DNA from: Maribellus sp. YY47
GTDB lineage: Bacteria > Bacteroidota > Bacteroidia > Bacteroidales > Prolixibacteraceae
DNA length: 64,000 nucleotides
Assembly: GCF_023111095.1 (NCBI RefSeq)
Contig: NZ_JALGYW010000004.1
Location: 186,001 to 250,000 of the forward strand
Direction: 5' to 3'
Part shown: positions 1 to 64,000 of the stretch, in pieces
Layout: each line of letters starts with the position of its first letter
How positions within the stretch are numbered: position 1 is the stretch's first letter
Notes under the pieces: generated by a model
Told to the model about the DNA's origin: nothing
The model's input: only the letters and a program-made list of their open reading frames with translations
The model's database searches: none
Made by a program: the position numbers and the translations under genes

Positions 1-84
1 ACACGTGTTTATGGATCGTTGACAACGTTCAATGTTCTCTTTTCAGAAAAAGACCATTATTTTGTAGGAGTAAAATCAAAATAA
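1..84 (+). CDS. C-terminal end of a protein that starts left of the window
   Basis: Frame 1 is open from the left edge and ends at a TAA at 82-84. The last 27 residues end in HYFVGVKSK. This is too short to name a family. A terminator-like hairpin follows directly, which supports this being the true 3' end of a gene. The next gene starts 51 bases later on the same strand. Confidence 0.5.
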   Translation, partial: TRVYGSLTTFNVLFSEKDHYFVGVKSK

Positions 85-120
85 AAAAGGGCGGGAGGTG
101 AAGAACCAACCGCTTTTTTC
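83..120 (+). terminator. probable rho-independent terminator
   Basis: An A-rich left arm and GCGG are followed about 17 bases later by CCGC and a run of six T at 114-119. It lies just after the stop of the truncated gene and before the esterase. The stem is short and imperfect. Confidence 0.5.
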
Positions 121-135
121 TTAAATCATAAACCA

Positions 136-1038
136 ATGAAACTAATTCGATTAATTGTAATTATCATGTTTATAAGCGTGGGCGTTGATGCTCAAAATGA
201 AGTGTTAAAAGTATGGCCGAATGGCGCACCCAACGATAACGGGATGAAATTACCCGAAGAAAAGTACGATGGTGTTCGGGTACGAAATGTATCGGAGGCC
301 GAAATGTATGTTTTCCTTCCCGGGAAGGAAATTAACACCGGCACCGCTGTTTTGATTTGCCCCGGAGGAGGTTATGCCATCGAAGCAATGGATCACGAAG
401 GGTACGATGTGGCGCGTTTTTTACAGGAAAAAGGTATTGCCGGAATTGTGCTGAAATACCGGCTTCCCTACGGACATGATGAAATTCCGTCGTGGGATGC
501 CCGGCGCGCCATGCGCACCATTCGCGCAAATGCGGAGAAGTGGGGAATCAATCCTGAAAAGATAGGAATTGCCGGTTCTTCTGCCGGAGGTCATTTGGCT
601 TCCACTGCTGGAACCGTTTTCGATGCAGGAAATGCGCAAAGCGAAGACCCGGTTGAAAAATTCAGCTGCCGCCCCGATTTTATGTTGCTGTTGTATCCTG
701 TTATTACCATGAACGAAGAGTTCACTCACATGGGTTCGCGTGAAAACCTCATCGGCAAAGGACACGACCAAAAACTGGTGCGCAAATATTCAAACGAATT
801 AAATGTAACGGCAGAAACACCACCAACATTTTTAATACTGGCCGACGACGACGCGGGAGTTCCGCCAAGAAATTCGATCGAATTTTATTCGGCCTTGAAA
901 CGCAATAAAGTGCCGGCAGAACTGCACATTTTCCAAAAAGGTGGCCACGGATTTGGAATCAGACAGGAAGGTCTGCCTGCCAATAACTGGCCCAATATGT
1001 TTGTTGACTGGCTGAAAGCCAGAAAGATTGTTGAATAA
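136..1038 (+). CDS. exported alpha/beta-hydrolase (esterase, acetyl-xylan-esterase-like)
   Basis: A 300-residue alpha/beta-hydrolase fold protein with an N-terminal signal peptide ending near residue 20 (VDAQ), so probably periplasmic. The nucleophile elbow GSSAGGH puts the catalytic Ser at about 149. The PGGGY stretch at 76-80 is the oxyanion-hole loop seen in the BD-FAE/hormone-sensitive-lipase-like esterases. The acid is likely in the LADDDAG stretch (237-239) and the His is at 271 (GGHGF). Family members deacetylate plant polysaccharides or hydrolyse small esters; the substrate here is inferred only. It is followed after about 100 bases by a NUDIX gene on the same strand. Confidence 0.85.
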   Translation: MKLIRLIVIIMFISVGVDAQNEVLKVWPNGAPNDNGMKLPEEKYDGVRVRNVSEAEMYVFLPGKEINTGTAVLICPGGGYAIEAMDHEGYDVARFLQEKGIAGIVLKYRLPYGHDEIPSWDARRAMRTIRANAEKWGINPEKIGIAGSSAGGHLASTAGTVFDAGNAQSEDPVEKFSCRPDFMLLLYPVITMNEEFTHMGSRENLIGKGHDQKLVRKYSNELNVTAETPPTFLILADDDAGVPPRNSIEFYSALKRNKVPAELHIFQKGGHGFGIRQEGLPANNWPNMFVDWLKARKIVE

Positions 1039-1136
1039 AGAATGCTGATTAACGAATAATGATTGCAGAAGTTTTTTCCCTGGAAAATCCTTCTTAAATC
1101 TTCAATCCTTAATCGACATTCACAAATCTGATTTCC

Positions 1137-1676
1137 ATGAGTACTCATCCACTGAGAATTTTAAAATACTGTCCGAAATGCGGTTCCGAAAAGTTTGTTC
1201 CCTCTGGCGAACGATCCTTAAAATGCGGAACCTGCGGATTCCATTATTTTGTAAACTCGGCCGCTGCGGTGGCGGCTTTAATTACCGACGAAGACGGAAA
1301 ATTGATGCTGGTTACCCGCGGCGTTGAACCCGATTACGGAAAACTGGATTTGCCGGGTGGCTTTGTCGATCCGATGGAGACGGCAGAAGAAGCCGTAATC
1401 CGTGAATTGTCAGAGGAACTTGGGTTGACAGTTACAAGTCTGGAGTATTTGTTTTCGGCACCCAATGAGTATATTTTTTCTGAATTCAAGGTTTTCACCC
1501 TCGATCTTGCTTTCTGGGTAAGTGTTGATTCAGTGGAGAATTTAAAGGCCATGGATGATATTCTGGCTTATCGTTTTTATGCTGAAAATGAGTTTGATTA
1601 CGCCGAAATTCCGGCGCCATCCATTAACAGTTTTGTTAAAAGGTATTTTGAAAGAGAAAGACAGAAAAATAGCTAG
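1137..1676 (+). CDS. NUDIX hydrolase with N-terminal zinc ribbon
   Basis: A 179-residue cytoplasmic protein. Residues 12-33 contain two CxxC knuckles (C12, C15, C30, C33), a zinc ribbon like that of NudC-type and related NUDIX proteins. The complete Nudix box spans 75-97 (G75, E81, R89-E90-L91, E93-E94, G96). The family cleaves nucleoside diphosphates linked to another group, using Mg2+ or Mn2+ held by the box glutamates. The exact substrate cannot be told; at 179 residues it is shorter than classical NudC. The stop is 24 bases before the Xaa-Pro aminopeptidase start, so the two are probably cotranscribed. Confidence 0.88.
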   Translation: MSTHPLRILKYCPKCGSEKFVPSGERSLKCGTCGFHYFVNSAAAVAALITDEDGKLMLVTRGVEPDYGKLDLPGGFVDPMETAEEAVIRELSEELGLTVTSLEYLFSAPNEYIFSEFKVFTLDLAFWVSVDSVENLKAMDDILAYRFYAENEFDYAEIPAPSINSFVKRYFERERQKNS

Positions 1677-1700
1677 ATAGAAGTAACGGGAGATTAGAAG

Positions 1701-3482
1701 ATGAAAGATATTATTCAACAAAGAATAGCAGCCCTCCGTGCTGAAATGAGTAGAATAGGAATTGACGCCTGGTACATTTCGGGTACCGATCCTCATTCAA
1801 GCGAATACCTTCCCCAGCGATGGGAAACACGCGAGTTTATCTCCGGATTTACCGGTTCTTACGGATTGGTAGTGGTTACGAAAGAGAAGGCGGCGCTGTG
1901 GACCGATTCCCGGTATTTTTTACAGGCTGCCGATGAGTTGAAAGGAAGCGGAATTGAAATGATGAAACTGCGTGTTCCGGATGCGGTTTCGCCGCAAGTG
2001 TGGCTCACTCAAAACCTTAAAGCAGGGAGTAACGTTGGGATTGATGCAAAAACGGTTACCGTTGCAGAATTTCGTAACCTTCAAAGAACACTGGTCAAGC
2101 AAAATATAGAACTGGTTGAAACGCCCGATTTATTTGATGCGATTTGGGAAGATCGCCCTGCAATTCCAACAGATAAGGCGTTTGAGCTGGATGTACAGTA
2201 TGCCGGACTGTCCAGGAAAGAAAAACAACAGGCAGTTGCTGTTGAATTAGCTAAAACCGGTGCCGATCTTCAGGTTGTTTCCATGCTGGATGAACTGGCC
2301 TGGTTGTATAATCTGCGTGGCTCTGATGTGCCTTACAATCCGGTATTCACCGGGTTTGGTATTATCGGAGCAACGGAAAGCACTCTTTTTGTTGATGCCG
2401 GAAAGATTGATCCGGCTTTAAAATCGAAACTGGAAACCGAAGGAGTTCAGCTAAAAGCTTATACTGAATTCTACACCTATCTTTCTGAGATAAGCGGTAA
2501 GAAAATATTTATCGACTCCGGATCGCTGAACTATTCCGCCTGCAGTGCGCTAATTGAACAAAATGAGATAGTGGAGGGAACTTCGAAAGTTGCCATTTTA
2601 AAGGGGCAGAAAAATTCCATTGAGATTGAAGGGTTCAGAAAAGCCATGGTAAAAGATGGCGTTGCGTTGGTCGAATTTCTGTATTGGCTGAAAGAAACGA
2701 TAGGGAAGAAGCCGGTAAGCGATTATGAAATTGGCGCGAAATTGGCTGAATTCCGATCAAAACAGGCAGGTTTCAAAGGCGAAAGTTTCCCGCCGATTGT
2801 CGGGTACAAGAGCCGCGGAGCCATTGTTCATTTGCATATCGGAGCAAACGATGGTTTGCCTGTTGAAGCAGATGGCGCTTTGTTGTTTGATTCGGGCGGA
2901 CAATACATTGACGGAACTACCGACATAACTCGGACTGTGGCGCTAGGCGCTGTATCCGATCAGTTTAAAACCGATTTTACGTTGGTGTTAAAGGGAATGA
3001 TTGGTTTAACCATGGCTAAGTTTCCGTATGGTACAAAAGGCTGTCACCTGGATATTCTGGCTCGGCAGGCACTTTGGGAAAACGGCATGAATTACGGACA
3101 TGGAACCGGCCACGGAGTGGGGCACTTTCTGAATGTGCACGAAGGTCCGATGGCAATTCGCCAAGAGTACAACGAAAATCCGATTCTTCCGGGCAATGTG
3201 ATGTCGAACGAACCTGCATTTTACCGCGAAGGGCTTTATGGTATTCGTTCCGAAAATATGATGGTGTGTGTGGAAGGGGAAGTAACTGACTACGGTCGCT
3301 TTCTGAAGTTTGAGACGTTGACACTTTGCCCCATCGATACTTCGCTGATTAACCTGGCTTTATTGAACGAGCGGGAGAAAAACTGGCTGAATAAATACCA
3401 CAAACAGGTGAATACAGCGTTGAAACCTTTACTGGATATACAGTACCACGATTTTCTGGATAAGCTGACAGAAGAAATTTAG
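1701..3482 (+). CDS. pepP: Xaa-Pro aminopeptidase (M24B)
   Basis: The 593-residue length fits the three-domain eukaryote-like aminopeptidase P: two creatinase-type N-terminal domains (about 1-310), a pita-bread catalytic domain (about 310-540) and a short C-terminal extension. Dinuclear metal ligands are visible: Asp near 397 and 408 (FDSGG, DGTTD), His in the GTGHGVGH region (about 466-476), and Glu near 502 and 517 (SNEPAF, SEN). It removes N-terminal residues before proline in the cytoplasm. No signal peptide. Its 3' end overlaps the convergent symporter gene by 4 bases. Confidence 0.93.
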   Translation: MKDIIQQRIAALRAEMSRIGIDAWYISGTDPHSSEYLPQRWETREFISGFTGSYGLVVVTKEKAALWTDSRYFLQAADELKGSGIEMMKLRVPDAVSPQVWLTQNLKAGSNVGIDAKTVTVAEFRNLQRTLVKQNIELVETPDLFDAIWEDRPAIPTDKAFELDVQYAGLSRKEKQQAVAVELAKTGADLQVVSMLDELAWLYNLRGSDVPYNPVFTGFGIIGATESTLFVDAGKIDPALKSKLETEGVQLKAYTEFYTYLSEISGKKIFIDSGSLNYSACSALIEQNEIVEGTSKVAILKGQKNSIEIEGFRKAMVKDGVALVEFLYWLKETIGKKPVSDYEIGAKLAEFRSKQAGFKGESFPPIVGYKSRGAIVHLHIGANDGLPVEADGALLFDSGGQYIDGTTDITRTVALGAVSDQFKTDFTLVLKGMIGLTMAKFPYGTKGCHLDILARQALWENGMNYGHGTGHGVGHFLNVHEGPMAIRQEYNENPILPGNVMSNEPAFYREGLYGIRSENMMVCVEGEVTDYGRFLKFETLTLCPIDTSLINLALLNEREKNWLNKYHKQVNTALKPLLDIQYHDFLDKLTEEI

Positions 3483-4795
3483 TCGTTTCGTTTCCGGAAC
3501 AGGAGAAAGGCATTGGCCAGGTAAGCAAGGGCAATTAAGAGGTTACCAACCAGGTTGTGGGTGAACTCGTTTACCAGCTTTCCACACAGGGCAATCAAAC
3601 CGCCCGTGATCATGGCCAGTGCAACATTCTTTTTGTTCACTTTCAGCTGAAACAATCCGGCCAGCGTGGGGACTACAAATGCTCCTGAAAAAAAGGTAAG
3701 CGCCAGCAGCAGTGCCTGGATAATCGAGGTGATGTACAAGGCGATCAGCAGGCTCAATCCGCCAATTACAACGATCAGGTAGCGGGTGAGTTTTAAGGAC
3801 CTTTCCTTGTTTAGGTTTCCGGTAACCAATTCGCTCAGAATAATCGAAGAAGTGAGCAAAGTAGTATCGGCCGACGACATAACTGCCGATAACAGGGCCG
3901 CCAGAAAAAGCCCGTAAGCCCAGGCCGGGAGTAAATGTTGCGCAAACGAAACGATCGCTTCGCCCGAACCTTTCGAATAAATGCCCAGCCAGGTAAGCGC
4001 AAATGAAACCGGGATTAAAATAAAAGCCACTATTAAAACGCTGCGGGCGGCAGTTTTTTCGTTGCGCGCACAAAATACACGCGAATAAATATCGGGTCCT
4101 ACCACAAAAGTAACCGAGTAGGTAAGGAGCAGAATCACGAGGTCGATCAGGTCAAAAGATTCATTAAACAAGGCCGATGGAGTCAGGGCTTCAAGTTGCA
4201 TGCTTTCAGGGGCTGGCAAGGTGAATACCAGCAGCGCCATTATTCCGGCAAGGATAAGTACCGATTGCAGGGTATCCGTTTTTAAAATACTCATTTGACC
4301 GCCCAGCAAAGTGTAAACAATAAACACAATCCCCGATAAAACAGCGGCTTGCGGGTAATCAATCGAATTCAGCCCGGTAAGAATTTTGGCTGCGGCAATA
4401 ATCTGCGCAGCTACAATTCCCAGCCACGCGATCGGAATAATCAGCGACGCGATGGTTTCAGCTTTTTTCCCGTAAAAAGTACCGAGTAACTCGGGCAAGG
4501 TAAAATTCCCGAAGCGTTTTACGTATTTCGAAAGCGGTACGAGCACAAACAGGCCAATGGCCGCACTAAACAAAAACCACAGTGCCGCCCACCCGGTTTT
4601 CTGGCTTAATTCGATGGTGCCTAGCACGGCCGAACCACCCAGAATGGTTGCCAGCAAACTGCCCGAAACCGGCAGCAAACCTGCCTTTTTACCGGCCACA
4701 TAGTAGTCTTCGGGCTTTTTTATCTTGAAGGCCGAGTAAACGCCGATTCCAACGATAAAAACAAAATACGCGATGATGATTCCTTCTACTAACAT
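3479..4795 (-). CDS. sodium:solute symporter (SSS family)
   Basis: A polytopic membrane protein of 438 residues from the preferred start, with about 13 hydrophobic segments along the whole length. It belongs to the SSS/SLC5 family: KKPEDYYVAGK early in the sequence matches the family's N-terminal pattern (YxxGGR-like), and TM6-8 resemble the Na+-binding core. The frame is open up to 4831, but the 12 extra residues (MFQIFDICSHHI) are not membrane-like, and the ATG at 4795 puts the first helix at the N-terminus as usual. Substrate unknown: no sugar-, proline- or sialate-specific neighbours are present. Convergent with pepP (4-base overlap) and divergent from the S9 peptidase. Confidence 0.88.
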   Translation of the reverse strand: MLVEGIIIAYFVFIVGIGVYSAFKIKKPEDYYVAGKKAGLLPVSGSLLATILGGSAVLGTIELSQKTGWAALWFLFSAAIGLFVLVPLSKYVKRFGNFTLPELLGTFYGKKAETIASLIIPIAWLGIVAAQIIAAAKILTGLNSIDYPQAAVLSGIVFIVYTLLGGQMSILKTDTLQSVLILAGIMALLVFTLPAPESMQLEALTPSALFNESFDLIDLVILLLTYSVTFVVGPDIYSRVFCARNEKTAARSVLIVAFILIPVSFALTWLGIYSKGSGEAIVSFAQHLLPAWAYGLFLAALLSAVMSSADTTLLTSSIILSELVTGNLNKERSLKLTRYLIVVIGGLSLLIALYITSIIQALLLALTFFSGAFVVPTLAGLFQLKVNKKNVALAMITGGLIALCGKLVNEFTHNLVGNLLIALAYLANAFLLFRKRND

Positions 4796-4935
4796 AATGT
4801 GATGACTGCAAATATCGAAAATCTGAAACAAAATTGTACATTCGATACTAATATATCAATCCGGTTCAAGATTGTTGAAGAGAAACGGATGGGTGAACGT
4901 TACACTGTAATTCAGGTATCTTAAATTTATTTCAT

Positions 4936-7044
4936 ATGAACAAATCGATTATTGTCCCCCTATTGCTAATGCTGTTTCTGGCCGCCTGTTCATCAAAAGA
5001 AAAGGTAGTGCCACCGGTTGTTAAAAAGATTCCAAAAGAACTGACAACCCACGGCGATACACGTATTGATAATTATTACTGGCTGAATGAAAGAGAGAAT
5101 CCGGAGGTAATTGCCTACCTGGAAGCAGAAAATGCATATACCGATGCGGTGATGAAACCTACGGAAGCGCATCAGGAAAAGCTTTATGAAGAGATCAAAT
5201 CGAAGATTAAACCGGAAGATGAATCGGTTCCGTACAAAGAGAACGGATATTATTACTACGATCGTACGGAGGCTGATCAGGAATATTACCTGGAATGCCG
5301 GAGGAAAGGCAGTTTGGATGCCGAAGAAGAAGTATTGCTGGATGTAAATGAAATGTCGGAAGGCTACGAATATTATGCTGTTGGAGGATTATCGGTAAGT
5401 ACTGACAACAAACTGCTGGCTTTTGGCGTGGATACGCTTAGCCGACGGAAATACACCATCTATTTTAAAAACCTGGAAACCGGAGAACTTTTACCGGATG
5501 CAATTCCGCTCACCACCGGAAGCGCTGTTTGGGCCAACGATAATAAAACCGTTTACTACACGCTCAAAGACGATGTTACCTTACGTTCAGAGAAGATTAT
5601 GAAACATGTTTTGGGAACTCCATTCGAAAATGACCAGGAAGTTTTTAATGAGGCCGATGAAACGTTTTCGTGTTTTATTTACAAAACCAAATCGCAGGAT
5701 TACCTGATTATTGGAAGTGAAAGTACCCTGACATCAGAATATCGTTACCTCGATGCCAATCATCCGGAAGGTGAATTTAAAATCATTCAACCACGCGAAA
5801 GAGGGCTGGATTACTCAGTGGATCAGGCAGCAGATTATTTTTATATACGCACCAATCTTGATGCACAAAACTTTCGATTAATGCGCACTTCCGTCAAAGC
5901 CACCTCAAAAGAGAACTGGGAGGAAGTGATTGCTCATCGTAACGATGTCTATTTTTCTGACTTTGATGTTTTCAAGGATTACCTTGTGGTTTCAGAACGT
6001 AAGGAAGGAATTAACCGGCTTCGTGTAATGCCCTGGCAGGGAGAGGAATATTATATTGATTTTGATGAGGAAGTTTATACTGTTCGTCCAAATGTGAATC
6101 TTGATTTTGATACTGATTTGTACCGGTTTAGCTATACTTCGCTGACAACACCCAGCTCTGTTTATGATTTCAACATGAAAACAAAAGAGCGTGTTTTGTT
6201 GAAAGAGCAGGAAGTGCTGGGGGGATTTAACAAGGACAATTACGAAACCAAACGAATTTATGCCACGGCAGGCGACGGAACCCTGATTCCGATGTCGATC
6301 GTTTATAAAAAAGGCATTAAAAAGGATAGTAACAACCCGACGTTGCTGTATGGCTATGGTTCGTACGGAGCAACCATGGATCCCTCTTTTTCTGTATCGC
6401 GTCTGCCGTTGCTCGATCGTGGTTTTGTGTATGCAATTGCCCATATCCGCGGAAGCCAGATCAACGGCCGGCAGTGGTATGAAGATGGCAAGCTGCTGAA
6501 GAAAATGAACACTTTCACCGACTTTAACGATTGTGCTCAGTTTTTAATCGACGATGGTTATACCAACCCGGAAAAATTGTTTGCGCTAGGAGGTAGTGCC
6601 GGAGGATTGTTAATGGGCGCCTGCATCAATTTGCGTCCTGAACTGTACAAAGGAGTCATTGCCGCAGTTCCGTTTGTGGATGTGGTGACTACCATGCTGG
6701 ATGAAAGTATTCCGCTTACGACCAGTGAATTCGACGAGTGGGGAAATCCGAAGGAAGAGAAATATTATTATTACATGCTTTCGTACTCTCCCTACGATAA
6801 TGTGGAAGCAAAAGACTATCCGGCATTGATGGTAACCACCGGGTTGCACGATTCTCAGGTGCAGTACTGGGAACCTGCCAAATGGGTAGCCAAACTACGC
6901 GATATGAAAACAGATGATAATCCGCTGATTTTTCATATCAACATGGATTTTGGACACGGTGGCGCTTCGGGGCGTTTTGAATGGATCAGGGACGTTGCCT
7001 TACAGTATGCCTTTATTTTTGACCAGATCGGAATCACTGAATAG
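4936..7044 (+). CDS. ptrB: S9A prolyl oligopeptidase / oligopeptidase B-like lipoprotein
   Basis: 702 residues. A lipobox (LAAC, Cys18) makes it a likely lipoprotein in the periplasm or outer membrane, unlike cytoplasmic E. coli protease II. Residues about 30-420 form the seven-bladed propeller gate and about 430-702 the alpha/beta-hydrolase domain. The triad is visible: Ser554 in LGGSAGG, Asp639 in GLHDSQV, His674 in DFGHGG. The family cleaves short peptides after basic residues or proline. The C-terminal domain looks more like oligopeptidase B than prolyl endopeptidase (SAGGLLMG, FDEWGNP), so the symbol is tentative. Followed by a strong terminator. Confidence 0.9.
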   Translation: MNKSIIVPLLLMLFLAACSSKEKVVPPVVKKIPKELTTHGDTRIDNYYWLNERENPEVIAYLEAENAYTDAVMKPTEAHQEKLYEEIKSKIKPEDESVPYKENGYYYYDRTEADQEYYLECRRKGSLDAEEEVLLDVNEMSEGYEYYAVGGLSVSTDNKLLAFGVDTLSRRKYTIYFKNLETGELLPDAIPLTTGSAVWANDNKTVYYTLKDDVTLRSEKIMKHVLGTPFENDQEVFNEADETFSCFIYKTKSQDYLIIGSESTLTSEYRYLDANHPEGEFKIIQPRERGLDYSVDQAADYFYIRTNLDAQNFRLMRTSVKATSKENWEEVIAHRNDVYFSDFDVFKDYLVVSERKEGINRLRVMPWQGEEYYIDFDEEVYTVRPNVNLDFDTDLYRFSYTSLTTPSSVYDFNMKTKERVLLKEQEVLGGFNKDNYETKRIYATAGDGTLIPMSIVYKKGIKKDSNNPTLLYGYGSYGATMDPSFSVSRLPLLDRGFVYAIAHIRGSQINGRQWYEDGKLLKKMNTFTDFNDCAQFLIDDGYTNPEKLFALGGSAGGLLMGACINLRPELYKGVIAAVPFVDVVTTMLDESIPLTTSEFDEWGNPKEEKYYYYMLSYSPYDNVEAKDYPALMVTTGLHDSQVQYWEPAKWVAKLRDMKTDDNPLIFHINMDFGHGGASGRFEWIRDVALQYAFIFDQIGITE

Positions 7045-7076
7045 CGCAACTTACGGTTTTATGCCGCATTAAAAAG

Positions 7077-7122
7077 AAAAGGAATCGAACAGGCAGGGAG
7101 GTGTTCGGTTCCTTTTTGTTTT
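7077..7122 (+). terminator. rho-independent terminator of the S9 peptidase gene
   Basis: A 14-base arm at 7077-7090 pairs with 7103-7116 with a single G:U pair, followed by T-rich sequence (TTTTTGTTTTTTC). Confidence 0.8.
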
Positions 7123-7132
7123 TTCGGGACTA

Positions 7133-7169
7133 GAAAAAGAAACCGCACTCTGTAAGGAGAACGGTTTCT
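7133..7169 (-). terminator. rho-independent terminator of ettA
   Basis: On the minus strand AGAAACCG (7169-7162) pairs perfectly with CGGTTTCT (7145-7138), followed by a T run down to 7133. It lies 30 bases past the ettA stop, back to back with the + strand terminator of the S9 peptidase gene. Confidence 0.8.
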
Positions 7170-7198
7170 GATGCCAGCGGTTGGAAGCCGCTTCTATT

Positions 7199-8884
7199 TT
7201 ATGCTTTTAGCTTCTTGTATTTGAAGCGTTTCGGAGCTTCGGCACCCAATCGTTTTTTGCGGTTTTCTTCGTATTCCGAGAACGAACCTTCAAAAAAGTG
7301 AACGTGTCCTTCGCCCTCAAAAGCCAGAATATGTGTTGCGATACGGTCGAGGAACCAGCGGTCGTGCGAAATAACAACGGCACAGCCTGCAAAATTTTCG
7401 AGGCCTTCTTCCAGCGCACGAAGCGTATTTACGTCAATGTCGTTGGTCGGTTCATCGAGCAGCAACAGGTTGCCTTCCGATTTTAGTGCCAGTGCCAGGT
7501 GCAGGCGGTTGCGTTCTCCACCCGAAAGCACCCCGCATTTTTTCTCCTGATCTGATCCCGAGAAATTAAAGCGCGAAACATAGGCACGCGCATTGGCCTG
7601 CTTGTTTCCAAGCATAATGGTTTCGGTTCCCCCGGAAATTACTTCGTACACCGATTTGTTCGGATCGATGGCTTTGTGCGTCTGGTCGACGTAACTTACT
7701 TTCACGGTTTCGCCAATTGCAATGCTTCCTGTATCGGCATCCAGCTGTTTCATGATGAGTTTGAAGAGTGTGGTTTTACCCGCACCGTTCGGGCCGATAA
7801 CACCGATAATCCCTGCAGGAGGGAGTTTGAAACTCAGGTCTTCGAACAGAATGCGATCGCCAAAACCTTTTTTAACGCCTTCCATTTCCACCACTTTATC
7901 ACCGAGGCGTGGACCGTTCGGAATATAAATCTCCAGTCGTTCCTCTTTCTGACGTGTGTCTTCGTTCAGCATTTTATCGTAGGCGCTCAAACGGGCTTTG
8001 CTTTTGGCTTGACGCGCTTTGGGCGCCATACGAACCCACTCAAGCTCACGTTCCAGTGTTTTCTTGCGTTTCTGACTGCCTTTTTCTTCCTGTTCTAAAC
8101 GGGCTGCTTTTTGTTCCAACCACGAGCTGTAGTTTCCTTTCCACGGAATTCCCATACCACGGTCCAGTTCCAGGATCCAACCGGCCACGTTGTCGAGGAA
8201 GTAGCGGTCGTGGGTGATACAGATTACAGTTCCCTTGTATTGGTCGAGGTGGGCTTCCAGCCACTGAATACTTTCTGCATCGAGGTGGTTGGTAGGCTCG
8301 TCAAGCAACAACACATCGGGTTCCTGTAACAAAAGACGGCACAAGGCAACGCGGCGGCGTTCACCCCCCGAAAGTTCGCTGATGGGCTGATCATCCGGCG
8401 GACATTGCAGCGCATCCATCGCACGTTCCAGTTTGCTGTCGAGGTTCCAGGCATCCAGAACATCCATTTTTTCCTGCAGCTGTGCCTGTTCGCTCATCAA
8501 CTCATCCATTTTGTCCGGATTTTCATACACCTCGGGCAGCCCAAACAGTTGGTTGATTTCTTCGTAGCGATTCAGTACATCCACTGTTTCCTGCATGCCT
8601 TCTTTCACCACTTCAATCACGGTTTTGTTTTCATCGAGCTTTGGCTCCTGATCGAGTAAGCCGACCGAATAACCCGGTGCAAAAACCAGCTCGCCGTTAA
8701 ACGATTTGTCCTGGCCGGCAATGATCTTCAGCAAAGTTGATTTTCCTGATCCGTTTAACCCGATAATGCCTATTTTGGCGCCCAGGAAAAACGAAAGCGA
8801 AATGTCTTTAATCACTGTTTTGTTGGGTGGGTAAACCTTACTCACCTTATACATCGAAAAAATTATCTTCTTGTCGTCGCTCAT
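7199..8884 (-). CDS. ettA: ABC-F translational throttle ATPase EttA
   Basis: A cytoplasmic soluble ABC-F protein with two ATPase domains and no membrane segments. Walker A motifs are GLNGSGKST near residue 35 and GPNGAGKTT near 355; signature motifs are LSGGERRR and LSGGERNR; both Walker B motifs read LLLDEPTN. The P-site tRNA interaction motif falls in the charged linker (QEEKGSQKRKK onward). EttA gates the first translocation step according to ATP/ADP. The start at 8884 gives MSDDKKIIFSMYKVSKVYPP, matching the family N-terminus; the open frame reaches 8917 but the extra 11 residues look untranslated. Length 561, as in the family. Confidence 0.93.
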   Translation of the reverse strand: MSDDKKIIFSMYKVSKVYPPNKTVIKDISLSFFLGAKIGIIGLNGSGKSTLLKIIAGQDKSFNGELVFAPGYSVGLLDQEPKLDENKTVIEVVKEGMQETVDVLNRYEEINQLFGLPEVYENPDKMDELMSEQAQLQEKMDVLDAWNLDSKLERAMDALQCPPDDQPISELSGGERRRVALCRLLLQEPDVLLLDEPTNHLDAESIQWLEAHLDQYKGTVICITHDRYFLDNVAGWILELDRGMGIPWKGNYSSWLEQKAARLEQEEKGSQKRKKTLERELEWVRMAPKARQAKSKARLSAYDKMLNEDTRQKEERLEIYIPNGPRLGDKVVEMEGVKKGFGDRILFEDLSFKLPPAGIIGVIGPNGAGKTTLFKLIMKQLDADTGSIAIGETVKVSYVDQTHKAIDPNKSVYEVISGGTETIMLGNKQANARAYVSRFNFSGSDQEKKCGVLSGGERNRLHLALALKSEGNLLLLDEPTNDIDVNTLRALEEGLENFAGCAVVISHDRWFLDRIATHILAFEGEGHVHFFEGSFSEYEENRKKRLGAEAPKRFKYKKLKA

Positions 8885-8917
8885 TTTGCAAAATTTAATT
8901 CCGCAGCTAAAATACAA

Positions 8918-9219
8918 CAGAAAGCGGTATTAAAGAATGGAAACGCCGGAAATAGTTAAAGGGGAAATGGACGGTGGGTTCAGAGTTCAAAGTTCAGTGT
9001 TCAGAGTTCAGTGCAGTGATCAGTTGCAGTTCTAAGGGGCTGAAGGATTGATGATATTGAAGGACTGGAAAGGCCGAATTTCCAATGGCTCGAGGCTCGC
9101 TGCTTATTCTCGCATTAAAGCATTGACACATTAAAGCATTTCAATCTTTCAGTCCTTGAAAATAAAACTGAAACATGCACCTTTTCCGAAATTACTACAG
9201 AACGATTTACCCGCGTAAG
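8918..9219. repeat. intergenic stretch with heptamer tandem repeat and short direct/inverted repeats
   Basis: About 300 bases without a credible gene. Five consecutive 7-mers of the form GTTCARW run from 8978 to 9012. A 12-base direct repeat CATTAAAGCATT occurs at 9113 and 9129. AAGGACTG at about 9060 is inverted as CAGTCCTT at about 9150. It looks like low-complexity intergenic sequence built by slippage. There is no spacer-repeat regularity that would suggest CRISPR. Confidence 0.6.
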
Positions 9220-9816
9220 TCAGCAATTCTTTTGTCCATCAAAATAATTATTGCGGATCGATTCGGGTTCGCATTCTCCTCTTTCAATTTTCAGGATGGT
9301 TTCCCATTGGGCATTGCTTAGTAATTGCTTCAGAGGTTGTGATACATGTGGAGTTCTTACAAAGGCTTTTTTTAGTGTATTATCCCATTGTTTGTGGTAT
9401 TTCAGCAGGTCGTCGGGATAAACGGTTTTCCGTCGTGTACCTTCGTCGCTCGGGCGAAATGGTTCGATGATGTTCAGAAAACCGTAATCATTGGTGAGTT
9501 GCTCTCCCGGTTTAATATCCGAAACAGCTATTTCAAAGCCATAGGCAGTAGCCATGCTGTTGGGGCGGAAACTGTGGTTGGTATAGCGCGCAATGTCCCA
9601 GCAAAGCACATAATTTCCCTTGTTGTTGCGGTAGGTATAGGTTTCGACCAAGGGGCGGCAAATGGGGGCCAGGTTTTCAATATCGGTTTTACTTAATTCC
9701 CTGTCGAGCGGGTCTTTCACCCAGGTAATAGTCCCGGCTGGTATTAATTGAGAGGCAAAAACCCCGTAGCCGATTTCGGCACTGATGAATTTTAATTCGG
9801 TATGTGGATGTATCAT
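9220..9816 (-). CDS. SET-domain protein (putative lysine methyltransferase)
   Basis: 198 residues from the start at 9816. The open frame extends to 9870, but that would run 41 bases into the MFS gene, and the extra residues look unlike the family. SET motifs in order: GYGVFA (16-21), the NHSFRPN pseudoknot segment (80-86) and GEQLTNDYG (104-112), with Tyr111 the expected catalytic tyrosine. SET enzymes transfer methyl from SAM to a lysine side chain. No post-SET cysteine cluster is present. The target is unknown. It lies 13 bases downstream of the MFS gene, so the two form an operon. Confidence 0.8.
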   Translation of the reverse strand: MIHPHTELKFISAEIGYGVFASQLIPAGTITWVKDPLDRELSKTDIENLAPICRPLVETYTYRNNKGNYVLCWDIARYTNHSFRPNSMATAYGFEIAVSDIKPGEQLTNDYGFLNIIEPFRPSDEGTRRKTVYPDDLLKYHKQWDNTLKKAFVRTPHVSQPLKQLLSNAQWETILKIERGECEPESIRNNYFDGQKNC

Positions 9817-9829
9817 TTTGACTGATTTG

Positions 9830-11017
9830 TTAGGAAACTGTTTGCTTTTCGTTCCGGTATTTAAAAACAAAAACGATCATTAATAAAGTAGCCAGCAGCG
9901 CCATTGCCGAACCAAAGTAGAAGGGCGCGTTGGCATTTATTTTATCGTACATAATGCCGGCAATTAAACTCGCAGGGAGTAAAGTAATCCCCAGTACTGC
10001 ATGATATAATCCATAACCTGTTCCTTTCAAATCGTTACTCACAATGTCCGATACCAGCGCTTTCTGGGCAGTGTCGGTTAGGGCACTGTAAAGGCCGTAC
10101 AAAATGAATAAAAAAATGAATACGTTGATGCTGTTGAAGCGCCCAAACAGAAAATAAACTATGGCGTATATCAGAAAGCCCGGAATGATTAATCGTTCGC
10201 GTCCGATTTTGTCGGAAATTTTGCCGACCGGAACTGCCAGAAACACGGAAACCGTATTGAAAATCATGTAAACAAACGGCACATAAGACGGATCAATACC
10301 CGTTTCGGCAGTTTTCACCAAAAGCAACGCGTCTGCGGAGTTTCCCAAAGTAAAAACAAAAATGATGAGCAGGAAAAAGTAGAATTTTTTAGGAAGCAAT
10401 TTCAGGTGAAACTTCTTTCTGACTGCTGTCGGGCGTGCCCTGGCATCTTTGATAAAAAGAATAATTGCCAGAACTCCCAAAACCGCCGGGATGGTGGCCA
10501 GCAGGAAAATGTTTTTGTAATTAAGCGGAAAAACCGACAAAAGAATAAACGCACCGAGCGGCCCGATAATGGCTCCGCTGTTGTCCATGGCTTTGTGGAA
10601 GCCAAAGTTTTTCCCTGCCTGGTTTTTGGGCGCCGAACCACTGATCAGGCTGTCGCGCGGTGCTGTACGAAGCCCTTTCCCGATGCGCTCGAAAAAGCGA
10701 AGCAACAACACTTGCAGCGGTGTTGTTACTGCTGCATAAACCGGCGTAACAAGAGCCGTTATTCCGTAGCCAAAAATCATAAAGGGTTTGTTTTTCCCGA
10801 TTCTGTCGCTCCAGTAACCCGAGAATGCTTTGAACAGCGATGCGGTACTTTCGGCAATTCCTTCGATAAGCGAAATGGATGTTTTGGAGGCCCCGATCGA
10901 TAGCAGGAACAGTGGCATTACACTGTAAACCATCTTCGAGGAAGTATCGGTAAGGAAGCTCGTTAGCCCGATGTAGAAAACATTTTTATCCAGCCCGAAT
11001 ATTTTCTTTTTGCTCAT
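9830..11017 (-). CDS. MFS transporter
   Basis: 395 residues with twelve hydrophobic segments. The A-motif-like loop GKISDKIGRER between TM8 and TM9 and SGYWSDRIGKN between TM2 and TM3 are typical of major facilitator superfamily drug/metabolite antiporters. It resembles the bacterial MFS group annotated as DHA1-like or 'YxxF' exporters, but the substrate cannot be read from the sequence. First gene of a two-gene unit with the SET-domain gene downstream. Starts with ATG at 11017 facing a 190-base gap without obvious signals. Confidence 0.88.
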   Translation of the reverse strand: MSKKKIFGLDKNVFYIGLTSFLTDTSSKMVYSVMPLFLLSIGASKTSISLIEGIAESTASLFKAFSGYWSDRIGKNKPFMIFGYGITALVTPVYAAVTTPLQVLLLRFFERIGKGLRTAPRDSLISGSAPKNQAGKNFGFHKAMDNSGAIIGPLGAFILLSVFPLNYKNIFLLATIPAVLGVLAIILFIKDARARPTAVRKKFHLKLLPKKFYFFLLIIFVFTLGNSADALLLVKTAETGIDPSYVPFVYMIFNTVSVFLAVPVGKISDKIGRERLIIPGFLIYAIVYFLFGRFNSINVFIFLFILYGLYSALTDTAQKALVSDIVSNDLKGTGYGLYHAVLGITLLPASLIAGIMYDKINANAPFYFGSAMALLATLLMIVFVFKYRNEKQTVS

Positions 11018-11206
11018 TCAGTTAAAAGTTTAGAGACCGGTTTACAACGGCGAACCGTTTGTGTAAGATAAACAGCTTATCGGCGTTTTTGATCAGCGAA
11101 CCCCAGATCTTTATTGTCTGAATGCTTTTGGCGGAAATATCGTCTTTAGTTGGCGTGTTGATAGCGGCATTATTTTCTTTATCCGGTAGCTTCAAAAATA
11201 CCCCTT

Positions 11207-11662
11207 TTACACCTCCATGTAATAAATTGATTTGTAGTCGAGTTTGTTGGCACCCACTTTTTCATAAAAAGCAATGGCGCTTGTATTTCGGTTATTTACG
11301 TACCAGTCGACCATTTTTGCCCCCTCTTTTGCCGCAAATTCTTTGATGTAGGTCAACAGTTTTTGTCCGATTCCCAGTTTCCGGTATTCGGGAAATACAA
11401 ACAAATCTTCGATGTGATAGTTCGTGACGGCTTTAAAGGTAGAGAAGGTTTTGAATATCAATGTAAACCCACATATTTTATCCTGATCGGTTTCGGCCAC
11501 AAATACTTTAACATGGCTGTCGGGTTTAAACATCGAATTACGAATGTCCTCTTCCGTAGCTGTTACCATTCCGAGTTGGTTAACGTGAACAGCCAGTCCG
11601 CGAATGCATTCCATAATTATCGCACTATCATCTGTTTTGGCCTCTCTTATGGTAATCTTCAT
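11207..11662 (-). CDS. GNAT N-acetyltransferase (diamine acetyltransferase-like)
   Basis: 151 residues from ATG 11662 (an upstream in-frame ATG at 11689 adds nine residues lacking family similarity). The GNAT acetyl-CoA loop is seen in LFVFPEYRKLGIGQKLL, and the C-terminal motif B region is NRNTSAIAFYEKVGA. The overall pattern (IREAKTDD, HIEDLFV, DWYV, YYMEV) is that of the spermidine/spermine acetyltransferase (SSAT)-like branch, which acetylates diamines or thialysine. Cytoplasmic. Last gene of a three-gene minus-strand run with a zinc-ribbon protein and a small membrane protein. Confidence 0.85.
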   Translation of the reverse strand: MKITIREAKTDDSAIIMECIRGLAVHVNQLGMVTATEEDIRNSMFKPDSHVKVFVAETDQDKICGFTLIFKTFSTFKAVTNYHIEDLFVFPEYRKLGIGQKLLTYIKEFAAKEGAKMVDWYVNNRNTSAIAFYEKVGANKLDYKSIYYMEV

Positions 11663-11701
11663 TTTTCTGTGATAAGCTGGTTTTGACACTTTGGGAGCGG
11701 T

Positions 11702-12031
11702 TTATGATTTCCTGTATTGCGAGTCGTTAAGCGGAATAAAAAACTCCACCTTCCCGCATTTTGGGCAGGCGTATAAATCGAAGCGTTCAGCGTTAACAAA
11801 TAGCTCGAATAAATTTCCCCAGGCTCCCAGTCTGGCTCCTTCATGAAAATCGTACCTCCCCGAAAAAATAAGGGGAATATCGCATCTAAGGCAATTTACT
11901 TCTCGGTTTCCTTCCTGGAGGGTATAATCTTTTATTTCAATTACTTTTTGTTCGGAAAAACTGTAATTGCAGTTCCAGCACAATTCGAAAACTTCTTCCA
12001 CATCGGCTGAGCAGTGGGGACATTTTTTCAT
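11702..12031 (-). CDS. zinc-ribbon protein of unknown function
   Basis: 109 residues with three cysteine-pair sites: CPHC (4-7) with CWNC (18-21) form one knuckle set, LRCD near 49 adds a single Cys, and CPKC near 89-92 forms another pair. Such double zinc-ribbon proteins are common in Bacteroidota as hypothetical proteins; no catalytic residues are evident. No signal peptide. It lies 39 bases upstream of the GNAT gene and 9 bases downstream of the small membrane protein. Confidence 0.75.
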   Translation of the reverse strand: MKKCPHCSADVEEVFELCWNCNYSFSEQKVIEIKDYTLQEGNREVNCLRCDIPLIFSGRYDFHEGARLGAWGNLFELFVNAERFDLYACPKCGKVEFFIPLNDSQYRKS

Positions 12032-12040
12032 AGTAATAAT

Positions 12041-12247
12041 TTATTTCTGGTTGTTTTGAATTTGGGTTTCAAGTTCTTTCACTCTTTTCGTTAAAAGAGT
12101 AATAGCGATTGCAGAACCGATAAGGTTTGTAAAAATGCCCGTCCAAAACAAAAGGTCTCCGTAGGGATAATGTTGTAGTTTAAAAAGTGCACCTGCTAAA
12201 ATTAGGATACTTGGAATAGCAGTCAATAAGGTTATTCGTTTTTTCAT
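12041..12247 (-). CDS. small two-helix membrane protein (GldL N-terminus-like)
   Basis: 68 residues: two hydrophobic segments (about 6-24 and 31-52) separated by a short LQHYPYGD loop, then a charged helix (KRVKELETQIQ). The phrase LFKLQHYPYG resembles the membrane-spanning start of GldL and related Bacteroidota small proteins, but it lacks the rest of GldL and no other gld genes are nearby. Probably an inner-membrane protein. First gene of the run towards the zinc-ribbon and GNAT genes. Function unknown. Confidence 0.65.
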   Translation of the reverse strand: MKKRITLLTAIPSILILAGALFKLQHYPYGDLLFWTGIFTNLIGSAIAITLLTKRVKELETQIQNNQK

Positions 12248-12336
12248 AGTTGAGCATTATTGGTATGCGACTGAATAGTTGCTTAAAAATAGTACTATTT
12301 TGTTAAGTGGCGTATGGTAATCGGTTGGTGTGCTGT

Positions 12337-12708
12337 TTAACTTATCTGTAACGAATGCCTGATTTCGTTTGCAATTTCATCGGGATTGAAAGGTTTGCTA
12401 AAGTATTTCCGGATAAGGCCCTCGTCGAGCGCTTTCTGTATTTCTGCATTGATGTCGAATCCGGTAACGATGTAGTAATGGTTTTCCGGCGCCAGAGCGG
12501 TTGCCTGCCTGATGAATTCAATTCCACTCATGTGTGGCATCTTCATGTCGCTAAATACCACTTTGATGTCGCGGTTGTTTTTTAATACTTCGAGACCGGC
12601 GATGCCATCGGGGGCTGTTAATACTTCGTATTGTTTCGATAAATTGGCTTTTAGCAACAACAGGTTCAGCGGTTCGTCGTCAACGTACAAAATTCTGGGC
12701 TTTTTCAT
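12337..12708 (-). CDS. stand-alone response regulator receiver domain
   Basis: A 123-residue CheY-like receiver with no output domain. The acidic pair is D10/D11, the phospho-acceptor Asp54 (FSDMKMP), the switch Thr82 and the conserved Lys105 (SKPF). It overlaps the upstream histidine kinase gene by 29 bases, so the two are translationally coupled and probably partners. Without an output domain it must act by protein contact or relay phosphate to another protein. Confidence 0.9.
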   Translation of the reverse strand: MKKPRILYVDDEPLNLLLLKANLSKQYEVLTAPDGIAGLEVLKNNRDIKVVFSDMKMPHMSGIEFIRQATALAPENHYYIVTGFDINAEIQKALDEGLIRKYFSKPFNPDEIANEIRHSLQIS

Positions 12709-13786
12709 AATGTGTGATTTTTATGGGGAGTTCAACAGTTACGGTGGTTCCTTTTCCGGGAAGGGAGCTAAAATGCATTTCTCCCTTGTGTTCTTTAATA
12801 ATATTGTAGGTGATGGACAAACCAAGACCGGTTCCTTTTCCCGGATCTTTAGTGGTAAAAAAAGGTTCGGTAATTTTTGACAGATCGACTTCATCAATAC
12901 CGCTGCCCGTATCGGTTATTTCGGTAACGGCTGCTGTGCCGGTGTTAAAAGTACGAATCCTTATTTGTCCTTCTTTCGGAATCGCCTGGCTGGCGTTCAT
13001 CAGAATATTGATAAAAACCTGGTGTAGTTTACCTACGTTTCCCTGAATTATTATTGGCGGTTCGGCATATTGTTCTTCCACATGTATGCGGTATTTCAGT
13101 TCGTTGCTCAGAATCATCAGACAATTACCAATGATTTCATTCAGGTCGCAATTTTCTTCCAACGTGGTGTTGTTGCGGCTCATTTTATTCAGCCCCGAAA
13201 CAATTGCATTCACCCGTTCGATTCCGGTGCGGATGCTTTTTAGAAAAAAGTCGGTGTTTTCGAGTTGAATATTTTCTTCTTTAAAATAGTTTTCGAGCCC
13301 GGTGAGACCGCCAAGAATGTAGTTGAGCGGATTGTTGATTTCGTGGGCTATGCCGGCGGTGAGCACACCTATTGACGCCATCTTCTCTGCCTGAATCAAT
13401 TGTGACTGCATGCTGTTCAGATTTTCGAGGACATGTTTCAGGTCTTCGTTTTGTTGCTTAATGGTTGAGTTCTTTAACGAGAGCTCCTCAACAATTTTAT
13501 CCAGTTTCCGGGTTTTCTCAACAACCATTTCATGCAGATTATCGCGGTGTTGCTGAAGCTCTGTTTCTGTTTCCCTAAGTTTATGCAGGTGTTTACGCAG
13601 CAGAATAAAAAAGAACAGTCCGGTGACAGCCACATAAAACCAACCTTTATAGGTTTGCATGCGCGTGATCGTTTCAGGGTTGGAGATTACAACATTAAGC
13701 AAGTAATCTGAAAAGATGATCCAAAGCCCTCCCACCAGTAAATAAGCGGCAGTAAGGATATATTCAAACCGTATTTTTTTTATCAT
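12680..13786 (-). CDS. membrane sensor histidine kinase
   Basis: 368 residues. Two transmembrane helices (about 10-33 and 49-64) enclose only a ~15-residue loop, so there is no periplasmic sensor domain. A coiled coil follows (about 66-125), then HisKA with phospho-acceptor His148 in AHEINNPLN, and HATPase_c with the N box (MNASQA, about 258), G1 (DTGSGID) and G2 (GKGTGLGLS). The HEINNPLN H-box is typical of the NtrB/ZraS-like group often paired with stand-alone receivers. The start overlaps nothing; the 3' end overlaps the receiver gene. Signal unknown; the coiled coil may sense through other membrane proteins. Confidence 0.9.
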
Positions 13787-13987
13787 CCTGTACCTTGTTC
13801 CGGTTTACCCAATTCAAAACTAATACTAAATGTCCGAAAATTTTTTTCAAAATTCAACACCCAAGTGTCTGCTGCTTTATAAACAAATGTACTGCGGGTT
13901 ATTGTTTATGCTGAACGATAAGTAATTTGTAAAACAGAGTGAATAGAAATTAATGTGTCCAAATGTTCAGTTGTACCCGCTTGTAGT

Positions 13988-16324
13988 TTAATTCATCGTT
14001 GTAGACGCAGGATCCTTTTTCTTTGCCTTGCGCATCGGATTATCAGACGAGTACCCGCGACCACCACCATAGCGCGATTTGTACAATTCGAAGCGGGTGG
14101 GCTCTTTGCGTTCGGGCCAGTAGTTGTTGTCCATGTCGCAGTCGGCAGTTTCCTGGTAAGGATCAAGTATAATCTGTTTCACCTCTTTGTTGAACATGAA
14201 TACTTTTGAAACTTCTTCGTTATTTCGGCGCCATATTTCAGCCGGAATGCGCTGAATTTCTTCGGTCCCGTCCATAAATTCGAATTTCAGGATGAGTGGC
14301 ATGACCAAACCTCCGATATTTTTGAAGTCGATCTGGTAGAAATTATAATTTCCGCCCAACAATTCTTTTTCGTCATCCGAAAGGCTCTCCAGGAAACGGT
14401 CGTATTCTTTTTTGTCTTCTTCGGTAACTTCGTATTTGTCGTAAGAAGTATAGAAATCGGCTGCTTCCGGGTTATTGGCCAGATAGGTTTCTGAAGTATG
14501 TTCGCGGTTGCGAATCTGGATGAGTGAAATATCGGCTTCCTCTTGTTTCCTTGCCAGCGGCTTTTCAATTTCCGGATTTTTAGTATTGGGCTGATACCAT
14601 TCTACTTTTTCCATCGAAATATCACAATTGTCGGTCGTATAGAACCATCCACGCCAAAACCAGTCGAGATCAACTCCCGAGGCATCTTCCATCGTACGAA
14701 AGAAATCGGCAGGGGTGGGGTGTTTAAACATCCAGCGTTGAGCATATTCTTTGAATGCATAATCAAAAAGTTCGCGCCCCATCACTGTTTCCCGCAAAAT
14801 GTTGAGCGCCACGGTAGGTTTGGCGTAAGCATTACTTCCCAGGTTCCATACCGATTCGGAATTGGTCATAATGGGGGAGATGTATTTTTTATCGCCTTTC
14901 ATGTAGGGGACAATGCTTGCCGGCATTCCGCTTCGTGATGGATAGTTGGGTTCCCAGGCTTGCTCGGTCATGAACTCTAAAAAAGTGTTTAATCCTTCGT
15001 CCATCCAGGTCCACTGGCGTTCGTCGGAGTTGACAATCATCGGGAAAAAGTTATGGCCCACTTCGTGCACAATCACTCCGATCATTCCGTACTTGGTGCG
15101 TTCGCTGTATGTTCCGTCATTTTCGGGGCGGCCGCCGTTAAAACAAATCATCGGATATTCCATCCCGATTCTGTCGGTATGAACCGAAATGGCTACCGGG
15201 TAAGGATAATCAAAGGTATGTTTTGAATAGGTTTTGATGGTATGTGCCACCACCCGGGTTGAATATTGCTCCCAGAGCGGGTTTCCTTCCCTGGGGTAAT
15301 ACGACATAGCCAGCACGCTGCGGTCGCCGAACGGAACACGCATGGCATCCCAGATAAATTTCCGGGAAGAGGCAAAGGCAAAATCGCGCACATTGTTTGC
15401 CTTGTAGATCCATGTTTTTACTGTTTTTACCCGTCCTTTTTCGGCTTTTTCAGCTTCTGTCTGAGTTACAATCATCACGGGTTTGTCTGATTGTTTGGCC
15501 GTTTCAAAACGTTCAATTTGCTCTTTTGTCAGCACGGCGTCAGGGTTTTGCAATTCGCCCGTTGCAGCAACAATATGATCCGACGGAACGGTTAGTTTTA
15601 CTTCAAAGTCGCCAAAGGGAAGGGTAAATTCACCGGCTCCCAGAAATTGTTTGTGCTGCCAGCCTTCCACTTCGTTGTAAACCGCCATGCGGGGGTAAAA
15701 CTGAGCAATCGCGTAGATATAGTTGTCCTCGTCTTCAAAATATTCATACCCTGAACGACCACCGTCTTTCATACGGTTGTTGATGTTGTACCACCATTTT
15801 ACCGAAAACGAAAACGACTTTCCTGGCTTTAACGGCTCCGGCAAATCAATCCGCATCATGGTTTTATTAACGGTTGAAGGAAGATCTTTTCCCGAGGCAT
15901 CTTTTACATACTCCAGTTTGAAACCACCGTCAAAGTCTTTTATGAGTCGCTGAAGTTGAGAAAAACTCACCCTTTCGCCCATATCCATGCTCGCCGTTTT
16001 ATAGGTATCCGATTCTTTGGCGCGCATGTTTTGATCCAGTTGCAGCCATAGATAATTTAATACGTCAGGCGATTGGTTATGGTAGGTGATGGTTTCTTCT
16101 CCATAAATCTTCTGATTATCATCGTCGAGTGTGATGCTGATTTTGTAATCTGCTTTTTGTTGCCAGTATTCATGACCGGGCGCTCCCGAAGCTGTTCGGT
16201 AAACATTGGGTGTAGCAAGTTCTTGCTTTAACTGGCGGAATTTATTTTGATTGATGTTTTCCTGACTAAAAACAGACCAATTGGCAGCTATCAAAAGGAT
16301 TAAAAGCGCGCAATTTTTTTTCAT
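13988..16324 (-). CDS. M1 family zinc metallopeptidase
   Basis: 778 residues with a signal peptide (about 1-20, WSVFSQ). The gluzincin site is complete: H420-E421-V422-G423-H424 and Glu443 nineteen residues after the second His (MDEGLN). A GMEYP segment replaces the usual GAMEN exopeptidase motif. It is exported and probably acts as an aminopeptidase in the periplasm or on the surface. The C-terminal 120 residues are highly charged and hold an RYGGGRGYS segment. It lies 80 bases downstream of the HupE/UreJ gene on the same strand, a neighbourhood found repeatedly in Bacteroidota. Confidence 0.9.
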   Translation of the reverse strand: MKKNCALLILLIAANWSVFSQENINQNKFRQLKQELATPNVYRTASGAPGHEYWQQKADYKISITLDDDNQKIYGEETITYHNQSPDVLNYLWLQLDQNMRAKESDTYKTASMDMGERVSFSQLQRLIKDFDGGFKLEYVKDASGKDLPSTVNKTMMRIDLPEPLKPGKSFSFSVKWWYNINNRMKDGGRSGYEYFEDEDNYIYAIAQFYPRMAVYNEVEGWQHKQFLGAGEFTLPFGDFEVKLTVPSDHIVAATGELQNPDAVLTKEQIERFETAKQSDKPVMIVTQTEAEKAEKGRVKTVKTWIYKANNVRDFAFASSRKFIWDAMRVPFGDRSVLAMSYYPREGNPLWEQYSTRVVAHTIKTYSKHTFDYPYPVAISVHTDRIGMEYPMICFNGGRPENDGTYSERTKYGMIGVIVHEVGHNFFPMIVNSDERQWTWMDEGLNTFLEFMTEQAWEPNYPSRSGMPASIVPYMKGDKKYISPIMTNSESVWNLGSNAYAKPTVALNILRETVMGRELFDYAFKEYAQRWMFKHPTPADFFRTMEDASGVDLDWFWRGWFYTTDNCDISMEKVEWYQPNTKNPEIEKPLARKQEEADISLIQIRNREHTSETYLANNPEAADFYTSYDKYEVTEEDKKEYDRFLESLSDDEKELLGGNYNFYQIDFKNIGGLVMPLILKFEFMDGTEEIQRIPAEIWRRNNEEVSKVFMFNKEVKQIILDPYQETADCDMDNNYWPERKEPTRFELYKSRYGGGRGYSSDNPMRKAKKKDPASTTMN

Positions 16325-16370
16325 TTTGATGTTCCGGTATGACGTTGGTAAGAAAATATTGTTTTCCTTC

Positions 16371-16378
16371 CAAATGTA
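16371..16378 (-). promoter_or_regulatory. candidate -7 element of the M1 peptidase promoter
   Basis: On the minus strand the sequence is TACATTTG, a full match to the Bacteroidota -7 consensus TAnnTTTG, 47 bases upstream of the M1 start codon. No clear -33 TTTG is found at the expected spacing, so this is a weak call. Confidence 0.35.
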
Positions 16379-16404
16379 ACAATCTTTGTGTCTGATTGTT
16401 GGTA

Positions 16405-16977
16405 CTACCAGAATTTATTTTCGATTAGTAATATTAAGGCAATACCAAAGCCTGCACCCGAAATATACAACCTCCAGAAGTCGTGGCGCACTTTCATGAG
16501 GTTTACGGTGAGGAGATAGAGCAGAAAGTAAAGGCACAATATTACGATTTGCCCTGTTTCGATCCCAACATTGAATGCAAATAGCGGAGTAAGAATGTTG
16601 CTCTCTTTTCCGAGTAATCCTTTGAGGTAATTGGAAAAACCAAGTCCGTGTATCAGTCCAAAAAACAAGGTGGTGACGAATACAATCCTGAGGTTGCCTC
16701 TTCGTGAAGGCAATACGTTTGAAAGTGCTGTAATTAAAATGGTGGCCGGAATCATAAATTCGACGTAGCGTGAGGGAATACTCAAAATATTGAGGGTTGA
16801 CAAGGCCAGAGTAAGCGAATGCCCAATGGTAAAAGCAGTAACCAGAATCAAAACCCGGGTTATTTCTTTGGCGCTGTAGGCCGCACAAAGCACGAGCACA
16901 AAAATAATGTGGTCGTAACCGTGAATATTAATGATGTGCTGAAATCCCAGCCTTAGATACATCTCGAAGGTGCTCAT
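16405..16977 (-). CDS. HupE/UreJ-family membrane protein
   Basis: 190 residues, six hydrophobic segments. The N-terminal part has HIINIHGYDHIIFVL, the histidine-rich motif of the HupE/UreJ family, and HGLGFSNYLKG in the middle. Family members are linked to Ni/Co uptake or membrane steps with hydrogenase or urease, but no such enzymes are here. In Bacteroidota this paralogue commonly sits by DUF6702 and M1 peptidases. It is divergent from the DUF6702 gene with only 33 bases between start codons, so they probably share a promoter region. Confidence 0.82.
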   Translation of the reverse strand: MSTFEMYLRLGFQHIINIHGYDHIIFVLVLCAAYSAKEITRVLILVTAFTIGHSLTLALSTLNILSIPSRYVEFMIPATILITALSNVLPSRRGNLRIVFVTTLFFGLIHGLGFSNYLKGLLGKESNILTPLFAFNVGIETGQIVILCLYFLLYLLTVNLMKVRHDFWRLYISGAGFGIALILLIENKFW

Positions 16978-17010
16978 ATTTTCGTATTTTAGCGTCTCAA
17001 AATCCGGAGC

Positions 17011-17523
17011 GTGAAAATAATTAAAAAATATCTTTTATTGCTACTGCTGGTTGCGGGTACTGCATTAAGCGGAGCGGCGCATCCGTATTACATTAGCTTG
17101 TGCCAGGTAAAGTTAAACAGCGAAACCGCTTCGCTGGAAATTCAAGTGAAAACATTTGCCGACGATCTCCTGCTCGGGCTTCAAAAGGCAGGTCACGATC
17201 ATTTGTATTTGGGTGAGGAACGCGAAAACCCTGAAACCAACCAATACATCTTCGATTATTTGAAAAAGGTATTAAATTTCAGGATAAACGATAAAGAGCT
17301 TAACTATGAGTTTGTGGGAAAAGAGATGGAAAATGGCACAGTGTGGACGTATCTTGAAATAAGTGGAGTAAAAGATTTTACCACGATTGAAGTGAAATGC
17401 AGCCTGCTTACCGAAGTTCTGGAAACACAAGCCAACATGATACAGGTTCAAAAAGGGGAAACGATCAAAAATCTGCTGCTGAATAAAAGAACCACCAACG
17501 GAGCCCTCGCTTTTAACGATTAG
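17011..17523 (+). CDS. DUF6702-family exported protein
   Basis: 170 residues starting with GTG. A signal peptide (about 1-23, ending AHP) is followed by a small domain with YYISLCQVKLN, then Phe/Asp-rich strands. This matches DUF6702, a family of unknown function found in Bacteroidota. It starts 33 bases from the divergent HupE/UreJ gene and is followed on the same strand by a small membrane protein and an SUI1 factor. Function unknown; partnership with HupE/UreJ and the M1 peptidase is inferred from conserved neighbourhood. Confidence 0.8.
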   Translation: MKIIKKYLLLLLLVAGTALSGAAHPYYISLCQVKLNSETASLEIQVKTFADDLLLGLQKAGHDHLYLGEERENPETNQYIFDYLKKVLNFRINDKELNYEFVGKEMENGTVWTYLEISGVKDFTTIEVKCSLLTEVLETQANMIQVQKGETIKNLLLNKRTTNGALAFND

Positions 17524-17578
17524 CTATTTTATATTAAACTGCGGAAGCTTATCTTTGTTTAGAGGGAAAAAATTTCAC

Positions 17579-17959
17579 ATGGATCCTATAATTCTGCTTA
17601 TTTCTTTTATTATGACGCTCGCATTTCTGGCCTTTGGCATCGGAAGTGTTTCGCTGGAGCGTTTTAAAATCATCGGTACCATCGTACTGGTTTTTTTTAC
17701 CACGGGATTTTTATTTAATGCAGCGGCTGTTTTATTAATGGTACTTCTAATACCGTCGTCGCTGCTTTCAACCAACGGACTGATCATGTTTAGTTCCTTC
17801 ACCATTATGCTGGTTGATACGGTTTGGGTGTGGGCAAGATACCTGAAAAACGGCATTGACTCTGATGTCAGTAAAGGAATAGTGCTTTACACCAAAATCG
17901 CCTTTTTGGTGTGGGTATTGAATTATCTTTGGGGCATCGTACTTTTAATTTGGATTTAA
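17579..17959 (+). CDS. small polytopic membrane protein of unknown function
   Basis: 126 residues from ATG 17579 (MDPIILL). The open frame begins at a TTG at 17555, but those eight residues would put charges before the first helix. Four hydrophobic segments (about 3-24, 30-53, 59-78, 103-124). No recognised motif. It ends 3 bases before the SUI1 start and is probably cotranscribed with it. Confidence 0.7.
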   Translation: MDPIILLISFIMTLAFLAFGIGSVSLERFKIIGTIVLVFFTTGFLFNAAAVLLMVLLIPSSLLSTNGLIMFSSFTIMLVDTVWVWARYLKNGIDSDVSKGIVLYTKIAFLVWVLNYLWGIVLLIWI

Positions 17960-17962
17960 ATT

Positions 17963-18307
17963 ATGGCAAACGACTGGAAAGAAAGACTCGGGGTAGTATT
18001 CTCTACCAATCCCGATTTTCAATATGAAAAAGGAGAGGAAGAGGAAACGTCAACGTTGCCTCCTCAGCAACAGAACCTTAAGGTAATGCTCGACCGGAAG
18101 CAACGTAAAGGAAAATCGGTGACATTGATAACAGGTTTTGTTGGAACAGAGGAAGATTTAAAGGAATTGGGAAAATTGCTGAAATCGAAATGCGGAGTGG
18201 GGGGCACCGTAAAAGACGGTGAAATTCTGATTCAGGGCGATTTCTGTTCGCGGGTGATGGATCTCCTGAAAAACGAAGGCTACAAAGTGAAACGTGCCGG
18301 AGGGTGA
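17963..18307 (+). CDS. SUI1/eIF1-family translation factor (YciH-like)
   Basis: 114 residues. The C-terminal SUI1 domain (about 45-112) shows [11 protein letters not shown], then [16 protein letters not shown] and EILIQGDF, the signature of archaeal aIF1, eIF1 and bacterial YciH. It is thought to bind the small ribosomal subunit and affect initiation fidelity. The N-terminal 40 residues are acidic and unstructured (EKGEEEET). The start is ATG 17963, three bases after the previous stop. Confidence 0.9.
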
Positions 18308-18339
18308 TCCCTGGAATTCAGAAATCTATCTCATAAAAT

Positions 18340-18837
18340 ATGTCGAGAAACTTGAAGTCTGTCAACCTAACTGTAATCGGGAAAATATTAACGGCACATG
18401 ATGAAATCGCCAATATGCCTATTCAACCGAATGGTGCGGAAGATCAGGTGGGTATTGCTGAAGTTTATCCTGAATTTGAAGAAGGACTGATGGATCTTGA
18501 CGGATTTTCACACATCATTTTACTGTATCATTTTCATGGGCAACAAGGGTATCAATTGGTAGTGAAACCCTTTATGGACGATACCGAACACGGGGTTTTT
18601 GCTACACGATCGCCCAAAAGACCCGGAGCTATTGGAATGTCGGTTGTACGCCTGTTAAAAACAGAGGGCAACAAGATTTATTTTGAAGGTGCCGATATGC
18701 TGAATGAAACACCCTTGATAGATATCAAACCATTTTTCCGAATGTTTGACAATCGCCCGGATGCCGTGAGTGGTTGGCTCGAAGGTAAAGATGAGGAGCA
18801 CATTAAAAAAGTGCGCTCCGACAATCGGTTTAAATGA
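18340..18837 (+). CDS. trmO: TrmO (tRNA m6t6A37 methyltransferase, UPF0066)
   Basis: 165 residues. Motifs: early VNLTVIGKILTA, then LDGFSHIILLYHFH and RSPKRPGAIGMSVVRLL, which are diagnostic of the TsaA/TrmO fold that uses SAM to methylate N6 of threonylcarbamoyl-A37 in tRNA-Thr. It lacks the C-terminal extension of E. coli TrmO, as do the short family members. Some short homologues act on other substrates, so the assignment is by family. Convergent with the PBP1A gene; no clear terminator between them. Confidence 0.88.
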   Translation: MSRNLKSVNLTVIGKILTAHDEIANMPIQPNGAEDQVGIAEVYPEFEEGLMDLDGFSHIILLYHFHGQQGYQLVVKPFMDDTEHGVFATRSPKRPGAIGMSVVRLLKTEGNKIYFEGADMLNETPLIDIKPFFRMFDNRPDAVSGWLEGKDEEHIKKVRSDNRFK

Positions 18838-18890
18838 GCTGTTTAGCCCTGAAGATTTAACTCATCCTGCTCTCCGGATAAAAGAAATTA

Positions 18891-21293
18891 TTACCTCCGT
18901 TTATCCTTCTTTTTGAAAATACTTTTAATTTTTCGCCAGATTTCGCCTTTGTCCTCCTCTTCGGCTCTTGTTTCGCGCTGGCGGGTTTTTTCCAATTCTT
19001 CCGATTTATTTCGTTTGAAAATATCAGCCAGGTTGAATTCGTGTCTCTCGATATCGAGAACATCCTTGTACCCCGGTTCGCTCAGCATGGCCAGCATTTC
19101 TTCTCCCGGCAAACCAAAGGAACTGTTTTTCAGGTTTGAATATTTGCTGTCGCGGTAGGTTTTATTGAAGAATTTTCCGACAATTGGCAACGCCATGTAG
19201 GCACCTTGTCCGTAAGTGGTGGTTCTGAAATGCACGCGCGGGTCGTCAGCGCCCACCCAGCAGCCAGTAACCAATCTGGGAGTGATTCCAATAAACCAGC
19301 CGTCCGAATTATTTTGGGTGGTACCCGTTTTTCCTGCAAACTCACCGGGAATTTTATAATCTGTCCTGATGGCGCTTCCGGTTCCTTCATCCACCACAGC
19401 TTCCATCATTTTGATTACCGTCCGGCAATTCTCGGCCGATACCACAGGGTTTCTTTCAATCTGAGGTTCAAAGGTCTGAAGTACCTTGCCGTTTTTATCC
19501 GAGATTTGAACCAGGTAATTGGCTTTTACCGGAACACCGTCGTTCACAATGCCCGCATAAGCTTCCACTATTTCTTTCAGCGAAATAGAAGCCACACCGA
19601 GCGCCAGGGAAGGGTATTCGGGAAGGTCGGCCGAAATTCCGAGATCGTGCGCAATATCAATGGTTTCATCGATTCCGGCTTCGAGCAAAACATCTACTGA
19701 AACCGTATTGATCGACTTTGCCAGGGCACCTTTCATGTTGTAGTAACCAACATAGTCGTCGTGCGAGTTTCGTGGTGTCCAGTCGTCGTATTCTGTGTAA
19801 ACTTTTAACTGGTTGGGATAATAGGTATCGGGTGGAATATTTTCTTCGAGTGCAGCCAGGTAGACAAACGGTTTGAATGTCGATCCGGTTTGCCGCGGCG
19901 CTTTTACGTGGTCGTATTTAAAAAAGCGGTAATCGATGCCGCCCACCCATGCTTTTAATGCAGCTTTCTGCGGATCGATGGCAATAAAACCGGCATTCAG
20001 CATCTTCAGGTAATGCTTTAGTGAGTCGAGCCGAGTGAGTTCCTGCGATTTCAAACCATCCCAGGTAAAAAGCGTAGCATGCGTTTTATTTTTATAGGTT
20101 TCCAGTTCTTCCTGGTAGCTTTTTCCACTGGTATTCAAATTCTGGACAGCACTTTTCAAAATAGCCGGATTGGCTTTAAACATGTCTCGATCTTTCCAGT
20201 GGTTGTCAAACACCTTTTGAAGGTCTTTCATGTATTCCTTTACCGATTGTTGCGCGTAAATCTGGAGGTTGTAATCCAGGGTAGTGGTAATCTTCAAACC
20301 GTCGGTATAAAGGTTATAGTTTTCCCCTTTTTCATTCTGATGACTTTCGCACCACTCAAGTAATTCGGGTTTGAGCATTTCAACAAAATACGGAGCAGGA
20401 CCCTGGTCATAAGAAATCATCCGGTAGCGCACTCCCAGTGGTTTTTCTTTGTAAAATGCTGCTTCTTCGGCGCTGAGGTAGTTGTTTTTTAGCATCTGAT
20501 CAATGACCACGTTCCGACGTCCAAGCGCCCGGTCGGGGTGAAGCCGCGGATTGTAATAGTTGTTGGCTTTTAACATTCCCACCAAAACAGCTGCTTCGTG
20601 CACGTCGAGTTTCGACGGCGCTTTGGAAAAGAAACGTTCGGCGGCCACTTCTATCCCAAAGGTATTTTCGGCAAAAGGAACGGTGTTCAGGTAAAGCGCC
20701 AGAATTTCGTTTTTTGAATAGATACGTTCGAGCCGATAAGCAATAATAGCTTCGCGCAGCTTGTTTACGGGCATCGAAAGCGGACCGTAATTCACCCTTG
20801 GAAACAGGTTTTTGGCAATTTGCTGGCTAATGGTACTACCTCCGCCTGAATGATCGCTACGCATCAAAACCGACTTTACGAGTACGCGTGCCAGTGCAAT
20901 TTCATCTATGCCACGATGTTCGTAAAAACGTGAATCTTCGGTGGCTACCAGCGCATTGATGACGTTGGGCGAAATCTCTTCGAAAGATGCATAACTGCGG
21001 TTTTCCACATAATACCTTCCCAGTACTTTCCCATCCGACGAATAGACTTCCGAAGCCAGCGGATTATTGATGATGTGCAGCTGATCCCTCGACGGAACCG
21101 GCCCGAGAACACCTAAAAATACCAGGATAAAAAATAAACACCCGAGCAGGAAAAGCACGAGCGCTGCTTTGCCGATCCAGTTGAGGATGGGATATTTTTT
21201 ACCCGACTTCTTTGATTTTCTTCCGGATGAAGTTTTTGGTTTGCGTGCCGGCTTACTTTCGGCTGAACTGCTATTTGTATTCTTTTTTGCCAC
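18891..21293 (-). CDS. mrcA: penicillin-binding protein 1A (GT51 + transpeptidase)
   Basis: An 800-residue class A PBP. The N-terminal ~32 residues are basic and Ser/Lys-rich, followed by one TM helix (about 40-63). The GT51 glycosyltransferase shows the catalytic Glu119 in ATEDSRF and GGSTISQQ. The transpeptidase shows SxxK (Ser471, Lys474 in TGSTFKPF), SIN (about 529) and KTG (655-657). It polymerises and cross-links peptidoglycan at the inner membrane. A highly charged C-terminal tail. Single gene; the 250-base upstream gap separates it from the divergent hypothetical gene. Confidence 0.94.
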   Translation of the reverse strand: MAKKNTNSSSAESKPARKPKTSSGRKSKKSGKKYPILNWIGKAALVLFLLGCLFFILVFLGVLGPVPSRDQLHIINNPLASEVYSSDGKVLGRYYVENRSYASFEEISPNVINALVATEDSRFYEHRGIDEIALARVLVKSVLMRSDHSGGGSTISQQIAKNLFPRVNYGPLSMPVNKLREAIIAYRLERIYSKNEILALYLNTVPFAENTFGIEVAAERFFSKAPSKLDVHEAAVLVGMLKANNYYNPRLHPDRALGRRNVVIDQMLKNNYLSAEEAAFYKEKPLGVRYRMISYDQGPAPYFVEMLKPELLEWCESHQNEKGENYNLYTDGLKITTTLDYNLQIYAQQSVKEYMKDLQKVFDNHWKDRDMFKANPAILKSAVQNLNTSGKSYQEELETYKNKTHATLFTWDGLKSQELTRLDSLKHYLKMLNAGFIAIDPQKAALKAWVGGIDYRFFKYDHVKAPRQTGSTFKPFVYLAALEENIPPDTYYPNQLKVYTEYDDWTPRNSHDDYVGYYNMKGALAKSINTVSVDVLLEAGIDETIDIAHDLGISADLPEYPSLALGVASISLKEIVEAYAGIVNDGVPVKANYLVQISDKNGKVLQTFEPQIERNPVVSAENCRTVIKMMEAVVDEGTGSAIRTDYKIPGEFAGKTGTTQNNSDGWFIGITPRLVTGCWVGADDPRVHFRTTTYGQGAYMALPIVGKFFNKTYRDSKYSNLKNSSFGLPGEEMLAMLSEPGYKDVLDIERHEFNLADIFKRNKSEELEKTRQRETRAEEEDKGEIWRKIKSIFKKKDKRR

Positions 21294-21516
21294 GCGACAA
21301 AAATAATTTTAATTGGGTGATTCCTGATATAAAACTCAAATTCAAAGCTATTTATTATAAACTTTAAAATGTTTATGAGCTGAAAATTGGTGTGACGGAT
21401 ATTTTACGGCACTTTGCATGCGATTGAATTCTTAATTATTTGTTACTGCAAAAGCCTCTGGAATTTATTTTTCGCATAATAACGGGTTAAGTCGCAATGC
21501 GGAGTTTATAAGTTTG

Positions 21517-21524
21517 TATTTTTG
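21517..21524 (+). promoter_or_regulatory. candidate -7 element upstream of the 123-residue protein
   Basis: TATTTTTG matches TAnnTTTG 20 bases before the ATG at 21544. A -33 TTTG at normal spacing is not evident, so this is a weak candidate. Confidence 0.35.
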
Positions 21525-21543
21525 AGCGATTTTAGCTGGAAAA

Positions 21544-21915
21544 ATGGAAAGTAGTTTGAGATTATGGTTTGCTGTTTTACTGGTTGCAGTTTATAGTTTC
21601 GGGATCGGTTATGGTTCCGGACCTAATGCTGCCGGTACATATCTGCCAGCCGATAATCTTGAGAGTGAAGTGTACTCTTCGGATGCTTCAAACCAACTTT
21701 CGTATCATTTTACGGAATCGGAAAAGTTGGTTTCCGATAGTAGAACCAGTTCTCCGGTTACTTTCAAAACTTCGTTTGCCCAGTTTCTTGCTTTTGTTCA
21801 AAATTCCGGACTAATACTGGCAAACGGGTTCACCCAATATCGAAGAATTTCTGAAAACCTTCTGATACGCTACCGAAAAGCGGATATCATTTTCCCCTTT
21901 CATTATTTCTGGTAA
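21544..21915 (+). CDS. exported hypothetical protein
   Basis: 123 residues with a signal peptide or N-terminal anchor (about 6-27, YSFGIGYGSG). The rest is Ser/Asn-rich with a hydrophobic FAQFLAFVQNSGLILANG stretch (about 86-103) and an aromatic C-terminus (FPFHYFW) that could be an outer-membrane-type ending. No family recognised. Confidence 0.55.
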   Translation: MESSLRLWFAVLLVAVYSFGIGYGSGPNAAGTYLPADNLESEVYSSDASNQLSYHFTESEKLVSDSRTSSPVTFKTSFAQFLAFVQNSGLILANGFTQYRRISENLLIRYRKADIIFPFHYFW

Positions 21916-21992
21916 TCCATAAAAATCATCCGGATTTTTTGTGTGTTTTATGTGCATTGCAACAACTGGTTGCAGTGTTTTTTTAAATCTTA

Positions 21993-22490
21993 ATGAATAT
22001 TATTATGGATTCAGGAACTGTTATCGTAGGACTGGTTTTGGTCGCGATATGTGTTTTGCCTATCGTCATATTAAACGGGAGAAGGGCTAAAAAAGGACGT
22101 GGAATGTTACAGTTAATCACAAAGGTGGCCAATGAGCACAACTGTAATATTTCGGAACATGAATTTTGCAGTGAATACTGCATAGGAATGGACAAAACAA
22201 ATGGATTTGTATTTTTTGCAAAAGAAAAAGACGGTACAAGCGAAGTGAGACATATAGATCTTGCCCCGGTGAAAACGTGTAAAATCAACAATACGGGAAG
22301 GATTGTAACTTACAAGAATCAAAACAACAAGATAATTGAACGCTTGAGCCTGGATTTCTATCCGAAAGAAAAGGATAAGGGCGTTGTAACCTGGGAGTTT
22401 TATAATGTGGAAGAAAATTTACAACTCAACGGGGAATTGCAGTCGGTTGAAAAGTGGCAACAAACCATTAACAACTATCTGAAAGGATAA
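21993..22490 (+). CDS. membrane-anchored hypothetical protein
   Basis: 165 residues. One N-terminal hydrophobic helix (about 8-28) followed by basic residues (NGRRAKKGRG), so cytoplasmic after a single span. The soluble part contains NCNISEHEF, then strands similar to PH-like/YcxB-type hypothetical domains, ending SVEKWQQTINNYLKG. An internal ATG at 22005 is an alternative start. No function assigned. A strong terminator follows directly. Confidence 0.65.
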   Translation: MNIIMDSGTVIVGLVLVAICVLPIVILNGRRAKKGRGMLQLITKVANEHNCNISEHEFCSEYCIGMDKTNGFVFFAKEKDGTSEVRHIDLAPVKTCKINNTGRIVTYKNQNNKIIERLSLDFYPKEKDKGVVTWEFYNVEENLQLNGELQSVEKWQQTINNYLKG

Positions 22491-22497
22491 AAAAGAA

Positions 22498-22538
22498 AAA
22501 GGCACTGTGGAATTCCATGGTGCCTTTCTGTTTTTTTT
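22498..22538. terminator. bidirectional rho-independent terminator
   Basis: The arm at 22498-22510 pairs with 22515-22527 (with G:U pairs); the right side is followed by TTCTGTTTTTTTT and the left side is preceded by A-rich sequence on the + strand. It serves the hypothetical gene and, in reverse, the DUF456 gene. Confidence 0.75.
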
Positions 22539-22569
22539 GATGTTCGTTTTTCCGTTTGTCAGGAATATA

Positions 22570-23049
22570 TTATATGAAAAAGACTTTGATAAAATGCCAG
22601 GTCATTAGTCCGGAAGCAATCAGTTTCAGAAGGGTTCCGAGCAAAAAGCCCATAAAAGATCCAAAGCCTGATTTTAAGGCTGAACCATGATCTTTCCCGG
22701 CGGTAAGTTCGCCGATAACGGCACCCAGAAAAGGGCCGATGATAATGCCGAAAGGCGGGAAAAAGAACAGTCCGATTACAAGCCCGATAAGGCTTCCCCA
22801 GACACCTCTTTTACTGCCGCCAAAGCGTTTGGTTCCCCACACCGGGATAAAATAATCGACCACGTAAACCACTACGGTAACAATTCCCCAGATAATCAGA
22901 AAAGTGGTGGAGAACTGGTAACGGGAAGTAAAGTGCAATAGCAATAAACCGATGTAACTTAACGGAGGCCCCGGAATAACAGGTAAAACGCAACCTGCAA
23001 TGCCGGCTATCATAAATAAAGCTCCCAAAAATACGAGTAGAAAATCCAT
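22570..23049 (-). CDS. DUF456 membrane protein
   Basis: 159 residues, four to five hydrophobic segments. LPVIPGPPLSYIGLLLLH near the start and GTKRFGGSKRGVWGSLIGL with FPPFGIIIGPF in the middle are typical of DUF456. Glycine-rich helices suggest a glycine-zipper-like membrane protein. Function unknown. Separated by 71 bases from the upstream CPBP gene on the same strand. Confidence 0.85.
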   Translation of the reverse strand: MDFLLVFLGALFMIAGIAGCVLPVIPGPPLSYIGLLLLHFTSRYQFSTTFLIIWGIVTVVVYVVDYFIPVWGTKRFGGSKRGVWGSLIGLVIGLFFFPPFGIIIGPFLGAVIGELTAGKDHGSALKSGFGSFMGFLLGTLLKLIASGLMTWHFIKVFFI

Positions 23050-23120
23050 GATATCAGATTAATTGTTTGTGCTTAAAAATAGGGTTTTTGATTTAGCGGC
23101 GATGAAAATGATCGGTAAAC

Positions 23121-23945
23121 TCACGATAATTTTCGGTTTTTGCGTAACCAGGGAATGCTGGTGAGGATCATCAGTAACACAGATAGTCCAATGACCAACC
23201 CACTTTGGTAAAGCAGTTGTTCCCTTTCCTGAAGGTAGATCGGATATTCCCTGATTTGCTGCCAGTAGGTGACCGAAAGCAACACCATGGTATTGTTGAT
23301 GGAATGGCCGATAATGGCAACCAGGATGTTGTTGGTACGCAACATCAGCCAGCCCAGTAAAAGGCCCAGAACAAAAGTCGCGGGCATTTGCCAGGGATTC
23401 AGGTGAAACAGCGAAAACAACAAGGCCGACATAAAAACAGCTACAAAACCATTGTAATTTCTTCGGAATCCGTTCAAAAGCAATCCTCTGAAAATCAATT
23501 CTTCAACAATGGGCGCAATGACCGAAACTTTCATAAAAGCTCCCATAAACCCATAGTCGCCTTCGAAAATGCGGTTAAACATTTCCCAAAACCAGGGTGG
23601 AGCAGGAAGCAGTTGTTCTACTTTGGCATTCACCACATCAAGAAAATTATGAGCACCCCACAGAAAAGCGATGGTTGGCAGAAAAATAAGCGGATTAAAA
23701 AGCTTGAAGGGGAAGATCTGCAAAACCGGGGATTTCGATTTCCGGATACCGTAAAACAAAATAAATACCACCGATCCCACTCCGAGTGCAATTTTCTTGA
23801 TTGGATTATATAAGTATTCAGTGCCTTTGTAATAGTCGATCAAAGCCAGCGGAAAATCAACCACTGTTTGAATAAAGATATACAGAATCACTAGGTGAAT
23901 GCCCTGTAAAATGGTGGGATAATATTTTTGACGTGTCTCTTCCAT
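23121..23945 (-). CDS. CPBP-family intramembrane glutamic endopeptidase
   Basis: 274 residues with about eight hydrophobic segments. The Abi/CAAX motifs are present: EExxxR at 148-153 (EELIFRG), FxxxH ending at His181 (SLFHLNP) and the GHSINN motif (His214, Asn217/218). The family includes Rce1-type CAAX proteases and bacteriocin-maturation or immunity proteins; the substrate here is unknown. Located in the inner membrane, upstream of DUF456. Confidence 0.88.
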   Translation of the reverse strand: MEETRQKYYPTILQGIHLVILYIFIQTVVDFPLALIDYYKGTEYLYNPIKKIALGVGSVVFILFYGIRKSKSPVLQIFPFKLFNPLIFLPTIAFLWGAHNFLDVVNAKVEQLLPAPPWFWEMFNRIFEGDYGFMGAFMKVSVIAPIVEELIFRGLLLNGFRRNYNGFVAVFMSALLFSLFHLNPWQMPATFVLGLLLGWLMLRTNNILVAIIGHSINNTMVLLSVTYWQQIREYPIYLQEREQLLYQSGLVIGLSVLLMILTSIPWLRKNRKLS

Positions 23946-23999
23946 CGGTCAACTAAGATAAGTATTTCGGGAAAAGAACATTCTTCGGCCACAAAAAAA

Positions 24000-24521
24000 T
24001 TATGAGTTGCTTCTTGTTGCGAGTTGCATGCCGGCGGTACGGAAACTAAAATAGCGTTGCGCCACATAACTGTATACTACAACCAGCAAGGTGGTTATGA
24101 ATTTTGATACCGGTGCGTAGAGCTTGCAATACTCCACAAAAAATTTCAGAAATACATAATTCAGAAAAATGGAGCCGGCCACTGTTACAAGGTAGCGGAA
24201 GAGCTGGATACGGCCTTTTAACTCGGAAGTCGTGAATGTCACATACTTTGCGAGCAGAAATCCGGTGGCAAAAGTAATGGGAAAAACCATCAAAAAGGCG
24301 GCAATGTGCGCACTGATGGCAACAAAGCCGAATTCCACTACCTGCATGTCGAGTACATACTGGTAAAAAATAAAATAAAGAAGAAGGTCGAACAGGGTGT
24401 TGGCGCCGCCCGTTGCTGCATAGCGAAAAATTTCGCGGGGAATAAACTGAAGAAAAGGGAAATAAAACCAGTCGACAATCCTGGTAATAAACTCCCCGAT
24501 AGATTCAAATAATTTCCTCAT
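24000..24521 (-). CDS. GtrA-family membrane protein
   Basis: 173 residues, four hydrophobic helices. FIPREIFRYAATGGANTLFD at the start of the domain matches the GtrA/DPMS family, thought to help flip or hold lipid-linked sugars in the membrane. No glycosyltransferase gene adjoins it here. C-terminal VAQRYFSFR is also typical. The start at 24521 (MRKLFESIG) is well placed. Confidence 0.85.
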   Translation of the reverse strand: MRKLFESIGEFITRIVDWFYFPFLQFIPREIFRYAATGGANTLFDLLLYFIFYQYVLDMQVVEFGFVAISAHIAAFLMVFPITFATGFLLAKYVTFTTSELKGRIQLFRYLVTVAGSIFLNYVFLKFFVEYCKLYAPVSKFITTLLVVVYSYVAQRYFSFRTAGMQLATRSNS

Positions 24522-24678
24522 GCAATAACGTTGAATAGCCTAATTCGAACTACAAAGTAAAGAAAAGTATTGAAATAATGGATTTTGACGAAACTGAAAC
24601 TAAATTTTAAGCTCTTAATTACTCTTTTGATGCAATTAATAGGGCACATGCACTTGCAGATGTTAGCTTGTTATATTT
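24522..24678. other. intergenic gap, no feature seen
   Basis: About 157 AT-rich bases between two minus-strand genes. No convincing hairpin or conserved promoter box. Confidence 0.5.
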
Positions 24679-25809
24679 TCAATTTTCTCGTTTTTCAAGC
24701 AGCACAACTCTATCCGGATCGTTTGTTTTGAAGGCGCTGAGATCGTAACCGACATAAGAAACAACCGGATGACAAAGGCCAATCACCATTTTAGCGGGAT
24801 AATAATAAGATCCCTCAAATGTAATATCCTGTTTGAACGCAAACCATTTGTCGTCGGTAAAATGTTCGGTATTGTAATTGGCCACAAAGAGATTATGTCC
24901 CGGATTAAATACGACCGGGTAACAACAGCATTCAATCTCAAGCGTTTGGATGGAACTGCTGTGGTGGCTTGCTTCAGATAACATACCCACGTTACAGCAA
25001 ACAATCTGTATATCCTGCCCAACCATGTGCTCGCTGAATTTAAATCCGCAGGCATATCCTCCAATTCTGATCATTCCGATTCGAACCAAGGCATGATTGT
25101 TAATTTCTGGAGTGATAAGCCCGGTGCTTTTGCCCGGTGCCGGATCGAGCGACTCACTCAACGGACCGTTCGTGTCGATCAATACATTGTCGAAATAGCA
25201 TTTGCTGGCATATCTCAAATTAATGCCGTTCATGCTGTTAATAACGGGAGTCGAGTCTTTTGTAGTAGAAGTTCTTACCCCCAAATCTTTGAAACTCGGG
25301 GTGGTGTAGTTCCATTGCGACCAGCTGCCGTCGGGTCCTTTCTGCATTGCAATTACGGCATGTCGCGGATCATCGGAAATTATCGACGATAGCAGAATTG
25401 CGCCATTGGTAGAGGGGGGAGCGTTTACTATTCCCTGCAATTCAAATTCGGGAGCGGTTTCTCCCTGGAAAACGATGTTCTTGGAATTTGTTTTGTCGGA
25501 ATGCGGTATGTACAACTGCGACAGGCATTCCAGTCCATCGAGTGAGTCGATAACCGGCCCTGCAATATTGTATACGCCATTCGGGAAATAAACCACGCCT
25601 CCTTTTTCTGCCGCTGCGTTGATGGCCGCCTGAATGGCCTGGGTATCATCCGATCGGGCATCTCCTTTTGCCCCGTAATTTTTTACATTATAATAGTAGG
25701 CATTACTTTCTTTTTGTGCTGAAGGATGGTTGCCCAATGCTGAGAGATCATGCACGTTGATCAGCATGAGAAACAGACAAAAGATACCTATTGGTTTAAT
25801 AGATTTCAT
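24679..25809 (-). CDS. exported right-handed beta-helix protein (pectate-lyase superfamily)
   Basis: 376 residues with a signal peptide (about 1-25). VKNYGAKGDARSDDTQAIQA near 42-62 is the conserved entry to the pectate-lyase-3/GH55-like single-stranded beta-helix family. Many small beta strands follow. Such proteins are GH28, GH55 or tailspike-like glycan-active proteins, but no GH28 catalytic Asp motif (NTD/DD/GHG) is evident, so the activity is unknown. Monocistronic, and not part of the large PUL to the right. Confidence 0.7.
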   Translation of the reverse strand: MKSIKPIGIFCLFLMLINVHDLSALGNHPSAQKESNAYYYNVKNYGAKGDARSDDTQAIQAAINAAAEKGGVVYFPNGVYNIAGPVIDSLDGLECLSQLYIPHSDKTNSKNIVFQGETAPEFELQGIVNAPPSTNGAILLSSIISDDPRHAVIAMQKGPDGSWSQWNYTTPSFKDLGVRTSTTKDSTPVINSMNGINLRYASKCYFDNVLIDTNGPLSESLDPAPGKSTGLITPEINNHALVRIGMIRIGGYACGFKFSEHMVGQDIQIVCCNVGMLSEASHHSSSIQTLEIECCCYPVVFNPGHNLFVANYNTEHFTDDKWFAFKQDITFEGSYYYPAKMVIGLCHPVVSYVGYDLSAFKTNDPDRVVLLEKREN

Positions 25810-25855
25810 AATTGGTTTATTGTTTTTGAATGATTTAATCGCGGATCTAAAGTTA

Positions 25856-26272
25856 TCAGAATTTGGGTGGTTGTCGTCTTGCTTTCTTTTCTGCCATTTG
25901 TTTTTTAATATCCAGTCGTTTCAGTCTGGACGAAAGGGTAGGAGATGTCCGGATTCTTTTCTTTTTGGGCGTGAGTGCTTTTTCAATGAGCTCAAAAAAC
26001 AGCACAGTAACCTTTACTCTGTTACGCAGCTGGCTACGTTCGGCTTCGGAAGCCAGAATAAGTTCACCTTCCGAATTGATGCGGTTTTTAAGTTTGTTGA
26101 AAAGGATACTTTTTTCTTTGTCCGATAACAGTTGTGAATTTTCAACAGAGAAACGAAGTTCAACGCGCGTGTTTACTTTGTTTACGTTTTGCCCGCCGGG
26201 ACCGCTGCTGCGGCTGGCCGAAAAGGTACACTCGGCTTCGAGTAGCTTTTTTATTTCTTCAGAGAGCTGCAT
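25856..26272 (-). CDS. arfB: ArfB-type ribosome-rescue peptidyl-tRNA hydrolase
   Basis: 138 residues with the release-factor catalytic GGQ in SSGPGGQNVNKV (about 21-32), and a basic C-terminal tail (KKQMAEKKARRQPPKF) that in E. coli ArfB enters the empty mRNA channel. This domain without the decoding part of RF1/2 defines ArfB. It frees stalled ribosomes lacking a stop codon. Starts 1 base after the Crp gene's stop, so it is probably cotranslated. Confidence 0.9.
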   Translation of the reverse strand: MQLSEEIKKLLEAECTFSASRSSGPGGQNVNKVNTRVELRFSVENSQLLSDKEKSILFNKLKNRINSEGELILASEAERSQLRNRVKVTVLFFELIEKALTPKKKRIRTSPTLSSRLKRLDIKKQMAEKKARRQPPKF

Positions 26273-26273
26273 T

Positions 26274-26936
26274 CTATCCGTTTCTGCTTATCACTTCCAG
26301 CTTTACTGCGTCGGTAATTTCAATGTTTTTGCCATCGAGGCGGATGATTTCTTCTTTCTCAAACTCCTTCAGAAATTTAATGGCGCTTTCTGGCGAAATC
26401 GAGGCAAAATCAGCCAGGTCTTGACGTGTAAGAAAGGAAAAAATATCCTCTTTCAGGAAATCTTCGTGCGAGAGGTAAAGCAGCGCCGATGCCAGTTTTC
26501 CACGCATTTGTTTATACGACACATTTTTAATGATCTCCAGCAAATGGCGTTCGGTGCGGTAGTTTTTCGAGGTTACTTCCAGCGCAAACGAAGGGTTGTC
26601 GAGCAAAATCTGTTTCAGGCTTTCTTTTTCGATCATACAAATTTCGGCGTTGGTAATCGCTTGTGTGGAATAGGTGTGAACCGGTTCGCCAAAAATAGAG
26701 GCAAAAGCCAGAAAGTCGCCCGGTTTGGCCACTCCGATATTGATTTGCTTGTCGAAGCCGGTTTGAAGATAGATTTTTACCAGTCCCTGCACGACATAAA
26801 TAACGTAGGGAGCAAAAGCGCCCTGTTTAAAAATGTTTTCGCCTTTCAGGTACTGCACCCGCGTTTTGTGTTCTTGCAGGCCGCTGATCTCCTCAAAGCG
26901 TTGTTCCGGTTTCTGGTCTGACTTGCTTGTGCTCAT
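26274..26936 (-). CDS. Crp/Fnr-family transcription regulator
   Basis: 220 residues from ATG 26936 (MSTSKSDQK; the frame is open to 26972, but the first 12 residues are hydrophobic and off-family). An N-terminal cyclic-nucleotide-binding-like beta-roll (about 25-130), a long dimerisation helix, and a C-terminal winged helix with LTRQDLADFASISPESAIKFLKEFE as the recognition segment. No N-terminal cysteine set for an iron-sulfur cluster, so it is not a classical FNR, and the ligand is unknown. Divergent from the redox cluster; the shared gap holds an FNR-type palindrome. Confidence 0.9.
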   Translation of the reverse strand: MSTSKSDQKPEQRFEEISGLQEHKTRVQYLKGENIFKQGAFAPYVIYVVQGLVKIYLQTGFDKQINIGVAKPGDFLAFASIFGEPVHTYSTQAITNAEICMIEKESLKQILLDNPSFALEVTSKNYRTERHLLEIIKNVSYKQMRGKLASALLYLSHEDFLKEDIFSFLTRQDLADFASISPESAIKFLKEFEKEEIIRLDGKNIEITDAVKLEVISRNG

Positions 26937-27015
26937 ATTTGGTATGCTTAACGCTACAAACAAAAATATCAAATCTGCCCGTAATATCAGGCCTTTGCCA
27001 TTATTTCTATCGTAT

Positions 27016-27055
27016 GACAGGAAAAAAACTGAAAAAGTTCAGTTTTCGTCCTGTT
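27016..27055. promoter_or_regulatory. long palindrome with FNR-type core, candidate operator
   Basis: The core is AAAACTGAA at 27025-27033, a 4-base spacer, then TTCAGTTTT at 27038-27046, a perfect 9-base inverted repeat. Including outer GACAGGA and TCCTGTT the arms reach 18 bases with few mismatches. The inner CTGAA-N4-TTCAG has the 5-4-5 geometry of FNR sites and keeps the TGA core of the Crp/Fnr half site. It lies in the gap between the Crp/Fnr gene and the redox cluster. It is not placed to act as a terminator for either gene. Confidence 0.55.
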
Positions 27056-27097
27056 GCCCCACAGCCCGTTTTTCCGGCACGGAATTCAGGTTCAAAA

Positions 27098-27105
27098 TAT
27101 CTTTG
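27098..27105 (+). promoter_or_regulatory. candidate -7 element of the redox-cluster promoter
   Basis: TATCTTTG matches TAnnTTTG 20 bases upstream of the ATG at 27125. The FNR-type palindrome is centred about 65-70 bases further upstream. Confidence 0.5.
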
Positions 27106-27124
27106 TAACGTAATTAAAATTGAA

Positions 27125-27469
27125 ATGAGACGGGTAGCAATTCCAATAGCAAATAATGTTTTGAGCGAGTACTTCGGCGGCTGTAATCATTACGAAATCT
27201 TTGAAATCGAAAATGACGATATCCGTAAAACAAGCTTCGAAATTCCGGAGGTGGAAGCCGTTAACGAATTGCCCGACTGGTTGGAAAAAAGAGGGATTAC
27301 CGATGTGATTGCTTACAAAGTGAAAAAAGAGATCATTCGTCTTTTTGCCTCCAAAAAAATCAATCTGTTTGTGGGGGTGCCGCAGCAAGATCCGGCCCGG
27401 ATTATTGAAGCATATTTAAACGGAAAGCTGGAGTCGGACAAACGAATCATTGAGGAATTAACGAATTAA
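27125..27469 (+). CDS. NifX/NafY-like (dinitrogenase iron-molybdenum cofactor biosynthesis) domain protein
   Basis: 114 residues from ATG 27125. RRVAIPIANNVLSEYFGGC opens the domain and GITDVIAYKVKKEI continues it, the ribonuclease-H-like fold of the NifX/NafY/MTH1175 family, which binds Fe-S or FeMo-co-type clusters in nitrogen fixers. No nitrogenase genes are nearby. The frame is open upstream to 26927, but that part lies inside the regulatory region. First gene of the redox cluster; a thioredoxin-fold gene follows after 33 bases. Confidence 0.75.
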   Translation: MRRVAIPIANNVLSEYFGGCNHYEIFEIENDDIRKTSFEIPEVEAVNELPDWLEKRGITDVIAYKVKKEIIRLFASKKINLFVGVPQQDPARIIEAYLNGKLESDKRIIEELTN

Positions 27470-27502
27470 TACATAAAAATTAATCATTTAAAATATAACG
27501 AT

Positions 27503-27853
27503 ATGAAACTATTAAGCACAGGTTTACACGAGATTGAAACAGCAGCTGAATTGGATAAATTCATCAACGAAAACGAAAACGTAATGGTATGCTGTGGCCG
27601 GATGGGCCCGATGTGTTTACCGGTTTACGATATAATGGAAGAGCTGGAAGAAGAGCGTGACAACGTAAAATTTGCCGTAATGGCCTTTGATAACCCGGAG
27701 GCAGGAGTGATCAGGAATGCTCCTGAATGCCGCGGGTTTATGGGACTTCCGTTTACGATGTACTATAAAAACGGAGCCGTTGCGCACGCCACCAGCAGCA
27801 TTCAAAACATGAAACAGGTGACAGGCATTTTGGACAGCAAATTTGGGGTTTAG
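27503..27853 (+). CDS. thioredoxin-fold protein lacking the CxxC active site
   Basis: 116 residues with a thioredoxin-like layout: an N-terminal helix, a beta strand ending in VMVCCGRMGPMC (28-38), and a cis-Pro loop GFMGLPFT (Pro83). The usual WCGPC is changed: Met35 takes the place of the first active cysteine, Gly-Pro is kept, and Cys38 comes one residue later than normal. Cys30, Cys31 and Cys76 are also present. It may be a monothiol or a cluster-binding thioredoxin. Sits between the NifX-like gene and the TrxB-like gene. Confidence 0.75.
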   Translation: MKLLSTGLHEIETAAELDKFINENENVMVCCGRMGPMCLPVYDIMEELEEERDNVKFAVMAFDNPEAGVIRNAPECRGFMGLPFTMYYKNGAVAHATSSIQNMKQVTGILDSKFGV

Positions 27854-27929
27854 TTAGATTGGGAGAAGTTGATTAGTCGTTCCCGATACTTCGGGAGCGG
27901 CTTTTTTCAAAACAACAAAATCAGAGATC

Positions 27930-28850
27930 ATGGATGAAGTTTTCGATACCATTATTGTCGGGGCAGGGGCTGCCGGGTTAACCGCCGGAATTTATGCTTC
28001 GAGGGCCAAATTGTCGACGTTAATACTGAATGAAGGCGCCGTGGGTGGACAGATGGTGTTAACCGAAGAGATTGCCAATTACCCGGGTGTTCCAACAACC
28101 AAAGGTTACATGCTGGCCAACAACATGAAAATGCAGGCCAAAAGTTTTGGGTGTAAAATCAAATCGAATATAAAAATTGCCAAATACGAACTGGAAGGCG
28201 AGATAAAAGCCATTGAATTGGAAGACGGCCGTACTTTTCAGGGGAAAACAGTGATACTGACTCCCGGAGGAAGACCCCGTTCGTTAAATATTGAAGGCGA
28301 AGATCAGTTTAAGGGAAAGGGAATTTCTTACTGTGCCACCTGCGACGGCGATTTCTTTACCGGAAAAGAAGTAGTGGTAGTTGGCGGAGGAAACTCGGCC
28401 TTGGAGGAGGCGGTTGCACTTACCAATTTTGCCACCAAGGTGACCATCGTTCATCAGTTCGATCATTTCCAGGCTTTTCAGCATGCCATTGATGAAGCGA
28501 AGAATAATCCAAAAATCGAATTTGTGATGGAGTCTGAACTTCGTGGGTTTTACGGAAACGGTCAGTTGCAAAAAGTGAGTATCGAACATTTGCCTTCCGG
28601 TAATCTTTCAGTTTTGAAAACCGACGGAACCTTCATCTTTATTGGTTATCAGCCCAACACCGAAGATTTGAAAGGAATTGTTCCGCTAAACGACCGGAAC
28701 GAAATTGTGGTAGATTCAACTATGAAAACACAGGTGTCGGGTGTGTTTGCTGCCGGCGATTGCATTAATAAACGTTATCGGCAGGTTACCACTGCGGTTG
28801 CCGACGGAACCATTGCAGCACTAAGCGTTTCAGAATACCTGAGAGGTTGA
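27930..28850 (+). CDS. trxB: thioredoxin reductase-like flavoprotein
   Basis: 306 residues, low-molecular-weight thioredoxin reductase family. FAD-binding GAGAAG (11-16), redox-active Cys135-A-T-Cys138, nucleotide-binding GGGNSALEEA (152-161). The normal HRRxxFRA motif that holds the NADPH 2'-phosphate is replaced by HQFDHFQA (175-182), so the donor may be NADH or something else. C-terminal GVFAAGD is normal. Start ATG 27930, 76 bases past the Trx-like stop. The symbol is by family; the true partner is unknown. Confidence 0.85.
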   Translation: MDEVFDTIIVGAGAAGLTAGIYASRAKLSTLILNEGAVGGQMVLTEEIANYPGVPTTKGYMLANNMKMQAKSFGCKIKSNIKIAKYELEGEIKAIELEDGRTFQGKTVILTPGGRPRSLNIEGEDQFKGKGISYCATCDGDFFTGKEVVVVGGGNSALEEAVALTNFATKVTIVHQFDHFQAFQHAIDEAKNNPKIEFVMESELRGFYGNGQLQKVSIEHLPSGNLSVLKTDGTFIFIGYQPNTEDLKGIVPLNDRNEIVVDSTMKTQVSGVFAAGDCINKRYRQVTTAVADGTIAALSVSEYLRG

Positions 28851-28909
28851 TCCCATGTGCAAAACATTATTTTTACAACTTTATTAAAAATTCTACACAT
28901 AAACGAGAT

Positions 28910-29332
28910 ATGTCGAAACAACAGGTTAAAATAAACTGGTTAGAGAAAATGGCATTCGAAGCCGAAGTGAACGGGCACAAATTGATCCTGGATGCCGCAG
29001 AAGAAGTGGGGGGAGAAAATCGTGGTCCCCGGCCAAAGCCGCTATTGTTAACAGCTCTTGCCGGTTGTACGGGAATGGATGTAGTGTCGATTCTGAAAAA
29101 AATGAGGGTGGAACTGGACAACTTCGATGTAATTGTTGAAGGCGATTTAACCGAGGAACATCCCAGGCAGTTTTTTAAAATGAACGTTATATATGAGTTC
29201 ACCGGGAAAGACCTTCCATTGGATAAACTAAAAAAAGCTGTTAGTTTGTCGGAAGAAAGATATTGTGGTGTGAGTGCCATGTTCAAAAAGGCGATCGAAG
29301 TTACCACAGAGATAAGAATTATTGAATCATAA
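28910..29332 (+). CDS. OsmC-family protein
   Basis: 140 residues from ATG 28910 (MSKQQVKIN). The frame is open from 28847, but that would overlap trxB. OsmC/Ohr-like alpha/beta fold with AGCTGMDV (peroxidatic Cys) and EERYCGVSAMF (resolving Cys), the standard pair for reducing organic hydroperoxides with lipoyl or thiol donors. Third member of the redox cluster upstream of the anchored thioredoxin, from which it is separated by 3 bases. Confidence 0.88.
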   Translation: MSKQQVKINWLEKMAFEAEVNGHKLILDAAEEVGGENRGPRPKPLLLTALAGCTGMDVVSILKKMRVELDNFDVIVEGDLTEEHPRQFFKMNVIYEFTGKDLPLDKLKKAVSLSEERYCGVSAMFKKAIEVTTEIRIIES

Positions 29333-29335
29333 ATT

Positions 29336-29758
29336 ATGTCAGTAACACTCATTGTAATATTAGTAGTTCTTGCAGCATTGATAGGGATGATCACGTTCAC
29401 CTATTTCAAAATGAAAAATGCGAAACCTGTAAATAACAGCAAGAACATTCTGGTTTTGAATAATAAAAACTTTAAAGTTGCGACCAAAAGAGGTGTTTTC
29501 CTTGTCGATTTTTGGGCAGCGTGGTGCGGTCCCTGTAAAATTATTGCACCTACATTAAATGAAATTGCTGATACTCAAAGCGATTTCAGGGTGGGAAAAG
29601 TAAATGTGGACCATAACCAGCAACTGGCGCAGAAATACAATGTGCGAAATATTCCCACCATGCTGATTTTTATTGATGGCAAGGAAGTCGGACGTATTGT
29701 TGGCGTGAAGACAAAACGTGCCATTTTGAAGGAAGTGGAAGCGGTGATGGCCGGTTAG
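29336..29758 (+). CDS. membrane-anchored thioredoxin
   Basis: 140 residues: one N-terminal helix (about 4-24) and then a complete thioredoxin domain with WCGPC (63-67) and the cis-Pro loop NIPTMLIF. The N-terminal KMKNAK after the helix favours a cytoplasmic domain held at the inner membrane (positive-inside), though the orientation is inferred. Ends the redox cluster and is followed by a terminator. Reduction by the TrxB-like protein of the same cluster is the obvious guess. Confidence 0.9.
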   Translation: MSVTLIVILVVLAALIGMITFTYFKMKNAKPVNNSKNILVLNNKNFKVATKRGVFLVDFWAAWCGPCKIIAPTLNEIADTQSDFRVGKVNVDHNQQLAQKYNVRNIPTMLIFIDGKEVGRIVGVKTKRAILKEVEAVMAG

Positions 29759-29798
29759 CTTGAAATAAAAACCAAAATTTAGATATTCTATTATCAAT

Positions 29799-29828
29799 TA
29801 AAGGAGGCATTCGTCTCCTTTTTTTTTG
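29799..29828 (+). terminator. rho-independent terminator of the redox cluster
   Basis: AAAGGAG pairs with CTCCTTT across an 8-base loop, followed by a run of more than eight T. Confidence 0.85.
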
Positions 29829-30053
29829 TGCCTAAAATATTGGTTTTAAGGAATATTAAAATAAAATACTTGTCTGTCTGAAATATAGTATATAAATTGA
29901 ATAGACTCTCCAAACTTAGAAAAGTTGTAGTTGAAAAACACCATTAAATAAATCCAGGGTCCTTTTTGAAAATTCAAAATGTAGAAGTGATACGTTGAGA
30001 GCGCTCTTCTACGGATATTGATCGGAAGTTAACGTCAACTAAAAAACAAAAAG
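29829..30053. promoter_or_regulatory. AT-rich leader with nested palindrome before the FAD oxidase
   Basis: AT-rich upstream part. At 29981-30012 GTAGAAG and CTTCTAC form outer arms, and inside them AGAGCGCTCT (29998-30007) is a perfect 10-base palindrome with a central CG, the type of site bound by LacI-family regulators. It is about 45 bases before the ATG. No consensus -7 box is obvious. Confidence 0.4.
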
Positions 30054-31463
30054 ATGGAAAATTTGAAAGTGTGCCTGAGTTCAGGTGAACAAAGTGAACT
30101 TGATCTGACTAAACTGGAGGAATTCAAAAACGGACTAAAAGGTGAGATTATAACGCCTGCGGATAGTAGTTATAACGAAGTGCGTAAGGTATACAACGGT
30201 ATGATCGATAAAAAGCCAGGATTTATCGTAAAATGTGCCGATGTTGCCGACGTAATTTACTCGGTAAACTTCGGAAGGGAAAATAACCTTTTAACAGCCG
30301 TTCGTGGAGGTGGTCACAACGCCGGGGGACTTGGATCCTGTGATGGCGGTATGGTGATTGATCTTTCGGGGATCAAATTCGTTAAGGTAAATACAGCCGA
30401 TAACACGGTTTATGTAGGTGGAGGAAATACGCTGAACGAGCTGGATCATGCGACCCACCCGTTTGGATTAGCCGTTCCCGGCGGAATCCTGTCGACTACA
30501 GGGATTGGTGGCTTAACACTGGGAGGCGGAGTAGGGTACCTTTCGCGTAAATACGGGTTAACCATCGACAATTTACTGGAAGCCGATATGGTTTTGGCAG
30601 ATGGTAGTTTTGTTACCGTAAATGAAAAACAAAATACTGATCTGTATTGGGCGATTAGGGGAGGAGGTGGAAACTTCGGAGTTGTAACATCCTTTAAATT
30701 TCAGGCACATCCTGTAAAAACCATTTACGGAGGACCAACATTCTGGGCCATTGAGCAAACAGAAGAAATTATGGAATGGTATCATGAATTTATTCACAGT
30801 GCTACTGAGGATTTAAGCGGATTTGTTGCTACCCTCGAAATACCCGGTCCGCCGTTTCCGCCAAACCTGCACAACAAAAAACTTTGCGCGGTTGTATGGT
30901 GCTATACTGGTGATTTAAAAAATGCAGAGGAAGTTTTCAGGCCCATCAGGGACAAGAATCCAATATTCGAACTGGTGGGAGAAATGCCATTTCCCGCTAT
31001 TCAAAGTTTATTCGACGGACTAATGCCTCCGGGTTTACAATGGTACTGGAAAGCGGACTTTTTTAACGATATTCCAAAGGAAGCTTCGGCTCTTCATAAA
31101 AAGTTTGGCTCCGAAATTCCGACTCCTCTCTCGCAAATGCATCTTTATCCCATCAGTGGCGCAGCCGGCCGTGTTGGGAAAAATGATACTCCCTGGGTTT
31201 ATCGCCACGCAAAATACGCCGGTGTATTTGTTGGCATTGATCCTGATCCCGCCAATGCCGGTAAAATCACCCAATGGGCAAGAGATTATTGGGAGGCGCT
31301 TCATCCCTATTCTTCAGGAGGAGCATATCTTAATTTTATTATGGATGAAGGCCAGGAACGTATTAAAGCGAGTTACGGTGAAAATTATGAGCGATTGGTT
31401 CAGATCAAAAGAAAATATGATCCGGATAACTTCTTTAAAGTCAATCAGAATATAAAACCATAA
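30054..31463 (+). CDS. FAD-dependent BBE-type oxidoreductase
   Basis: 469 residues. FAD_binding_4 (PCMH) domain about 50-215 with RGGGHNAGG, where His88 is the usual covalent FAD attachment. The partner cysteine of bicovalent enzymes is absent (GGILSTTG in that place), so a single covalent bond is expected. C-terminal BBE domain ends YDPDNFFKVNQNIKP. Relatives oxidise sugars, reticuline-like compounds or polyketides. No signal peptide. It stands alone, with a terminator after it, and the substrate cannot be read. Confidence 0.88.
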   Translation: MENLKVCLSSGEQSELDLTKLEEFKNGLKGEIITPADSSYNEVRKVYNGMIDKKPGFIVKCADVADVIYSVNFGRENNLLTAVRGGGHNAGGLGSCDGGMVIDLSGIKFVKVNTADNTVYVGGGNTLNELDHATHPFGLAVPGGILSTTGIGGLTLGGGVGYLSRKYGLTIDNLLEADMVLADGSFVTVNEKQNTDLYWAIRGGGGNFGVVTSFKFQAHPVKTIYGGPTFWAIEQTEEIMEWYHEFIHSATEDLSGFVATLEIPGPPFPPNLHNKKLCAVVWCYTGDLKNAEEVFRPIRDKNPIFELVGEMPFPAIQSLFDGLMPPGLQWYWKADFFNDIPKEASALHKKFGSEIPTPLSQMHLYPISGAAGRVGKNDTPWVYRHAKYAGVFVGIDPDPANAGKITQWARDYWEALHPYSSGGAYLNFIMDEGQERIKASYGENYERLVQIKRKYDPDNFFKVNQNIKP

Positions 31464-31528
31464 TAGGATTCGGAATCTAATATTTCATTCTCTTCCTGGA
31501 GAATAAAATGGGTATACTTTCCTGCAAA

Positions 31529-31561
31529 AAATAAGGCCGGCTCAATTACCCGGCCTTATTT
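31529..31561 (+). terminator. rho-independent terminator of the FAD oxidase gene
   Basis: AAATAAGGCCGG (31529-31540) pairs perfectly with CCGGCCTTATTT (31550-31561) across a 9-base loop. The A and T flanks allow it to work on both strands. Confidence 0.85.
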
Positions 31562-31985
31562 CCCTGAAAGTTTATCAACGAAAGACAGCTAGTTTTCGTC
31601 TGGAAGTACTGTGAATCTATGATCAATTAACTTTTCCGGACGATTTCCCTTCGGTCATTTCATCTTGGTGTTAAACACCGAGTTAGTCACATTCGGCGCT
31701 TTCAGTGCCATAAAAAGGGAAGGACTGAATCATCACCGTCCGGTTAACCCGTCATAACTTTGTAATTCTGTTTAATATCCCGAAGGGATAAAATAGGATT
31801 AACCTCGGGTGAAACCCGGGGGTGATGTGTAAGTGAATCAAAGGCGCAATCAATAAGCTATTTAAGGCGCAATCGTTTTCTGCGCCTTGTAATCTAACTA
31901 TTTTTATGAAATGCTGCGACAAGCCTTACTTTCATTCCTGTTGGTGATTCCTCGGGATCATGACTATTTTATTTGAACTGTAATT
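31562..31985. repeat. intergenic hairpin-rich stretch, REP-like element suspected
   Basis: About 420 bases without a gene. Contains CCCGAAGGG with flanks and then CTCGGGTGAAACCCGGGG (hairpin) at 31779-31821, a pattern similar to repeated elements in Bacteroidota genomes. AAGGCGCA (31864-31871) and TGCGCCTT (31881-31888) form a perfect hairpin, and AAGGCGCAATC also occurs directly at 31841. Copy number elsewhere in the genome is unknown. Confidence 0.45.
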
Positions 31986-33329
31986 TTACTTTCCAATACA
32001 GTAAATGTTTTTAACTCCTTTAAAAATGTAACTATCCTTTGTAACTGCAATGGAAGCCCAAAACTTGTCGTCAATCGAATTGCTGCCAAGAACCTCAAAC
32101 TCGCGACCGGGCTTTATAATGTTTGTAACGCCTTTTTCATCATAAAAATAAAGCTGGTTGTTGCAAATCCATGGCGATGCCCAGCATGCGGCCACTTTAC
32201 CTGCTTTTTCCTTATAAACATGTTCCCCTGTTTCCGGATCAATACAGGTAACTTCTCCATTTCGATCTGCGATCAGGTAAAGGAGCCCGTTGTACAGCAC
32301 CGGCGAAGGGTTGCACAAACCGGCGAGCGTGTCCGACCAGGCTACAAATTCGTTGCTGCTTTTGTAGGCGGGAGTTAGCTTTCCGCTTGCACCTGCTTTT
32401 ACCGCATGCAAAGGGCCAACATCACGCGGGCCGCCCGACAAACCAACATATATTTTTTCTTTGTCAAAAACGGGAGATGCCACAGCTCTTCCCTTGTTGA
32501 ATTCCAGTTCCCAGAGTAACTCCCCGGTTTCAGGATTGTAGGAACGTGCTTTTGTGCCAAGCGTTACCAGTTCTGTTCGCAAACTGTTTTCCCAAATAAC
32601 AGGAGTGCTGTAAGTAGTGGTTTCGTCACGATCGATCTTCCATTTTTCATTTCCGGTTTGCGCATCGTAGGCGATTAAAAATGAATTTTCTTCGTTATCA
32701 ACCAGTACATAAAGCGTGTTGTTGTACAAAACCGGCGACGATCCGGTTCCCCAATCATTCAGCGTGGGATAAGCACCGGGATCTTGTTGCCATACCAGGC
32801 TCCCATTTAAATCGTAACAATAAACGCCATGCATACCGTAGTAAACCCACACATGTTTTCCGTCAGTTACCGGTGTTTCGCAGGCATAAGTGCTACCTGC
32901 GTGCTTTTTTATTCGCGGGCTTCCTTCGCGGGAGACCACATTCCAAAGCTTCTTCCCACTGTTGGCATCAAGACAGGTAAGTTGCCAGCGGTAAACATCT
33001 TCGGGCAGGCTGTTTTTGTCGGCTTCCTGTTGAGCAGGATCTTCCGATTTCGGTTTTTCAGGCGCTTTTTTTACCAGTACTGCCGACGAGTAAAACACCT
33101 TGTCATCATAAACGATGGGAGACGACCAGCTTTCTCCGTCCATTGCTTGTGTCCATCTGATGTTTAAACTATCGCTCCAGTCGGTAGGCAGATTTTGACC
33201 GGGAACGATCATATCCGATTTTGCTCCTCTGAACTGAGGCCATTCATTGGTGGAACACGACGAAAGAATAAATATTAAAATGATAAGTGATACTGATCCT
33301 CTGAGCAGGATGAGATGTTGCTTTTTCAT
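31986..33329 (-). CDS. PQQ-type beta-propeller lipoprotein
   Basis: 447 residues with a lipobox (SSC, Cys25). WPQFRGA near 32 is the typical opening of outer-membrane beta-propeller proteins of the PQQ-dependent-dehydrogenase-like repeat family. Several blades with YDAQTGNEKWK, NPETGELLWE and DPETGEHVYK repeats. No PQQ cofactor residues can be confirmed; many such proteins do not bind PQQ and act as scaffolds or binding proteins. Divergent from the DUF3365 gene. Confidence 0.85.
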   Translation of the reverse strand: MKKQHLILLRGSVSLIILIFILSSCSTNEWPQFRGAKSDMIVPGQNLPTDWSDSLNIRWTQAMDGESWSSPIVYDDKVFYSSAVLVKKAPEKPKSEDPAQQEADKNSLPEDVYRWQLTCLDANSGKKLWNVVSREGSPRIKKHAGSTYACETPVTDGKHVWVYYGMHGVYCYDLNGSLVWQQDPGAYPTLNDWGTGSSPVLYNNTLYVLVDNEENSFLIAYDAQTGNEKWKIDRDETTTYSTPVIWENSLRTELVTLGTKARSYNPETGELLWELEFNKGRAVASPVFDKEKIYVGLSGGPRDVGPLHAVKAGASGKLTPAYKSSNEFVAWSDTLAGLCNPSPVLYNGLLYLIADRNGEVTCIDPETGEHVYKEKAGKVAACWASPWICNNQLYFYDEKGVTNIIKPGREFEVLGSNSIDDKFWASIAVTKDSYIFKGVKNIYCIGK

Positions 33330-33474
33330 GTTAATATCAGTTGTTAATTTTTGGTTGAATTATGGTAAATTTATGAAAATTCGGGAAAGGGGAAAATCTT
33401 TCCGCTTAAGATTAAAGGACTATATGATAGTGATTTAAATCAATTTTCTTGTAACTTTTAAAGAAAATAAACAT

Positions 33475-34038
33475 ATGACAGTTATTTGCAGGAATATTTT
33501 TTTCGCAGGATTGCTATTGATGGGGCTTTCAGCATGCAAGACAGGAATTGACAAAGACACTTATGGAAAGTTTCAAAACAGCGGTAGTGAAATTACAAAT
33601 CAGGCGCAGGCGGTACTTTTATCAAATGTTGGAAGTGCCATCCAAAAAGGAGGGACTGAATTTGCAGTTGAATTTTGCCATCTAAAAGCGTCTCCTTTGA
33701 TTGATAGTCTGAGTCAGGTTTTTTCGTGCAACATCTCGCGTGTTTCCGAAAAGAACCGGAATCCGAATAATGCGTTAAATAAAACAGAACGTGAACTGTG
33801 GAAAGTTTTTCAGACAAGGACTTTACCCGATACGCTTTTGAGATTAAACAGCAAAATCATTTACTATAAACGAATTCATACTGCCATGCCGGCGTGTTTA
33901 AAATGCCATGGTAATGTTGATGGAGAGATTGACAGCGCCACTCTGGAAAAAATTCAAAAGTTGTATCCCAACGATCTGGCAACGGGATATCAACTAAATG
34001 ATTTCAGGGGTTTATGGAAGGTTGTGTTTGAGGAATGA
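33475..34038 (+). CDS. DUF3365-type haem c lipoprotein
   Basis: 187 residues with a lipobox (LSAC, Cys21). A single CxxCH haem c motif (CLKCHG) lies near 142-146. This is the DUF3365/Tll0287-like domain, a PAS-like sensor or cytochrome-type haem domain. Probably periplasmic, anchored by lipid. Divergent from the propeller lipoprotein with a 145-base gap. Redox sensing or electron transfer is inferred from the family. Confidence 0.85.
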   Translation: MTVICRNIFFAGLLLMGLSACKTGIDKDTYGKFQNSGSEITNQAQAVLLSNVGSAIQKGGTEFAVEFCHLKASPLIDSLSQVFSCNISRVSEKNRNPNNALNKTERELWKVFQTRTLPDTLLRLNSKIIYYKRIHTAMPACLKCHGNVDGEIDSATLEKIQKLYPNDLATGYQLNDFRGLWKVVFEE

Positions 34039-34543
34039 GTCACCATACATGGTGTAGAAAGTAATGTAAGAGAAGATTCATTTTAGTAGGAATTTGCCGG
34101 AGCAACAGCGTAATCTTGATTCTGGGACCTACAAAAGAGTTGCTATTATCGCAGAATAGGCAAGGTCCAATACCGTTTTATTCCAAAAACAAAAAAATCA
34201 GTGAAGAAGAAATGATGCTTCATCACTTAAAAACATTAAAATTGTAATACCAATGCAGCTAAAAAAGAATCGATGAAATGACAAGTCTTTGGTTTCGGCA
34301 CAACTGGTAATTTTTGATTGACGTTGAGAAAAGTAGGTTAACAGATGCCACAGGATGCAGAATTTTTCGAATTGCAATTTCTTCGTAGAGCAGTATAGCC
34401 GTAGTTGGGAAAGGGACATTACATTATTTAAATTCTCAATTCTAATGTCATTTTCAGGAAGGGAATAAAAAGCTATCCTTTTGCGGAAGATGATGGAAAC
34501 GGTACCGGGTAAATAGTTGAAACAAAAAGACAATAGTTAGGCT
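34039..34543. other. 500-base gap upstream of the PUL regulator
   Basis: No gene is convincing. The reverse strand is open for 111 codons (34533-34198) but without family features. TTG at 34517-34519 followed 18 bases later by TAGGCTTTG (34538-34546) resembles a Bacteroidota promoter with one extra base in the -7 box; it overlaps the possible start codon of the sigma factor gene. Confidence 0.4.
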
Positions 34544-35086
34544 TTGCATCTTTCTACAAACATATGGTTAAAGGACGAGGGGGGATTCAAAAGGTTTTTT
34601 GAAAAACAATACCCGTCGCTTTGCATATTCGCAGATCATTATCTGCAGGATAAGGACGCGAGTGCGGATATTGTACAGGAGGCGTTTGTTTATGTGTGGA
34701 GTAAACGGGAATACATTAGCGATGCCGCAGCTGCCAGATCATACTTGTACAAATACATAAAAAATCATTGTTTGAATTTAATACGTGATACCAAACGCCG
34801 TCACGAAATATTATTTGAAAGACTTGAGTCTCCCGAATTTTTTCGCGATAATTTGATTGAGCGCGAGGCTTACGAAATAATTTATTCGGCGATTAAGGAT
34901 TTAAGCTCTCAAAATCAGCAGGTAATAGAACTTTCGCTCGATGGTTTATCCAACAAGGAAATTGCTGAACAGCTTGATATCACTATAAATACTGTAAAAA
35001 CAATCAAACAAAGATCTTTTAAAACTTTACGAAGAGTTTTGAGTCCCAGCTTATTTACATTCTTGTGCATGTTTAGCGAAAACTAA
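34544..35086 (+). CDS. ECF RNA polymerase sigma factor (PUL regulator)
   Basis: 180 residues. Sigma-70 region 2 (about 15-85; ASADIVQEAFVYVWSKR) and region 4 (about 125-175; QVIELSLDGLSNKEIAEQL, helix-turn-helix). It belongs to the FecI-like ECF group that works with FecR in PULs. No in-frame ATG precedes region 2: the frame begins at TTG 34544 after an in-frame TAG. An ATG at 34564 is in the +1 frame and would join only if the G6 run at 34576-34581 lost one G. Either the gene starts with TTG or the G run needs checking. Confidence 0.9.
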   Translation: MHLSTNIWLKDEGGFKRFFEKQYPSLCIFADHYLQDKDASADIVQEAFVYVWSKREYISDAAAARSYLYKYIKNHCLNLIRDTKRRHEILFERLESPEFFRDNLIEREAYEIIYSAIKDLSSQNQQVIELSLDGLSNKEIAEQLDITINTVKTIKQRSFKTLRRVLSPSLFTFLCMFSEN

Positions 35087-35133
35087 ACCCAAAAGCCAAA
35101 ACAATAATTTTAAAAATTTATATGAAAAAAACG

Positions 35134-35153
35134 TTTTGGGTGTCACCCCAAAT
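35134..35153 (+). promoter_or_regulatory. hairpin in the sigma-to-fecR gap
   Basis: TTTTGGGT and ACCCCAAA form a short hairpin with one bulged base in the 111-base gap. It may belong to the mRNA leader of fecR or to an ECF-dependent promoter. Weak evidence. Confidence 0.3.
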
Positions 35154-35197
35154 CGATACTTACGTGCTTCATTAATGTTGGTATACAAAAACAGACA

Positions 35198-36388
35198 ATG
35201 CCCGACTTAGAATACGAAAAAATAGCGTTACTGATAGCTCGCGAAATAAGCGACGAAATTGATGAGGAAGAATTAAGGGAGCTTCGTGCTTGGCGCAATA
35301 TGAATGCAGCCAATAACGCTTTATATATCAAACTCAAAAATTCCCAAAACTTTAAAAGCTGGCTGGCTGATCGGGAAGATGTAAATGTTGATGAAGGTTG
35401 GTCGGCAGTTTACTCGGAAATAAAGAAAAGATCGAGAACAATAATTCTAAGAACCATTACACGCATTGCGGCCATTCTAGTTTTACCGCTTTTTGTAGGG
35501 GGTGTTGCCTATTTTTATTTCGACAATCAAATCGCAAAAAAGAAAATCAATCAACAACAGTTCGCCCAAATAAAACCCGGATCATCAAAAGCTACATTAA
35601 CCTTGTGTGATGGTCGCGATGTTTTTCTGGATTCGATCAATATGTTATCACTCACTGAAATCGATGGTACAGAGATTGAAAAAATTCAGGGGGAGATCAG
35701 TTACCGAAAATCAGACGAACAGTTGATGAAACAACCGGTTTACAACATTATCAATGTTCCGCTGGGAGGCGAATACCGTTTGACATTGTCGGATGGCACG
35801 AAGGTTTACCTTAATTCGATGACTTCATTGAAGTATCCGGTACAATTTGGCTCTGATAAACGAGAGGTAGAGTTGGTGGGTGAAGCTTATTTCGAAGTCA
35901 CAAAAAATGCGGGAAAGCCTTTTGTGGTGAATACCAAAGAAATGAAGGTGGAGGTTTTGGGGACATCGTTTAATGTAAATGCTTACGAAGACTCAAAGAA
36001 TACAGTCACTACTCTGGTTGAAGGTAAAGTGAAACTATCGAATACCCAGGACGATGAGAATGTCCAGATTTTGAATCCAAACGAACAGGCCGTAATGGAT
36101 AATCTGTCGGGTAAAATTGCGCTTCGTAATGTCGATGTAAGCAATTATATCAGCTGGAAAGATGGTCAAATGGTTTTCTACGATATGCCGCTGGAAGAAA
36201 TTATGGTTTTGTTAACCCGCTGGTATTCAGCTAAGGTTTTTTACATGAATCCGGAAGTTAAAGACCTGAGATTTAGTGGCAGTTTGGATAAATACGACGA
36301 AATTGAAAAGTTCATAGACATAATAAAAGCAACAAATCAAGTTAACGTAAGAGTTAACGACAACACCATTTTATTCGCGAAAAAGTAA
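35198..36388 (+). CDS. FecR-family anti-sigma factor
   Basis: 396 residues. Cytoplasmic anti-sigma part (about 1-80), one TM helix (about 84-107), periplasmic FecR domain with LGGEYRLTLSDGTKVYLNS, ELVGEAYFEV and VLGTSFNVNAY (about 190-275), then a C-terminal DUF4974 domain (about 320-390) with FYDMPLEEIMVLLTRWY. It holds the ECF sigma factor until the STN domain of SusC signals ligand in the periplasm. Start ATG 35198; 111-base gap to the sigma gene. Confidence 0.93.
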   Translation: MPDLEYEKIALLIAREISDEIDEEELRELRAWRNMNAANNALYIKLKNSQNFKSWLADREDVNVDEGWSAVYSEIKKRSRTIILRTITRIAAILVLPLFVGGVAYFYFDNQIAKKKINQQQFAQIKPGSSKATLTLCDGRDVFLDSINMLSLTEIDGTEIEKIQGEISYRKSDEQLMKQPVYNIINVPLGGEYRLTLSDGTKVYLNSMTSLKYPVQFGSDKREVELVGEAYFEVTKNAGKPFVVNTKEMKVEVLGTSFNVNAYEDSKNTVTTLVEGKVKLSNTQDDENVQILNPNEQAVMDNLSGKIALRNVDVSNYISWKDGQMVFYDMPLEEIMVLLTRWYSAKVFYMNPEVKDLRFSGSLDKYDEIEKFIDIIKATNQVNVRVNDNTILFAKK

Positions 36389-36509
36389 GCGAATAAACGG
36401 AACTAATAAAACTGAAAAAAAGAAAGACAGGAAATGTTGGCAGCATTTCCCGTCCTGAGAACAAATATCCGCCGCGAAGCGGAGTATTAATAATTAAACA
36501 TTCAAACTT
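36389..36509. promoter_or_regulatory. leader of susC with two hairpins
   Basis: GGAAATG and CATTTCC (about 36430-36451) make a perfect 7-base stem with a TTGGCAG loop; CCGC and GCGG (about 36470-36484) make a second. Neither is followed by a T run, so they are not classical terminators. They may be part of a 5' leader controlling susC expression. Confidence 0.4.
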
Positions 36510-39500
36510 ATGAAAAAAAATGGTGTAATGAGCACTTTCCTTAAGTGGGAGGTGTTTCAATTTTTAATTATGATGAAAGTTGTTTGGGTGATTATTTTGG
36601 CTTCAGCATTTCAGGCTGCTGCAACGGAGTCTTACTCACAGGCTACAAAGATTAGTCTAAGTATGAAACAGGCATCGCTTGAAGAGGTCATCTGGACAAT
36701 GAAGAAAATGACCCAGTTCAATTTTTTCTATCAAAACGATGAGATAGAAGAAGTTCAGGGGTTAAATGTAGAGTTTAGCGATCAAACTGTCGACGCTATT
36801 CTCGATGAGTGTTTGAAAAACACGGGCTTAACGTATGAGATCGTTCATAAGGCAGTTATAATCCATAAGGATACCAAGAAAATCGAACCACCGGGTCTGC
36901 TTCAGGAAAGCGAAGCAGATGCGCCGCAAAAGAAAACAGTTTCCGGTAAAGTAACTGACGCTAAAGGTTTGCCATTACCTGGTGTTACGGTTATCGTAAA
37001 AGGGACCACTGTTGGAACCGTTACCGATCCCGATGGAAATTTCAGCTTCGAAGTGCCAGTTGCAGCTGAAATTCTGCAGTTTTCGTTTGTTGGGATGAAA
37101 ATGCAGGAAATTGTTTTAGCCGGACAATCAACATTCAATATCGTACTGGAAGAAGAAACAGCCGACCTCGAAGAGGTGGTTGTGGTAGGTTATGGTAGCC
37201 AGAAGAAAGAATCGGTAACTGGTGCTATTTCTTCGGTTCGCACAGAAGAGTTGAAACAAAGCTCAGCTGCGAACCTTTCTGTGGCATTGGCCGGACAGCT
37301 TCCTGGTTTAACAGTTATGCAATCGTCAGGACAGCCCGGTAGCGATAATGTAAACCTTTACCTTAGGGGGATGGGAACATTAAATGATGCTTCCCCACTT
37401 ATTTTGATCGATGGTATTCCACGGGAAAGTATTGATAAATTGGATCCTAATGAAGTTGAATCTATTTCAATTCTGAAAGATGCTTCGGCAACGGCAGTGT
37501 TTGGTGTCCGAGGTGCAAATGGTGTTATTATTATTACTACACGAAGAGGACAGGAAGGCAAATCGGAACTGAATATAACAGTAAATCAAAGTTATCAGAA
37601 GTTTCTTGTTCAGAACGATAGAATTCACTCGTGGGAATTTGCTGAATTACGTAATCAGGCATATCTCAATGGTAACCCCGGAGCAGCAGATGCAGATCTG
37701 CCTTTCACTCAATATATGATTGATAAATATAAAAGTGGTGAAGATCTTGTATTCTATCCCGATCGTGATGTGTTTCATGATTATTTTCGGGATTGGGCTC
37801 CTCAAACCCGCGTTAACGCTAATTTTAACGGAGGTGGTAAGTTTTTTTCGTACTTCCTGAATGCCGGATATATCGGACAGGGAGGTAACTTCAAAACCGA
37901 ACCAGAGAGCTTCCTGGGATACGATCCCAGCTACGCTATGGACCGTTATAATTTCAGGGGAAATATAGACTTTAACCTGGCCAGTAATCTAAAAGCATCA
38001 TTGAATCTTGCAACCTACTTGCAGAAAATGAACACGCCACAAACTGTGTCTTTATTCAGTGGTAGCGTGGAGGGTATGGTTCAGAACATGATTGCTTATA
38101 CTTGGGGAACTCCTCCTACGGACCCGGGGCCAATTACAGTTGCCGGATATGGAGTACCCGAAAATGAAATTGTAGCTCAGTCGGGGCAAGACAGGAATAC
38201 CTATGGTGAAATAAACCGCAGGGGATACAGATCGGAAGGTTCAACCGTATTGAATTCTTCTTTGGCAATCGATTGGGGACTGGATTTTATTACAAAAGGA
38301 TTGAGTGCAAAAGGAATGGTGGCCTTTGATAGTCACGCAAGCACCGTACGTCAGGGATACCGTGGGGTAAATGTTTACGGTTTCAATGTTGCACGGAATG
38401 CTGACGAATCGAGCTACTATTCTCCGATTAGGGAAAATCAGGACAAAGCGATGACTTTAACCAAAGGTATGAGTACCTATTATTATTCGAATTATCAGGC
38501 ATCTCTGAATTACGCCAGAACATTTGGTTTGCATACCGTCACTGGTTTGGCGCTTTATCAGAGAGACAAGTGGGATAAGGCCAGTGCTGATTTACCATAT
38601 AATGTAATTGGATATGTTGGTCGTGTAACTTACGATTATGACAATCGATATTTAGCCGAATTTAACTTTGGTTATAACGGATCCGAGCAATTTGCACCGA
38701 AAAATCGCTTTGGTTCATTTCCTGCTTACTCGTTGGGATGGGTAGCCAGCAACGAAAGTTTCCTGAAAGACAACCCGGTCGTTACGCACCTAAAATTTAG
38801 AGGTTCGTACGGTATAACCGGTAATGATAAACTTGGCGACAGCCGATTCTTATATCAGAGTTCAATAACTATGTCAGGAGGGGTTATTCCTGGGTTAGGT
38901 TATGGACAAAGTGTTGTACAGGGCAGAATGGGTAATGAAGCTCTTCAATGGGAAAAAGCCGAAAAGAAAAATTTCGGAGTCGATTTAAAATTGTTCAACG
39001 ATCTTTCGCTTACCGTTGACGTCTTCGACGAGCATCGTGATAAAATCCTTATTAGCAGATCAACGATTCCGGTACTGCAGGGTGTACCGTTAGGTAATAT
39101 TCCAAAAGTAAATATTGGTGTTGTGGATAATAAAGGATATGAGATTGAACTTGCTTACCAAAAAACGGTGAACAAAGATCTTTCTTTTACCGTGAGAGGT
39201 AATTTCAACTACAACGAGAATACTGTAAAATATGCTGATGAAGTTCAATACGGAGAAGATTATGCTTACCGTTACAGGAGTACTGGTTTTAGTATCGGTC
39301 AACGTTTTGGATACCAGATTGATTACAGTAATGGTAATGGTTACATAAATACGTTGGAAGAGCTCGACAATCTTCCTACCTATGAAGTTGGTGGAACGCC
39401 AAGACTAGGTGATTTTATGTATGTTGATGTCAATAACGATGGAAAAATTAACGATCGGGATTTAGTTCCAATCGGTAATCCTACGGTGCCGCGTATATCA

Positions 39501-39968
39501 TACGGTTTGTCCAGTGCGATTAATTACAAAAACTTCGACATGTCGTTTGTATTTTCCGGTATCGCTCAAAGTAGTATCACACATACGGGGTGGGGGGTAA
39601 CTGAATTTGGATTGGTAGGTTTCTTTAGTGATTGGCATAAACAAGCATGGACAGCTGAACGATATGAAAATGGAGAAGAAATTTTATATCCTGCGCTTGG
39701 AATGTCGGCCGGTGTTAGCCAGAAATCGAATAACTTCTTTATCATGGACCGCTCCTACTTGCGTTTGAAAAACATAGAGATTGGTTATAGTCTGCCCGAG
39801 AGTATTTTAAAACCTGTTGGCATATCCAGAGTCAGAGTTTTCGCTAATGGCAACAACCTGTTAACATGGGATAAATTACCGGTTAACACAATCGATCCTG
39901 AACAAAATGATGCACTGGTTTACCCATTAACCAAAATGGTAACATTTGGTGTTAATATGACTTTCTAA
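36510..39968 (+). CDS. susC: SusC/RagA TonB-dependent receptor with STN domain
   Basis: 1152 residues. Order: signal peptide (about 1-45, ESYSQ), STN signalling domain (about 50-105; MKKMTQFNFFYQ), carboxypeptidase-regulatory-like beta domain (about 143-215; GKVTDAKGLPLPGVTV), TonB box (VVVVGYGSQKK about 222-232), plug (GQLPGLTV, RGANGVII) and a 22-strand barrel ending VNMTF. Outer-membrane importer of oligosaccharides with the lid SusD. The STN domain contacts FecR, so this receptor reports uptake to the ECF sigma factor of the same locus. Followed by susD after 19 bases. Confidence 0.95.
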   Translation: MKKNGVMSTFLKWEVFQFLIMMKVVWVIILASAFQAAATESYSQATKISLSMKQASLEEVIWTMKKMTQFNFFYQNDEIEEVQGLNVEFSDQTVDAILDECLKNTGLTYEIVHKAVIIHKDTKKIEPPGLLQESEADAPQKKTVSGKVTDAKGLPLPGVTVIVKGTTVGTVTDPDGNFSFEVPVAAEILQFSFVGMKMQEIVLAGQSTFNIVLEEETADLEEVVVVGYGSQKKESVTGAISSVRTEELKQSSAANLSVALAGQLPGLTVMQSSGQPGSDNVNLYLRGMGTLNDASPLILIDGIPRESIDKLDPNEVESISILKDASATAVFGVRGANGVIIITTRRGQEGKSELNITVNQSYQKFLVQNDRIHSWEFAELRNQAYLNGNPGAADADLPFTQYMIDKYKSGEDLVFYPDRDVFHDYFRDWAPQTRVNANFNGGGKFFSYFLNAGYIGQGGNFKTEPESFLGYDPSYAMDRYNFRGNIDFNLASNLKASLNLATYLQKMNTPQTVSLFSGSVEGMVQNMIAYTWGTPPTDPGPITVAGYGVPENEIVAQSGQDRNTYGEINRRGYRSEGSTVLNSSLAIDWGLDFITKGLSAKGMVAFDSHASTVRQGYRGVNVYGFNVARNADESSYYSPIRENQDKAMTLTKGMSTYYYSNYQASLNYARTFGLHTVTGLALYQRDKWDKASADLPYNVIGYVGRVTYDYDNRYLAEFNFGYNGSEQFAPKNRFGSFPAYSLGWVASNESFLKDNPVVTHLKFRGSYGITGNDKLGDSRFLYQSSITMSGGVIPGLGYGQSVVQGRMGNEALQWEKAEKKNFGVDLKLFNDLSLTVDVFDEHRDKILISRSTIPVLQGVPLGNIPKVNIGVVDNKGYEIELAYQKTVNKDLSFTVRGNFNYNENTVKYADEVQYGEDYAYRYRSTGFSIGQRFGYQIDYSNGNGYINTLEELDNLPTYEVGGTPRLGDFMYVDVNNDGKINDRDLVPIGNPTVPRISYGLSSAINYKNFDMSFVFSGIAQSSITHTGWGVTEFGLVGFFSDWHKQAWTAERYENGEEILYPALGMSAGVSQKSNNFFIMDRSYLRLKNIEIGYSLPESILKPVGISRVRVFANGNNLLTWDKLPVNTIDPEQNDALVYPLTKMVTFGVNMTF

Positions 39969-39987
39969 CCGCTTAATCTGAATAAAA

Positions 39988-41805
39988 ATGAAGAATTACA
40001 TCTATATAATTTTGGTATTAATTGTTGCGTTTTTCAGCAGTTGTACCGACGCTTTAGACATGGCTCCTGACGGAAATATGCAGATGGATGAGGTACTGTC
40101 TGATCCGGATAAAGTGGAAGCCTTGTTGAACCGCGTTTATAATAACATTCCCCAAAAAGGGTATGCCTACTTCTTTTTCGATCCGGCAGTGGTAGCCTGT
40201 ACTGATGACGGTTGGACGTCGGAAGATTCACAGGGGCAGTTGGTGGATCAGTACTACAAAGACAATTGTTCGGCCAGCTGGCATCCTATGCGTGATTTCC
40301 CCGATGGACACGGTGCCAATAACAATAGTTATTGGAGCCGTTACTGGCAACAGATACGTTTATGTTCGCAGTTTATTGAAGTGATTGATGAAGCTGCTGT
40401 TAACGATGAAGCTGACCGAGGAAGATTTAAAGCAGAAGCTAAAGTGATGAGAAGCTTCTTTTACATGGAGCTGATTAAATGGTTCGGAAAAGTTCCTGTA
40501 TTGAACGAAACAGTTCCGTTTGATGCTGATTTTTCAACTTTGACACGGCAATCGGTTTATGAAGTTGCTTCGCTTATTGTTGCTGATTGTAATGATGCTT
40601 TAGCAGAGTCAGAACTCCCCTGGAGGATAGACGGGAGTGGTGATGGAGGTCGTGCCACAAAGGCTTTGGCCTGCGCTCTGAAATCTGAGGCGATGATGTT
40701 TGCCGCCAGCCCGCTGCACAACGAAGGAGAAAACCATTGGGAAGAGGCCTATCAGGTTACAAAGGATGCGGTATCAAAATTAAAAGCAAATGGCTATGAG
40801 CTATTTACAGTATGCACCCAACCCAATGTGTTTGGCACCGGCCCTGCAGCTGCCTATCGGCAGTTGGTAGATCAGGATGCAGATTTTGTACCAACACCTC
40901 GCGATAAAGAAACCATATACCGGGCCAGATCAGGTGGACTGTTTGTTTGGCATATCGGTTATATTGGAAGTAATATGCCAAATACTTACAAGTGCGGTAC
41001 CTGTCCGACACAGGAATTAGTCGATGCCTTTGAAACGATCGACGGACAACCTGTATTGGATCTGGAGCGACCTTATTTGGATGAAAAACATCTGCAACCT
41101 AACTACAATGAGGCTAATACGTTATACGATCCTAATAATCCGTATGCTAATCGTGACCCACGACTGGCTCAAACGGTGTTGTATAATGGAAGTGAAATCT
41201 TGTTTGATAACAAAAAGGTGACGATTGAAACCTACACAGGAGGGAAGCATGCTCCCAGTTGGGATGTTACCAACAGGGTTTCATCGCGAACCGGTTACTA
41301 TCATTGTAAAATGGTTACACCCGGTGCCAGTGGAACCAACCAAATCAACAACGCAAATTGGAAGTTTTATCGTTTAGGTCAGACCTTGCTTAATTTGGCA
41401 GAAACGGCTGCTGAAGCGGGTCACTTGGATGAAGCCAGAGCTGCTGTAAACGAAGTTAGAGCCCGTTCAGGAATGCCCGAGCTCTCTGCCGGTTTGTCAA
41501 AAGAAGAACTGATATTGCGAATTCGCAATGAACGTCGTGTTGAATTGGCCTGGGAAGAAAATCGTTTCTTCGACCTTAGAAGGTGGCAAGATCCAAGTGG
41601 TGATTTAAGTGAAACCAGTAAATGGTTTACAGCCATGGTTATAACTAAAAATTCAGATGGTAGCTTTACTTATTCACGCCGTAATATCTCGGAGAGTCCT
41701 CGCGGAGGATGGCAAAACAGAGATTTACTGCTTCCGCTTCCATTGTCTGAAGCAGCACTGCTTGAGTCGGTAACCGGTCAGCCATGGCAAAATCCGGGAT
41801 GGTAA
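39988..41805 (+). CDS. susD: SusD/RagB lipoprotein, lid of the first SusC
   Basis: 605 residues, lipobox SSC at Cys19. SusD alpha-helical TPR-like fold: ARSFFYMELIKWFGKVP-like segments near 150, RNERRVELAWEENRFFDLRRW near 510-530, and a C-terminal LPLPLSE followed by GQPWQNPGW ending. Binds glycan at the cell surface. No inserted domain; 605 residues is normal. Start ATG 39988, 19 bases after SusC. Confidence 0.94.
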   Translation: MKNYIYIILVLIVAFFSSCTDALDMAPDGNMQMDEVLSDPDKVEALLNRVYNNIPQKGYAYFFFDPAVVACTDDGWTSEDSQGQLVDQYYKDNCSASWHPMRDFPDGHGANNNSYWSRYWQQIRLCSQFIEVIDEAAVNDEADRGRFKAEAKVMRSFFYMELIKWFGKVPVLNETVPFDADFSTLTRQSVYEVASLIVADCNDALAESELPWRIDGSGDGGRATKALACALKSEAMMFAASPLHNEGENHWEEAYQVTKDAVSKLKANGYELFTVCTQPNVFGTGPAAAYRQLVDQDADFVPTPRDKETIYRARSGGLFVWHIGYIGSNMPNTYKCGTCPTQELVDAFETIDGQPVLDLERPYLDEKHLQPNYNEANTLYDPNNPYANRDPRLAQTVLYNGSEILFDNKKVTIETYTGGKHAPSWDVTNRVSSRTGYYHCKMVTPGASGTNQINNANWKFYRLGQTLLNLAETAAEAGHLDEARAAVNEVRARSGMPELSAGLSKEELILRIRNERRVELAWEENRFFDLRRWQDPSGDLSETSKWFTAMVITKNSDGSFTYSRRNISESPRGGWQNRDLLLPLPLSEAALLESVTGQPWQNPGW

Positions 41806-41834
41806 ACTAATACTTGAATTTAAAATTCATAATT

Positions 41835-44800
41835 ATGACAATAGATAAATTTATCAAATATATAGCGCTCAACATTGGATATTTGTTGATGTGCGTCAAT
41901 CTATATGCTCAAGGAGAATCTCTCCCCCAAAACCTTGTGGTAAATGAGTACGGAGAGCCGGTTGCCGGTGCTGTAGTTGTTTCAGAATTTGGCAAGAACC
42001 AATATGTAACATCTAACGATGGTAGTTGTCAGATTACAGTTGACGATGGAAGCTCATATGTAGTTGTAAGAGCAATTGGTTTTCTGGATTATAAGATTCC
42101 TGTGGATGAAATATTAAGCACCCAGAAAATAACGCTGAACTTTGATAATCATAACATGGGCGGTGTTGTGAATATGGGATATAACTCTTATTCCCGAGAA
42201 TCGGTAACCGGTGCAGTATCTTCGGTAACGGGTGCAGAGTTAGACAAAACCCCCAGTAATATATTATCCGAAACGTTATCAGGTAGGTTACCCGGTTTAA
42301 CCAACGTGCAAAACCTTTCTGAATTAACTTTTTTCGGATACGGAAACTATACTAAAACAATTCGGGGTATTTCTTCTCGAAATGGATCTTCGCCTCTAAT
42401 TATTATAGATGGTGTAGTTTGCCCCACTCAGTATTACGAATTCATTTCACCAAAAGAAATCGAAAGTGTGAGCGTTCTTAAAGATGCTTCTGCAACAGCA
42501 ATTTATGGAATGCAGGGAGCCAACGGAGTGATTGTTATTACCACCAAACGTGGGTTTAATGGCGAAAAAAAGGTAGAAGCTTATGTTGATCAGTCTTTCC
42601 AGCAAATGATTAAGCGGCCGATGTTTATAAATTCGGCTCGCTACGCGCAACTTCGGAATGAGGCAGGCGAACGGGATGGACTTGGCACGTATTCTCAGTT
42701 TAGTCAGGACGAAATCGACCAGTTTGGTGCAGGTGATAATATTGCATATCCGAATAACGACTGGTACGATATGTTTATCAAAGACTATGTGTTGAGACAG
42801 CGCGCAGGAGTAAATGTTTCCGGAGGTTCTAAAAAGTTTAAATATTTCTCTGAATTGAATTTTGTGAACCAGGGCGAGCCTCTGATTGTAGAAGATGTTG
42901 CTGACCGTAAATATGATCCAACTCCCCATGTTAATATTTTCAATTTTCGCTCCAATATGGATGTGAATTTTAATCAGTATGTATCGGGTTTTATGCGCCT
43001 TGCAGGTAGTGTGAAACGCGAAAAGCAAACAGGAGCCGGGATGAACTGGGATATCTACAGTAACTTACTCAGTTTGCCTCCGACAATGTATGGGCCATTG
43101 TCTCCCGAGATTGAGGATGACCCGGACCAGAGCAACCAGGTTGTTACGATTGTAGGAGTTGATAATCCAGCTTATGGCGAAATTAATCGGTCGGGTTATA
43201 AAGAGATTATCGAAACCAATGTAATTGCACAAGCCGGATTAAGTGCTGATTTAAGTTTCATTACCAAAGGCTTGTCCGTTAGTGGAGCTATGGCTTATCA
43301 GGCCTATCTTCGGAACAATACCTCTACAACTCAGGAGTATTATAAAGTGATTAGAGAAAATGATTATTCGGTGTTGGATAATTTTAGGAAATATGGTGAT
43401 GACGAGAATACTCCGTTGGCTTATTCCAAAGGTTCAGTTTACTTCTATTATCTCGATTTGTTTGGTACGGTTGAGTACAAACGTCAGTTTGGTGATCATT
43501 CAATCGACGCTGCTGCTCACACCTATTATTTATACCAGGAAAAAGAAGCAACAGGAAGCGGAAGTGATGTATTACCTTACAAACGACAGAATGCTGGGGT
43601 GAGTGTGCTCTACGGGTTTAAAGACCGTTACTTTGTAAAAGGAGACCTTGGTTATTCTGGTTCAGAACAATTTCATCCGGATAACCGGTTTATAGCTACA
43701 CCGTCCATTTCAGCAGCCTGGATTGCCTCTAAAGAAAATTTCTTTGATGTTGATTTCATCAGTCTATTAAAACTAAGGGCTTCATATGGTTTAACAGCAA
43801 ACGATCAAATAGGTGGTTCTCGTTTCCTTTACCTGGATAACATTCGTTCTTCCGGCGAAGAGAAAGAGAGGGGGAATCCTGATTTGTCTCCCGAAAAAAT
43901 TAAAAAGCTGAACCTTGGTCTTGATCTTGGTCTATTAAATATGTTTACCATCGGTGTTGATTATTTTAAAGATAAAGTCGACAACATGTTGGTGAATAGT
44001 TCTTCAACAATTCCCGTTTACCAGGGTATTCCTCTTGGGTACTATCCTAAACTGAACAATGGTAAAATGGAAAATAAGGGCTACGAAATTTCGGTTGGTT
44101 TCAATAAGCAATTCAGTAAAGAGCTGAGAGCTTATGCTACTTTTAATTTCATGCAGGCGAAAAACAAAGTGATTAGCATCAACGAATCTCCTTATTCTGA
44201 TGATTATGCTTATCCGTACCGTACCGAAGGATATCGCTATGGGCAACAATGGGGGTATAAAATTGACTACAGTAACGGAAACGGAATGTTTAATTCAGAA
44301 CAGGAATTAGCAAGCTCAAACCTCGTTTATTCTATGGGTATACCGCGTGTGGGTGATTTTATCTATCAGGATTTGAATAATGATAATACAATCGATGAAA
44401 AAGATTTAGCGCCCATGGGATATGCCAAGATACCTGAGCAAGAATATACTTTCAACGGTGGCGTAAACTGGAAGAATTGGGAAATGTCGTTTCTTTTCCA
44501 TGGTGTAAGAAATGCTTCTCAGTTTATAAGCGGTACAGGGGTTTATGAAAACGAGAGCCTGGGAATATTCAATGATATTCATTTAAATGCATGGACACCT
44601 GAACGTTATGCTGCCGGAGAGGAAATTTCATATCCTGCTCTGTCATTGTTACCTTCAACCAACCACGTTAACAACGATTTCTTTTTGATGGATCGTTCGT
44701 ATCTGCGTTTAAGAAATCTTGAGATTGCTCATACCTTACCGGTAAACCTTTCCAAGAAAGCGTCGAAGGAAACCATACGTATTGCCGTTAACATTCAAAA

Positions 44801-44912
44801 CTTGTTTACGATTGATAATGTACAATCAAAATACATCGATCCTGAAATTGGGCAAATGAATACATTCCAGCCTTATAGGGTATATAACCTTGGCGTAAAT
44901 ATTAACTTTTAA
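41835..44912 (+). CDS. susC: second SusC/RagA TonB-dependent receptor, no STN domain
   Basis: 1025 residues from ATG 41835 (the frame extends to a TTG at 41814 without family sequence). Signal peptide (about 1-26, LYAQG), a shortened carboxypeptidase-regulatory-like domain (about 32-95), plug with GRLPGLTN and MQGANGVIVITT, and the usual barrel ending GVNINF. STN is absent. The TonB-box region reads VNMGYNSYSRESVTG instead of the usual VVVGYG-type box, a marked change from the first receptor. It cannot signal to FecR by itself. Followed by its SusD after 11 bases. Confidence 0.93.
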   Translation: MTIDKFIKYIALNIGYLLMCVNLYAQGESLPQNLVVNEYGEPVAGAVVVSEFGKNQYVTSNDGSCQITVDDGSSYVVVRAIGFLDYKIPVDEILSTQKITLNFDNHNMGGVVNMGYNSYSRESVTGAVSSVTGAELDKTPSNILSETLSGRLPGLTNVQNLSELTFFGYGNYTKTIRGISSRNGSSPLIIIDGVVCPTQYYEFISPKEIESVSVLKDASATAIYGMQGANGVIVITTKRGFNGEKKVEAYVDQSFQQMIKRPMFINSARYAQLRNEAGERDGLGTYSQFSQDEIDQFGAGDNIAYPNNDWYDMFIKDYVLRQRAGVNVSGGSKKFKYFSELNFVNQGEPLIVEDVADRKYDPTPHVNIFNFRSNMDVNFNQYVSGFMRLAGSVKREKQTGAGMNWDIYSNLLSLPPTMYGPLSPEIEDDPDQSNQVVTIVGVDNPAYGEINRSGYKEIIETNVIAQAGLSADLSFITKGLSVSGAMAYQAYLRNNTSTTQEYYKVIRENDYSVLDNFRKYGDDENTPLAYSKGSVYFYYLDLFGTVEYKRQFGDHSIDAAAHTYYLYQEKEATGSGSDVLPYKRQNAGVSVLYGFKDRYFVKGDLGYSGSEQFHPDNRFIATPSISAAWIASKENFFDVDFISLLKLRASYGLTANDQIGGSRFLYLDNIRSSGEEKERGNPDLSPEKIKKLNLGLDLGLLNMFTIGVDYFKDKVDNMLVNSSSTIPVYQGIPLGYYPKLNNGKMENKGYEISVGFNKQFSKELRAYATFNFMQAKNKVISINESPYSDDYAYPYRTEGYRYGQQWGYKIDYSNGNGMFNSEQELASSNLVYSMGIPRVGDFIYQDLNNDNTIDEKDLAPMGYAKIPEQEYTFNGGVNWKNWEMSFLFHGVRNASQFISGTGVYENESLGIFNDIHLNAWTPERYAAGEEISYPALSLLPSTNHVNNDFFLMDRSYLRLRNLEIAHTLPVNLSKKASKETIRIAVNIQNLFTIDNVQSKYIDPEIGQMNTFQPYRVYNLGVNINF

Positions 44913-44923
44913 ATGGCTTTAGC

Positions 44924-47197
44924 ATGAAAAAATATATTTCAAAACTATTTACAGTGTTTGTCTCAGTGTTAGGCTTAGTTTCCTGTGCCGACCTGGATAT
45001 TCCATCTGATGGACGAATGACGCTAAATGACATTTTCATGGATTATTATTCCACCAGAAATTACTTTAACAGATGTAGTGACTATATGCCGCAGGTTGGT
45101 TTTTCTTACGAAAATACCCCGTTGGCTTCGTTTTGCGATGAAGCACACGATGCCAGCGACGGCGTAAGCGGTGCTGTAAACGATTGGTATAACAACCGGA
45201 CATCGTCATCAAACAATCCATTAGCATCGGGAGGCGATCCCTGGAGTCGTTATTTTGAGGGTATTCGGAAATGCAACACTTTTCTGGAGAGTATAAACGA
45301 TCCAACTGTTGCTACTGCAAATATTGATGAAGAGGAGAAAAATGGCTGGATTGGTGAAGTTTATACCTTACGGGCATTTTATTATCTTCAATTAATAAAA
45401 CGATATGGTGGTGTACCTATCATTGATGCACCTTACGAAATTACCTACGATTTTTCGCAAGATAGCCGTGCTACATTTGAAGCATGTGTAGATTTTATTT
45501 TGGCTGATTGCGACAGAGCTCTTGAAATTCCGGAGAGCAGTGTCTCGACCATCGGTTTTAGATGGGATATTAGTGATAATGAACGAGGTCATGTCACACG
45601 TGCGTTTGCATATGCCGTAAAATCGCAGGCAGCATTATACGCAGCCAGTCCGCTTTGGTATGAGCAGGGGAGCAAATACACCTGGGATAAAGTCACTGAA
45701 ATTACAAAAGAAGCACTTGACGAATGTTTGGCTCATGGATTTGAACTTTTCGATATTACTCCAAACGCAGATATTGCTCAAAATGCTTATGCTTATTATT
45801 TTATTAATCGTTCCGATCCAAGCCGCTCGGTGGATAAGGAAACGATATTTGAAACTACATCTTCCCGCACAAATGTATGGAAATACGCAGGAACGCCCAT
45901 TACAGAGGGAGCTTTAAAGGCAGGCGCTGGTCCTTCTCAGGAACTGGTTGACGCCTATGGAATGCAGGCAACAGGTGAAATGCCGGTTTTGGGATATTTC
46001 GATGCCAGCCATTTGCAGCCAATCATAAACGCCAGTGCCGGGTACGATCCTGCTAATCCATACGAAGGAAGGGACCCACGCTTTTATGCTTCTGTTTACT
46101 ACAATAACTCGCCACGTTCACTAACTACCGGGAATATCGATAAGGATTTGTTTCCCTTAAGTTTTACTTCAACGATCAACAATATAACTGCAACTAAAAA
46201 TGGTGACGAAGTAACTTTGGCAACAACAGGTAGTGATCCATGGATATTCACGACAACTTTAACCCGTCCGTTAACTGCAGGAGACAGTCGTGTTGTTTCG
46301 TTCGAATATAAAAGTAACAAATCAATTACTGATTCTGAGTTTTTCTTTTGTGTGGCTGGTGGCCCGCAGGGCGGAGTTGAATCAGGCCAGAATATTCACA
46401 TTCCACAGGCTTCTGAATGGACTCGGTTTGAATACGATTTAACGACCGCTATCAATACGTGGGGTTTTGGCGTTAATTCAAGTGGAGGTGCAAGTCCTGA
46501 AAATCATTTTCTACGTTTTGACGTAACAGGCGGAGCTGGATACGAAATTACAATCCGTAATTTCAGAATCGAATGTTTTACACTACCGCCGGCACCTACG
46601 CCAGTCGAAACTTTTGTCGGAGGGAACTGTGAGATATCGGATCGGGTAAATGAAATTACAAATACCAGAACCGGCTATTACATGCGTAAGTTTAATAACT
46701 ACAAATCGGGAGTAAATGTCGACCAGGATGGTTTGATGAAGATCTTCAGACTTGGTGAACTGTACCTGAATTTTGCAGAGGCAGCTTATCAATCAGTAGG
46801 TCCCGATGCAGCTGTGCCGTCAACAGTGGGCGGATCTGCTATGTCTGCTCGCCAGGCTGTGAATACAATACGCGAACGTGCGGAAATGCCGCCTCTGCCG
46901 GCAGGTTTGTCAGAAAGCGAGTTTGAGGTGCGGTATCGCAATGAACGTCAGGTTGAAATGGCATTCGAAGAACACCGGTTCTTTGATGTTCGCAGGTGGA
47001 AAATTCTGAATGAAACAGATGGTTTCGTTACCGGAATGAAAATTACCCAGGAAGGCGATTCTTATACATATACACGTATTAAGCTGGAAGATAGAGGTAC
47101 TAATGCTGACAAGTACTTAAGGTACCCAATCGATCAGTCTGAAGTGTCAAAAATGGAGAGCTACACCGGTACCAGCTGGCAAAATCCAGGTTGGTAA
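44924..47197 (+). CDS. susD: second SusD/RagB lipoprotein with an inserted beta-sandwich-like module
   Basis: 757 residues, about 150 longer than the first SusD. Lipobox VSC at Cys21. SusD features include YLQLIKRYGGVPI, RNERQVEMAFEEHRFFDVRRW near 680, and WQNPGW at the end. Between DPRFYAS (about 384) and TRTGYYMRKF (about 580) an insertion of about 150 residues (core about 417-551, nt about 46,170-46,577) matches the N-terminal module of the DUF5722-like protein at 54,969: TTGxDPW, VxFEYKS, WTRFEYDL, HFLRFDV, IRNFRIE. Probably a glycan-binding insert. Confidence 0.93.
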   Translation: MKKYISKLFTVFVSVLGLVSCADLDIPSDGRMTLNDIFMDYYSTRNYFNRCSDYMPQVGFSYENTPLASFCDEAHDASDGVSGAVNDWYNNRTSSSNNPLASGGDPWSRYFEGIRKCNTFLESINDPTVATANIDEEEKNGWIGEVYTLRAFYYLQLIKRYGGVPIIDAPYEITYDFSQDSRATFEACVDFILADCDRALEIPESSVSTIGFRWDISDNERGHVTRAFAYAVKSQAALYAASPLWYEQGSKYTWDKVTEITKEALDECLAHGFELFDITPNADIAQNAYAYYFINRSDPSRSVDKETIFETTSSRTNVWKYAGTPITEGALKAGAGPSQELVDAYGMQATGEMPVLGYFDASHLQPIINASAGYDPANPYEGRDPRFYASVYYNNSPRSLTTGNIDKDLFPLSFTSTINNITATKNGDEVTLATTGSDPWIFTTTLTRPLTAGDSRVVSFEYKSNKSITDSEFFFCVAGGPQGGVESGQNIHIPQASEWTRFEYDLTTAINTWGFGVNSSGGASPENHFLRFDVTGGAGYEITIRNFRIECFTLPPAPTPVETFVGGNCEISDRVNEITNTRTGYYMRKFNNYKSGVNVDQDGLMKIFRLGELYLNFAEAAYQSVGPDAAVPSTVGGSAMSARQAVNTIRERAEMPPLPAGLSESEFEVRYRNERQVEMAFEEHRFFDVRRWKILNETDGFVTGMKITQEGDSYTYTRIKLEDRGTNADKYLRYPIDQSEVSKMESYTGTSWQNPGW
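46170..46577 (+). other. inserted module in the second SusD, shared with the DUF5722-like lipoprotein
   Basis: About 136 residues. Anchors shared with residues about 46-176 of the 54,969 protein, in the same order: TTG-x-DP followed by an aromatic residue, FEY-x-S, S-x-W-x-x-F-x-x-DL, H-x-LR-x-DF or DV, RN followed by a strand. Ends just before the SusD fold resumes. May be a DUF4972-type domain; not confirmed. Confidence 0.7.
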
Positions 47198-47587
47198 GTT
47201 CATATCTTGTTTAGATGTAGTGTAATATTGAAAATGAGAAAGAGCAGCCAATTGGCTGCCCTTTTCTCATGATCAAAACACGATATTTTCCAGTTAAACC
47301 TAATGCTTTGTAAACGAACCTCTTTCTTTTTGAAAGAGCGTTCGACGCAAAGTTTCTACTACTGCCACTGTTGTCATTCGTATAATTTTAAACGACTTGA
47401 ATATTAAAAAAGTAATATCATTGAAGGTATTCTTGTTTGGTCTTTCAAGATGAGCAGATTCGTCTATCGGTGCATTTTGCAGTTATAATTTTTCCTGAAT
47501 TTGCCGATTCGCAGAACTCGTTAATCCTGAAAAACATCATGTATAAACAGGCTGCACCTATAAAATGGCACATTAATTTAAAAATGA
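47198..47587. other. 390-base gap with an attenuator-like hairpin after the second SusD
   Basis: At 47234-47269 the arms ATGAGAA...GCAGCC and GGCTGC...TTTCTCAT form a strong hairpin around an AATT loop; the tail is TTTTCTC, not a full T run, so termination may be partial. The remaining 300 bases show no clear gene or consensus promoter. Confidence 0.55.
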
Positions 47588-47605
47588 TTGGCTAACAGAA
47601 AACTT

Positions 47606-49528
47606 ATGAATAAGCGATACAAAAAGGATTCAAGTAAGAGGGACCGATATAGATTAAGGTGCTTGATGGTGCTTTTTTGCTGTATGCTTATTTGTTCCGC
47701 AAAAGCCGGCGACAAAAACAAAGTTCAGGACAAATTTTCGGTACTGCCTTCGGGGGCCGTACAATTGGATGGATATTTAGACGGTTATATTCAGAAATCA
47801 ATAAAAAACTGGAACAAAGGAGTGGTTCCTTATGCCTCTTTTGTTGATTTCTTTAGAAACGGCAGGCCTCAGTTTGCTTTAGGCGAAATGTGGGGTAAAG
47901 CGGTCCGCTCCGGCTGTATGTTTTACCGCTACACGCAAGATCCGGAATTAAAACGTATAATGGAGGCAACGGTAAAAGACTTGCTCTCTGCGCAACGTGC
48001 AGACGGAAGTATCAGTTGTATTGAACCTGAAAAACAACCCGATGCCAGCGATTTGTGGGAGCGAAAATATGTAATGCTCGGACTGGAAGAATATTACGAA
48101 TGGGTAAATCCCGATCCGGCAGTTTTAAACGCTTTAATAAAACATGCCGATAATATTATATACTTAATCGGACATGCTCCAAAAACAGAAATTACCGATG
48201 TGGGCTGGAGTGCAACAAACATTGGTTACGAAGCATGTCATGTTGAGTCAAGCACTTTGTTCGAGCCTTTTATGCGTTTGTACAAGTGGACAAATGAGCA
48301 ACGTTATTTAGATTTTGCGAGCTATATTTTCGAAGCAGGAGGTACGAAAAACTACAATGTTTTTGAGATGGCGCTCAATAATGTAGAACCCTATAAAATG
48401 GCCGGGCATTATCCAAAAGCCTACGAAACAACGTCATTATTTGAAGGCTTGGTTGAATACTACCGGGTGACTCAAAATCCCGAAGTGCTGCAAATGATTC
48501 AAAACTATTTTAATAATGTCAGGACCAAAGAGATAACGATAATTGGTAACGGAGGGAGCGACCAGCCCTATCATCCGATGGTTGCCGGAGAAGCCTGGGG
48601 AAATACCGCGGTAGAGCAAACCAATCCTGACATTACCCGTATGATGGAAACTTGCGTTGGCGTTACCTGGATGAAGTTCTGCAGCCAGGTTTCACGGCTT
48701 ACAGGAACGTCATCGGCCATGGATGAAATCGAGAAATATGTTTACAACGGATTAATTGGTGCGATGAAACCGGAAGGCGATGGCTTCAGTTATGTAAATC
48801 TGCTGAATGGAACCAAAGTTAATGGCGAAGGCTGGGGCTGGATGTTCGATAGTCTTCATGTAACTTGTTGCAACCTGAATGGACCGATGGGGCTTGCCTA
48901 CTTACCCTACGTGGCGGTTATGCGCACCGATGAAGGTCCGGTTGTGAATCTCTACAATACTGCAACAGCTGATTTTGTTACTGCCAAAGGAACAACGGTA
49001 CAATTAAAAATCGAAACGGACTTTCCTCGTTCAGGGCTGGTGAAAATTAAAATTTTATCGGATAAACCGGCATCTTTCCCGGTGATGCTTCGTATTCCCG
49101 GTTGGAGTGAAAAAACGAGTTTGAGTGTCAATAATAAGCCGGTGGAAGTGACTCCCGGTACTTATGCTGAAATCCGGAGGAAATGGAATCCGGGCGATGA
49201 AATGGAACTGCAGCTCGATATGCGTTGTCGTATTGTTGATGCACCAAAAGGGAGTAACCGTGCCGGCGATCATTTTAACGCATTGATTCGCGGTCCGATC
49301 GTTTTAGCCCGAGATGAGAACATCGATGAAAATTACAATCAGCCGGTAAATATTGTTTCCGAGGATGGTTATGTGAATATTATGCCCGGGAAAAGTTCAG
49401 ATGGTGCCGACTCTGGGATGGAGTTCCGGGTGCCTGTTGAAGGGGGCTTTATTACGGTTGTTGACTATGCATCGGTTAACAACTGGAACGGCAAACACAT
49501 TTGTACTTGGCTGCCAACAGCTGAGTAG
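47606..49528 (+). CDS. GH127-like beta-L-arabinofuranosidase
   Basis: 640 residues from ATG 47606 (frame open from a TTG at 47588). Signal peptide (about 17-35, CSAKAG). A DUF1680-type (alpha/alpha)6 barrel with a beta-sandwich C-terminus. The zinc-thiol site of GH127 is visible: E348-x-C350 and adjacent C421-C422, spaced as in HypBA1 (E338, C340, C417, C418; C417 is the nucleophile). Removes terminal beta-L-arabinofuranose. Close family GH146 shares this site, so the subfamily is not certain. First enzyme after the SusCD genes. Confidence 0.85.
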   Translation: MNKRYKKDSSKRDRYRLRCLMVLFCCMLICSAKAGDKNKVQDKFSVLPSGAVQLDGYLDGYIQKSIKNWNKGVVPYASFVDFFRNGRPQFALGEMWGKAVRSGCMFYRYTQDPELKRIMEATVKDLLSAQRADGSISCIEPEKQPDASDLWERKYVMLGLEEYYEWVNPDPAVLNALIKHADNIIYLIGHAPKTEITDVGWSATNIGYEACHVESSTLFEPFMRLYKWTNEQRYLDFASYIFEAGGTKNYNVFEMALNNVEPYKMAGHYPKAYETTSLFEGLVEYYRVTQNPEVLQMIQNYFNNVRTKEITIIGNGGSDQPYHPMVAGEAWGNTAVEQTNPDITRMMETCVGVTWMKFCSQVSRLTGTSSAMDEIEKYVYNGLIGAMKPEGDGFSYVNLLNGTKVNGEGWGWMFDSLHVTCCNLNGPMGLAYLPYVAVMRTDEGPVVNLYNTATADFVTAKGTTVQLKIETDFPRSGLVKIKILSDKPASFPVMLRIPGWSEKTSLSVNNKPVEVTPGTYAEIRRKWNPGDEMELQLDMRCRIVDAPKGSNRAGDHFNALIRGPIVLARDENIDENYNQPVNIVSEDGYVNIMPGKSSDGADSGMEFRVPVEGGFITVVDYASVNNWNGKHICTWLPTAE

Positions 49529-49588
49529 TAGTAGTAAGGCTAATAGTTTGAAACGGTCAAAAAAAATACAGACGAAATTAGATGAACG

Positions 49589-51904
49589 ATGAAACAAACC
49601 ATTAACATAATCCTGTTTTATTCGGCCTGCATGTTTTTATCCATTGTAAGCCTGGCTCAGCAAGCCGGTAAAAACAAGGCAGCAATTCCATCGTTTAGTA
49701 AAAAGTTAGCTCATCTTCCCGATGATATTCAACCGGTAATTGGTGCGTGGTTTTGGGGCGAAAATGATTTTACTGCTGATGGTTACAAAGCATCTGTTGA
49801 TATGTTTGAAAGCTATTCGTGTTACGATCTCCTTGCTGTTGGCATCCGACGTTCCGGACACGATATTACAGATATTGATGTTCATAACCAGGTTAAACGG
49901 GCTGCTGAATACGCTCATGAAAAGGGATTAAAATTGGCCCTCGAACTGGATCCCAGAATAGCACGGCATAAGTTTCAGGCAATGTATCCCGATGAGTTGC
50001 AGCAATCATTGTGGCTTCAGGAAGTGCCGCTTTCAGAAAATGAAGCCGTTTCAACCATTGTAAAAAGTATTGACCTTTCCGATCACATGACTGGAAATAA
50101 AGTTCCGTATGTTTCGTTAAGCGGAGCCTTGCTGCGTGTGTATTCTTATACAAAAACTTCTGATGGGATCGATCCAAATACTCTTCAGGATATTAGCGAC
50201 GAATGTAAGATAACCGTGTCGACAAAAGATTCGCTCGTGGTGAAACTGCCCGCAAAGCACGGATACAAAGAGCTTCGTGCCTGTGTAATGGTAACGTTTA
50301 CACATCTTTATCCTGATGTTTTTGCTCCGCATTTAATCGAGTTTACACGTAATATTATTGACGCTTATGCCGATGTCCCCCTGGCAGGAGGCATGAGAGA
50401 CGAATGGGGATTTCCGCCAAGTACGCCTGCCGACCGAATGGCTGGCGGGAATCATTTTTGGTATTCGAACCATTATGCCGAAGCGTATGCTAAAAAGACG
50501 GGAGGACGGGAGCTGTTGGCCGACTGCTTGCTGATGTATGCCGGAATAAAAGGAAAAGAAGCGGAACGTTACGGCGTAATCAATGCCTATATGGAACTGA
50601 ATCGTGAACGTAACATTGAGTTGGAAAACGATTTCTACGAAAACATAAAAAAGGTTTTTGGACCGGATGCTGCAGTGGTGACCCATCCCACCTGGTTTCC
50701 CTATCCCAATAAGCTGGAGGCAAAAAAGAACGGTCTTTATTGGTGGGCAGCAAAGCGTGACTGGGCGCAAACCGATGAGGTGACTCCGTTTGCGGCACGA
50801 ACTGCGGTCGCAAAAAAATGGGGAAGTCCGGTGTGGTACAACCAGTATTATGGAACACAACGGGAAGCCTACGAAGACGAACTTTGGAGTTCAGTATTGG
50901 CCGGAGGAAGAATAAACTATCATCCGCTATATCCTAGCGATAAAAGCAGGCAGGAAAAGTACACCGAGTTGCTTAAAGGTGAGTTAATGCAGGGGGAGAG
51001 CCGGGTCCGACTATTGAATTTTATAAGCGAGAGCCCCTTGAATTGTCCGGTCGCTGTTGTTTTCGGCCATCCTTCGGCAATGAACTGGGCGGGACCGTAT
51101 GCCGAAGATTTGGGAATGACACTGATTAATCGTTTGTGGAGTGAGGGGATTCCTGCCGATTTGATTCCAACCAGCGAAATTGAAAACGAAAGCATGCAAA
51201 TCGATGAAGATGGATGGATTACTTATGGAAGTCAGCGCTATGCTGCCGTTGTTTTATACCATCCCGAATTTGAGAAAAACTCAACATCAACATTTTTTCA
51301 AGAGGCCTCAACCGGACAAACGAACCTGTTTCGGATCGGGAACTGGACACGCGATTTTAACGGACAACTTTTTGATGGAAACGCGGCTTTGCCTTCAACA
51401 ATGAAAATTTCAGAAAACATTGAAGACCTGATTAAAAAAGTTCAAAAAATTCTGAAAAAGCAAAAAATCGAGTTGCAGACACCTGCTTCACGCTTGCTTT
51501 CAGGATTTGGTTATGCTTCCAATACTCCGCCAACTCAGGGATTTTGTCGATTGATCGATGGTACCCTTATCCAGGTGGCGGCGATAAATCATCCGTCAGG
51601 CGATCCAATTGAATCTAAAATGAAAGTTGGAAAATACGAAGTTGTTTTTAATGCACTTGGAGTTGCAGCAGTACGGCTGGATGATAATGGACAGCTGGAG
51701 GCTCTTGCAGCTGGTGGATTGACCTTTTTTAAAACCGGTAATTTATCGATCAGGTTGGATAAGCCGGTTGATCTCGCAATATGGACTAACGACAAGGGAG
51801 AGCTGGAAGGAGTGATTCAAGGTGAAGTTGAAGATGTGCCTCAGGCTCTGCTCGATATTACTCAAAACTGGACCTACATAAACAGTCCTTTAAAATTTGA
51901 CTAA
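49589..51904 (+). CDS. exported protein of no recognised family, candidate glycoside hydrolase
   Basis: 771 residues, signal peptide about 1-24 (LAQQ). N-terminal part (about 45-430) alternates beta strands and helices as in a TIM barrel: VIGAWFWGEND, AAEYAHEKGLKLALELDP, then AGGMRDEWGF (Asp271-Glu272), VVTHPTWFPYP and WYNQYYG. The middle (about 470-600) has VVFGHPSAMNWAGPYAED and VLYHPEF like the beta-galactosidase trimerisation-type domain. C-terminal beta strands. It resembles GH42/GH10-like layouts but no family can be named. Position in the PUL supports a glycosidase; Glu272 is one candidate catalytic acid. Confidence 0.6.
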   Translation: MKQTINIILFYSACMFLSIVSLAQQAGKNKAAIPSFSKKLAHLPDDIQPVIGAWFWGENDFTADGYKASVDMFESYSCYDLLAVGIRRSGHDITDIDVHNQVKRAAEYAHEKGLKLALELDPRIARHKFQAMYPDELQQSLWLQEVPLSENEAVSTIVKSIDLSDHMTGNKVPYVSLSGALLRVYSYTKTSDGIDPNTLQDISDECKITVSTKDSLVVKLPAKHGYKELRACVMVTFTHLYPDVFAPHLIEFTRNIIDAYADVPLAGGMRDEWGFPPSTPADRMAGGNHFWYSNHYAEAYAKKTGGRELLADCLLMYAGIKGKEAERYGVINAYMELNRERNIELENDFYENIKKVFGPDAAVVTHPTWFPYPNKLEAKKNGLYWWAAKRDWAQTDEVTPFAARTAVAKKWGSPVWYNQYYGTQREAYEDELWSSVLAGGRINYHPLYPSDKSRQEKYTELLKGELMQGESRVRLLNFISESPLNCPVAVVFGHPSAMNWAGPYAEDLGMTLINRLWSEGIPADLIPTSEIENESMQIDEDGWITYGSQRYAAVVLYHPEFEKNSTSTFFQEASTGQTNLFRIGNWTRDFNGQLFDGNAALPSTMKISENIEDLIKKVQKILKKQKIELQTPASRLLSGFGYASNTPPTQGFCRLIDGTLIQVAAINHPSGDPIESKMKVGKYEVVFNALGVAAVRLDDNGQLEALAAGGLTFFKTGNLSIRLDKPVDLAIWTNDKGELEGVIQGEVEDVPQALLDITQNWTYINSPLKFD

Positions 51905-51974
51905 ATAAAGTAAGGAGGTGAATCAAGGCGTTCACTGTCAATATCAAAAATGAATAATCAATAAAAATCGAACG

Positions 51975-52946
51975 ATGAATAATTGCCAATCCAATTTAAA
52001 TCTGAAAAGAATATTGAGTTTACTATTCCTGTGTCTGCAGCTTCCGCTGTTTTCGCAGTGTAGCAATAATGAACCGGCGGCGGTTGTGGTCGTCGAAAGC
52101 ACTAAACCTGTTATCGACAACGAAGTACTGACATTGAAACTCGATTTAACCCGCGGCGGTGCCATTTCCTATTTGTCGTTGTCGGGCAAAGACCGGAGTA
52201 TAGTAAATATTTTTGATGAAGGCCGTTACATTCAGCAATCGTATTATGCGGGCAAAAGTGTAAACCGGCAGGACGAAGGACAATCGGCAAGCTGGTCGCC
52301 TTGGAGTTGGAACCCGATACAGGTAGGCGATGCTTTTCGAAATCGTGCTGAAATCCTCGATTTTCAGAAGTCGGAAAATGAAATTTATGTAAAATGCATA
52401 CCCATGCAATGGGATATGAACAATAAACCGGCAGAGGCCGAAATGGAACAGTGGACCACGCTGGATGGAAATGTGTTGAAAGTAAAGAATCGCCTGACGT
52501 GTCACCGCACCGATACCATTTACGGAGAGGGAATTTTAAATGATCAGGAATTGCCGGCAGTTTACCCGATTTCTGCCCTGAGTAAGCTGTACAGTTACAT
52601 GGGCGACGCCCCGTTTACGGGTGCCGATATCACGCAGCTCGAAGTTGTAAATCTTGCCAGCGGCTTTTGGGGAATTTACAACAATGTGCCGGAAAACTGG
52701 ATGGCTTTTGTTGATGATTCCGGGTGGGGGATGGCTGTTTATAATCCACAGTGTATCCGCTTTTTAGCCGGAATGTCGGGCACTCCGGGCGCTGAAGCTG
52801 ACGAAGCTCCTACATCGTATATCGCTCCGGTAAAAAAAGCAACCTTGAATAAAAACAGCGTGTACGAATATGAATATTACATCGTGGTAGGTACGCTTAC
52901 CGATATCCGCAAAAAGATTTACGAATTGCATTTGGATAAAAATTAA
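51975..52946 (+). CDS. exported beta-sandwich (galactose-mutarotase-like) protein
   Basis: 323 residues with a signal peptide (about 10-30; FSQC could also be a lipobox, but Gln at -1 is unusual). LDLTRGGAISYLSLSG, FDEGRYIQQSYYAGK and WSWNPIQVGD are features of the aldose-epimerase/galactose-mutarotase-like supersandwich found in some lyases and epimerases. No metal site or family catalytic motif is sure. Gap to the next gene is 5 bases, so coupled with the six-hairpin protein. Confidence 0.55.
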   Translation: MNNCQSNLNLKRILSLLFLCLQLPLFSQCSNNEPAAVVVVESTKPVIDNEVLTLKLDLTRGGAISYLSLSGKDRSIVNIFDEGRYIQQSYYAGKSVNRQDEGQSASWSPWSWNPIQVGDAFRNRAEILDFQKSENEIYVKCIPMQWDMNNKPAEAEMEQWTTLDGNVLKVKNRLTCHRTDTIYGEGILNDQELPAVYPISALSKLYSYMGDAPFTGADITQLEVVNLASGFWGIYNNVPENWMAFVDDSGWGMAVYNPQCIRFLAGMSGTPGAEADEAPTSYIAPVKKATLNKNSVYEYEYYIVVGTLTDIRKKIYELHLDKN

Positions 52947-52951
52947 AAATA

Positions 52952-54961
52952 ATGAAACCCAAAAGGCGAAATAGGTACGGTAGATTGTTTCTGGTTAGTT
53001 GTTTCTGGTTGGTTTTTGGGAGTTGTTTCACTTCCGGAGCTCAGGAAAACAGCGGTAAACATTGTCTGGGAAATGGAAATTACTGTGTTTATGCCAACGG
53101 GGTTGATATTCAACAGGTGTTTGGCCCTCCTTACAGCACTCCGTCCTTTTTTAATTCATCGTTGAGCACATCGGGTATTGAGGTTGAAACCAGCAGGGAA
53201 CCCGGAACTGATATTTATATACACAAGCTTTATAAAAACGGTAAAAAAGTTGGTACAATAACCGATTTTGTTCCCGCTGGAGTGGATTGTTTTTGCCGGA
53301 CTTCGGATTTAACCGAACCTGTATATTTCTCGCTGTCGGTTGAAAATCATCGCAATTCTGTTTCTGTAATCGATTATCCTCGACACGAAAAAGAGTTCGG
53401 GATCAATAATAGTTTGTTGGTTAGTGCTTTGCCGGGCGTATTTGTTTACAACGACTATCCAAGCCCGTTTGAGATTAACCACCAGATTGTAACAAACGGT
53501 TCGGTTCGTGTTTACCCCAGTGCCGACGATAAAATGGAGTATATGCTGAAATTTGGAGAGGGGAAAGGTGTTTTGTACCTGGTTGGAGGCCCGGCGTTTC
53601 AGCAGTTAAACAGCAATCTGGATAAAATCCTTCGCCAAAAACCGGAGGAATTGCTTTCAAATACCCGAGGAGACTGGCATAAATTCGTAACACAAAGAAC
53701 TGACTTTGCCCGGGAAATCGACGGACAGAATCCGGATAAAGCCGAACTGATGAAAGCGGTTGACGATGTGTCTGTTTTGCTGAGAACCCAACAAGGCGAA
53801 TCGGGTGGAGTATTGGCAGGGCATTACTATCACATGGCTTATGTGCGGGACGAATACGGTGTTTCGCGGGCCTTTTTGGCGCTGGGATACTACGATGAAG
53901 CACGTAAGATTCTGGATTTCTATTTCGATGTCTGGCAACGATTTGGTGTACTTTATAATGCACAGGCCATCGGTATTCCCGGTATTTTTCATAAACACGA
54001 AAACGACGAGGTCGAAATCACCGGTTATTTGCTCATTCAGGCATTTGATTACCTGAAGAAAACCGACGATAAAGCCTTTGTTAAAAAGATATTGCCTTTT
54101 CTGGAATGGAGCTGGGAGGTTCAAAAAAAGAACCTGGTCGATAACATGCTGCCCTTTAACGGCGATGAGACTTACATTGCAGGGGGACTGATTCCGCGCA
54201 AGGTTTTAAACGATGGTTCTGCCGAAGCTACCTTGCTTTTTGTTGAAGGAGGAACACGTTTATTACGATTTATTGAAAATGAACAACTAAAAGATGCCGC
54301 TTGGTTAAATGAAAACAACGACTTGCTCGATCAGGTCAAAGCCGGTTTCCGAAAGAATTTCATGAAAAATGGTCGTTTAATGGCCAACAATCCCTCGCGT
54401 GCAGAACATTGTGACTATCCTGAATTCAGATACGGAGTATGTCTGTACCCGGGGCATGGTGGCTATCGCGGAATTCTGAAACACCACAAAGGTTCCTTGT
54501 ATTTCTGTAAAGAATGCTATGGAAAAGTCAGCGACGGGATTGAGTCGGAGCCTTCGGATGAGTTTTTCCTTCCCTCGGTTTATCTGATGCCCATTTATGT
54601 GGATGCCGAATTATTTACGAACGAAGAAAAAGAGACGATGCTGAATGAGTTGGTGGCGCTTTACCAGCAAAAAGGACGTATAACGGTTGCACAGCAGGAA
54701 GGAAAATTGCTGGGATACGATTACGGCTTGTTTTTGTATGCCCTTACCTGGTTTAATCATCCACTGGCAAAAGATATTTACCTGAAAATGATGGATCTGC
54801 GCGACGAAACCGGAACATGGTGCGAATATTACCTCAACGATGTTCCGAACGGTTGCCGTTACCGCCCGTGGGAGAGCGGGATAAATATTGAAGCCGCAGT
54901 AAATTATGTGGAGGGGAATCAAATCACAAAAAATAGAGACGAAATTAATGACGTAAAATAG
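52952..54961 (+). CDS. exported six-hairpin glycosidase-like protein
   Basis: 669 residues with a signal peptide (about 10-34; ends SGAQ). N-terminal beta-sandwich (about 40-250) and C-terminal (alpha/alpha)6 barrel (about 260-650) as in GH15, GH63 and related families. Barrel signs: MAYVRDEYGVSRAFLALGYYDEAR (about 287-311), LNDGSAEATLLFVEGG, and RPWESGINIEAAV near the end (about 640-652). The Glu in WESG and the Asp-Glu in VRDEYG are catalytic candidates. Family not assigned. Translationally coupled to the 323-residue protein and to the DUF5722-like gene (7-base gap). Confidence 0.65.
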   Translation: MKPKRRNRYGRLFLVSCFWLVFGSCFTSGAQENSGKHCLGNGNYCVYANGVDIQQVFGPPYSTPSFFNSSLSTSGIEVETSREPGTDIYIHKLYKNGKKVGTITDFVPAGVDCFCRTSDLTEPVYFSLSVENHRNSVSVIDYPRHEKEFGINNSLLVSALPGVFVYNDYPSPFEINHQIVTNGSVRVYPSADDKMEYMLKFGEGKGVLYLVGGPAFQQLNSNLDKILRQKPEELLSNTRGDWHKFVTQRTDFAREIDGQNPDKAELMKAVDDVSVLLRTQQGESGGVLAGHYYHMAYVRDEYGVSRAFLALGYYDEARKILDFYFDVWQRFGVLYNAQAIGIPGIFHKHENDEVEITGYLLIQAFDYLKKTDDKAFVKKILPFLEWSWEVQKKNLVDNMLPFNGDETYIAGGLIPRKVLNDGSAEATLLFVEGGTRLLRFIENEQLKDAAWLNENNDLLDQVKAGFRKNFMKNGRLMANNPSRAEHCDYPEFRYGVCLYPGHGGYRGILKHHKGSLYFCKECYGKVSDGIESEPSDEFFLPSVYLMPIYVDAELFTNEEKETMLNELVALYQQKGRITVAQQEGKLLGYDYGLFLYALTWFNHPLAKDIYLKMMDLRDETGTWCEYYLNDVPNGCRYRPWESGINIEAAVNYVEGNQITKNRDEINDVK

Positions 54962-54968
54962 TGGAAGT

Positions 54969-57131
54969 ATGAAGACATTAGATTTTTACAGATTATTACC
55001 GATGACGTTGTGGCTGTTACTTTTCAGCGCTGCCGCTTTCAGTTCGTGTGAAAAAGACTCGGTGGAAAAACCTGAAACGGAGCCTATCGTTGTAAAAAGC
55101 TATTTTAGCTTCAATTCATCATCTGCGCACGATCTGGAGGTGACCAACGATGGCGCCCACCAATATAAAATTCAGACAACAGGAACCGATCCGTACGTTA
55201 CTTTAAATCCGCTGACAAGTAGTATTGCAGAGGATAAACTTGTGTTTACGTTTGAATACCAGAGTACCGCTGCGCTCAACAATCTGCAATTGTTTCTTGC
55301 ACCGCCAACAACCGAAGAGCGCTCGGTGAAATCGGAGGAACTGACAGAATCAGGCAGTTGGAAAACCTTTTCCATCGATCTGGGTGATTATATCGATGAA
55401 TTTAGCTGGGGAAATACAGGACATTACTTGCGACTTGATTTTGGCAACAGCTCGGGAGTTACCATTCTGGTCCGTAATATGGAAATGAGGGTGCGCACCG
55501 AAAGTGAGCAGGCGTTGGCCGATGCACGTGCCGAAGAACGCGAAAGGTTGCGCATTCTGGAAGAAAAACTAAATAATTATCTGGCAGCTACATTCGATGC
55601 ATCTGTTACTGATGTGTCGGTTTCGGCTTCAAAAATTACGGTTACGGGAAATTGTCCCGATCCAGCCAATCTTTTGTTGTGTGAAGTCACTCCTTATCAG
55701 GATTTGGTAGAACTTACCAATTTTGAAAATGGCGTAGCACCCGGAAGTCAGAACTTTTCCATCGAGCTGGATCGTTACATTGAAAAAGACGGTTTCAACT
55801 ACGATCGCAGCCTGTCGAAGTGGGTGTTGGTAAAAAGCGGTTCCATCACCGATGAAATTGTTTCGTTTGCCCGTTACGCCAGCGAGATAACTCCACAGGA
55901 AACAATGCCGGCCGGTCAGTTAAGGAGTAAAAAGGGACTTGGAGGTTATGCCGTTAGCCGTGGGTTTCAGCAAGATCTCGACGACCTGAAAATTACGAGT
56001 GTAACCGTAAATGTAGCGCTTACTTCTTATATGTACCTTCAACCACGGGCTAATACGTTTGAACATGTGTATGGCGGGAAATCCTATTATTTCAACAAGG
56101 CAAGAATAGAAGAACTCGATAGGACCATGCAGAAAGCCTACGAGAAAGATATTATGGTGGCTGCAATCATTTTGATTCAAAAGGCTTCTGAATGTGCCGA
56201 TCCTGAAATTGGTGAATTGTTGCAGCATCCGGGGTTTAGTGGCGAAGGCTTTTTTACAATGCCCAACATGACCAACGCGGCCAGTTTAAATTGCTATACC
56301 GCAGCACTCGATTTTCTGGCCAGTCGCTACAACCGCCCCGACAACGCCTACGGAAGAATTCATAACTGGATTATGCACAACGAAGTAGATGCCGGATTAA
56401 CCTGGACCAACATGGGCGATGTTCCCATGATCAATTTTATGGATACCTACATTAAATCCATGCGGCTGTGCCACAATATTGTGCGGAAATACGACGAGAC
56501 AGGTCAGGTGCTCGGATCGTTTACCCATTCGTGGAAAGATGCGGTGGAATCGTATGCAACCGTGGATATGCTGGAGGTACTCAAAAAAGAATGTGCTGCC
56601 GAAGGAGATTTTCAGTGGGGACTGGCTTGTCATCCGTATCCGCAGGATTTAAATGAGCCCAAAACATGGAACGATGCAAAAGCGACGTTTAGCATGAGTT
56701 CATCGCTGGTTACCTTTAAAAACCTGGAAGTGCTGGATGCCTGGATTAAAAAGGCAGAGAATAAATTTCAGGGAACCATAAAACGCACATTATGGCTATC
56801 GGAAAACGGAACCAATTCAAGAACCTATGGTGAACAGGATTTAATGGAACAGGCTGCGGGCCTGGCGTATGCCTGGAAAAAATTAGAGTTGCTTGATGGC
56901 ATTGATGCCATTCAGTGGCACAACTGGATTGACAACCGCGGCGAATTTGGCTTACGAATTGGCCTGCGCCGCTATCCCGACGATGAGGAAGATCCGGGTG
57001 GCGCAAAACCGGTGTGGTATGTTTACCAGGCTGCAGGCACCGATCAGGAAGATACGGTTTTTGATCCCTATAAATCGCTGATCGGAATTGGCGACTGGAG
57101 TGAAATTATGCACACCGTGTTGGCTCCGTAG
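54969..57131 (+). CDS. DUF5722-like lipoprotein, candidate clan GH-A glycoside hydrolase
   Basis: 720 residues, lipobox SSC at Cys27. Module 1 (about 46-176) is homologous to the insert in the second SusD. A charged helix (ARAEERERLRILEEKL) links to a small beta domain (about 200-310). The C-terminal TIM barrel (about 315-700) begins SKKGLGGYAVSRGFQQDL. The HNEVDAGLTW motif gives acid/base Glu472 (NE pair) and LSENGTN gives Glu612, separation 140, as in clan GH-A retaining enzymes. This resembles DUF5722 proteins. Probably surface-exposed. The glycan is inferred to be the PUL target. Confidence 0.7.
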   Translation: MKTLDFYRLLPMTLWLLLFSAAAFSSCEKDSVEKPETEPIVVKSYFSFNSSSAHDLEVTNDGAHQYKIQTTGTDPYVTLNPLTSSIAEDKLVFTFEYQSTAALNNLQLFLAPPTTEERSVKSEELTESGSWKTFSIDLGDYIDEFSWGNTGHYLRLDFGNSSGVTILVRNMEMRVRTESEQALADARAEERERLRILEEKLNNYLAATFDASVTDVSVSASKITVTGNCPDPANLLLCEVTPYQDLVELTNFENGVAPGSQNFSIELDRYIEKDGFNYDRSLSKWVLVKSGSITDEIVSFARYASEITPQETMPAGQLRSKKGLGGYAVSRGFQQDLDDLKITSVTVNVALTSYMYLQPRANTFEHVYGGKSYYFNKARIEELDRTMQKAYEKDIMVAAIILIQKASECADPEIGELLQHPGFSGEGFFTMPNMTNAASLNCYTAALDFLASRYNRPDNAYGRIHNWIMHNEVDAGLTWTNMGDVPMINFMDTYIKSMRLCHNIVRKYDETGQVLGSFTHSWKDAVESYATVDMLEVLKKECAAEGDFQWGLACHPYPQDLNEPKTWNDAKATFSMSSSLVTFKNLEVLDAWIKKAENKFQGTIKRTLWLSENGTNSRTYGEQDLMEQAAGLAYAWKKLELLDGIDAIQWHNWIDNRGEFGLRIGLRRYPDDEEDPGGAKPVWYVYQAAGTDQEDTVFDPYKSLIGIGDWSEIMHTVLAP

Positions 57132-57239
57132 AGTGCTTTCGTAGTTGTTCGGCTGCTGATTATCCGGGAAACAACGGACAGTGCAGGATACAAATCTGCG
57201 CTTTTTACAGTTGATTCGAAAAACATATGACATAAACCA

Positions 57240-58127
57240 ATGAATAAACATAAAATGCGAACTAAATATTTTCTTTTATTCTTTTTGATCATCGGAACCT
57301 TGGCGGCATCTTCCAAGCCAAAATCAAACTTTACATTGTGGCAGCTTCCGTCGCAAATTAATACCATCGGCAATTCGTATGTTTTTAAAATGAGCGATGG
57401 GAAAGTGGCGGTTATGGATGGCGGAGTATCGGAAGAAGCGGATTATTTGCGGGGTTTTTTGGCGGCGCTGGGTAATCATGTCGATATTTGGTTTATCAGT
57501 CACCCGCATCCTGATCATATTGGTGCCATAACCGAAATATTAAAAGAGCCCAAGGGCCTCAAAATTGATCTGGTGGTGCATTCCGGGTTTTCTCCGGAAC
57601 ACCGGAAGACTGAGCCGGGCAGCACCGAAAAAGCAAACGGTTTTTACGAAGCACTGGCACAATCCGGCATTCCGCAGGAAAATATGACGGTACCGGGAAA
57701 AGTTTTTCAGCTCGATCAAACCCAATTTAAAATTTTAGATGTGAAAAACGAAGAAGTTACGGTAAATCCTTTTAACAATTCGTGTATGGTTGTACGGGTA
57801 TGGGATGCTAAAAAATCGATGGTGTTTTTGGGCGACAGCGGAGCAGAACAAGGCGATCGCCTGTTAAACGGTCCTTTCCGCGATGAGTTGGATTGCGATT
57901 ACCTGCAAATGGCGCACCATGGTCAGCAGGGAGTGAGCAAAGAATTTTACCGGACCATCAAATTCAGCGCTTGTTTATGGCCTACGCCATCGTGGGTGTA
58001 CAACAACGATGCAGGAAAAGGCTTCAATACCCATATTTTAAAAACCATTGAAATACGTGATTTGGTAGATTCATTGGGGATAAAAGAGCAATATATCAGC
58101 TTTCAGGGCTTAAGTAAAATTGACTAG
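57240..58127 (+). CDS. exported metallo-beta-lactamase-fold hydrolase
   Basis: 295 residues, signal peptide (about 1-25). HPHPDH metal motif at 88-93 (HxHxDH), second-shell VFLGDSGAEQ near 195 and AHHGQQG near 222, the His-Asp-His order of MBL hydrolases; this branch resembles ComEC-like/UlaG-like members. In a PUL it may be a lactonase or esterase acting on oxidised or acylated sugars (inference). An internal ATG at 57255 is an alternative start. Gaps of about 100 bases on both sides. Confidence 0.82.
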   Translation: MNKHKMRTKYFLLFFLIIGTLAASSKPKSNFTLWQLPSQINTIGNSYVFKMSDGKVAVMDGGVSEEADYLRGFLAALGNHVDIWFISHPHPDHIGAITEILKEPKGLKIDLVVHSGFSPEHRKTEPGSTEKANGFYEALAQSGIPQENMTVPGKVFQLDQTQFKILDVKNEEVTVNPFNNSCMVVRVWDAKKSMVFLGDSGAEQGDRLLNGPFRDELDCDYLQMAHHGQQGVSKEFYRTIKFSACLWPTPSWVYNNDAGKGFNTHILKTIEIRDLVDSLGIKEQYISFQGLSKID

Positions 58128-58223
58128 CAGATAACAGGACAGGCCGAAAATGGCATTGAACAATAACCTATAACTCTTGGGGATGTAGTATTTTTATGGA
58201 CTACACAAAAACATAATGGAACA

Positions 58224-60224
58224 ATGACAAAATTACCTTTCAAAAAACTACTGACCTTTATTATGGCGATATGTGCGACAGCTTTTTTCGGTTTGAATGC
58301 TAACGCGCAAAATCGCTGGGAATTAGCTCCCGACGGAAAGATTACCTGGAAAATTAGCGATAAACTTCCGCATTCCGATCATATCGAGATGAGTGGCGAC
58401 AGTATCTCCGTTATTCTGAATTATACGGTTATTGCCGATCGTTCATTTAAACTTGAACGAAAATTGGTGTGGCCCATGCTGCGCACTATTCCCAATAATA
58501 CCCATGCCAGTTTAATTCGTTGGGTGAACGACGATTGCCTCTCGAAAGTGCTGGTAAATGGGAAAGCCTTACAAAACATCGAAACCACGAGCCTCGCACA
58601 CGGCGGACTGATGGAAGTGAAAAGTTCATCGGATCAGGTGGAGCTGGTGCGCACCCTGTTCCCGTCTACAGAACATCCGGCGTATTTCGAACATTATGTG
58701 CTGACCAATAAATCGAACGATCGATTGGCGCTTGAAATTCCCGATTACACGATAATCACTTCCACCGATCCGGAGCGGGGAGTAGAAGGAAGTTATAAAA
58801 TTCTGACAGAAGTGGAAGGCGGAGGATTCTATGCGTTAAAACCCGGAGAATCGGTTGAATGGAATATGCGTATTGCTGCCAAACCTGAGACCGGGAGTTT
58901 TGCTTCGCAATCGGTGAGCGTGGAAAAACAATCACGCGAAAAACTGGTGGCTTCCTGGTGGAACAACCTGGTGCTCGAGACTCCCGATGAGGTATTGAAT
59001 CGCGCTTTTGCTTTTGCCAAAATACGAGCTTCCGAAAGTATCTATAAAACCAAAGGCGGCTATATGCACGGTCCCGGAGGTGGCGCCTATTATGCTGCCA
59101 TTTGGGCCAACGATCAGGCTGAATATGTCGGGCCGTTTTTCCCGTTTCTGGGCTACGAAAAAGGGAATGATTCGTCGCTGAATGCTTACCTGCATTTTGC
59201 CCGGTTTATGAATCCGGAATACAAACCCATTCCAAGTTCGATTATTGCCGAAGGAATCGACATCTGGAACGGTGCCGGCGATCGCGGCGATGCTGCGATG
59301 ATTGCTTATGGCGCCTCACGTTTTGCACTTACTTTGGGCGACCGGGAAACGGCTGAAAAACTCTGGCCGCTGATTGAATGGTGCCTCGAATACAACAAAC
59401 GAAAACTGAATGATGGCGGCGTAGTTTCTTCCGATGCGGATGAGCTGGAAGGGCGTTTCCCGGTCGGCGATGCAAACCTGTGTACTTCAAGTTTGTATTA
59501 CGATGCCTTACTCTCGGCTGCAAAGTTGGGAAAGGATTTGGGAAAAGATGCCGCTCAGCTCAAAACCTATCAGAATGAAGCAAAAACACTAAAAAGCAAT
59601 ATCGAAAGCTTTTTTGGACGGAAAGTGGAGGGCTTCAACACGTATCGCTATTACGATGGCAACGATGTGTTGCGCGCCTGGATTTGTATTCCGCTGACGG
59701 TGGGTATTTACGACCGGGCAGAAGGCACCATCGACGCCTTGTTCTCGCCACGTTTGTGGACTGATGACGGACTGGCTACGGAAGCCGGCGATAAAACGTT
59801 CTGGGATCGTTCCACCTTGTATGCCCTGCGTGGTGTGCTTCAAGCCGGAGAAACCGAAAAAGCCATGGAATTTCTGGAGTATTATTCGCAACGAAGATTG
59901 CTTGGCGAACATGTTCCGTATCCGGTGGAAGCTTATCCGGAAGGTGGTCAGCGCCACTTGTCGGCTGAAAGCGGGCTGTATTGCCGCATTTTTACCGAAG
60001 GTTTGTTTGGCATCCGGCCAACCGGACTCTCAACCTTTGAGTTGACACCGCAGCTCCCGGAAGGTTGGGATAGCATGGCGCTTCGGAAAATTCATGCATT
60101 TGGCGAGGTGATGGACATTGAGGTGCAACGGAAAGGAGCTGGCATTCAGGTAAAGATTATTGCTTCAGATAAAGCGATTTCAAAGAATTGCAAAAATGGA
60201 AAAACCATACAGATTAACCTGTAA
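58224..60224 (+). CDS. exported six-hairpin glycosidase-like protein
   Basis: 666 residues, signal peptide about 1-28 (NANAQ). N-terminal beta-sandwich (about 30-240), (alpha/alpha)6 barrel (about 250-600), and a short C-terminal beta part. YMHGPGGGAYYAAIWANDQAEYVGPF (about 275-300), GAGDRGDAAM (about 350), SDADELEGRFPVGDANL (about 405-422) and EAYPEGGQRHLSAES mark the active-site side. Similar layouts occur in GH78, GH142 and GH15-like enzymes, but none can be assigned. Exported glycosidase is the best guess. Confidence 0.65.
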   Translation: MTKLPFKKLLTFIMAICATAFFGLNANAQNRWELAPDGKITWKISDKLPHSDHIEMSGDSISVILNYTVIADRSFKLERKLVWPMLRTIPNNTHASLIRWVNDDCLSKVLVNGKALQNIETTSLAHGGLMEVKSSSDQVELVRTLFPSTEHPAYFEHYVLTNKSNDRLALEIPDYTIITSTDPERGVEGSYKILTEVEGGGFYALKPGESVEWNMRIAAKPETGSFASQSVSVEKQSREKLVASWWNNLVLETPDEVLNRAFAFAKIRASESIYKTKGGYMHGPGGGAYYAAIWANDQAEYVGPFFPFLGYEKGNDSSLNAYLHFARFMNPEYKPIPSSIIAEGIDIWNGAGDRGDAAMIAYGASRFALTLGDRETAEKLWPLIEWCLEYNKRKLNDGGVVSSDADELEGRFPVGDANLCTSSLYYDALLSAAKLGKDLGKDAAQLKTYQNEAKTLKSNIESFFGRKVEGFNTYRYYDGNDVLRAWICIPLTVGIYDRAEGTIDALFSPRLWTDDGLATEAGDKTFWDRSTLYALRGVLQAGETEKAMEFLEYYSQRRLLGEHVPYPVEAYPEGGQRHLSAESGLYCRIFTEGLFGIRPTGLSTFELTPQLPEGWDSMALRKIHAFGEVMDIEVQRKGAGIQVKIIASDKAISKNCKNGKTIQINL

Positions 60225-60280
60225 TAAAAAGACAACCAACTCAACCTGACCGGAATAGCCGGCAGCCTAAATAAAAAAGG

Positions 60281-62695
60281 ATGACAAACAAAGTAGTACT
60301 CATATTTACCGCTTTCATACTTACATTTAGTTGGTGTAAAGCGCAGTATCTGCAACGGGAAATTCCCGAATTTGGGAAATGGATCAGCAATTGTGAGGCA
60401 GAATCGACCGACAATGCTGATAGGTACTCCAATCACCCGGCTCCTTTGTTTCGCAGAGCGTTTGCAACACAGACGCGAATAAAAAAAGCTACCCTTTTTA
60501 TTACGGCTGCCGGATATTACCAGGCCAGTTTAAACGGAGAGAGAATAGGCGATATTTATCTCGATCCGGCTTGGACCGATTTCAGCAAACGAATTTATTT
60601 TTCAGAATTCGATCTTACTGAAATGATAAAAAAAGGGGAGAATTGTCTGGGTGTTACCGTCGGAAATGGATTCTATAATCCGCTGCCCATGCGCATGTGG
60701 GGAAATCTCAATCTTCGGGATGCATTAACAACCGGTATTCCCGCCTTTACAGCTGTTTTACGGCTTGTTTACGACAATGACAAAACGGAAACAATTCAGA
60801 CCGATGAAACCTGGAAATTTGCGGATGGCCCCCTCTTAAAAAACAATGTTTACCTGGGAGAGTGGTACGATGCGCGCCTGGCCCCAAAAGGCTGGAATAC
60901 CCCGGATTATAATGACTTGGAGTGGACTGCCGCTTGCGTGGTGAAATCGCCGGGAGGAGAACTTTTACCTCGCTTTTTCCCACCGATAAAAGTAACCGAA
61001 AGAATATCTCCTTTAACGATTCGCTCATTAGCCGACGGACTTCAGATGGTTGACATGGGCGTCAATTTTGCGGGTACTTATAAAATCAGACTAAAAGGAA
61101 AAACCGGGGATACCGTTTCATTTCGATTTGGCGAACGTATTTACGATGACGGTACGCTTAATCCGATGACGAGCGTTTGCGGGCAGATTAAGCGCGAAGG
61201 AACAGGAGGTCCGGGTGCTCCCGATATTGCCTGGCAAGCCGATACTTATGTGTTTGGTGATGATCAGGAAATCTGGTACTCACCTGAATTTACCTTTCAC
61301 ACCTTTCGCTACATGGAGATTAGCGGCCTGTCGTATCCGCTTTCGGTGGATGACCTGCAAGGACTGGCGCTTAATACTGCAGTAGAAGAAACCAATCATT
61401 TCGAGTGCTCTTCTGAGTTGCTGAACAAAATACAGGAGATTTCGGTCCGGACGTTTAAATCCAATTTGCAGGGGGTGCAATCCGACTGTCCGGCACGCGA
61501 ACGATTTGGCTATGGAGGGGATATAAATGCGGTAGCCGAATCATTTATTTATAATTTCGATATGCACTCTTTTTATCGTAAAGCGATTTACGACTGGGTG
61601 GATGCGATGAACGATTCATCGTTTGCCGATACTGCTCCTTTTGTTGGCTTGAAATATTGTGGCATTAGCTGGGAGTCGGCATTTCTGTTTCTTCAGGATG
61701 AATTGCTCAAAAATTACAACGACACCGGAATTGTTCGCGAACTGTATCAACTCGATCTGAAATGGATGGAGAAAGCCGATCGCTTGATTCCCGGATTGAT
61801 CGTAACTGAAGGCTTGGGCGATCACGAATCGTTAATACCGGTTCCTGTTCAGATAACCGGAACCTGTCATTACCTGAAAGCCGCCAAAGTGATGAAAGAA
61901 TTTGCGGCATTGATGAATGACCGGATAAATGAGGAGAAGTTTGCGAAGCTGGAAAGCGCCATCCGAAACGAACTTTACGAGAACTTCTGGAGAAATCCTG
62001 ATGCTGATCTGACAAAAGTAAACAAGCAGACACTGTATGCCGCCTTGCTGGTTTCCGGAGTTATTCCTGAAAATGAAAAACAGGCTGCTGTTGATTCGCT
62101 CGTTTCGGCAGTTAATGAAAACGGGCACGGACATTTTACAACGGGAATTTTTGGAACCTACTTCATATTGGAAGCTCTTTCGCAGGCTGGTTTATCTCAA
62201 ATGGTTTTTGATATTGTCAACAGTCCTGAATTTCCGGGATGGGGATACATGGTGGAGAATGGTGCCACCACGCTTTGGGAAACCTGGAAAGAAAGTGACA
62301 ATGTCTATTCGAACTGTCACCCCATGTTTGGCAGCGTTTCCGGCTGGTTTTTCCGCTGGCTGGGCGGGATTCAACAGGATGCAAATTCGAAAGGATTTAA
62401 GCTTTTTCATCTTGTGCCGCAAACTCCGGAAGGATTGAATTTTGCAAAATGTTCGTATAAAACACCTTATGGCCTTATTCGGTCGGAGTGGGAGCGAAAA
62501 TCAAACGGCAAAGTGATATATCGGATTACCGTTCCGGAAGGAACAAAGGGCGTTTTAAAAATAAAGTCGCCGGGAAAACCTGAAGTAAGAATCGATACCG
62601 GAGCAAAAGAAATGAAACAGGAAGGGAAGAGGGTAAATGAGTTTTATTTGATGGAGTTGGAAGCTGGAAAATATGAAATCGCATCAAGTAAGTAA
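60281..62695 (+). CDS. GH78 alpha-L-rhamnosidase
   Basis: 804 residues, signal peptide about 1-20 (WCKAQ). N-terminal beta-sandwich with GYYQASLNGERIGD (the GH78 N domain), then the (alpha/alpha)6 barrel. D402, E407 (acid) and D414 in SDCPARERFGYGGD are spaced exactly as the three acidic residues of BsRhaB (D567, E572, D579), and the base is Glu667 in TTLWETWK. A C-terminal beta domain follows. It removes terminal alpha-L-rhamnose. This is the best-supported substrate clue in the PUL besides GH127. Confidence 0.92.
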   Translation: MTNKVVLIFTAFILTFSWCKAQYLQREIPEFGKWISNCEAESTDNADRYSNHPAPLFRRAFATQTRIKKATLFITAAGYYQASLNGERIGDIYLDPAWTDFSKRIYFSEFDLTEMIKKGENCLGVTVGNGFYNPLPMRMWGNLNLRDALTTGIPAFTAVLRLVYDNDKTETIQTDETWKFADGPLLKNNVYLGEWYDARLAPKGWNTPDYNDLEWTAACVVKSPGGELLPRFFPPIKVTERISPLTIRSLADGLQMVDMGVNFAGTYKIRLKGKTGDTVSFRFGERIYDDGTLNPMTSVCGQIKREGTGGPGAPDIAWQADTYVFGDDQEIWYSPEFTFHTFRYMEISGLSYPLSVDDLQGLALNTAVEETNHFECSSELLNKIQEISVRTFKSNLQGVQSDCPARERFGYGGDINAVAESFIYNFDMHSFYRKAIYDWVDAMNDSSFADTAPFVGLKYCGISWESAFLFLQDELLKNYNDTGIVRELYQLDLKWMEKADRLIPGLIVTEGLGDHESLIPVPVQITGTCHYLKAAKVMKEFAALMNDRINEEKFAKLESAIRNELYENFWRNPDADLTKVNKQTLYAALLVSGVIPENEKQAAVDSLVSAVNENGHGHFTTGIFGTYFILEALSQAGLSQMVFDIVNSPEFPGWGYMVENGATTLWETWKESDNVYSNCHPMFGSVSGWFFRWLGGIQQDANSKGFKLFHLVPQTPEGLNFAKCSYKTPYGLIRSEWERKSNGKVIYRITVPEGTKGVLKIKSPGKPEVRIDTGAKEMKQEGKRVNEFYLMELEAGKYEIASSK

Positions 62696-62741
62696 CCCAT
62701 TTTTTTTGTGACGAAAGATCTAAACCAATAAAACAATTAAT

Positions 62742-64000
62742 ATGAGACAATTAAGGACTATGCTTTTTGTGCTGTTTTTGCTTAGCCCGTTTTCCGGGCA
62801 GCTGATGGCACAACAGGTAAACAGCGATCAGTGGGTAGCAACCGACGCGCTTGGACGTGAACTGTGTACCTTCGAAAATGCAGGAAATGAGAAGAAAGAC
62901 AAATTCATCGCTATGTTTTACTGGACCTGGCATCAGGGAAACGACGACACAACCTACCAGGTAAAAAACATTACAGAAATTGTACGGAAATATCCCGAGG
63001 CAATGAAGGATTATCATCATCCGGCCTGGGGAACCAAACAACCCGGATTTTTCTACTGGGAGCAGCCTTTGCTGGGCTACTATAAAACCACCGATCCGTG
63101 GGTGCTGCGCAAACATGCCGAGATGTTGGCCGATGCAAAAGTCGATGCAGTATTCTTTGATTGCACCAACGGTAGCATTACCTGGAAAGATTCGTACGAA
63201 GCACTCCTGAAAACATGGGATCAGGCGCAAAAGGACGGTGTGAATGTGCCCAAAATAGCGTACATGCTTCCTTTTGGCCCGGTTCCACATGCATTGGTTT
63301 CGCTTCGTCAGCTATACCGCGATGTGTACAAACCCGGCCGGTATAAAAACCTGTGGTTTATCTGGAAAGGAAAACCCTGCATCATGGGCTATCCCGATAA
63401 TCTGACCGATTCGGAGGAAGACCGAGAGATTGCCGAGTTTTTTACGTTCCGTCCCGGACAACCCGACTATGTGGATGGTCCCACACGCAATGATCAGTGG
63501 GGATGGCTCGAAAATTATCCGCAACATGGTTATGTAAAAGGCGAAAACGGCAAGTTTGAACAGGTGACGGTGGGAATTGCCCAAAATGCCAGCCCCGAAA
63601 CCAAAGGTCATTGCAGCGCTTTTAACCTGCCCGGATCGTTTGGCCGTAATTTCACTCAGCGCGATGGTTTTGATCCTCGCGTGGAAGGCTACTTGTACGG
63701 TTGGAATTTTATGGAGCAGTGGGACCGTGCTTTTGAGCTCGATCCTGAACTCGTTTTTGTGACCGGATGGAATGAATTTATTGCCGGACAGTGGTTGCCC
63801 AAAGACAGCTGGACAGGCGATCCTTTTTCTTTTGTGGATCAGTTCGACTGGGAACGAAGCCGCGATATTGAACCCAATAAAGGTTGGGGAGACCGCGGAG
63901 ATGTTTACTACCTCCAGTTAGTCGACCAGGTGCGGAAATTTAAAGGAATGGCAGTACCCGAGGAGGCTTCTGCTGCAAAAACCGTGAAGCTCGGAAAAGC
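62742..64000 (+). CDS. GH71/GH99-like putative glycoside hydrolase, cut by the window edge
   Basis: Open from ATG 62742 to the right edge (419 codons seen, no stop). Signal peptide about 1-24 (LMAQQ). TIM-barrel features: MFYWTWHQ, DAVFFDCTNG, FTFRPGQPDY and VTGWNEFIAGQW, where the NE pair (Glu345) resembles the FNEW motif of GH99/GH71 endo-alpha-mannanase/glucanase families. The rest (SRDIEPNKGWGDRGDVYYLQLV) is well conserved in Bacteroidota homologues, whose substrate is not clear. Continues the PUL to the right. Confidence 0.75.
   Translation, partial: MRQLRTMLFVLFLLSPFSGQLMAQQVNSDQWVATDALGRELCTFENAGNEKKDKFIAMFYWTWHQGNDDTTYQVKNITEIVRKYPEAMKDYHHPAWGTKQPGFFYWEQPLLGYYKTTDPWVLRKHAEMLADAKVDAVFFDCTNGSITWKDSYEALLKTWDQAQKDGVNVPKIAYMLPFGPVPHALVSLRQLYRDVYKPGRYKNLWFIWKGKPCIMGYPDNLTDSEEDREIAEFFTFRPGQPDYVDGPTRNDQWGWLENYPQHGYVKGENGKFEQVTVGIAQNASPETKGHCSAFNLPGSFGRNFTQRDGFDPRVEGYLYGWNFMEQWDRAFELDPELVFVTGWNEFIAGQWLPKDSWTGDPFSFVDQFDWERSRDIEPNKGWGDRGDVYYLQLVDQVRKFKGMAVPEEASAAKTVKLGK

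Follow-up and report, generated by a model that had tools for sequence, protein, structure and literature searches.

The components of the system described here are already known: SusD proteins, SGBPs, CBMs, CBMs inserted in enzymes, and the sharing of a domain between a laminarinase and SGBP-B. To our knowledge, the binding activity of SusD lids is seen as lying in the core of the protein, and any additional binding is ascribed to SGBPs encoded on their own. A search of titles and the opening lines of abstracts in the open-licence literature returned no description of a CBM-like insert in a SusD. Several described systems nevertheless come close. As stated in an excerpt of PMC11267923, SusG carries CBM58 inserted in its domain B; this resembles our case in that a binding module is inserted in a Sus surface protein, but SusG is an amylase rather than a SusD lid. 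An excerpt of PMC11345257 describes a Maribacter laminarinase whose inserted domain is related to the laminarin-binding SGBP-B. An enzyme and a capture protein that act on the same glycan share a domain there, as they may do here, although the partners in that excerpt are an enzyme and an SGBP, not a SusD. An excerpt of PMC12016534, on the SGBP-B-like protein CHU_1279, describes a modular CBM-like architecture, a feature in common with our case.

The window (the whole stretch of DNA analysed, 64,000 nucleotides from Maribellus sp. YY47) contains a PUL-type cluster in which two SusC/SusD-type pairs (36510-47197) are followed by GH127, DUF5722, rhamnosidase and several unnamed proteins; all features discussed below lie on the forward strand. 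The first pair comprises a SusC-like ORF (36510..39968; family read from the sequence by eye) directly upstream of SusD1 (39988..41805; 605 aa; PF07980, E 1.7e-50), which has no insert and was negative in the module search. The second comprises a SusC-like ORF (41814..44912; family again assigned by eye), the presumed partner, from its position, of the SusD2 lipoprotein directly downstream (44924..47197; 757 aa), in which the module is inserted. These are followed by a GH127-family protein (47588..49528; PF07944, E 6e-32) with an NCBIfam match to aceric acid hydrolase of 133 bits, far under the cut-off of 950, by the DUF5722 lipoprotein (54969..57131; 720 aa; PF18989, E 3e-118), and by an alpha-L-rhamnosidase (60281..62695; PF17389, E 1.9e-67, plus three further rhamnosidase domains), which we take to be GH78-type. 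SusD2 is a member of the SusD/RagB lipoproteins and is like them in both domains (PF07980, 134.5 bits against a cut-off of 23.1; PF14322, 57.2 against 27) and in having a SusC-like gene directly upstream. It differs from them in that a module of about 145 residues splits the SusD_RagB domain: the PF07980 match (E 8e-39) falls into two stretches, and the nearest solved homologue, 3qnk, matches residues 96-397 and 607-718, flanking the insert.

The initial annotation had proposed that the second SusD and the DUF5722-like lipoprotein share one module, and this was confirmed. The common segment, which we call module A, is about 135-145 residues long and occupies residues 407-553 of SusD2 (46142..46582; capture type) and residues 41-177 of the DUF5722 lipoprotein (55089..55499; enzyme type). 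In a blastp comparison limited to the two sequences, SusD2 415-553 aligned with enzyme 50-177 at E 4e-11 and 25% identity (E 4.8e-11 with composition correction), and a two-sequence phmmer comparison gave E 5.6e-14. By Smith-Waterman the pair scored 130, whereas shuffled sequences averaged 30.5 and reached at most 60. A chance match was rejected, since none of 2000 shuffles scored as high and the blastp E-value was 4e-11. The limits first suggested, 417-551 and 46-176, were about right, the homology extending over approximately 410-553 in SusD2 and 45-177 in the enzyme. Of the five shared anchors named at the outset, four (TTG-x-DP, FEY-x-S, H-x-LR-x-D and RN) are matched exactly by SusD2 and the enzyme alike; the fifth, S-x-W-x-x-F-x-x-DL, is exact in SusD2 only, the enzyme reading SGSWKTFSIDL with no S two positions before the W. 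The absence of the module from the first SusD also held, as SusD1 scored 35 against the enzyme segment, inside the shuffle range, and the alignment of SusD2 with SusD1 has one long extra SusD2 stretch, between '...FYASVYYNNSPRSLTTGN' and 'VETFVGGN...'. A search of the genome of the window (5.04 Mb, 55 contigs) found the module only in the SusD2 and DUF5722 lipoprotein genes.

A known Pfam or NCBIfam domain was rejected as the identity of the module, because neither database has a match inside it (Pfam up to E 10). Searches of PDB sequences, with single sequences and with profiles, gave nothing under E 0.2, and the F5/8 type C, DUF4959 and DUF4998 domains match other parts of the SGBP-like carriers, not the module itself. 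The sole CBM among the PDB profile matches was 1oh3 (CBM29), at E 1.6; with no Pfam match either, the module does not belong to CBM29 by sequence. The AlphaFold2 model of the SusD2 copy (92 rows, pLDDT 89.3) is beta-rich with one short helix. When this model and that of the full enzyme (40 rows, pLDDT 92.5) were compared by the order of their elements, enzyme residues 48-175 and the SusD2 copy agreed in ten strands and one helix and in their succession, with one extra short strand at the start of the SusD2 copy; the predicted fold class is the same for both. Foldseek of the SusD2 module against the PDB gave 33 matches at E <= 0.001. Among the 50 matches listed, 47 were CBMs (CBM29, 4, 6, 11, 16, 30 and other families), glycan-binding or sugar-binding surface proteins, or glycosidases, a count that includes three MtGlu5 entries presumed to be glycosidase; the other three were two Elapor1 chains and one Cry protein. 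The best match was 7kwc, an SGBP-B of Bacteroides thetaiotaomicron. SGBP-B-like proteins (7kwc/7kwb) are close to our system in this respect and in that SGBP-like relatives carry module A, but they are separate lipoproteins, whereas the module here lies inside the SusD itself. The pLDDT of 89.3 and the 33 PDB matches place the model in the CBM-like beta-sandwich class, and the moderate TM-scores (0.38-0.58 by query length among the 50 matches listed) indicate a fold class, not a family. The predicted fold class is that of CBM families 29, 4, 6, 11, 16 and 30, without sequence membership in any of them. The best reading of these models is that module A represents an unnamed domain family with a CBM-like beta-sandwich fold. 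Because the copies are homologous, have the same predicted order of elements and are nearest in fold to CBMs and SGBPs, the module is probably glycan-binding.

The DUF5722 lipoprotein is a clear member of PF18989 (395.6 bits against a cut-off of 30.5), a Pfam family of unknown function, and a search of the open-licence literature found no paper on it. The match covers residues 317-713 and leaves the N-terminal module outside. In the AlphaFold2 model the module is followed by a 29-residue helix, a small beta domain and a barrel. Foldseek matches of this model were mainly glycosidase barrels, including GH39, GH50 agarases, GH1, xylanase and endo-galactanase; the best was a beta-glucuronidase, and a pullulanase and a GH66 dextranase were also listed. 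TM-scores against the glycosidases (GH1, GH39, GH50 and others) were low, at 0.20-0.33 by query length, and a search of PDB sequences with the barrel found no relative up to E 1. Enzymes of clan GH-A have a TIM barrel and two catalytic glutamates, the first in an 'NE' motif. On this pattern, N471-E472 (56379..56384) is the candidate acid/base and E612 (56802..56804) the candidate nucleophile of the barrel; both are invariant in the 40-row alignment A5. DUF5722 is accordingly described here as a predicted TIM-barrel glycosidase.

Our data are best accommodated by a model, which we consider likely, in which module A is an unnamed CBM-like family that serves as a glycan-binding arm on enzymes, SusDs and SGBP-like proteins. 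On DUF5722 proteins it would be the usual N-terminal ancillary domain, positioning the substrate for cutting; a separate capture lineage would have entered a loop of one SusD subfamily and also joined SGBP-like lipoproteins. The SusD insert would then be an extra arm, presumably at the cell surface, that holds the polysaccharide of the PUL at the SusCD lid and adds avidity, and the copy on the enzyme would keep that class of glycan in place for cleavage. The rhamnosidase in the window, a GH106 in locus L039 and a rhamnosidase in the cluster of a second genome, G495, indicate that the shared substrate is probably a rhamnose-containing glycan. The suggestion that the module ties enzyme and uptake lid to the same glycan gains from the recurrence of module A in SusDs, SGBP-like proteins and DUF5722 enzymes, and from a second module (module B, below) that repeats the sharing within loci. 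It loses from the fact that only six of the 17 SusDs that carry the module are on a contig that also has a DUF5722 gene, many of the genomes being fragmented MAGs, from one such SusD in G790 whose 280 kb contig has none, and from the separate lineages of the two module types, whose ligands may differ.

A survey of other SusDs for the insert, as proposed at the outset, found it repeatedly and at a single site. The module was sought in the genomes of 40 DUF5722 loci that we selected from 80, and insert-bearing SusDs were present in at least 11 of the 40, a lower bound that rests on those matches whose ORFs were read (A6 was built from nine modules, some of them out of these 40 genomes). In total, 17 distinct SusDs in 12 genomes, the window's included, carry the insert between equivalent flanks, in the SusD loop between the FYAS(I/V)YYN and VETFVGG segments. 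Among the 33 other SusD ORFs that were read in the window's genome, none has an insert of at least 49 residues relative to a SusD profile, a mild test because the profile was built partly from those ORFs; one has a 48-residue insert at the same site. SusD trees were built (74 rows with FastTree, and a 35-row subset, with insert columns removed, redone with IQ-TREE) and were rooted, by assumption, with SusD1-type proteins. In the 35-row tree the 17 module-A SusDs are all found within a single clade of 27 rows (100/100), whose sister group is the SusD1 type. An insert is lacking in nine SusDs of that clade, namely L045, L073 and seven members of the L090-L114 group. The fewest-change reading of the tree would be a single gain, losses in L045/L073 and in L090-L114, and, in L041/L044, exchange of module A for module B; the module may also have been gained more than once. 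The genome of L045 retains two other insert-bearing SusDs, and in that of L073 the module was found only in its DUF5722. CBM-like sandwiches can serve as spacers or packing domains, and the insert is dispensable within this SusD clade.

In L041 and L044 this SusD site is occupied by module B, of about 137 aa. The nearest relative of these two SusDs is that of L179, which bears module A (100/100), and, as L041 and L044 are close relatives, their module B probably reflects one event. Module B has no Pfam match; its derivation from module A by divergence was considered, and, with E 0.22 (two-sequence set) for the only HMM match listed, the two were treated as unrelated. Both loci have module B again in a protein of 834/885 aa that bears a T9SS tail, and L041 also has it in a 493-aa protein with a sub-threshold GH130 match. 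SGBP-like lipoproteins carry module A at their C-terminal end, preceded by F5/8 type C together with DUF4959, or by DUF4998. The SusDs of seven loci (L090-L093, L098, L109 and L114) are without insert, and in six of these loci the next gene is an SGBP-like ORF of about 543 aa that ends in a capture-type module A; in the seventh, L091, the corresponding ORF is broken. Two of the ORFs of about 543 aa were scanned, and both have F5/8 type C, with DUF4959 over the cut-off in L114 and under it in L090. In the window, L039 and L047, ORFs with module A were seen only as SusD and DUF5722. We read this as the same arm carried either in the SusD or beside it, a pattern over few clades and no rule. Strict exclusivity between the insert and a neighbouring SGBP was rejected, as G802 has a SusD with the insert and, immediately after it, a lipoprotein ending in module A (L200).

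The site would thus behave as a modular port, from which the insert was lost in some lineages and exchanged for module B in one, with one insert-losing lineage keeping the module on a separate SGBP-like gene. We advance only tentatively, at somewhat less than even odds, the broader proposal that the SusD lid loop has evolved as a port into which different glycan-binding modules can be exchanged, each of them related to a module used by other proteins in the same PUL. If it is true, lid and enzymes would read the glycan through modules of one kind, and the content of the port could predict the enzymes and the glycan of a PUL.

The distribution of the module on enzymes bears on the main rival to a glycan-binding arm, namely a structural role as spacer or packing domain, in which the module would brace the DUF5722 barrel and enlarge the SusD lid. 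Contigs were scanned for the DUF5722 barrel and the best 80 of 179 loci were kept, a choice biased to the window's kind; 90 DUF5722 ORFs from these loci, G495 and the window were examined. With an iterated HMM, the module was found before the barrel in 83 of the 85 ORFs with at least 180 residues there, which makes it the usual N-terminal domain on the enzyme side. Five ORFs with fewer pre-barrel residues were left out: L076 and L099, cut by contig ends, and L077, L081 and L106, apparently uncut, in which no module was found in the 160-178 residues before the barrel (83 of 88 if these three are included). Such constancy is what an integral domain would show, and the enzyme module runs into the 29-residue helix and the second beta domain of the model. 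Agarases match the enzyme model, and one of them, 6xj9 (PfGH50B), is also matched by the module alone. There is also precedent for spacers, in that an excerpt of PMC11216935 proposes this function for Ig-like domains (DUF1735) in PUL lipoproteins. However, the module also ends SGBP-like lipoproteins and occurs in tandem, where there is no barrel to brace; it has been lost or exchanged in SusD; and its closest folds are CBMs. On balance we regard a purely structural role as unlikely and prefer the glycan-binding arm.

A physical contact between enzyme and lid, raised as an alternative in the initial annotation, would mean that the module mediates binding between proteins and thereby attaches DUF5722 enzymes to the SusCD lid. 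One module on two proteins of one PUL is what such docking would produce, and module B repeats the sharing pattern, but homologous copies need not bind each other, and the module also occurs without DUF5722. Three genomes carry it without any DUF5722 match: G169 has tandem copies, G270 has it beside a transglutaminase-like domain and G337 has it in a DUF4998 lipoprotein. In G790, the second module-bearing SusD lies on a 280 kb contig, C4, that is without DUF5722. We consider docking quite improbable. The same surveys led us to reject a private pairing of this PUL, since they find the module in many enzymes, SusDs and SGBP-like proteins. The module is nevertheless rare in genome samples: of the 393 genomes sampled from the order, 10 were positive with profile A4, and in six of these the match was weak (no better than E 9e-8); of 395 genomes of the phylum, three were positive with profile A2, strongly only the window's genome and G495. 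An equal-sized draw from the phylum, with the same genomes listed, had DUF5722 in the window's genome and G495 only.

The proposed glycan-binding arm appears to exist in two long-separated forms. A module tree of 60 rows places the SusD insert of the window in a 26-row clade (100/99) of 14 SusD, 10 SGBP-like and two other modules. DUF5722 modules are absent from this clade, and another three SusD inserts attach outside it (86/79). The exceptions to the split are an SGBP-like module (L088), which groups with DUF5722 modules, and a DUF5722 module (L085), which is on the capture side with weak support. The tree indicates that capture and enzyme types parted long ago, and local duplication from the enzyme into SusD2 was rejected by the module trees. 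That the window's insert is a recent, functionally meaningless copy of the enzyme module, as two copies 8.5 kb apart in one cluster might suggest, is hardly credible given the 25% identity between them, the 100/99 grouping of the SusD copy with SusD and SGBP-like modules to the exclusion of DUF5722, and the insert in 17 SusDs. Nine capture rows (three SusD, six SGBP-like) share residues such as W440 and an EFF-x-C...GGP stretch, whereas the enzymes mostly have Y/F and other residues; inserts found later, for example those of L178, L179 and L184, have no EFF-x-C stretch by eye. Separate lineages with partly different conserved residues suggest that the ligands may differ; each lineage may recognise its own portion of the glycan.

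A SusD subfamily has thus incorporated a CBM-like module within its own polypeptide, at a single position, where it was kept, lost or exchanged. The presence of the module on both the SusD and the predicted glycosidase of the same PUL would provide a link between capture and cutting that can be read from sequence, and the natural insert-free, A-insert and B-insert relatives are a ready set for probing the role of the arm. The module also gives a lead for DUF5722. In G495, two DUF5722 enzymes carry three copies of the module in tandem, and a full-length scan of one of these also gave matches to CBM3, fn3 and a T9SS tail.

The position at which module A, the CBM-like module of about 135-145 residues, is inserted in SusD is occupied in two related loci by another module of about 137 aa, module B, which is unrelated to module A. 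The module B copy in the L044 SusD lies at 2158-2568, and a further copy is found in ORF 4299-6953 of the same locus; in L041, the SusD (ORF 3-1382) carries it at aa 127-263, with further copies in ORFs 2825-5326 and 7323-8801. Module B also occurs in ORFs of loci L042, L050, L075, L099 and L213.

In genome G802, which has 12 module matches in total, the stretch L200:2376-5678 holds an insert-bearing SusD and, immediately after it, a lipoprotein-like ORF of 326 aa that likewise ends in a capture-type module A. The SGBP-like (surface-glycan-binding-protein-like) gene of L091 seems to be broken: at 4659-5033 the module falls in an open frame of just 125 aa, whereas the corresponding ORF is complete, at about 543 aa, in six related loci.

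Module A carriers also include a Big-repeat and phosphodiester-glycosidase-like protein, typed by eye, a transglutaminase-like protein, assigned by Pfam, and lipoprotein-like ORFs with two C-terminal copies. These carriers are located at L180:1042-3390 (-), at L013:11986-13506 (-) and in L205, L206 and L208.

A single chromosome stretch of about 53 kb (G495:C1:2851470-2904492; L028-L031) encodes four DUF5722 enzymes, two with one N-terminal module each and two with three each, together with an alpha-L-rhamnosidase. Several neighbours there appeared sulfatase-like by eye. An adjacent DUF5722 gene pair lies at L080:9440-13467, with a module in the second gene and none detected in the first.

Within the window's PUL, a metallo-beta-lactamase-fold protein (PF00753) is encoded at 57240-58127. 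Four ORFs (49589-51904, 51975-52946, 52952-54961 and 58224-60224) had no Pfam matches at E 0.001, and are possibly uncharacterized glycan-active proteins. Near DUF5722, the window (62724-64000) and L039 (11258-13072) encode a roughly 600-aa protein with an '...ATDALGR...' start, recognized by eye; similar ORFs lie near DUF5722 in L041, L045, L047, L073, L090 and L093. A Pfam scan of the L039 copy returned no matches; the similar L090 ORF (5241-7184) gave a sub-threshold match to GH99.
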